From: a virus
Virus record (IMG/VR): IMGVR_UViG_3300009026_000065
Coordinates: 1 to 23,148 of that record
DNA: 23,148 bases
Strand: one strand, 5' to 3'
Of this stretch, positions 1 through 23,148 are shown in pieces; positions within the stretch are counted from its first letter, which is position 1, and each line of letters opens with the position of its first letter. Below the pieces are notes generated by a model. That model ran no database searches, was not told the DNA's origin, and saw only the letters and a list, made by a program, of their open reading frames with translations. The translations under genes and the position numbers were made by a program.

Positions 1-331
1 CTTCTTCTTCGTCTTCCTTAGCTTCTTTAACCACTGAACCATCTTCGTTTTCACCAGATTTTTTAACCTTATGCTTAGCTTTAAATTCCTTTTCGCCTTT
101 AGCGATAGGTTCTGCAACTTCAGCTACATCTGGTTTTTCGTGAGTATAGCCTTTACCCTCAAGATCTTTATGTTCCGCTTCGTCCTTAGCTACTTTCTTT
201 TCACCAGTTTCTGGGTGGAACATATCATGTGGATATTTAACTTCTTCTTTTTTCATTTTTTTCTTGCCGTAGCCTTCTAATACTTCTTGTGCAGCCTTAG
301 CAATGCTTTGTGTTAAATCTTCGTTATACAT
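1..331 (-). CDS. Charged, lysine/glutamate-rich protein, N-terminal part only (cut by window edge)
   Basis: The ATG at 331 opens a frame of 110 codons that runs off the window without a stop. The protein begins MYNEDLTQSIAKAAQEVLEG and then becomes rich in Lys and Glu. It carries a segment around residues 35-62 (HPETGEKKVAKDEAEHK, then GYTHEK). An AGGAGAAAG ribosome binding site precedes the ATG. I do not recognise the family with confidence. The composition and the place downstream of head-associated genes would fit a prohead core or other virion protein, but that is inference. Unlike the genes at 884-7405 it lacks the MKxFKExhxE-type N-terminus. Its promoter is not obvious; a TATAAATA motif lies 136 bases upstream, inside the preceding gene. 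Confidence 0.7.
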   Translation of the reverse strand, partial: MYNEDLTQSIAKAAQEVLEGYGKKKMKKEEVKYPHDMFHPETGEKKVAKDEAEHKDLEGKGYTHEKPDVAEVAEPIAKGEKEFKAKHKVKKSGENEDGSVVKEAKEDEEE

Positions 332-341
332 TTTCTTTCTC

Positions 342-641
342 CTATTGAATAAAAAGCATTCCTGATATTGCGGCCGCGGCTGCAGCTGTAATTATCCAGA
401 ATAGTTTGTTAATAACTTGTACGGTCTGGGCATTTTGCCTAACCAAATTTTCTAATCTATCAACTCTATTTATAAGAGTTAATATTTGCTCGCCTTGTTG
501 CTTACCAAAATCTGTTAATGTAATGATCTTTTCTTCGGCGCGCGCTAGGGCAATAATAGCATCAGCCATGTGATCGATTTTTTGTTCAATCCTATCAAGA
601 CGTTGTGATTGTTCGTCTCTGTGTTCTTTAGCTGTTGTCAT
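342..641 (-). CDS. Small coiled-coil protein with C-terminal membrane anchor (holin/antiholin-like architecture)
   Basis: This 99-residue protein has a long charged helical N-terminal part (about residues 5-75). Its heptad-like spacing of Leu/Ile (RLDRIEQKIDHM, then LTLINRVDRLENLV) predicts a coiled coil. A single very hydrophobic segment follows at about 80-98 (LFWIITAAAAAAISGMLFIQ). The layout is that of XhlA/hemolysin-like and other small tail-anchored phage lysis-associated proteins, with the N-terminal part in the cytoplasm. The seven-alanine run is encoded by a GC-rich patch (NotI-type GCGGCCGC near 371) unlike the AT-rich surroundings. The start ATG overlaps the end of the upstream gene by 14 bases, so the two are translationally coupled. 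A role in lysis is inferred from architecture only; a structural membrane-associated function is equally possible. Confidence 0.72.
   Translation of the reverse strand: MTTAKEHRDEQSQRLDRIEQKIDHMADAIIALARAEEKIITLTDFGKQQGEQILTLINRVDRLENLVRQNAQTVQVINKLFWIITAAAAAAISGMLFIQ
467..474 (-). promoter_or_regulatory. Possible late promoter inside a gene, flanked by inverted repeats
   Basis: TATAAATA occurs inside the coiled-coil/membrane protein gene and overlaps a perfect inverted repeat (AACTCT and AGAGTT). It points toward the gene starting at 331, 136 bases away. Chance occurrence in AT-rich DNA cannot be excluded. Confidence 0.3.
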
Positions 642-906
642 GTTTTATAACCCTACATTTGAGAGGAGTTACTCCTCTAATTAATCTGTGGTACTCTCCT
701 TCAGGTATATCAAATACCATTCCCTTTTTAAGCAACCATGGTAGACATTTGTCTACTTGAAATTGCCATCCTTCTCCCTCTAAAACTTCAATCTCTCTAT
801 CTTCGGCATCTCTATGCCAAACATATTCTGCGTCGTCTATTTCTGGAAAGAACGTTCTTACGTCAGCGTCTTCCCAATAAGGTTTACCAAAAGTAAGATC
901 CACCAC
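628..906 (-). CDS. Conserved-looking phage protein, possible cupin-like fold
   Basis: The 92-residue product is acidic and aromatic-rich (GKPYWED, EYVWHRD, EGWQFQ) and contains IPEGEYHRLIRG near residues 68-79. That motif resembles the strand-turn-His pattern of small cupin-like phage proteins. I do not know a function. The first two codons are both GTG; no in-frame ATG is available near the start, and a GGGG stretch lies a few bases upstream. The start overlaps the end of the upstream gene by 23 bases and the stop overlaps the next gene by 14, so it belongs to the same transcription unit. It lacks the capsid-targeting-like N-terminus of the genes before it. Confidence 0.7.
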   Translation of the reverse strand: MVDLTFGKPYWEDADVRTFFPEIDDAEYVWHRDAEDREIEVLEGEGWQFQVDKCLPWLLKKGMVFDIPEGEYHRLIRGVTPLKCRVIKHDNS

Positions 907-1273
907 CTTTAAGCCCCAAGTCCTTTGCGTATTTCGGTAACCGACAAGACCAATAACCCGGCTTCATTTTATCGTTTTTAGTATCACAGTTGTGACGTGA
1001 TGCAAAGTTTGCTGCAGCACCTCTATCATTAATTTTAGATGATAGTCCACCTTTCTGATCGCCAAAGGTTATTTTTTTAACATTTCCTGTTTTTGGGTCT
1101 TTAACGTATACCACGTATTTTTTACCATCAGCACTATTGCGTGATGGGCTGCCAAGTTCAACTTCTCGGCCTTTATATTCCGCTTCATCAAGCTCAATCA
1201 TTGGACTTTCCAATGGAACCATTGAACCTTCGTATAACGCAAATCCTTCTAAATGCTCTTTAAATGTTTTCAT
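884..1273 (-). CDS. Putative internal head protein with a Cys/His-containing phage domain (DUF5872-like)
   Basis: The 129-residue product starts MKTFKEHLEG, very close to the T4 capsid-targeting sequence. A possible gp21-type cut site is LYE|G at residues 13-15. The main domain (about 40-129) has the run KYVVYVKDPKTGNVKKITFG and then ASRHNCDT and GYWSCRLPKYAKDLGL. I remember this arrangement from the DUF5872 family of T4-like marine phages, but I have not tested the assignment. The two cysteines and nearby histidine could bind metal. The stop overlaps the next gene by 23 bases, and the start shares base 1273 with the stop of the upstream gene (TAATG type). The product is probably packaged in the capsid. 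Confidence 0.78.
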   Translation of the reverse strand: MKTFKEHLEGFALYEGSMVPLESPMIELDEAEYKGREVELGSPSRNSADGKKYVVYVKDPKTGNVKKITFGDQKGGLSSKINDRGAAANFASRHNCDTKNDKMKPGYWSCRLPKYAKDLGLKGGGSYFW

Positions 1274-1503
1274 TATCCACCAAACTCGTGGCCTGCAACT
1301 CGCTTCATTTGTTTCTTAAACTCTGCGAAATCAGGCTTTGTTTTATACAACTTAATAGATATCTCAGGACGATCTTTACCTTTGATTCTCCACTCAAATC
1401 CTTTTTCTTTATGTTCAGGCTTGGTCGTCTTTACTACGCGACGTTTAAATCCTGCTTCCCAAGATTCTGATCCTTCTTCAATATGTTCTTTAAATGTTAA
1501 CAT
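1273..1503 (-). CDS. Small basic putative internal head protein
   Basis: This 76-residue Lys/Arg/Glu-rich protein starts MLTFKEHIEEG. The N-terminus fits the capsid-targeting pattern with a predicted cut after residue 10 (IEE|G). The mature part is basic and has no motif I recognise (FKRRVVKTTKPEHKEKG, then FAEFKKQMKRVAGHEFGG). It sits in an uninterrupted minus-strand series with one base between its start and the previous stop, so it is almost certainly cotranscribed with the other proteins of this class. A basic packaged protein could bind DNA; this is inference. Confidence 0.7.
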   Translation of the reverse strand: MLTFKEHIEEGSESWEAGFKRRVVKTTKPEHKEKGFEWRIKGKDRPEISIKLYKTKPDFAEFKKQMKRVAGHEFGG

Positions 1504-1504
1504 A

Positions 1505-1720
1505 TTACGCTTTCTCTATCATTTTTAGTTGTACAGCTTCCGTTGGCTTAATACCACGACCTTTCCAAACCTTAGGAGTAATAAGAACCCTTGGGCCTCT
1601 TAACTCTTTAACAGTGTAAAGCTCTTTAGCTTCTTGAGGAGAATCAGCATATTGCTTTTTAATGCGTACTGTATCGCCTTCCTTAACCGCTTCAGTTATG
1701 TACTGTGCAAATGGTATCAT
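1505..1720 (-). CDS. Small putative internal head protein with SH3/KOW-like body
   Basis: The 71-residue product starts MIPFAQYITEAV. ITE|A at residues 8-10 is a textbook T4 gp21 prohead protease site, at the same position as in T4 internal proteins. After the cut the sequence VKEGDTVRIKKQY, ELYTVKEL and PRVLITPKVWKG alternates short beta strands and turns like a small SH3 or KOW barrel. A similar GDTVQVKE element occurs in the middle of the 3056-4327 product. Function is unknown. The gene is separated by single bases from both neighbours and has no promoter of its own. Confidence 0.7.
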   Translation of the reverse strand: MIPFAQYITEAVKEGDTVRIKKQYADSPQEAKELYTVKELRGPRVLITPKVWKGRGIKPTEAVQLKMIEKA

Positions 1721-1721
1721 A

Positions 1722-2258
1722 TTACTTATCGTCTATAATAATACCGAATGTATCTCTAATTTCGATTGTAGGGCCAGGACCAAATTTAGCGTCGCCACCG
1801 AGTAAGCCATCGAGAGTACCAGCTTCTGTGCTCTTATAAGAACCTTTCATAGCTTTAGTCATATTCTTAAGTTCTTTAGCATCAGTAGGACCTTGGATCA
1901 TTACTACAAAATCATTGCTTAGAAGGTAATAATCTTGCTTTTCAGTAGAATAGCTTGGTTCTTTTACAAACTTACCAAACTTTTTACCTTTCATACCAGC
2001 AACAGTAATTGAACCATCTTCGAGTTTAGCTTTCTTTTCTGCCTTAGAGATATAATCGAGAACTAAAGCTGAACCTTTTTTAGAGCACCAATCGCCCCAC
2101 ATTTTGGTAAGCTTCTTTTCGTCTACCTGAGACATCTTAGCCTTTTCGACATGCTTTTTAAATGCTTGAGCTACCAAGTTACCTAGCTGAGACAATGAAC
2201 CAGTCGGTCGGTATGCTTTTTCTTGCAACTCTGCTCTAATTTGTGTAAATTGTTTCAT
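1722..2258 (-). CDS. Putative internal head protein, unknown function
   Basis: The 178-residue product starts MKQFTQIRAELQEKAY. It resembles the capsid-targeting N-termini of its neighbours, with a possible cut at LQE|K (residues 11-13). The rest is a helical, lysine-rich first half (residues 20-90, including KMWGDWCSKKGSALVLDYI) followed by a beta-rich half (QDYYLLSNDFVVMIQGP, then GPTIEIRDTFGIIIDDK). I do not recognise the family. An AAGGATTT ribosome binding site lies upstream of the ATG. The 33-base gap before it holds AATAAATA, a weak match to the T4 late promoter. Confidence 0.72.
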   Translation of the reverse strand: MKQFTQIRAELQEKAYRPTGSLSQLGNLVAQAFKKHVEKAKMSQVDEKKLTKMWGDWCSKKGSALVLDYISKAEKKAKLEDGSITVAGMKGKKFGKFVKEPSYSTEKQDYYLLSNDFVVMIQGPTDAKELKNMTKAMKGSYKSTEAGTLDGLLGGDAKFGPGPTIEIRDTFGIIIDDK

Positions 2259-2291
2259 CGTTTTAAATCCTTTGTTTAAGTTTTAATTTAT

Positions 2292-3056
2292 TTATTGTTG
2301 AAGAAATCCACTCTTACGTATTGGTTTACGTGTTCCACCGCCTAGCATATTTGGATTAGTTGCCAAATGCTTAGGCAGCTTACCAAGATCTATAAGTTTA
2401 TGCAATTGGAATTGCAATGTTCTAATATCTACGCCAAATTCTCTTGCTGCTTTAGAGATACCCATAGAACCTTGTTTAGGGTTTTTCTTTCTCCAATCTA
2501 AATAGTATCGTAGAGCTTTTTGGTATACTTTATCCTTAAGGAATGGAATCTTTGTTGCTAGTGAAACGGGGATAGTAATTTCACCTAGCTCAATCATTTC
2601 TTCAGATGATTCCATTTTGTATAGCTTTTTAAGTCTTGCTACTTCAGCGTTAGCGGCTTTAGATCGTGCTTCTACGTCGTACCCGTTTTTCTTTAGTCCT
2701 TTAATAAGACGTTCACGAGCCGACGGTTTAGGCTTTTTTCTTCTAGCTTCCTCTACTGATTCATTCTTACCGATTAGTTTCCAACCTTGACGCTTCATCT
2801 TATCAGCAGTCTTACCGTCTACAGTACGCTGTTGTTTACCCTTTTTCATAACGTAAATTTCACGTCCTTCGTTAACCAATCGTAGAGTATCAGATACAAC
2901 TTTATCCTTAGATAAGCCACGTTTCATAGCTTCGATCTTCTTAGTAGCACCAGTCATATCGCCTGCCATACTCATAGCAATCTTAACAGCAGCTGCTACC
3001 ATATCAGGCGGAAATTTACCTTTATATTTTTCTCTGAGTTCTTTAAATGTCTTCAT
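2292..3056 (-). CDS. Putative internal head protein with C-terminal helix-turn-helix-like segment
   Basis: The 254-residue basic protein starts MKTFKELREKYKGK, a capsid-targeting-like N-terminus with a possible cut at LRE|K (residues 7-9). Residues 15-65 form amphipathic helices (FPPDMVAAAVKIAMSMAGD and following). The middle holds several lysine clusters (ARRKKPKPSARERLIKGLKK). Residues about 198-228 (MGISKAAREFGVDIRTLQFQ, then LHKLIDLGKL) look like a helix-turn-helix, so DNA binding is plausible. The start shares one base with the upstream stop (TAATG type), so translation is coupled. Function is otherwise unknown. It may be a DNA-organising protein inside the head or one delivered to the host. 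Confidence 0.72.
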   Translation of the reverse strand: MKTFKELREKYKGKFPPDMVAAAVKIAMSMAGDMTGATKKIEAMKRGLSKDKVVSDTLRLVNEGREIYVMKKGKQQRTVDGKTADKMKRQGWKLIGKNESVEEARRKKPKPSARERLIKGLKKNGYDVEARSKAANAEVARLKKLYKMESSEEMIELGEITIPVSLATKIPFLKDKVYQKALRYYLDWRKKNPKQGSMGISKAAREFGVDIRTLQFQLHKLIDLGKLPKHLATNPNMLGGGTRKPIRKSGFLQQ

Positions 3057-4327
3057 TAATCTCCCCTTACTTTTTTAGCAAGATCTGCGTCAGCCTTGCC
3101 CCAGGTTCCTGATGATTTTGTTGCGAATGAATTAACTCGAGCTAATCCCCATTGTGTAGGATTAGTTCCTGGTCTATGTGAAGAGCTCCAAGCTGCATAT
3201 CCTCTATCGAATACTTTCTTAAGAATAGCGTACGGCATGCCAGACTTATCAGCTTTTTTCTTCAGCGCATCTGTCACATCGGCCTTTTCTGTAATATTAA
3301 ATTCTTCGAAAGTTAGTGTATTTTCACCATACATTTTTTTAAAGTTCTTAGTATGTTTACTCTCTGGTGAGTCTGATCTTGGCTTATCATGTGCAGCTTT
3401 TTGTTTGGCTGTCATTGATTTGTAATTTTTTGATTTAGCTTCGTTTGCTTCGCCTGGAGTAGCCTTTTTATATTTTTTTAATAGCTCAGGTGTTCCTACA
3501 CCACAGCTTTTTTCAACTAATTCAACTTGGTCTAGCCAGACTTTCTTTGATTTATTTTCAAACTTAACAGTAAGATAATTAGCACCACAGGTAGTAATTT
3601 GGCCGATTTCTTTTGTTTCTTTTACTTGTACAGTATCGCCTTCAGTAAATAAATTACCTTCAATATAGTCTTCTCTTCTATCAGAAACCTTAGGTAATTC
3701 TACGTGTTTACGGAATGATTTTGTTTCTTTTAATCCCATTCCTTTACGTACAGCATTAAACAATTCTTTACTATCTTTGTAAGATGATGGCATTCCCTTG
3801 CTAAACAACTCCAAATCGTTATCAGCAGCAGCTACTCTTAACTTAGAGGCTGACATGCCAGAAACATCATCACTATCAGGATCTCTTTCGCCAGCAGATA
3901 TTACTTTAATCTTGCTTTCAAATTGGTAGAACCCATGTCGTGCTTCTACTCCGTTGTACTTATTGAGTAGAATTTCAAATTCTTTTACTCTATCAGAGCC
4001 TGCAACCATAGTCATTTTAGTAAACCCCTGATCGTATAGCTTACGCGCTACGTCAATCACCGTACGCGTATCAGTGTCTGCCATAATATTTCTGGCATGC
4101 TTCGGAAACATCTTACGTAGGAATTTTACTTTATCTCTGAATGGAAGAGGATTCTTCTTAGAGTCTTCGGATTTAGAGGCATATATTCTATACATGCCAC
4201 CTTTAGAAACTTTCTTTAATGTTTCAAATAATTTTTCATGCCCAGAAGTCGGTGGATTAAATCTACCAAACACAATGGTAACATCACCCTTTGCTTCTGT
4301 TACAAATTCACTAAACTTTTTAATCAT
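3056..4327 (-). CDS. Putative packaged nucleotidyltransferase (cytidylyltransferase fold) with SH3-like and DUF5824-like domains
   Basis: I place the start at the ATG at 4327, not at the GTG at 4339, because the protein then begins MIKKFSEFVTEA with VTE|A as a gp21-type cut site. Residues 15-195 form a cytidylyltransferase/NMN-adenylyltransferase-like domain. GRFNPPTSGH (21-30) is the T/HxGH nucleotide-binding loop, and SGMSASKLR (156-164) corresponds to the ISSTxxR motif, so catalysis looks intact. A middle stretch (GDTVQVKE, then LTVKFENKSKKVWL) is SH3/KOW-like. The C-terminal 75 residues (MPYAILKKVFDRGYAAW, then HRPGTNPTQWGLARVNSF) match my memory of DUF5824. The substrate is unknown; candidates are NMN, nicotinate mononucleotide or a phosphoalcohol plus NTP. 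It overlaps the upstream gene by 8 bases. Confidence 0.82.
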   Translation of the reverse strand: MIKKFSEFVTEAKGDVTIVFGRFNPPTSGHEKLFETLKKVSKGGMYRIYASKSEDSKKNPLPFRDKVKFLRKMFPKHARNIMADTDTRTVIDVARKLYDQGFTKMTMVAGSDRVKEFEILLNKYNGVEARHGFYQFESKIKVISAGERDPDSDDVSGMSASKLRVAAADNDLELFSKGMPSSYKDSKELFNAVRKGMGLKETKSFRKHVELPKVSDRREDYIEGNLFTEGDTVQVKETKEIGQITTCGANYLTVKFENKSKKVWLDQVELVEKSCGVGTPELLKKYKKATPGEANEAKSKNYKSMTAKQKAAHDKPRSDSPESKHTKNFKKMYGENTLTFEEFNITEKADVTDALKKKADKSGMPYAILKKVFDRGYAAWSSSHRPGTNPTQWGLARVNSFATKSSGTWGKADADLAKKVRGD

Positions 4328-4682
4328 TTTTTCCCGCACCGCCCTTTTTCTTAGCTCTATCAGCTGCCTTTACTTTTGGAAGAAGTTTCTTTGCAATTTT
4401 ATTTATTGCATTCTTTTTCATGGCTAGCTTCTTTTCGACTTCATGCTTTTGTGCAAAGGATAAGTCGTCTTTAGAGCGACCTTTAAGAAGTTTATTAAGT
4501 AAAACTTTCCTTGCTTGCATTTGAGCTCGACTTTTAAGCTGATCAGGGGATGCGAGTTTCTTAGCCGCTTTCTTGCGGCCAAGCATAATTTTGGCTTTAT
4601 TCTTTTTAAAGTTTACTTTGGCTTTCATACGCTGCACTGGTGTCAATGCTTCCAGCTGAGTATGGTCTTTAAAACTTAACAT
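4320..4682 (-). CDS. Highly basic helical putative internal head protein
   Basis: The 120-residue product has an estimated one third Lys/Arg and is predicted all-helical (RMKAKVNFKKNKAKIMLGRK, then LAMKKNAINKIAKKLLPKVK). It starts MLSFKDHTQLEAL, in the style of the neighbouring capsid-targeting N-termini. Cleavage at QLE|A (residue 11) would be atypical because Leu is at -2 and not -3. Such a protein is likely to coat or condense DNA in the head, similar in spirit to T4 internal proteins. No enzymatic motif is visible. A short 20-base gap separates it from the gene upstream, and its end overlaps the next gene by 8 bases. Confidence 0.75.
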   Translation of the reverse strand: MLSFKDHTQLEALTPVQRMKAKVNFKKNKAKIMLGRKKAAKKLASPDQLKSRAQMQARKVLLNKLLKGRSKDDLSFAQKHEVEKKLAMKKNAINKIAKKLLPKVKAADRAKKKGGAGKND

Positions 4683-4702
4683 GCTTATCCTCGGTATCCC
4701 AT

Positions 4703-5944
4703 TTAGTTGGGGTTATCCCAACCTTTTATAATATCTTTGCTAAAGTTGTTAGTAGAAAATTCCATTCTATCAACTAATTTAACAGCTCCACCGTCCATTC
4801 GATCTATAGCAACAAAACCTTCAGGGTTGGTTACTTTAAATCCGGATTTAGTCTTAACAAACGTCCCAATTTTGTTTAGTTTGTTTAGTTTATTTATAAT
4901 GATTAATTTACTATCTACCACTAAATTCTGTAAATCAAAGATTAATTGTAAGTTTTTCAAGTTCTTTTTGTCAAAAAACGTTAATATTTCATCTCGTTTA
5001 GCAGCTTGTGCGTCCTTACCTTTCTGACTACTCCTTTTGTCAATCTGCTTTTGGTATCTAGCTTGAATAAATTTTATCATACCGTCAGCATGAGCTCGAG
5101 TATTAGTAATTTTTTGGCCTGCTCTTACCTTAGTGTTATTATAAACATTAATCATAAGATTAAGTTCTTTATTGTCTTCAATAGTCTTTAAAGTTGACGC
5201 TGAAATTTTTCTAAAGAGAGAACCTGCTGCTGACAGCTTAGCGTTTAAAGCTTCGGTTTCATCATCAGTTAAAGTTGCAGTACCTGATAGATCATCAAGG
5301 GTAGCGTCCTGCATCCATACATTAGATGATTGCTTTAACTTACTTGATATGTTACCGCCAAACTCAGCTCTCATAGATTCAAACGTTCCACCAGAATAAC
5401 TAGTATGCCATACGATACCAACCTTAGCTTTAGATATTTGTCTTTCTATGGTTGATCCCTTTGGTACAGCATAAGCAATTGTATTAGGGTGAAAAACAAC
5501 CATTCTCTGGCCGTCGATTGTTTCATTCTTTAGATCAGATGAATCAAACATAAAGTCACCTTGAATGACCCCTTTAATTCCTACACCCTTAAGATTATCA
5601 AATGCTATTTTTAATTTCTTAGATAGATCGCCAGAAGTATCTGCATCGATATCAGCATGAGACTTATAAATCTTTGGATTAGCGTTAAAGATACCCTTCT
5701 TTGCTACAAAGAATTGACCATCAGATGGATCTTCACCAGCAAAGATAGCAGGAGCTCCGTCCCACTTAACAGTCACGTCAACTGAAGAACTAGCACTACC
5801 TTTTAGCATATCACGTAAAGAACGTAATGCCATAATAGCTTGCCGTGCGCCAGAAACACCACCATCGATGATTAGATCTTCAAGGTGAGTCATGTGCGTA
5901 TTTTTACTAGATGCTTCCGATAAATAATTCTTTAACGATTTCAT
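4703..5944 (-). CDS. Putative packaged ATP-dependent ligase/adenylyltransferase-fold protein (DUF6267-like)
   Basis: The 413-residue product starts MKSLKNYLSEAS, with LSE|A at 8-10 as a gp21-type site. The body carries the motif set of the covalent nucleotidyltransferase (DNA/RNA ligase, capping) superfamily: VKWDGAPA at 59-66 (motif I KxDG, K60 the likely nucleotidyl-lysine), QGDFMF at 128-133 (motif III-like), EGFV at 375-378 (motif IV) and VKLVDR at 388-393 (motif V). Between motifs III and IV is a long mostly helical insertion (about 185-360). I associate this with the DUF6267 phage family from memory. Whether it joins nucleic acid, adenylates protein or is inactive cannot be read off. 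Nine bases separate it from the upstream gene. Confidence 0.8.
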   Translation of the reverse strand: MKSLKNYLSEASSKNTHMTHLEDLIIDGGVSGARQAIMALRSLRDMLKGSASSSVDVTVKWDGAPAIFAGEDPSDGQFFVAKKGIFNANPKIYKSHADIDADTSGDLSKKLKIAFDNLKGVGIKGVIQGDFMFDSSDLKNETIDGQRMVVFHPNTIAYAVPKGSTIERQISKAKVGIVWHTSYSGGTFESMRAEFGGNISSKLKQSSNVWMQDATLDDLSGTATLTDDETEALNAKLSAAGSLFRKISASTLKTIEDNKELNLMINVYNNTKVRAGQKITNTRAHADGMIKFIQARYQKQIDKRSSQKGKDAQAAKRDEILTFFDKKNLKNLQLIFDLQNLVVDSKLIIINKLNKLNKIGTFVKTKSGFKVTNPEGFVAIDRMDGGAVKLVDRMEFSTNNFSKDIIKGWDNPN

Positions 5945-5953
5945 TAATATTCC

Positions 5954-7405
5954 TTATTTAAATAATGCTTTAAATTCTGACGTCATTTCAGCAGTAAAGT
6001 TTGGAGCTGCCCTGAAATTACCCTTATATCTTAACACAATATGTGCTATTTGTACAGTGCCAATCATCAAAGTAAACTTAAGATTTGCAGCACCGGCACC
6101 AGGATCGTATGCTTGTGTAGCGCCTGGAGTTAAAATCATTTTAGCATCACCTTTACTAAATAGATCGTCTATTAGAGATGAAGAAGATTCGATGTCCTTA
6201 TATTCACCTGCCTCAACAACAACTCCTTTACGAGCTCCGTAATCACCAACACCAGTAACAAGCGCAAAGTCAAAGTTAACTTTCTTTAATTCTTTTAGAT
6301 CTGATTTAAAAATTAATTGGATTAACTGATTAGCAATTAGATCACTATTATCATTAATGGTTTTAGCCATAGTTTTAAATAATGTTTTCTTACCTTTAAG
6401 TACTCTATTGACTAGATCATTCGGTATTCTTTGGATATATTGCTTCCAATTTTTAGAAGTCGGTCTGCTTTTCTTTAGCTCTTTTTGCATTTCAGGCGAT
6501 AGAATTTTAAGCCTTTGTGCTACCTTAATGACATGAACATAGAATGCTCCGGCATCAGCATCAATTTGTGTTCTTAATTTATCAAACTTTCTATCAGCTA
6601 GAAGAGTGGTGAATGCTTTATTAATAAGAGTTGGATCACCTTCAGTAGATCTTCTCTTTTTCTTCAATGAAATACCACAGTAATTTGAACCTTTCTTAAT
6701 AATAAAATCAGAAGAGTTAAAGTCTTTCATTCCATATTTAGTTCTTTGAAATTCTGTAACGTCGTCGTCCCATGCCTGGCCTGTAAGATAAAGCATATCA
6801 GCACCACCATAACCAGCTTTAATGATAGCATTTGCTGCGGATACAGCTTGACATAGATTAGAATAGTTACCCTCTAATGAATCTACTTGCCCCTGCTTAT
6901 AGCCTTTAACCTTTCGCAGATTACCTTTTACTAATTCAATCAATGCATCCATTTCATCTGAGTTAGTAATGTTGTGTGCTCTAGGGAATAAACATAGAGC
7001 TGCAGTCATTAATTCATGTGGATCATCACCTAATGCACTTCGGCCACCTAATGGTCTAAGGTTAACATATACATATTTTTCTAAATCTTTATGGCCAAAA
7101 GCGTAGTCTTTTTCTTTACGAGCGGCGGGAACTTTATCCATCATTAGTTCTAAATCTGGATGTGCGTCAATGATATCTCTTGCAAGACCTGCAAACTTTT
7201 CACGATCTTTGTCAGGTGCTCTTTGACTAACGCCTAGTTTTCTTCCACTGTTTTTTCCAGGTCGTACATCTACTTCAATTTCTGTATTGATTGAGCCGAT
7301 CTCATCGTCAATCTTAGAAAGAACAGACAATGCAAATGTGGTATCACTACCACTGTATTGCAAATCGTCTAAATCTTCAGGTAAAAAAGTTTTAAAGCCG
7401 CGCAT
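5954..7405 (-). CDS. Large putative internal head protein, possible PD-(D/E)XK-type nuclease
   Basis: The 483-residue product starts MRGFKTFLPED, with a predicted gp21-type cut LPE|D at residues 8-10. In the centre is SSDFIIKKGSNYCGISLKKK (231-250). Its spacing, an Asp at 233 then a strand ending in S-L-K248, is like the core of PD-(D/E)XK nucleases, with Ser in place of the second acid; E131 could be the upstream helix acid. This is a weak motif match. The rest is not recognised. It is the first gene behind the TATAAATA late promoter at 7439-7446, 34 bases before its ATG, and leads the series of nine genes with capsid-targeting-like N-termini. It would be among the largest packaged proteins of such a phage. 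Confidence 0.78.
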   Translation of the reverse strand: MRGFKTFLPEDLDDLQYSGSDTTFALSVLSKIDDEIGSINTEIEVDVRPGKNSGRKLGVSQRAPDKDREKFAGLARDIIDAHPDLELMMDKVPAARKEKDYAFGHKDLEKYVYVNLRPLGGRSALGDDPHELMTAALCLFPRAHNITNSDEMDALIELVKGNLRKVKGYKQGQVDSLEGNYSNLCQAVSAANAIIKAGYGGADMLYLTGQAWDDDVTEFQRTKYGMKDFNSSDFIIKKGSNYCGISLKKKRRSTEGDPTLINKAFTTLLADRKFDKLRTQIDADAGAFYVHVIKVAQRLKILSPEMQKELKKSRPTSKNWKQYIQRIPNDLVNRVLKGKKTLFKTMAKTINDNSDLIANQLIQLIFKSDLKELKKVNFDFALVTGVGDYGARKGVVVEAGEYKDIESSSSLIDDLFSKGDAKMILTPGATQAYDPGAGAANLKFTLMIGTVQIAHIVLRYKGNFRAAPNFTAEMTSEFKALFK

Positions 7406-7438
7406 TCTAAGTCCCTTACAAATAAGTTATTATTAATC

Positions 7439-7446
7439 TATTTATA
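7439..7446 (-). promoter_or_regulatory. T4-type late promoter (TATAAATA)
   Basis: A perfect TATAAATA lies on the minus strand, with the expected start about 10 bases further on and the first ATG (7405) 34 bases away. It sits at the junction between small early-type genes and the internal-head-protein series and overlaps the stop codon of the upstream mini-gene. In T4 this octamer alone specifies late transcription with gp55, gp33 and the sliding clamp. Confidence 0.75.
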
Positions 7447-7603
7447 CTTTTTTGAAACTAAACTCTACGGTATATCCTTTTTGTTTAAATTGATTGTATG
7501 ATTCCCATGCAGTTTTCTTAGAATCATAAAGGCATTGGGCGATTGTGGTATCGCCCTTGGTAACTTTAACTATCCAACTATCGAGCAGCATGGACATATA
7601 CAT
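7442..7603 (-). CDS. Small unrecognised phage protein (about 53 residues)
   Basis: A short frame encodes MYMSMLLDSWIVKVTKGDTT, then IAQCLYDSKKTAWESYNQFK and a tail GYTVEFSFKKV. Three in-frame ATGs (7603, 7597, 7591) are possible. The first has a GAAAG stretch at suitable distance, so I chose it with reserve. The strand-helix-strand pattern is that of a small alpha/beta protein and the codon use looks coding. It overlaps the upstream gene by up to 26 bases. Function unknown. Confidence 0.6.
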   Translation of the reverse strand: MYMSMLLDSWIVKVTKGDTTIAQCLYDSKKTAWESYNQFKQKGYTVEFSFKKV

Positions 7604-7892
7604 CGATTCTTTCAGCGTGTCTTAGTGGAAGACATGAATCATAAGCTCTTGGACTACGACCATCAGCAATAGCAGCTGCTCTGCGTGGACCGCGTGGCAT
7701 TAAGGAAACACGATATTTAGGTGTAACATCTTTCCAATCATCATAACCATGCTCACAGCGATATTGATTCATTGTATCAGTTTGCTTAGCCATTTTATTA
7801 ACAGCTTTAATTGAATTTCTCAACAGTTCAATCTGTTGCATATCAGTAGCCGAATTTACATCAGCTGTAAAAATAAAAGAATTAGTTCTCAT
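7578..7892 (-). CDS. Small unrecognised phage protein
   Basis: I take the ATG at 7892 as start (MRTNSFIFTADVNS), not the upstream in-frame TTG at 7898. The product has 104 residues. Its first half is helical (DMQQIELLRNSIKAVNKMAK). Its second half is arginine-rich with strands (KYRVSLMPRGPRRAAA, then RHAERIDVYVHAAR). No family recognised. It overlaps the preceding gene by 11 bases and the following mini-gene by about 26, which indicates coupling within the operon started by the promoter at 8415-8443. Confidence 0.65.
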   Translation of the reverse strand: MRTNSFIFTADVNSATDMQQIELLRNSIKAVNKMAKQTDTMNQYRCEHGYDDWKDVTPKYRVSLMPRGPRRAAAIADGRSPRAYDSCLPLRHAERIDVYVHAAR

Positions 7893-8046
7893 AATCAATA
7901 CCTATATCACTTCCAACATTATTTTGATACCAGAATGATCTGGCTTCGTATTCATCACCGCCGAATAGATTAGAACACTCGAGGATAAACTCCTCGAGGC
8001 TCATAGTTTCAACTGAATCAAATAAAACGTCCTTTAGTTTACTCAT
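7882..8046 (-). CDS. Small acidic unrecognised phage protein
   Basis: The likely start is the ATG at 8046, giving MSKLKDVLFDSVETMSLEEF and 54 residues, because GGGGA lies about 8 bases upstream; a longer frame from 8064 would overlap the upstream gene. The protein is acidic, ends DIGIDYEN and has no recognised domain. A perfect 8-base inverted repeat (7978-7985 with 7991-7998) falls inside the codons for SLEEFILE and could fold in the mRNA. Confidence 0.6.
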   Translation of the reverse strand: MSKLKDVLFDSVETMSLEEFILECSNLFGGDEYEARSFWYQNNVGSDIGIDYEN

Positions 8047-8048
8047 AA

Positions 8049-8381
8049 TTAAATCCCCGTCCATCTAACATCTTCTTCGTTGTAATTAAAGATGTTACCT
8101 CTAGCAAAGTTAGTAGCTGGTTTGTTGTAACCAGCAGCCATCAGCATATCACCAATTTGAAATGGTGAATTAGTTTTGTTATCGATTTTGGTTTTAGGGG
8201 ATTTTTTGACGATGAATCCAGCTACCGAAGATCGGTCGCCACTTCTTCTTATAAGTTTGATATAGTTGCGACCTTCTTCAAAGGTGTAATGATCGCTATG
8301 AATTGTATGCTCAAAACGATCATGTAGCTGCTTTTCCATAATGGAGATAAGCTCTTGTGTCTTTTCAATTAAGTCTTTCAT
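8049..8381 (-). CDS. Conserved phage protein of unknown function
   Basis: The 110-residue product has a helical N-terminus (LIEKTQELISIMEKQLHDRF). It is followed by a compact domain with GFIVKKSPKTKI, FQIGDMLMAAGYNKPATNFA and RGNIF, ending VRWTGI. I remember the pattern GDxLxAA...PAxNxARGN...WTG from small proteins of T4-like marine phages, without a known role. It is the first gene behind the early promoter at 8415-8443, so an early host-takeover or regulatory function would fit, but that is inference. Confidence 0.72.
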   Translation of the reverse strand: MKDLIEKTQELISIMEKQLHDRFEHTIHSDHYTFEEGRNYIKLIRRSGDRSSVAGFIVKKSPKTKIDNKTNSPFQIGDMLMAAGYNKPATNFARGNIFNYNEEDVRWTGI

Positions 8382-8414
8382 AATGTAAATATCCTTTGAT
8401 TAATTTATGGTACT

Positions 8415-8443
8415 ATTATATCAACATATACGGACTTTGTACA
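8415..8443 (-). promoter_or_regulatory. Early promoter, TGTACA-N17-TATAAT
   Basis: On the minus strand TGTACA (8443-8438) is followed after 17 bases by TATAAT (8420-8415), with TGA directly before the -10 box as an extended -10. It points at the gene starting at 8381. The same arrangement recurs at four other operon starts in the window. Confidence 0.82.
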
Positions 8444-8450
8444 GGGCAAC

Positions 8451-8466
8451 AAGAGACTAATCTCTT
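8451..8466 (-). terminator. Hairpin between operons (weak terminator candidate)
   Basis: AAGAGA and TCTCTT form a 6-base stem with a 4-base loop directly upstream of the early promoter and just after the stop of the small membrane protein at 8477. There is no clear U run, so termination is only a possibility. Confidence 0.35.
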
Positions 8467-8476
8467 AAATTTGGTC

Positions 8477-8647
8477 TCAGCTTGGATCTTCAGATGCTAC
8501 CGTGGTATAGATTCCATATAGTAAACCAGCCCAAGCTAGTAAGTTTGCAATACCACCAAATAAAATAACTGAACCACAGATGATCATAAGTGATGCACCG
8601 TCTAAAGTAGTTCTTTCACCGCTACGTTCTTTTAACCATTTTAACAT
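8477..8647 (-). CDS. Small membrane protein (56 residues)
   Basis: A frame in the gap before the helicase operon end encodes MLKWLKERSGERTTLDGASL, then a hydrophobic stretch of about 25 residues (MIICGSVILFGGIANLLAWA and following) and an acidic end. This predicts one or two membrane passes with a basic cytoplasmic N-terminus. A strong AGGAG ribosome binding site lies 8 bases before the ATG. I recall similar MLKWLKERxGERTTLDGA proteins from T4-like marine phages, without known role. It follows gp41 by 9 bases and belongs to the uvsX-gp41 transcript. Confidence 0.75.
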   Translation of the reverse strand: MLKWLKERSGERTTLDGASLMIICGSVILFGGIANLLAWAGLLYGIYTTVASEDPS

Positions 8648-8656
8648 AATATTCTC

Positions 8657-10048
8657 CTAGATTTTAAATTCAGCAAACGTGTCTTTATTCTCATTGTTAC
8701 CCCACGTTGCTATTGGTTTGTCTGCCGCAGGATCCGATACAAGATCCTGTTGGGCAGACTCTTCTGCATCATATAATTTCATGCGGGAGCGATCAATACC
8801 GACTACGAATCTTTTGTACTTGGTAGGATCGTTATATCGGTTCTTTAGCTGTTTTACCATGATCTGGCCAAGTTCTTCAAGTTCCTCTGTAGATATAAGA
8901 GCGAACATTAAGTCTGCCGTAGCTGGTAAACCAAAAGATTCCGATGTATCTTCAAGTCCAACGTCAGTGTTACCAAAACCAGAACGTGTTGTCTGAGTAG
9001 CTGACATAATTGGAACATTGAACTCAACAGCAAGGCCTCGTAATTCTTCCGCGATAGCTTTGATGTAAGTGTAACTATTTATACTGCCACCCATAGCCTT
9101 CATGCGACTTGAGGCGCAGATGTTTAGGTAATCAATATAAATCATATCTGGTTTAAAGTTCTTCTTCATTTTAAGTTCGTTCAGAAGTGCTCTAAAGTGA
9201 CCAGTATGTGCTGAGCCAGTTGGATATTCTTTGACGATTAGCTTACCAATACTTGCTTTAGCAATAGCAGCAATCTTGTCTTTGAATACTTTTTCTGGCA
9301 CTCGTTCGAGTTGTTCAATAGGTAGATCCATTAGGTTAGCATCAATACGCTCAGCGATACGTTCTTCAGCCATTTCCATAGTAATGTATAGAACATTCTT
9401 ACCTTGCTGTAGAATCGAAGCTGCACAATGACACATAAACAAAGATTTACCAACACCAGTACCAGCCAAAGCGATATTCAGTGTTTTATTGGGTAACCCA
9501 CCTTTTGTAATTTTATTGAAGTAATCCAAGTCAAACGGTATACGATCTTCCTTTTTATTGTAAAATTCAAATCGTTCCGCTGAGTTGTCAATGTAATCAT
9601 GACCAATAGCTTGATCAAAGGAAACACCGAGGGCTTCAGATAGAATCTCTGGAATAGCACCATCGGTTTTTTCTTTCTCGTTACCATCAATAATTTGAAT
9701 TGATTCCATGATCGCGTTATAGACAGCACGATCACGGCACCATTTCTCAGACTCTTTAATTAGATACTCAGTATCGACATCAGTTTTCACAGCAATTTGA
9801 TCTATCAGCTGATTAGCACTATTGAGTATTTCATCAGGTGCACTGATCTTACCTAGCTCAAGCTGTAAAACCTTTGATGTCGGAAGCTTATTCGTTTGTT
9901 GAACAAACTTCACGATCATGTCAAATACGGTCTTATGAGTACTTTCAAAATACTCAGGCTTAATGTAAGGTATTACTCTACGACAAAATTCTTCATTATT
10001 CAGTAGGTGATTCAGAATGTGTGTCGGTAGTTGGTTCGATATTTCCAA
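8657..10048 (-). CDS. 41: Replicative DNA helicase, T4 gp41 type (DnaB family)
   Basis: The 463-residue protein is the ring helicase that unwinds DNA at the phage fork. It aligns by eye with T4 gp41 over its whole length. The N-terminal helical domain (residues 9-110) contains YIKPEYFES. The RecA-like domain has Walker A GTGVGKS (196-202), the MEMAEERIAERIDANLMDLP segment after it, Walker B IYIDYLNI (303-310), and TKGG before the core. The start is a TTG at 10048 with a well placed AGAGG; no suitable ATG lies nearby. It overlaps the preceding gene by 53 bases. Its primase partner is not a recognisable gp61 in this window. Confidence 0.95.
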   Translation of the reverse strand: MEISNQLPTHILNHLLNNEEFCRRVIPYIKPEYFESTHKTVFDMIVKFVQQTNKLPTSKVLQLELGKISAPDEILNSANQLIDQIAVKTDVDTEYLIKESEKWCRDRAVYNAIMESIQIIDGNEKEKTDGAIPEILSEALGVSFDQAIGHDYIDNSAERFEFYNKKEDRIPFDLDYFNKITKGGLPNKTLNIALAGTGVGKSLFMCHCAASILQQGKNVLYITMEMAEERIAERIDANLMDLPIEQLERVPEKVFKDKIAAIAKASIGKLIVKEYPTGSAHTGHFRALLNELKMKKNFKPDMIYIDYLNICASSRMKAMGGSINSYTYIKAIAEELRGLAVEFNVPIMSATQTTRSGFGNTDVGLEDTSESFGLPATADLMFALISTEELEELGQIMVKQLKNRYNDPTKYKRFVVGIDRSRMKLYDAEESAQQDLVSDPAADKPIATWGNNENKDTFAEFKI

Positions 10049-10349
10049 TTTTTGCCTCTTTGTTTTCCAATGAATCTAATATAATAAAGTTTAATAGGTC
10101 ACCAAGATAATCATTAAAATCTGAATTTGATTCCAGCTCTTCAATGTCATAATCTGCTGGATCTTGTATGGCGTAATTAAATGACATTGTAGCAGTGTCA
10201 TTTTCTGTGTCTTCCTTGACTGTCACCTTTCCATAGACTACTACTACATTTTTCCATTTACCAGCTTTAAGCTTAACACCATAAAAATCACCAAATCCTG
10301 ATGCGTCATTTTCTACTAGCGCATAATCTGCTGAGGTAATATTAAGCAC
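9996..10349 (-). CDS. Conserved small acidic protein between uvsX and gp41
   Basis: I prefer the GTG at 10349 as start (MLNITSADYALVENDASGFG, 117 residues). AAGAGG lies just upstream and the frame then overlaps the uvsX stop by only 8 bases; the open frame itself reaches a TTG at 10367. The protein has alternating strands (KWKNVVVVYGKVTVKE, TATMSFNYAI) and an acidic helical C-terminal part (DFNDYLGDLLNFIILDSLEN). The function is unknown. Its position between recombinase and helicase, with a 53-base overlap into gp41, makes a replication or recombination accessory role reasonable. Confidence 0.75.
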   Translation of the reverse strand: MLNITSADYALVENDASGFGDFYGVKLKAGKWKNVVVVYGKVTVKEDTENDTATMSFNYAIQDPADYDIEELESNSDFNDYLGDLLNFIILDSLENKEAKIGNIEPTTDTHSESPTE

Positions 10350-11409
10350 CGCGCGCCTCTTCTTCAATTACTTCGTCAAGATCAATCTCTAACATTGGCT
10401 TATGGCCAATAGAATAGTAAGCTTTTAAGAACTCTTTAAAGTTAGTAGTTTCAAAGATTGGTTCCCAGAACTCAGCTGTTAGCGTATCCTTTTCGCGATA
10501 CTTCTGATCCATCTGCTCACCTGTATTTTGGTCTACTTTAGCATACCAACCCATACTTGGTTTAGTAACATAACCACCGGCTAATCCAACTTCTAGTAAG
10601 CCAGAGTATTGCTCGATGCCACCGTCCCACGATACTGTAATGGGTACTTTAGATTTTTCTTTTACAAAGCGTGATTTTTCTACGTTGATCACAAAGTTAT
10701 AGCCTTTGACTTCCTTGCCTTTCTTAACTTGTTGACGGCCAAGAATCCAGATGTTATCCGCACTATAGTAAATACCAGTACCACCAGATACGATAGCCTT
10801 AGGGAATAATCCAATCTCTTGATATGTATGATTGACTGCAAGCAATGGAATATTTCTCATTGTTAGATATGGTGTTACCATTCTAAACAAGCCTTTAAGT
10901 GCTTTAGCTCGAGACATATCTGCTACTGATTTCTCATCCTTAGCATCTTGCAATTCTTTCTTAGAAGCAAGGTTACCAATAGAATCGATTACGATAATGA
11001 CTTTGTCTTTACGTTCAATTTCTTCAAGTTGGTTTACAAGATCAAACTTGAGTTGCTCAACGTCGACAATTGGTGTATGCAATACACGATTAGTATCAAT
11101 GCCGAATGATTCGAAGTAAGATTGTGGTGAACCAAACTCTGAATCATAGAATAACAATACCGCGTCGTCATGCTCTTTAAGATATGCACCTGCCATCAAC
11201 AAAGCAAACGAAGTCTTAAAGTGTTTACTTGGACCAGCAAGAACTGTAAGACCTGAGGTTAAACCACCATCGACATCGCCAGATAGCGCGATATTGATCA
11301 TTGGTACATCAGTCTTTACCATATCTTTTTCTGTAAAGAATACTGAGTTTTTAAGTATTGCTGTACCCTTAACTCTACTATTCTTTTTTAATTTATCCAT
11401 TACGGACAT
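10342..11409 (-). CDS. uvsX: UvsX, RecA-like recombinase
   Basis: The 355-residue product aligns by eye with T4 UvsX. Shared features are FFTEKDMVKTDVPMINIALSG near the N-terminus, Walker A GPSKHFKTS (59-67), VLLFYDSEFGSP (84-95), Walker B VIIVIDSIGNLASKKE (137-152), the AVNHTYQE segment, and VEKSRFVKEKSK. The enzyme coats single-stranded DNA and drives strand exchange in recombination-dependent replication and repair. It is somewhat shorter than T4 UvsX, lacking much of the acidic tail. The start ATG overlaps the stop of the phage bS21 gene (TAATG), so recombinase synthesis is coupled to the ribosomal-protein gene. Confidence 0.96.
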   Translation of the reverse strand: MSVMDKLKKNSRVKGTAILKNSVFFTEKDMVKTDVPMINIALSGDVDGGLTSGLTVLAGPSKHFKTSFALLMAGAYLKEHDDAVLLFYDSEFGSPQSYFESFGIDTNRVLHTPIVDVEQLKFDLVNQLEEIERKDKVIIVIDSIGNLASKKELQDAKDEKSVADMSRAKALKGLFRMVTPYLTMRNIPLLAVNHTYQEIGLFPKAIVSGGTGIYYSADNIWILGRQQVKKGKEVKGYNFVINVEKSRFVKEKSKVPITVSWDGGIEQYSGLLEVGLAGGYVTKPSMGWYAKVDQNTGEQMDQKYREKDTLTAEFWEPIFETTNFKEFLKAYYSIGHKPMLEIDLDEVIEEEARGA

Positions 11410-11651
11410 TATGATCTACTCCTCGGTTGTTCCCAACCAGTTTGTGCTAGTTGTCTTTCTTTCTTACGCCATCTAATGATGGATTCTGCTTTCTTTCTTT
11501 TCTTCTTCGAAGTTGGTTTTTCATAGAACTCTTTTTCTTTTGCTTTTTGCAAAGTACCAGCTCGTTCTACAGACTTCTTGAATTTTCTCATAGCCACTTC
11601 AAATGGCATTTCTTTTTTCTTGCCTTTGGCTGTTAAGTCTACGCTTGGCAT
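11409..11651 (-). CDS. rpsU: Phage-encoded ribosomal protein bS21
   Basis: The 80-residue basic protein has the bS21 signature: MPFEVAMRKFKKSVERAG (the E-x-a-l-RFKR-vekaG pattern) followed by EFYEKPTSKKKRKKAES. Bacterial bS21 is about 70 residues and sits on the 30S platform next to the anti-Shine-Dalgarno region. A phage copy could replace the host protein and favour phage initiation sites. An N-terminal extension (MPSVDLTAKGKKKE) and a C-terminal basic tail exceed the core. The gene stands first behind the early promoter at 11678-11706, in the same transcript as uvsX and gp41, with AGGAG before the ATG. Confidence 0.9.
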   Translation of the reverse strand: MPSVDLTAKGKKKEMPFEVAMRKFKKSVERAGTLQKAKEKEFYEKPTSKKKRKKAESIIRWRKKERQLAQTGWEQPRSRS

Positions 11652-11677
11652 ATTTTCTCCTAGTTAATTAATGTGTT

Positions 11678-11706
11678 ATTATATCACAGTTTCACTCGAT
11701 TGTACA
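11678..11706 (-). promoter_or_regulatory. Early promoter, TGTACA-N17-TATAAT, embedded in the end of the upstream gene
   Basis: TGTACA (11706-11701) and TATAAT (11683-11678) are 17 bases apart with TGA before the -10 box. The whole promoter overlaps the last codons of the UDP-glucose-dehydrogenase gene, whose TAA stop (11681-11679) is part of the -10 box. It drives bS21, uvsX and gp41. Confidence 0.85.
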
Positions 11707-12524
11707 TGGTTAAATGAGATATTTTGCTCTTTTTCTCTTTCATCTCGTTCGTACTGTGATCTGTATCCGTTGTTGATTTCTATGGCTTTAGCCAATAGGG
11801 TAAGTTTATCGCTGAACTTAGAAAAGGCGAGAGTATCTTTAGGGAAGCATGCTCCACCATATCCTTGTTTTCCATCAAACCCTGGAACTTTAGTATGTGA
11901 AATACTAACACGATCATCAGCACCTACTGCTTTAATTACCTTATTGAAGTTTACGTTACCATGTGCGTTACATGCGTCATATAGCTGGTTAAAGAAAGTT
12001 ACTTTAGTTGCTAGGAAAGAATTAATAGCATACTTTACGAAACTTGCTTCTGCCTTACTTACATTGAATGATGGACATGGAGTACACAAACTATACTCTT
12101 GGTAATATCTTTCTAATAGTTCACATTGCTCTTCTTCGCCGCCAAAGATATGGAACTCTGGATTTACAAACTGTTCGCATGCAGATCGTTCGGTTAGAAA
12201 CTCTGGATTGTATACGACATTTGTTTGTGAATACTTGTCAATTGTCGATGGAGTAATAGTCGATTTAATCACGACTAAACCAGATACATCAGATAAATCT
12301 GCCATTACCTCATCAAGAATAGCAGTGTTAATATCACCATCATCTTGCATAGGTGTAGGAACACAGATAAACGTAAGATCTGGATTCCAATTAGCTAATG
12401 CTTTCACATCTTCAGGTGTTGATCCATAATTAGGGTCTAGGATTTTCTTTTCTACTACTGGATTGCTAAATCCATAATCTACTGCTTTGCCAACGAAACC
12501 GTGGCCGATAACTGCTACTTTCAT
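11679..12524 (-). CDS. UDP-glucose/GDP-mannose dehydrogenase family protein, short form
   Basis: Starting at the ATG at 12524 (MKVAVIGHGFVGKAV, with GGAGG upstream; the open frame extends further but without support) the product has 281 residues. It has the NAD-binding GxGFVG (7-12), the ICVPTPM strand, YNPEFLTER (105-113) and the catalytic-cysteine motif GGACFPKD with C226. These make it a four-electron nucleotide-sugar dehydrogenase, most likely UDP-glucose to UDP-glucuronate. Typical Ugd has 390-440 residues; the C-terminal nucleotide-sugar-binding domain is missing, so the substrate is uncertain. It ends the seven-gene operon with a glycosyltransferase and dCMP hydroxymethylase, which suggests it makes a sugar donor for DNA modification. 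Confidence 0.88.
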   Translation of the reverse strand: MKVAVIGHGFVGKAVDYGFSNPVVEKKILDPNYGSTPEDVKALANWNPDLTFICVPTPMQDDGDINTAILDEVMADLSDVSGLVVIKSTITPSTIDKYSQTNVVYNPEFLTERSACEQFVNPEFHIFGGEEEQCELLERYYQEYSLCTPCPSFNVSKAEASFVKYAINSFLATKVTFFNQLYDACNAHGNVNFNKVIKAVGADDRVSISHTKVPGFDGKQGYGGACFPKDTLAFSKFSDKLTLLAKAIEINNGYRSQYERDEREKEQNISFNHVQSSETVI

Positions 12525-12525
12525 T

Positions 12526-13275
12526 TTAGTCCTCCAATATATGATGTTGTGGTTGCCATCCATGACTTAATAGCACCGTTGGGTTTGCACATGTATTTTC
12601 TCTCTCACCTGTTACCGCTTTAACTGGTAAATTGTTTCCAGGCCAGATTTTGTCAGCCATTTCTTTTACTGTAACCGGTTGTCCATTGCCGACATCGATT
12701 GCCTTTTCTGGTATCTTATCATAGTTATCTACACATAAAGCGATAGCTAAGCAAACGTCGTCAACATGAGTCCAATCCCTAGTATGCTCAGTAATGTAAG
12801 TTAATTTTGAATCTCGCTTCTGTAACATATCGTATAGCATATCCGTTCTACTATTTGGACCATAGACTGTATGGAATCTTAGTCCAATAGATCCATCAGG
12901 AGCTAAAGCCTCCATGGCGTACTTAGACGTCGCGTAAGGCGATAACCACCACTCGTATACTGATGATGATGACGCATATACTATAGGAACATTGTATTTT
13001 TTACACGACTCGAATAAATGCTTTGATGCTACAACATTTGTTTCCCAATATTCGTCAGGAATCTCGTGTGATAATCTAACACCTGCTAAAGCTGCAAGGT
13101 GTACTACCATATCATATTCACTTAAATCTATTCCTTTAGATTCGCGAATGTCTCCATTGAACTCTTCAATATCGTAGTCATCTTTATAAAGTTCTAAAAA
13201 TCTTGATGCTATAAATCCTTTTCGGCCCAACCAAAGGCATTTAAAATTTGTTCCAGTTAATAATATTTTTTTCAT
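12526..13275 (-). CDS. NAD-dependent sugar-nucleotide epimerase/dehydratase (extended SDR)
   Basis: The 249-residue protein has the extended short-chain-dehydrogenase layout: GFIASRF, the acidic strand end FNGDIRE, VVHLAALAGV (58-67), the active-site pair S-S-V-Y with Y114-x-x-x-K118 (YATSK), GLRFHTVYGPNSR, and DWTHVDDVC. It would act on a UDP-sugar as epimerase, decarboxylase or dehydratase. The neighbouring dehydrogenase makes UDP-glucuronate its natural input, giving for example UDP-xylose, UDP-arabinose or UDP-galacturonate. The glycine-rich loop is odd: KILLTG is followed by about nine extra residues before GRKGFIAS. It overlaps the methyltransferase-like gene by 4 bases and is followed by ugd after one base. 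Confidence 0.88.
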   Translation of the reverse strand: MKKILLTGTNFKCLWLGRKGFIASRFLELYKDDYDIEEFNGDIRESKGIDLSEYDMVVHLAALAGVRLSHEIPDEYWETNVVASKHLFESCKKYNVPIVYASSSSVYEWWLSPYATSKYAMEALAPDGSIGLRFHTVYGPNSRTDMLYDMLQKRDSKLTYITEHTRDWTHVDDVCLAIALCVDNYDKIPEKAIDVGNGQPVTVKEMADKIWPGNNLPVKAVTGERENTCANPTVLLSHGWQPQHHILED

Positions 13276-14489
13276 AGAAAGTTCTCCAAGCTGTTTTCTG
13301 TTCGTTCGTAATCATATTTTTGTGATAAATTGTTTTGGAATAAGTATTTAGTATCGATCAAATCCCTTTGTTTATTTAGACAAGCTTGAACCTCTAGTGC
13401 CATATCTTTTGCAGTATAGAATGGAACGTTCTGGCAAATGTGATTATAGTTTTTCATTGGATCCACAACTTCAAGATCTGCAGGTAGACCCATAATAGCT
13501 TTACCTTCAGCAATTGAAAGATATCTATCTTCAACCGGATGCGCCACAACTTTAGGTAGATGAACCACGTATGCGCCAATATAGTTTACTGGAATGATTG
13601 TACCACGAAGCATAATGCCACCGCCTGATTCTAGCTTTTTATGCTTGCGTCTAGCCTTTGCAGCTTCTCGTTCAAACTGTGGGAATTGATCCATCCACTC
13701 TGCAATAGTGTTATGCTTAATTCCCATCTTAAGTAATCTAGATTCTACTGTTACTGATTTGTCTTCGTGAGCAACTGAGGCAGAATAGTCAGCATGAGTC
13801 ATTCCGTTATTGACAACCTCTAGCATATAGCGATAATAAGCATCGTCTTTACTTGGAGTTTTCTTATTTAAAATCTCATGTTGGAACGAGGTATCTGCAT
13901 TAAGAATTAACTCTTGAATAGTTGGACGTTCTTTCTTAATATAGTTAAACAGTGGAACACTATCGTTAAACTCGTCTTTTTTCCAGAAGAAAAAGAAAGT
14001 ACGCTTACGGTATTGTGGGTTGCCGTGAAGCAAGCTTTTAGTTAGAAAGATAGAAAAATTATAACCATGCTCTTGACCAAGGTTGTAAAGTTTTTCTCTC
14101 ATGAATCCACCAATCTTACCAGCTAGGCCTGGTGCGTTCTCACCCCATAGTACCTTTGGCTTAACTACTTTTAGTACGTACTCAGAGGATTTTTCCATCC
14201 ATTGATTGTTTTGGTTTTCTTCACCGTGTGAATTGTGGTAAGTGCTTAAACCAGCACAAGGGCAAACTGAAGAAACAACATCAACGTTCTCCATCGTAAC
14301 ACCATCAGGCAATTCATCAAGAACATGATAGGGAATGTCATGCCCTTTGTTCTTATAATGCTTAATTAAATGTTGCTCATTGTCCATAAATCCAGAATAA
14401 GTCATTAAGTATTCTGGAGTCTTACCATACGCTTCGTCTGAAGCTAATATTTCACCACCAATTAGTGGTACAATTCCTGCGTGTCTCAT
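13272..14489 (-). CDS. Divergent C5-cytosine DNA methyltransferase-like protein
   Basis: The 405-residue product has the C5-methyltransferase motif series in order: motif IV as VCPCAGLS (75-82, C78 the likely nucleophile position), motif VI as GENAPGL (116-122) and motif VIII as QYRKRTFFFF (159-168). The usual FAGIGG motif I is replaced by GIVPLIGGE (5-13), so the cofactor site is altered. The C-terminal part contains the family-like LSIAEGKAIMGLP. The protein ends SLENFL, similar to the polymerase and glycosyltransferase ends. It may methylate or otherwise modify cytosines in phage DNA, or act on 5-hydroxymethylcytosine. Start and stop each overlap a neighbour by 4 bases. Confidence 0.85.
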   Translation of the reverse strand: MRHAGIVPLIGGEILASDEAYGKTPEYLMTYSGFMDNEQHLIKHYKNKGHDIPYHVLDELPDGVTMENVDVVSSVCPCAGLSTYHNSHGEENQNNQWMEKSSEYVLKVVKPKVLWGENAPGLAGKIGGFMREKLYNLGQEHGYNFSIFLTKSLLHGNPQYRKRTFFFFWKKDEFNDSVPLFNYIKKERPTIQELILNADTSFQHEILNKKTPSKDDAYYRYMLEVVNNGMTHADYSASVAHEDKSVTVESRLLKMGIKHNTIAEWMDQFPQFEREAAKARRKHKKLESGGGIMLRGTIIPVNYIGAYVVHLPKVVAHPVEDRYLSIAEGKAIMGLPADLEVVDPMKNYNHICQNVPFYTAKDMALEVQACLNKQRDLIDTKYLFQNNLSQKYDYERTENSLENFL

Positions 14490-15319
14490 CCGAAAAAACC
14501 CTCCAAGGATATCTCTTCTTTCTTTTTAATTGCATCCTTATAAGCTTTTGCCCATTGGATATGACATGTTATTCGCTCTTGGCCTTTCCACGGACCATTT
14601 GCGAGAGTCTTTGATTTTAGCTTAACGTAGTCTGGATACATTTCAGCTAGTTGAGTATGAACTTGATTGCTCAACTCAATTGTTCTATATTCTGAACAGC
14701 CACCAGTTGCGTTAGTATCTGATATCGATACTCTATAACGAGTTGTGATTCTATTAGCAAATCCTTGAGTGAGTAACTGTAGATTAGCATGGAAATCTTG
14801 TGAGGTTGGTAACTTATCCCATACAATGTTTCTTGGTAGATTCTTAGAATCAAAGTATGAGTTAGTCATAATACGCACGTTATTCTGTTGAGGCCAATAT
14901 TTAAGATCTGGTACTACCCACGATGTAGAAAAGCCACCGTGATAGATTTGTTCATCATCACACCAACGATTGAAAGTCTCAAATGCATCATCAAACTCAG
15001 CGTCAGACATATCTCGTGTTTCCCATTTGGTATCAAGATGTTCTGGTGCTGGACCTTTGTACTTAAAATATTCCATATCGTCATCAAGCACCATATGACG
15101 TGTACCATAGAACGTATCCCATATCCATTGCCTGGTTGGTGATAATCCTTTGATTTCTGGTGGTAAGACTAATACCTTACTTCCATAAAGTGCTTTCATT
15201 TGTGCAGCTTCGTGTGGTTGAACAATAAAGCTGACGCGTTTTTGCCATTTCTCTGGTAGGTTATTATAAGTCTTTTGCTTGTTGATTCTACCTAAAGTTG
15301 GTATGATTAAATGTTCCAT
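14486..15319 (-). CDS. GT-A-type glycosyltransferase, probably acting on modified cytosine in DNA (TAGT-like)
   Basis: The 277-residue protein begins MEHLIIPTLGRINKQKTYNN, the N-terminal strand of a GT-A fold. PTRQW follows at 61-65, then MVLDDDMEYF with DDD at 79-81 as the metal/nucleotide-sugar site. This pattern fits the TET/JBP-associated phage glycosyltransferases (TAGT) as I remember them. The operon also encodes dCMP hydroxymethylase, so the acceptor is probably 5-hydroxymethylcytosine in DNA, and the two sugar-nucleotide enzymes may supply the donor. The last seven residues SLEGFFG nearly copy the end of the phage polymerase (SLEDFFG), suggesting clamp binding. It overlaps the next gene by 4 bases. 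Confidence 0.85.
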   Translation of the reverse strand: MEHLIIPTLGRINKQKTYNNLPEKWQKRVSFIVQPHEAAQMKALYGSKVLVLPPEIKGLSPTRQWIWDTFYGTRHMVLDDDMEYFKYKGPAPEHLDTKWETRDMSDAEFDDAFETFNRWCDDEQIYHGGFSTSWVVPDLKYWPQQNNVRIMTNSYFDSKNLPRNIVWDKLPTSQDFHANLQLLTQGFANRITTRYRVSISDTNATGGCSEYRTIELSNQVHTQLAEMYPDYVKLKSKTLANGPWKGQERITCHIQWAKAYKDAIKKKEEISLEGFFG

Positions 15320-15321
15320 AA

Positions 15322-15798
15322 TTATGCAATAAAGTCGTAAATGACTCCGGCCTCCATAAATAATTGTTTAGTTAATTCTGTAGATTTGATCCATTTTTCT
15401 GGTGTCGCTTCGTCTATAGCTGTTGTAACTACTCGCTTAACGCCTACTTGGATAATACCCTTGGCGCACTCTGAACAAACTGGCAAACCGTGGATATACA
15501 TTGTAGAACCGTCTAGCGACGTTCCATTGTAGGTAGCATTATATATACAGTTCATTTCAGCGTGAACTACACGTTCGTATTTGCTTTCCTTATTACTATA
15601 TAGTACTGCAGAATCATTGATCTTTCTAGGAAAACCATTATAGCCTTGAGCCAATACTTGCCCTTTTGAACCTACAGCAATTGCACCTACTTTTTTAGAT
15701 GGATCTTTTGACCATGCTGCAATATGGCCAGCAAGATTTAGATATCGCTTATCCCATCGGTAATGTTTGCTTACGCCCCAATCATAAAATTCGCTCAT
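15322..15798 (-). CDS. cd: Deoxycytidylate (dCMP) deaminase
   Basis: The 158-residue product has the zinc site of the family: HAE at 79-81 (general acid E81) and PVCSEC at 106-111. KVGAIAVG and GYNGFPRKI are the substrate-region signatures. It converts dCMP to dUMP, feeding dTMP synthesis and setting the balance between dTTP and hydroxymethyl-dCTP. It lies directly after gp42 (4-base overlap), which competes for the same substrate dCMP. T4 has the same enzyme (cd) in its nucleotide-precursor complex. Two bases separate it from the glycosyltransferase. Confidence 0.94.
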   Translation of the reverse strand: MSEFYDWGVSKHYRWDKRYLNLAGHIAAWSKDPSKKVGAIAVGSKGQVLAQGYNGFPRKINDSAVLYSNKESKYERVVHAEMNCIYNATYNGTSLDGSTMYIHGLPVCSECAKGIIQVGVKRVVTTAIDEATPEKWIKSTELTKQLFMEAGVIYDFIA

Positions 15799-16466
15799 AG
15801 TTTCACCAAGTCAAAGTGTCTGTCATAGACATGTAAGTTTTGTACTTGCCAAATAATCTGTCCTGGTTTGACATATGTACATTTATTTAGATCATCAGCT
15901 AATTGACACTGCACGTGTCGCTGCCACGCGTAATCATTGCGATAACCAAAGATTACATCGTTAGATCTCATTTGAACTACACAATCTAGCTTACCATCTC
16001 TTATATAGTAGGTCACAGAGTTAGTACAAATGAAGTCATTCTTGCCATTCTCATTGTAATCGGTCCATATAGACGGACGCTGATACACCATCGATGCGCG
16101 ACGAGAGTCTGGGTTTTTGCATAGCTCATCAAGAACGTTTTGGTATTGATTACCATTACCTTTTGAATGGATTAGATAGCCATAGTTAGAATTAATCTCA
16201 CCGTGTCGATTGCCAGTCATCTGCCAAGCCTGCGGTGGATCACGATCTACGTAGATATCATTGATATTAGTAGATTGGCTATCGTACCAATCCAACTCTG
16301 CTTTAATGTACTCTTCGTTAGGAGTACCAAAGATAGCTGGTTCGTCTGCGTAAAAAGATGCACCGATCAATTCAATAGTTTTACCACCATTACGATCAGT
16401 AGTAAAGTTTTCATTCTCTAGTTCATTGCGAAAGTAGGTGCGGATTTGATCAATTTCTAAGGTCAT
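15795..16466 (-). CDS. 42: dCMP hydroxymethylase (T4 gp42 type)
   Basis: The 223-residue protein aligns almost without gaps to T4 gp42. Shared runs are KTIELIGASFYADEPAIFG (29-47), HGEINSNYGY (88-97), NPDSRRASMVYQRPS (118-132), DFICTNSVTYYIRDGKL (144-160) and MRSNDVIFGYRNDYAWQ (166-182). C147 corresponds to the catalytic cysteine. D178 corresponds to T4 Asp179, where thymidylate synthases have Asn; this Asp selects dCMP over dUMP. The enzyme makes 5-hydroxymethyl-dCMP with methylene-tetrahydrofolate, so the phage DNA probably contains hydroxymethylcytosine. The C-terminus is about 20 residues shorter than in T4. Its start shares a base with the upstream stop. Confidence 0.96.
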   Translation of the reverse strand: MTLEIDQIRTYFRNELENENFTTDRNGGKTIELIGASFYADEPAIFGTPNEEYIKAELDWYDSQSTNINDIYVDRDPPQAWQMTGNRHGEINSNYGYLIHSKGNGNQYQNVLDELCKNPDSRRASMVYQRPSIWTDYNENGKNDFICTNSVTYYIRDGKLDCVVQMRSNDVIFGYRNDYAWQRHVQCQLADDLNKCTYVKPGQIIWQVQNLHVYDRHFDLVKL

Positions 16467-16795
16467 TACTTGCTCCGGTTAAGAAAATCTGTATCGTCAG
16501 ACTGGCCTTCAATGCCACCACGAGCATAAGCAACTAAGAACGATGCATAGTTAATAAGATCTTTACCAGAGTCTTCAATAGATTCAAAGTTTGGATTGTA
16601 CTCAGGGTCTGATTCCATAGCTTCAATTACGCTATATAGACGTAGGGTTTTAGCTTGAATAATATCAAGAATAGAAGCAACGCCGCGGGGGTAATAATCG
16701 GATTGCTTTATTCTGGAGTTTGGATTCTGGTAATCATTAGATTTTTTAGTTTGAAGTTCTGCACATTCTTGCAAGACTTTTAAAGATTCTTTCAT
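16466..16795 (-). CDS. Nucleotide-modification-associated domain 1 (NMAD1/DUF1599)-like protein
   Basis: The 109-residue helical protein has the pattern KKSNDYQNPNSR (about 17-28), RGVASILDIIQAKTLRLYSV and IEDSGKDLINYASFLVAYAR. This is how I remember NMAD1/DUF1599: K-x-x-DYg, then a KxxRL helix, then a DxxxDLxxYa helix. The family is related to MazG-type all-alpha NTP pyrophosphohydrolases and recurs beside modified-base genes in phages. It could hydrolyse an unwanted dNTP such as dCTP or support the modification pathway. It is the first gene after the early promoter at 16822-16850 and precedes gp42 with a TAATG overlap, so its role is tied to the operon. Confidence 0.82.
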   Translation of the reverse strand: MKESLKVLQECAELQTKKSNDYQNPNSRIKQSDYYPRGVASILDIIQAKTLRLYSVIEAMESDPEYNPNFESIEDSGKDLINYASFLVAYARGGIEGQSDDTDFLNRSK

Positions 16796-16821
16796 AGGAA
16801 TACTCCATAATTTAAAGGTAT

Positions 16822-16850
16822 ATTATACAACAATTAAGACTAAATGTACA
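16822..16850 (-). promoter_or_regulatory. Early promoter, TGTACA-N17-TATAAT, of the DNA-modification operon
   Basis: TGTACA (16850-16845) and TATAAT (16827-16822) are 17 bases apart. Unlike the other four it lacks the TGA before the -10 box. The first gene begins at 16795, so the leader is short. Confidence 0.82.
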
Positions 16851-16863
16851 GGGGTTTTTTAAA

Positions 16864-17121
16864 TTAATTATGTACCGCCAAGATATGAGCCATATCGACA
16901 ATTGCTGCAGCTTTATTGTCTACATCCACTGCCATTGCTTCTGGCCACTTTAAAAATACTCTGTCACCAGCTTTAAGATGAGTTGCCTCAGGACCTACTG
17001 CTAACACCAATCCAGGTTTTGCTGCTTTACTTACAGCACCTTGCAAAATAATACCACCTGCTGAGGTACTTTCTTGAGTTGCTTCTGTTACTAAAACTTT
17101 ACTTCCAATCATTTCTAACAT
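16864..17121 (-). CDS. GroES-like co-chaperonin (functional counterpart of T4 gp31)
   Basis: The 85-residue product has the GroES layout: strand SKVLVTEA, a mobile loop ESTSAGGIILQGAVSK with the chaperonin-binding GGIIL motif, GLVLAVGPE, and LKAGDRVFLKWPEA (the g-D-x-V-x-f element). It should cap a host GroEL ring and assist folding of phage proteins such as the capsid protein. T4 gp31 does this with a diverged mobile loop; here the loop is much closer to bacterial GroES. It is slightly shorter than GroES (about 95). AGGAAAAAG precedes the ATG. A second in-frame ATG lies three codons in. hsp20 elsewhere in the window adds a second phage chaperone. Confidence 0.88.
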   Translation of the reverse strand: MLEMIGSKVLVTEATQESTSAGGIILQGAVSKAAKPGLVLAVGPEATHLKAGDRVFLKWPEAMAVDVDNKAAAIVDMAHILAVHN

Positions 17122-17184
17122 TATCTTTTTCCTATATTGAAAGCCATCCTTGGCCCTTAAAATTTATCCTTACACCTATGTTGG

Positions 17185-17268
17185 TTATTTCGAAGCTGTT
17201 TCTACACCGGTACTCTTTTTAAATTTCTTGGTGTATGATACGCCTCTGTAAGTTAGTTCTACAGTCAT
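17185..17268 (-). CDS. 27-residue mini-protein with DUF4278-like LTYRGVSY motif
   Basis: A short frame encodes MTVELTYRGVSYTKKFKK followed by STGVETASK and a TAA stop. GAGG lies 8 bases before the ATG. LTYRGVSY is the signature start of the small DUF4278 proteins, here cut to half their usual size of about 50 residues. Whether this is a functional peptide or a remnant cannot be decided from one sequence. The gap it occupies (17122-17351) also has a late-promoter motif at 17349-17356 and a 5-base-stem hairpin at 17308-17323. Confidence 0.5.
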   Translation of the reverse strand: MTVELTYRGVSYTKKFKKSTGVETASK

Positions 17269-17307
17269 CGTATTATCCTCTTGTTCTGGATTTTACGATT
17301 CTTTTAA

Positions 17308-17323
17308 CGCATGAACCAATGCG
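17308..17323 (-). other. Small hairpin in the leader of the mini-gene
   Basis: CGCAT, a six-base loop and ATGCG form a perfect 5-base-pair stem about 40 bases before the ATG at 17268 and about 25 bases after the TATAAATA motif. It could protect or regulate the leader; no known element is recognised. Confidence 0.35.
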
Positions 17324-17348
17324 AGTCTCTATGTGGACTACCCAGTAT

Positions 17349-17356
17349 TATTTATA
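17349..17356 (-). promoter_or_regulatory. Candidate T4-type late promoter (TATAAATA)
   Basis: A perfect TATAAATA spans the stop region of the primase-like gene and points at the mini-gene (81 bases away) and the GroES-like gene (about 230 bases away). It would allow late expression of the co-chaperonin when capsid proteins need folding. Confidence 0.5.
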
Positions 17357-18269
17357 GCGTATTTCTAAAGCAAAATTCAATTGCGCGTTCTGCTTCTTTG
17401 ACCATATCGCGTTTACCATACCAGCTACCAGTTTGATTATCAAGATCTTGGCATATCCAAGCAATCTCTCGTGCAGTAATAGGATACCCTCGTTGCATTG
17501 CATTACCAGCTGTTGATACCATGATCTTATACATCTGTAAATACCAACCGCCGCCAGTAATTGCCTTATAGTCTTCCACTTGCTTTTTGTTTACAAATGG
17601 ACAATCGGCAAAGCCAGTCCAACTATAGTTTGTGTTATTGAGCTGGTTCTTCTTATGCTCTAGCAATCCTTTCTTAATAGCTTCTGGTAGTCTATCAAAG
17701 AATGAATCTGATTTAACCACGTAGCGATGCTTTTCCATTAATACTTTTGGATCCATCAACTCACCATCATGCGTAAATATAAAGTTATACGCATCTTTGT
17801 ATTTAGATGGCACATAGTACATACGGCTCAGATCTTTAGTTTGTGCGTCAGCAATATCGCCAATCTCTTTATTGAGTGCATGCCAAAAATGCTTGATTCT
17901 ATCAGCCGGTACTTGTTCTGTTAATGGAAATACCAAACGAAACTTTGGATGCTCTTTAGTCGAGCTAGCAGTTGAATAACAAACGTACTTATAGTTAGAA
18001 TACTTATCATGAATATTCTCAATTGATCCTTCATAATCATCAACATCAACAATGCCGAAGCCACCCCAAGCAGTTACGTTAGCGTTTGCTCGGGTGGTTC
18101 CGGTCTTATATGTAGCGGGTGAGATAAGGGGTGCATCAGTCTTCTTCTGATACCTCTCACCGTTTGCTAAACGATATAATACTTTTTCAAAGTCGTCAAA
18201 AGAATCGTAATCCATTCTCTTGACGGTTTTGTTATCATATATGCTATTAAATATCGTTAAAGAGACCAT
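17352..18269 (-). CDS. Archaeo-eukaryotic primase (AEP)-like protein
   Basis: I take the ATG at 18269 (MVSLTIFNSIYDNKTVKR, 305 residues); a GTG lies three codons earlier. Around residue 72 is GIVDVDDYEG (hhhDhD, D75 and D77) as AEP motif I. The run YSTASSTKEHPKFRLVFPL (98-116) resembles the TaSx...prfRlvfpL block of phage and plasmid prim-pol proteins. KDLSRMYYVPSKY (145-157) supplies the third acidic motif. The C-terminal part is helical (WYLQMYKIMVSTAGNAMQRG) and may be a PriCT-like accessory. A primase role next to MazG, polymerase and gp41 genes is reasonable, but catalysis is inferred from weak motifs. It overlaps the MazG-like gene by 23 bases. Confidence 0.75.
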   Translation of the reverse strand: MVSLTIFNSIYDNKTVKRMDYDSFDDFEKVLYRLANGERYQKKTDAPLISPATYKTGTTRANANVTAWGGFGIVDVDDYEGSIENIHDKYSNYKYVCYSTASSTKEHPKFRLVFPLTEQVPADRIKHFWHALNKEIGDIADAQTKDLSRMYYVPSKYKDAYNFIFTHDGELMDPKVLMEKHRYVVKSDSFFDRLPEAIKKGLLEHKKNQLNNTNYSWTGFADCPFVNKKQVEDYKAITGGGWYLQMYKIMVSTAGNAMQRGYPITAREIAWICQDLDNQTGSWYGKRDMVKEAERAIEFCFRNTL

Positions 18270-18648
18270 GGTTGCCACTGTGTGATGGATTTTCCCAACC
18301 TTCAGGCTTTACTAGATCTGGCAAACCGAGTGGATTAGGTCTGCTCTCCTTTACACCAATTACTTTTGCCATGTTTGCTTTATGTACAGCATCCCATGCT
18401 TTATAAGGATCAACCCCGAAAGCATCAAGAGAACCGATTGCAATAACACATACATCAATTAACCCATCGACGATTTCTTCAGCATCACGTGCATCAACTG
18501 CAATTGATGTTTCGTTAGCTTCTTCATAGAGAAACTTTAGACGAAAGTCTAGAAACTCTTTGAGTTTATCAGGGTTATTCTTAACCCATTCATGCACACC
18601 ATACTTGGAATGCATTTCATTTATATCACTTACCCAGTCTTTGCTCAT
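18247..18648 (-). CDS. MazG-like nucleoside triphosphate pyrophosphohydrolase
   Basis: The 133-residue helical protein has the all-alpha NTP-pyrophosphohydrolase metal motif. LYEEANETSIAVDA gives ExxxE, and AEEIVDGLIDVCVIAIGSLD gives ExxD one helix later. The end of the core is AVHKANMAKVIG, as in phage MazG/HisE-like proteins. It cleaves a (d)NTP to the monophosphate and pyrophosphate. In a hydroxymethylcytosine phage a dCTP-destroying enzyme is needed (T4 uses gp56, not seen here), and this protein could fill that role; this is inference. It overlaps the Sm-like gene by 4 bases and the primase-like gene by 23. Confidence 0.85.
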   Translation of the reverse strand: MSKDWVSDINEMHSKYGVHEWVKNNPDKLKEFLDFRLKFLYEEANETSIAVDARDAEEIVDGLIDVCVIAIGSLDAFGVDPYKAWDAVHKANMAKVIGVKESRPNPLGLPDLVKPEGWENPSHSGNHGLFNDI

Positions 18649-18944
18649 ACTATAATTCCTGATGTTGATGGTGCAGCTGATGTATCGATTACAGAACTCT
18701 GGCCTTTGATCTGAGCAGCTAGTTCATCAACAGGTTCGGTTACAAACAGTACATGTTCATTCTTAATTGTTACGCCATTTTCAGCAACCTTGCAATATGG
18801 TTGGAATGGCATAAAGGCGATCTTGCCTTCACCACCTGGAATAAGAACATATGCTTCTTTTACTAGATATCCATCACGTGATTCTGTAATGTCGCCAAGT
18901 ACTTCTTCGCCTGATACTAGTCTGATTAGTTTTACTTCTTTCAT
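18645..18944 (-). CDS. Sm-like fold small phage protein
   Basis: The 99-residue product begins MKEVKLIRLVSGEEVLGDIT, the typical Sm1-like strand pair with GEEV turn. GYLVKEAYVLIP, GKIAFMPFQPYC and HVLFVTEPVDELAAQIK follow. I remember such proteins from T4-like marine phages directly next to gp43, without established function. The Sm/Hfq-like fold would fit RNA binding. The Ser/Thr/Ala-rich C-terminal tail is probably disordered. It is the first gene behind the early promoter at 18971-18999, with a GGAG site before the ATG. Confidence 0.75.
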   Translation of the reverse strand: MKEVKLIRLVSGEEVLGDITESRDGYLVKEAYVLIPGGEGKIAFMPFQPYCKVAENGVTIKNEHVLFVTEPVDELAAQIKGQSSVIDTSAAPSTSGIIV

Positions 18945-18970
18945 TGTTTTCTCCGTTATTAATATGGTCT

Positions 18971-18999
18971 ATTATATCATACTTTTGGTTAAATGTAAA
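18971..18999 (-). promoter_or_regulatory. Early promoter, TTTACA-N17-TATAAT
   Basis: TTTACA (18999-18994) and TATAAT (18976-18971) are separated by 17 bases, with TGA directly before the -10 box. It sits in the 59-base gap after the polymerase stop and drives the Sm-like, MazG-like and primase-like genes. Confidence 0.82.
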
Positions 19000-19003
19000 C
19001 CCC

Positions 19004-21502
19004 TTAGCCAAAAAAATCTTCCAAAGATTGCACTTCTTCTGTCGACCAACCAACTGCTTTGAATATTGGTTCAACTGGCTGGAGGAATGTTTTCTGGAAT
19101 TGAGTTTCATAGTCAATGTATTTATCCAATGCAAACTCTTTTGGCAAATACTGGTTAAATCCAATCACATTTTCTTTGATTGGGTTAGGAACTTTGAGAT
19201 AGATAAACTTAATCTTCTCGCCATTTTTAATTGGTTCATATCGTTTAGTTAGCGAATGAACTTTGAGCTGACGATTATGCATCAACGCAGCGCGAACATG
19301 GATTGGAGTACCTTTACGATAAATTGTAGCGCTATCTGCATATTCATTAACTTTAGATACACCACGAGGGAATGCAACTTCGTGTGCTGGTAAAGAACAA
19401 AAGTATTCTTTGAATTGCTGTACTGCCATCTGTGTATCACGTTCGTTACCTTTCATGATAACTTTGAATAGAGCCTTGAGTGCGTCACGGCATGGTGCTG
19501 GTGTTGAAGATTTGATGGCCTCAATGCCCATGATTTTTAGTTTAGGTTCTTTGTATCGCACACCTTCGTTATCATGTACATTTAGAATGTATCGTTTCTT
19601 AGCTGTCCATATGCCACGATCTGCGATAGCTTCTCGTTTCATAACCATTCTGTTTTCAATACCACCCATGCGCTTGTATAACTCGTCATAAGCATCTTTG
19701 AGAACTGGTTCGAGCTTTTCTTGTGCGACAGTATCAAGAAAGTCAATTGGATTTTTAGGATTGACCTTTTCAACAAGATCACCAAGGTTAACATAGAGTG
19801 AGTCAGTATCAATTGCAATAACGTAATCTTTGTTAGTGTTCATGATTTTATTGAGGTAACCATTGATTGCAACCTCTGCCCATCGAATAGTTAGCTGACC
19901 GGATAATGTGATAGCCTCAGCAATACGCTGATCAAAGAATCTGAAGTATCGATTGCCAAGAGCACCATAGAGTGAGTTGAGTAGAATTTTGATAGCCATC
20001 TGTTGATTTTCAGCTACTGCAATCCGACGTTCAATATCGTACACTTGTTGCTTTTCTGCTGGATCTACTTTCTGCAATTCCTTTTCTGCATCCAACATGT
20101 GTTTCTTAATAATGACACGTTCACTGTACATGCTATCAACGAGAGTAGGGAATACACCTTTCTTATCGACGTTGAATAATTGACCAGAGGCGCCAGTTGC
20201 TTTACCCTTATTGTCAAACGTGTAACCTTCGAGTATCTTATCAATATCAATGCCGACTGTTTCACCATTTGCAATAGTTTCTGTCGACATATTGTATTGC
20301 ATAATGAGTGATGGATATAGTGAGTTTAGATCGAAAGATACTACGTAGTCGTGCAATCCAACGTGAGGTTCTTTAACGTAACCACCAGGATATGCAGACT
20401 TCATCTTCTCAGAATAGAATGGAATAGCAACCTTATTTTTCCACAGATGGCGATAAATGATTGACTCCCAGATTCCAGTAACGCCGAAAGTATCCGAGTA
20501 GTTAACACCACCTTTGTAAGCCATTGTCATCATAAGAGTAATCAAACCTAGCTTATCTTCCATGCGTTCTACTAACTCCACATCTTTGATGTTATAGTCA
20601 ATAAACTTTTGATGATCATGGAGATAGAGAGTATGGAGTGAACCATGCTCTTCGTAGGATAGTTTCTTTTCGCCAAGTGTTACATTAGCAATATGATCTA
20701 GGCGATAAGATTCTTGAGCGGTGTAGGTATACTTCTGGAATAGCTCTAGGTAATCAGCAGTTGCAATACCTTTGAGATCATATGCTTGTTGAGTACGCCC
20801 CATCTGAGTAATGTTTTGCTGATCGACCAACCCCCAGGGACTTAATCGCTTAACCACATCTTCGCTGAATAGTTTAAGACAACGATTGACAATATATGGA
20901 ATATCAAAGAAGCGTACGTTCCAGCCAGTAATAACATCTGGAGTGTGAGATGGAGTCGACCAATGTGCAATAAACGCATGCATTAGTTGTAACTCTGAGT
21001 CGCACTTTTGATAAACCACACGATGAGTAGTCATAATAGACGCATCTACATCATAGTCATTAAGACCCCAGACGTAGTATGTGTTATCAATATTGTTCTT
21101 AAGGCATATTGAAATGATAGGATAGTTGGCTTCTTCTGGCTGCGGAAAGCCTTCATCAGATGCAACTTCGATATCGATTGTACTTACGTTAATCTGATTA
21201 CGATTAAATTCAATATCGCCAGGAAACTCATCATTGATGAATGCAGGTATGTATTTGTCATTACCAAAGATTTGTCTACCTGCAGTATCTTTGTTTGTTT
21301 GAATCCACTCTTTAGAATCTCGCATAGAATCCATCATCACAGGAGCACAAGGAATGCCATCGATTGATTTCCAATCGCCTTTAGGAGTTGCTACAAAAAG
21401 AGTAGGTTGGTATTTGACTTTCTTTTGAACTTTTAAGCCGTTTTCATATCCACGGTAAAGTAGGTTGTTGCCATAACGAGAGACACTAGTATAAAATTTC
21501 AT
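19004..21502 (-). CDS. 43: DNA polymerase, family B (T4 gp43)
   Basis: The 832-residue replicative polymerase has an intact proofreading domain: exo I STIDIEVASDEG with D110/E112, exo II TGWNVRFFDIPYI, and exo III YNIKDVEL. Polymerase motifs are A as DLNSLYPSLI (391-400), B as KILLNSLYGALGN (505-517) and C as AIDTDSLY (563-570). T4 gp43 has 898 residues, so this is a compact form. The C-terminus SLEDFFG corresponds to the clamp-binding tail of T4-type polymerases. The early promoter at 21538-21566 lies directly upstream, and the next operon's promoter starts a few bases after the stop. It must accept modified dCTP if the DNA carries hydroxymethylcytosine. Confidence 0.97.
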   Translation of the reverse strand: MKFYTSVSRYGNNLLYRGYENGLKVQKKVKYQPTLFVATPKGDWKSIDGIPCAPVMMDSMRDSKEWIQTNKDTAGRQIFGNDKYIPAFINDEFPGDIEFNRNQINVSTIDIEVASDEGFPQPEEANYPIISICLKNNIDNTYYVWGLNDYDVDASIMTTHRVVYQKCDSELQLMHAFIAHWSTPSHTPDVITGWNVRFFDIPYIVNRCLKLFSEDVVKRLSPWGLVDQQNITQMGRTQQAYDLKGIATADYLELFQKYTYTAQESYRLDHIANVTLGEKKLSYEEHGSLHTLYLHDHQKFIDYNIKDVELVERMEDKLGLITLMMTMAYKGGVNYSDTFGVTGIWESIIYRHLWKNKVAIPFYSEKMKSAYPGGYVKEPHVGLHDYVVSFDLNSLYPSLIMQYNMSTETIANGETVGIDIDKILEGYTFDNKGKATGASGQLFNVDKKGVFPTLVDSMYSERVIIKKHMLDAEKELQKVDPAEKQQVYDIERRIAVAENQQMAIKILLNSLYGALGNRYFRFFDQRIAEAITLSGQLTIRWAEVAINGYLNKIMNTNKDYVIAIDTDSLYVNLGDLVEKVNPKNPIDFLDTVAQEKLEPVLKDAYDELYKRMGGIENRMVMKREAIADRGIWTAKKRYILNVHDNEGVRYKEPKLKIMGIEAIKSSTPAPCRDALKALFKVIMKGNERDTQMAVQQFKEYFCSLPAHEVAFPRGVSKVNEYADSATIYRKGTPIHVRAALMHNRQLKVHSLTKRYEPIKNGEKIKFIYLKVPNPIKENVIGFNQYLPKEFALDKYIDYETQFQKTFLQPVEPIFKAVGWSTEEVQSLEDFFG

Positions 21503-21537
21503 ATTGTATTACGTATCCATAACCAAATAATGTGTAT

Positions 21538-21566
21538 ATTATATCACAGTCTGAGCATAATGTACA
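21538..21566 (-). promoter_or_regulatory. Early promoter, TGTACA-N17-TATAAT, of the polymerase gene
   Basis: TGTACA (21566-21561) and TATAAT (21543-21538) are 17 bases apart, with TGTGA before the -10 box exactly as at 11678-11706. The polymerase ATG is at 21502. Confidence 0.85.
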
Positions 21567-21583
21567 CATTTATTTTCAAGGTT

Positions 21584-21603
21584 GGGGGCAGTTTCCTACC
21601 CCC
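21584..21603 (-). terminator. Strong GC hairpin with GAAA loop, probable terminator
   Basis: On the minus strand GGGGGTAG, loop GAAA and CTGCCCCC form an 8-base stem with one G-U pair and a GNRA tetraloop. It lies between the stop of the small membrane protein and the polymerase promoter, where transcription from hsp20 should end. No U run follows, so it may instead be an RNA-stability or processing element. Confidence 0.6.
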
Positions 21604-21631
21604 GCATGAGTTGTTGCTGTGATTGTTAAGA

Positions 21632-21772
21632 CTAGAAGTTCATAGCCTGTAGGTATATAATAGATGGTGCTACACCTAGCACTAAACCACCTGATAATAC
21701 CAAAACTACAAATCCTTCTAGGGCCTCAACAAAATCACCATACTTCGCTTTTTTCTTGCTAATATGTTTCAT
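21632..21772 (-). CDS. Small membrane protein (46 residues)
   Basis: The frame encodes MKHISKKKAKYGDFVEALEG followed by a hydrophobic helix (FVVLVLSGGLVLGVAPSIIY) and LQAMNF. It predicts one membrane span with a basic cytoplasmic N-terminus. GGAG lies 8 bases before the ATG. It follows hsp20 by 54 bases and ends before the hairpin at 21584-21603. Function unknown. Confidence 0.65.
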   Translation of the reverse strand: MKHISKKKAKYGDFVEALEGFVVLVLSGGLVLGVAPSIIYLQAMNF

Positions 21773-21826
21773 TGCTTTTCTCCAGTAAATGAGTAAGTAC
21801 TTATCTACTGAGTTTTCGCTGATTGA

Positions 21827-22282
21827 CTATTCCTGTAGGAATTGTTTCTTCTTTGATGCCCCAGCAGACCCTATTTCGATCTTCCGAGGACGCCTCTCTT
21901 CCGGAACTTCCACTCTGGCATAAACCACAAGTATACCGTTCTCTAGATCAGCACCGTCAATTACGACAAATTCGGAAAGGCGGAAGCTCTTTTCGAATTT
22001 GCGGGATGATATACCCTTGTGAGCATATTCGCGTTTGTCTCCTTCAATCTTACCCCTTACTTTAAGGATACCGTCTTTAACATCAAGACTAACATCTTCT
22101 TCAGTAAATCCCGCAACAGCAAGCTCAATGAGAAATCTTTCATCATCGATTTTTACGATATTGTGGGGTGGGTAGTTATCGTTACCAGTTCTAGCAGAAT
22201 TATGAATTCCCTCTAGCTCATCGAACAATCCTTCGAAGCCAACGAATAATGAACGCGGCACATTTAAAGTATTTCTAACCAT
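21827..22282 (-). CDS. hsp20: Small heat-shock protein, Hsp20/alpha-crystallin family
   Basis: The 151-residue product has a short N-terminal region with FVGFEGLFDEL. The alpha-crystallin domain follows at about 38-138: YPPHNIVKIDDERFLIELAV, the AGFTEEDVSLDVKDGILKVRG strand pair, KFEKSFRLSEFV and ENGILVVYARVEVPEE. The GILVV strand is the family signature, and the tail RKIEI is the IxI-type motif. It holds unfolded proteins in an ATP-independent way. Phage Hsp20 is frequent in T4-like marine phages. A perfect late promoter sits 64 bases before the ATG and AGGAGG directly before it, so it is likely made late, during capsid assembly. Confidence 0.95.
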   Translation of the reverse strand: MVRNTLNVPRSLFVGFEGLFDELEGIHNSARTGNDNYPPHNIVKIDDERFLIELAVAGFTEEDVSLDVKDGILKVRGKIEGDKREYAHKGISSRKFEKSFRLSEFVVIDGADLENGILVVYARVEVPEERRPRKIEIGSAGASKKKQFLQE

Positions 22283-22345
22283 GTCTTCCTCCTATTGTTA
22301 AGCAAGGTTATAATCTCGTAGCCCGACCATTCGGCACCACGAATA

Positions 22346-22353
22346 TATTTATA
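22346..22353 (-). promoter_or_regulatory. T4-type late promoter (TATAAATA) of hsp20
   Basis: A perfect TATAAATA in the 111-base gap before hsp20 points at it with a 64-base distance to the ATG. No TGTACA-N17-TATAAT promoter is seen in this gap. Confidence 0.7.
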
Positions 22354-22393
22354 CAAGTTTTAGTAGCTGTTTAGCAGTATTATGTGACTAGTA

Positions 22394-23053
22394 TTAGTCT
22401 AAATTAAATACGTAATTTTGACTTATTATTTCTATCTTATCTGCCACTACGTCGGCGTCTGGCGACAAATACGTGTCATATATATCGCGCTCTATGTAAA
22501 TATTATCATTGCTACCAAAGGAATTGTTTTCAGTATAGTAGTCTAGTAGCGGTTTAAGATTATGGCTCTTGCTGTTATCTATAATTGGAGTTCGGACCCA
22601 ATTATAGATAACTTTACTGAAACCATTCAATATTAAGTATTTTTTAAGTGCCTTAGTATATTCCATGGAATACACCCAGCTGGTTGTTTCAAGCTCATTT
22701 GGTGAATACAACGAATATTCTATCACTATGCAAGATTCTTCTGGTCTTGCAATAATTAATTGCACTAATTTATTATTGTGTCTTACTTCTATTAATATGC
22801 TGCCGGTATTAAGATGGTTTTGCCAGTTGCCTCTAAGATAGGTACAAAATACATTTAAGTTATTGTCATACCAATTTCCTTCAACCAGATAATCATAGTT
22901 AAATGCAATGGCTGGAATGTCTATCTGCTCTTGATAGAGAGCTAGTTCAGTCATAAAATCATGACTCCCTGCTTTCATTTTATCAACAGAATCTTTAAAG
23001 ATTTTAATCCATTCCTGGTCGTTGATTGATTGGCTGATATTAAAAGTGTACAT
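22394..23053 (-). CDS. Unrecognised phage protein, 219 residues
   Basis: The product begins MYTFNISQSINDQEWIKIFK and is mixed alpha/beta, rich in Tyr, Asn and Ile. Segments include TGSILIEVRHNNKLVQLIIA, ESCIVIEYSLYSPNE and YTKALKKYLILNGFSKVIYN. The strand-strand-helix-strand order in the middle is faintly like an acetyltransferase core, but the pyrophosphate-loop motif is not visible, so I assign no function. Base composition is more AT-rich than that of the replication genes. The start lies 6 bases after the stop of the next upstream gene, whose end supplies a GGAG, so both are in one transcript. No enzymatic residues stand out. Confidence 0.7.
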   Translation of the reverse strand: MYTFNISQSINDQEWIKIFKDSVDKMKAGSHDFMTELALYQEQIDIPAIAFNYDYLVEGNWYDNNLNVFCTYLRGNWQNHLNTGSILIEVRHNNKLVQLIIARPEESCIVIEYSLYSPNELETTSWVYSMEYTKALKKYLILNGFSKVIYNWVRTPIIDNSKSHNLKPLLDYYTENNSFGSNDNIYIERDIYDTYLSPDADVVADKIEIISQNYVFNLD

Positions 23054-23058
23054 TGTGA

Positions 23059-23148
23059 TTAATGCTCCAATATTTCAACGTTTATAGTTTTTCCACTTTG
23101 AAAAACATGTTTTATATAAGCCCATTGTTGTTCATTATTAGTAGTGTC
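23059..23148 (-). CDS. C-terminal end of an unidentified protein (cut by window edge)
   Basis: The last 29 codons of a minus-strand gene are visible, ending QQWAYIKHVFQSGKTINVEI then LEH and TAA. The frame is open to the window edge. Too short for assignment. The GGAG in its last codons probably serves as ribosome binding site for the gene at 22394-23053. Confidence 0.55.
   Translation of the reverse strand, partial: DTTNNEQQWAYIKHVFQSGKTINVEILEH

Follow-up and report, generated by a model that had tools for sequence, protein, structure and literature searches.

A seven-gene operon of a marine T4-like virus that very probably makes hydroxymethylcytosine and attaches a sugar to it, perhaps an acidic one

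Phages T4 and T6 carry glucosyl-hydroxymethylcytosine (glucosyl-hmC) in their DNA, which depends on gp42 in combination with an alpha-GT, a beta-GT or a TAGT enzyme; in T6, the gene for TAGT adjoins that for gp42. A second arrangement, that of RB69 (Mosigvirus), yields arabinosyl-5-hydroxycytosine with a thymidylate synthase (TS)-family dCMP enzyme and sugar genes placed between those for DNA polymerase and uvsX; according to PMC13390438 and PMC6024577, these code for an isomerase, a kinase and an NTP-transferase, rather than for a UDP-glucose dehydrogenase (Ugd) and an SDR. Glycosylated 5-hydroxycytosine is also the subject of a preprint by Lee et al., as cited in PMC13390438. In phage SP-15, a phage UDP-glucose dehydrogenase has been proposed to supply a uronic acid for DNA modification, although there the target is a hypermodified uracil bearing a phospho-linked glucuronolactone and the gene cluster is a different one (PMC5977210).

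We describe here a seven-gene operon of a marine T4-like virus, found in a 23,148-nucleotide stretch of DNA (the window), which very probably converts cytosine to hmC and attaches a sugar to it, perhaps an acidic one (Table 1). Its dCMP hydroxymethylase (HM) has the same active-site residues as that of T4 and T6, and its glycosyltransferase (GT), like the one beside T6 gp42, is of the TAGT type; unlike in those phages, the operon adds its own Ugd, an epimerase-like SDR and a methyltransferase-like protein (MT). It likewise resembles RB69 in joining a TS-family dCMP enzyme with sugar genes in the region between DNA polymerase and uvsX. Nevertheless, we rejected an arabinose/5-hydroxycytosine pathway of the RB69 type, as the window enzyme is of the hydroxymethyl type and genes for the isomerase and the NTP-transferase/kinase are absent from the operon. 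The original prediction had invoked RB69 as an arabinosyl-hmC phage using similar sugar genes; this parallel fails, since the RB69 base is 5-hydroxycytosine and its sugar genes differ (PMC13390438 and PMC6024577).

Table 1. Features of the operon and its flanking promoters, in window coordinates
Feature	Coordinates	Strand	Supporting evidence
Early-type promoter TGTACA-N17-TATAAT, operon start	16822..16850	-	word count against shuffles
NMAD1-like small protein, putative NTP pyrophosphatase	16466..16795	-	phrog_1485 3e-12; phrog_18404 'hydrolase' 5e-11
HM, T4 gp42-type dCMP 5-hydroxymethylase	15795..16466	-	PDB 1b49 E=6e-72; Thymidylat_synt 7e-19
dCD, dCMP deaminase	15322..15798	-	PF00383 (dCMP_cyt_deam_1) 5e-19; phrog_174 2e-39
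GT, TAGT-family glycosyltransferase, presumed DNA hmC glycosyltransferase	14486..15319	-	PF20691 5e-15
MT, C5-methyltransferase-like protein, altered cofactor motifs	13272..14489	-	PF00145 (DNA_methylase) 2e-17
SDR, short UDP-glucuronate 4-epimerase-like enzyme	12526..13275	-	Epimerase 3e-21; PDB matches
Ugd, short UDP-glucose 6-dehydrogenase without C-terminal domain	11679..12524	-	PF03721 + PF00984; UDPG_MGDP_dh 7e-18
Second promoter TGTACA-N17-TATAAT, within the 3' end of ugd, ahead of a ribosomal S21 gene	11678..11706	-	

The genes run on the minus strand from 16795 to 11679, with a single TGTACA-17-TATAAT promoter in front and the next one at their end, just as had been predicted. Four words of the form TGTACA-N16..18-TATAAT are present in the window, where shuffled sequence would give 0.02; the remaining two lie at 21566-21538 and 8443-8415. 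A general sigma-70 scan of the window gave 14 sites, fewer than the 20.8 found in shuffles, and significance is thus limited to this specific word. By hand count, 13 of the 15 near loci that cover the site have the word directly ahead of the first gene (the exceptions being L013 and L015), and all 12 that cover the end of ugd have it there. Overlaps of 4 bases join HM to dCD, GT to MT and MT to SDR, while gaps of 2 bases and 1 base separate dCD from GT and SDR from ugd, the latter given a Ugd start at 12524, where the ATG has TTGGAGGACTAAA in front (the mechanical ORF start is 12563). The 4-base overlaps and gaps of at most 2 bases claimed earlier are thereby borne out, except that the NMAD1-like gene and HM overlap by a single base. 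The Pfam families agree with the earlier naming of a glycosyltransferase, a C5-methyltransferase-like protein, an SDR, a dehydrogenase and a deaminase. A search for the same gene order in relatives, which had been proposed as a check, recovered all seven genes in 11 of 16 related viral-contig loci (GT 83-100% identical, several loci being near copies of one another); as the other five are cut by contig ends, we conclude that the arrangement is not due to chance. In the group at 83-85% identity, about 0.3-0.5 kb with small ORFs lies between dCD and GT. We also observed that ugd and the SDR gene of the window sit between primase and uvsX. For the neighbouring products c13 and c18, PDB profile searches gave zero matches at E up to 1.

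By its sequence, HM is a T4-type dCMP hydroxymethylase, with 54% identity to T6 gp42. In the T6 alignment, its Glu57, Ser93, Tyr95, Asp144, Cys147 and Asp178 correspond to T4 Glu60, Ser94, Tyr96, Asp145, Cys148 and Asp179. Cys147 and Asp178 had been put forward as diagnostic; both are present, but they do not discriminate, as the RB69 5-hydroxycytosine enzyme carries them too. This shared Cys and Asp, together with the homology of the two enzymes, is what speaks for reading the operon as an RB69-like 5-hydroxycytosine pathway. We consider that reading highly improbable, given an identity to RB69 ORF048c of just 28% and the fact that the RB69 enzyme has Phe, Thr, Tyr and Glu at T4 positions 60, 94, 96 and 145, three of the four differing from the Glu, Ser and Asp kept in the window.

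The NMAD1 label of the first gene is weak (DUF1599, E=0.12, under its Pfam cut-off); a relative is found at 33 of the 42 MT loci that extend 6.5 kb or more upstream (among the best 80 of 589 matches). An ORF at 18247-18648 is MazG-like as judged by eye only. A search for T4 gp1, the hmdCMP kinase, run without a positive control, matched none of eight records, one for gp56 matched one of eight (phage XG4), and relatives of neither were found in five long, possibly incomplete relatives. Hence, although hmdCMP synthesis, glycosyl transfer and the sugar-nucleotide genes are all represented, calling the pathway complete was too strong, as no relative of an hmdCMP kinase was found. Nor is there support for a TET route in the present hmC phages: among the records tried, TET/JBP matched in phage C48C1 alone, with no match in the long hmC relatives L035 and L040, nor in L304, L308, L309 and L018.

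GT scores 56.5 bits against TAGT (PF20691; family cut-off 27.5) and matches phrog_842, the beta-glucosyl-HMC-alpha-glucosyltransferases, at 4e-38; its D79-D81 are the same in all eight sequences aligned, and no PDB profile matched it at E up to 1. In T6-like phages, this family has been given the role of decorating hmC, which is presumed here as well. That the phage DNA carries glycosylated hmC is, in our estimate, highly probable.

As to the sugar, the catalytic Cys226 of Ugd, within GYGGACFPKD, is invariant in 7 of 7 aligned sequences. For this protein of 281 residues, Pfam listed no match at E up to 1 to the C-terminal UDP-binding domain, which we take to be PF03720; Ugd ORFs have 268-319 residues in 44 of 45 loci, the remaining one being truncated by a contig end. 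With the N-terminal and central domains and the catalytic Cys present but the C-terminal domain missing, it is no canonical member, though it is predicted to work like Ugd. The top PDB matches of the SDR are MoeE5 (6kv9, 8e-16), 5u4q (7e-15) and the B. cereus UDP-glucuronic acid (UDP-GlcA) 4-epimerase (6zl6, 6e-12); 5u4q was deposited as a dTDP-glucose 4,6-dehydratase, but we take it to be a UDP-GlcA epimerase. The SDR has the carboxylate-binding and catalytic residues of these 4-epimerases, MoeE5 being listed as one in PMC7984243: B. cereus Thr126, Ser127, Ser128, Tyr149, Lys153, Thr178 and Arg185 correspond to Ser103, Ser104, Ser105, Tyr114, Lys118, Thr136 and Arg143, with Thr126 replaced by Ser. 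All 10 sequences compared from the window's clade share the set without change; left out of this count are three short phage SDRs at a greater distance (L020, L021 and L023), which keep Arg143 but never both Ser104 and Ser105. At 249 residues against 327, it is about 80 residues shorter than the B. cereus enzyme, and its dinucleotide (GxxGxxG NAD) loop is altered: TGTNFKCLWLGRKGFIAS. Its predicted structure is weak (pLDDT 71) and serves as a hint only; Foldseek placed MoeE5 in the top two positions, with other epimerases and dehydratases within two orders of magnitude.

Ugd would equally feed a decarboxylating SDR that yields UDP-xylose (or arabinose) from UDP-glucuronate, and variants of the B. 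cereus epimerase are able to act as primitive UDP-xylose synthases (PMC12338863). However, UDP-glucuronate decarboxylases carry Glu at B. cereus position 128 (PMC7984243 and PMC12338863), where Ser105 stands in 10 of 10 clade members, and the epimerase residues Arg143 and Thr136 are kept; moreover, the candidate arabinose genes of RB69 are of other kinds (PMC13390438). Lacking this Glu, the SDR does not look like a UDP-glucuronate decarboxylase (UXS), and we regard a pentose as quite unlikely. Of the UDP-xylose, UDP-arabinose and UDP-galacturonate originally offered, the last is favoured over the pentoses, the SDR being 4-epimerase-like and not decarboxylase-like, and the comparison points to UDP-galacturonate as the most likely product of Ugd and SDR.

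A different reading has GT use host UDP-glucose, with the uronic acid from Ugd and SDR serving the host envelope, the tail or another glycan, and the transcript merely shared. It draws support from the named relatives of GT, which are glucosyltransferases and count against a uronic donor, and from the absence of ugd inside the locus at 35 of the 51 HM loci that have 6 kb or more of downstream sequence, which likewise counts against a uronic acid. At the other 16, an SDR accompanies ugd in every case, and both occur in 11 of 34 HM clusters at 90% identity (all among the best 80 of 565 matches to short peptide patterns, ranked by likeness to the window); of the HM loci without ugd under a 7-kb cut, 9 of 32 have an SDR (among the best 80 matches). 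Phage C48C1, which also speaks for this reading and against a uronic acid on DNA, retains Ugd and SDR between primase and uvsX, as in the window, without gp42 or TAGT. Such a relative had been named as grounds for doubting a DNA-sugar role, but a TET/JBP oxygenase is encoded by C48C1 too, and the case decides nothing either way. Weighing against host glucose are also the abutment of ugd and SDR on GT and MT under one promoter, in an order kept wherever contigs are uncut, and the clusters just mentioned; we judge it rather unlikely. In nine HM loci of other lineages with ugd (L148, L149, L156, L164, L165, L166, L171, L173 and L179), the SDR is full-length and contains the motif RFFTVYGPxGRPDM, ugd and SDR being non-adjacent in three (L156, L164 and L166). 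By eye, position 128 in these is Cys in five, Ala in two, Ser in two and Glu in none; the SDR of L179 matched 5u4q at 2e-61, the B. cereus epimerase at 3e-41, MoeE5 at 9e-35 and a UDP-glucuronic acid decarboxylase at 1e-25.

We therefore prefer a uronic acid, which is probable provided that the hmC is glycosylated. In the pathway that we propose, the NMAD1-like protein or the ORF at 18247-18648 may hydrolyze dCTP to dCMP, which HM would convert to 5-hydroxymethyl-dCMP and the deaminase would drain towards dUMP, both steps having sequence support; a kinase would raise hmdCMP to the triphosphate. Ugd would oxidize UDP-glucose to UDP-glucuronate, the SDR would epimerize this at C4 to UDP-galacturonate, and GT, as its family role suggests, would glycosylate hmC in DNA after replication, taking UDP-galacturonate and leaving the phage cytosines with an acidic sugar. 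MT, with its rebuilt cofactor site, is a conserved companion of hmC clusters. That the operon makes and decorates hmC DNA in this way, uronic acid included, is on balance our best explanation.

The MT model (pLDDT 90.5) matches the folds of M.HhaI (Z 24.6) and CmoX (Z 24.0) in a tie. CmoX, the 5-carboxymethylcytosine transferase of phage S-B43, likewise combines a C5-methyltransferase fold with a changed cofactor site in a hypermodification cluster, but it uses Cx-SAM with SPPC and Arg350 (PMC12783734), whereas the window protein has CPCA and, at the matching position, Gln353; we thus rejected it as a CmoX. The catalytic Cys, the Glu-Asn of motif VI and QxRxR are invariant in 50 of 50 family sequences, which, with the M.HhaI-like fold, would suit an ordinary SAM-dependent C5-methyltransferase acting on leftover unmodified cytosine or on host DNA; the shielding of phage DNA by hmC would then explain its link to HM. 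Against this, motif I is IPLxGG (IPLIGG-type) rather than FxGxGG and motif X is CQNV rather than GN(A/S)V: in all 50 family sequences, Leu replaces the first Gly of motif I and Gln stands where HhaI has Asn304, whereas 23 and 20, respectively, of 24 bacterial C5-methyltransferase controls, selected within one bacterial order through a PCQ motif, have the Gly and the Asn; the aromatic residue of motif I is Ile or Val. The conservation of motif X is partly a product of selection, as the peptide patterns of the near scan cover parts of motifs IV and X; motif I was absent from them, though used as a pattern in the distant scan. Asp58 as motif III is a by-eye match, not confirmed by motif alignment. 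An ordinary methyltransferase is somewhat unlikely in our view, and we lean towards action on hmC-containing phage DNA over plain SAM methylation, suspecting that MT acts on hmC DNA or uses another donor.

This protein had been presented as an additional enzyme of this phage; it is real but not peculiar to it, belonging to a large HM-linked family with at least 589 matches in one scan by short peptide patterns. Among the best 80 of these, ranked by likeness to the window and including many near copies, HM lies beside MT at all 42 loci whose upstream sequence reaches 6.5 kb (and in all 27 of their clusters at 90% identity), and the 17 of 80 without a visible HM all have less upstream sequence. 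That MT always occurs with HM would be an over-reading, which we rejected: of the 26 loci in the distant scan (80 loci, two shared with another locus set) that have 7 kb or more of upstream sequence, 7 lack any visible HM or TS-family gene. Across the entire contig, 8 of 10 HM-less MT records tried, all of them actual or possible fragments, had no HM; one of the eight (L309) carries a TS-family gene, and an RB69-type enzyme, with RB69 itself as positive control, was found in none of these eight possibly fragmentary records. The window MT matched nine phage records, none of an Escherichia phage. Enzymes adjoining family members vary, and include alpha-GT, GT4-like and GT8 enzymes and an hmdU-kinase-like protein with inositol-phosphate synthase. 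A bolder proposal, which we hold to be doubtful, is that MT represents a widespread phage class that retained the C5-methyltransferase fold, abandoned ordinary SAM methylation and acts on hmC in DNA, where a Cys-C6 adduct would let another group take the place of the 5-hydroxymethyl oxygen, or would remove the hydroxymethyl at chosen sites, while the neighbouring transferase would coat cytosine with galacturonate, adding a negative charge per modified C.

Among the largely open-access papers listed, in listings of which some were cut short, we found neither galacturonate on cytosine nor this MT family. If true, uronic-acid hmC would apparently be a new phage base, as far as we found, and would put to the test whether defences that recognize glucosyl-hmC are evaded by a negative charge on the DNA. 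The family to which MT belongs shows that many hmC systems regularly include a C5-methyltransferase-like protein, which offers a target for direct assay, and the varied genes adjoining its members predict further cytosine modifications.

The window (G000, a 23,148-base virus record) derives from a T4-like phage that is probably marine. A megablast search against 50,697 phage records returned only six partial matches at 71-78% identity, in the helicase region, from cyanophages and one marine virus. Seven consecutive ORFs, coding for an NMAD1-like protein, a dCMP hydroxymethylase (HM), a dCMP deaminase, a glycosyltransferase (GT), a C5-methyltransferase-like protein (MT), an SDR and Ugd, overlap or stand apart by no more than 4 bases at each junction. 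The word TGTACA-N17-TATAAT, probably the early promoter of this phage, directly precedes the first gene and recurs where the last one ends. By hand count, it precedes the first gene in 13 of the 15 near loci covering that place, and the ugd end carries it in 12 of 12. All seven genes occur in order in 11 of 16 related loci, the other five being interrupted by the contig end. The short junctions, the promoter word statistics and the order kept in relatives thus place the operon beyond chance, and it lies between two copies of the promoter word as originally predicted. Phage-borne genes for ribosomal protein S21 and a GroES-like protein adjoin replication genes, as does an ORF resembling Hsp20 by eye. 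Elsewhere, nine consecutive ORFs share similar short N-termini, possibly akin to the cleavable peptide that targets internal proteins of T4 to the capsid.

Coordinates of features in the window and in related loci
Feature	Position	Strand	Remark
Seven-gene operon	window 16795-11679	minus	
TGTACA-N17-TATAAT	window 8415-8443, 11678-11706, 16822-16850, 21538-21566	all minus	4 copies vs 0.02 expected; kept in relatives
S21, GroES-like and Hsp20-like (by eye) ORFs	window 11409-11651, 16864-17121, 21827-22282		beside replication genes
Nine ORFs with similar N-termini	window 884-7405	minus	MKTFKEHLEG, MLTFKEHIEE, MIPFAQYITEA, MKQFTQIRAE, MKTFKELREK, MIKKFSEFVTEA, MLSFKDHTQL, MKSLKNYLSEA, MRGFKTFLPE
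SDR part holding the nucleotide-binding loop	window 13204-13257		N-terminus
TET/JBP oxygenase, unknown protein, UDP-galactopyranose mutase, in a row	L322 6584-10031 (phage C48C1 49583-53030)		
Tandem MT-family genes	L050 6778-9200		one HM locus

T4 dCMP hydroxymethylase aligns along the length of HM (PDB 1b49, E=6e-72). The original prediction took C147 and D178 as diagnostic of gp42; both are kept in HM, yet RB69 ORF048c shares them, and PMC13390438 describes Mosigvirus enzymes of that kind as 5-hydroxy-dCMP synthases. The residues that usefully discriminate between hydroxymethyl and hydroxy enzymes are T4 Glu60, Ser94 and Asp145 (roles set out in PMC6400193), all three kept in HM and replaced by Phe, Thr and Glu in RB69. 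Given these residues and the T6-like identity of HM (54% to T6 gp42, 28% to RB69), the expected base product would be hydroxymethylcytosine (hmC), not hydroxycytosine. A dCMP deaminase is consistent with a pool shift of the T4 kind. We infer the role of the NMAD1-like gene, which matches DUF1599 only at E=0.12 but has E-values of 3e-12 and 5e-11 with two PHROG families. The supposed completeness of the pathway is unsupported, because T4 gp1, the hmdCMP kinase, had no match in eight records, including five long relatives of the window.

The GT belongs to the TAGT family (PF20691) and is 23-29% identical to phage homologues among the matches listed (40 of 588 records). The T6 TAGT adjoins gp42, and according to PMC13390438 this family probably carries out the second glucosylation of T6-like phages. 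Gene order, not the GT sequence itself, would point to UDP-galacturonate as the donor. Ugd keeps its catalytic motifs and lacks the C-terminal domain, a shortness shared by the other loci, where 44 of 45 ugd ORFs have 268-319 aa and the remaining one is cut. The three best PDB relatives of the SDR are MoeE5, 5u4q (deposited as a dTDP-glucose 4,6-dehydratase) and the B. cereus UDP-glucuronate 4-epimerase. In the latter enzyme, according to PMC7984243 and PMC12338863, the carboxylate of the substrate is bound by Thr126, Ser127, Ser128 and the backbone of Thr178, and that of the product by Arg185, with Glu replacing Ser128 in decarboxylases. The corresponding residues of the window SDR are Ser103, Ser104, Ser105, Thr136 and Arg143, which do not vary in 10/10 clade sequences; of three short phage SDRs further removed, all retain the Arg but none both Ser. 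The nucleotide-binding loop of the window SDR has 5 extra residues, TGTNFKCLWLGRKGFIAS versus TGTQGYRKGFIGN in locus L006, a feature common to this phage and near-identical copies.

Nine loci of other lineages with HM and ugd (L148, L149, L156, L164, L165, L166, L171, L173, L179) encode a full-length SDR with RFFTVYGPxGRPDM, whose 128 position is Ser, Cys or Ala and in none Glu; ugd and SDR are apart in three of them. For the L179 SDR, the E-values of the three epimerase-like chains lie 9 to 36 orders of magnitude below that of the UDP-GlcA decarboxylase. Where 6 kb or more lies downstream, 16 of 51 HM loci carry ugd, each time with an SDR in the same locus; an SDR occurs in 9 of 32 HM loci without ugd (7-kb cut). 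Of xylose, arabinose and galacturonate, the options first considered, UDP-galacturonate is the most likely product of Ugd and the SDR. Counting against it are the shortness of both proteins, a weak SDR structure model and phage C48C1.

C48C1 places ugd and SDR between primase and uvsX, as does the window, with no match to HM or TAGT, nor to a C5-MTase in its genome. C48C1 also encodes a TET/JBP oxygenase and, two genes beyond it, a UDP-galactopyranose mutase, so another route to a glycosylated base may exist there, possibly giving glycosylated hydroxymethyluracil. The closest precedent we found is SP-15, whose ugd would supply a DNA modification (PMC5977210). The individual parts of the operon are of known kinds; we found no description, in the portions of the literature searched, of hmC, TAGT, Ugd, an epimerase-like SDR and an altered MT together.

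The MT gene (METHYLTRANSFERASE-like) has at least 589 matches in viral contigs by profile search. HM is present in 63 of the best 80 of these, and in 42/42 of those with at least 6.5 kb upstream (27/27 clusters at 90% identity); conversely, MT occurs in 37 of 51 HM loci (24 of 34 clusters). What lies between dCMP deaminase and MT differs among loci, including TAGT, DNA alpha-glucosyltransferase (PF11440), GT4-like, GT8 and unassigned genes, or an hmdU-DNA-kinase-like protein with inositol-phosphate synthase. In phage XG4, HM and MT occur with two weak GT matches and with a protein whose NTP-transferase plus phosphotransferase architecture is the one known from RB69 ORF53_52c. A second, more distant scan gave 26 loci with 7 kb or more upstream, of which 19 hold an HM or TS-family gene and seven do not; in L304, one member inspected, sugar-nucleotide-like and weak GT-like genes adjoin MT. 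In cyanophage S-TIM54, where T4-type HM was not found, MT lies 2 kb away from a TS-family gene whose specificity position is Asp. The HM link, the varied neighbours and the seven distant loci mark MT as a member of DNA-glycosylation and hmC clusters, tightest with HM, though not without exception. Several HM clusters (L042, L049, L059-L061, L063, L068, L069, L074, L077, L078) have, upstream of MT, a protein carrying the helical domain of 5-hmdU DNA kinase (PF18723, E=2e-11 in L061), myo-inositol-1-phosphate synthase (PF01658, 3e-9 in L049) and a third, unassigned product (phrog_13881 in L059); their hmC is possibly phosphorylated or inositol-bearing. The tandem genes of L050 are about 28% and 57% identical to the window MT.

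The MT model (pLDDT 90.5) matches M.HhaI (Z 24.6, 3.3 A over 296) and CmoX (Z 24.0) equally. Cys78, Glu117-Asn118 and Gln159/Arg161/Arg163 are invariant in 50/50 sequences. Motif I is IPLIGG or VPLIGG, with the aromatic residue replaced by Ile/Val and the first Gly by Leu in 50/50, versus Phe, Tyr or His in 24/24 and Gly in 23/24 bacterial C5-MTase controls. The place of HhaI Asn304 (CmoX Arg350) is Gln in 50/50 and Asn in 20/24 controls. Our preferred reading, though of low probability, is an hmC-directed enzyme that is SAM-independent or uses a non-SAM donor. Action of C5-MTase-type enzymes on hmC has a precedent in M.MpeI, whose adducts with 5hmC are weak and which presumably strips the hydroxymethyl as formaldehyde (PMC11347137). 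An ordinary methylase that works on host DNA or residual C is about equally likely. MT is the component that may prove more novel than the rest of the operon.
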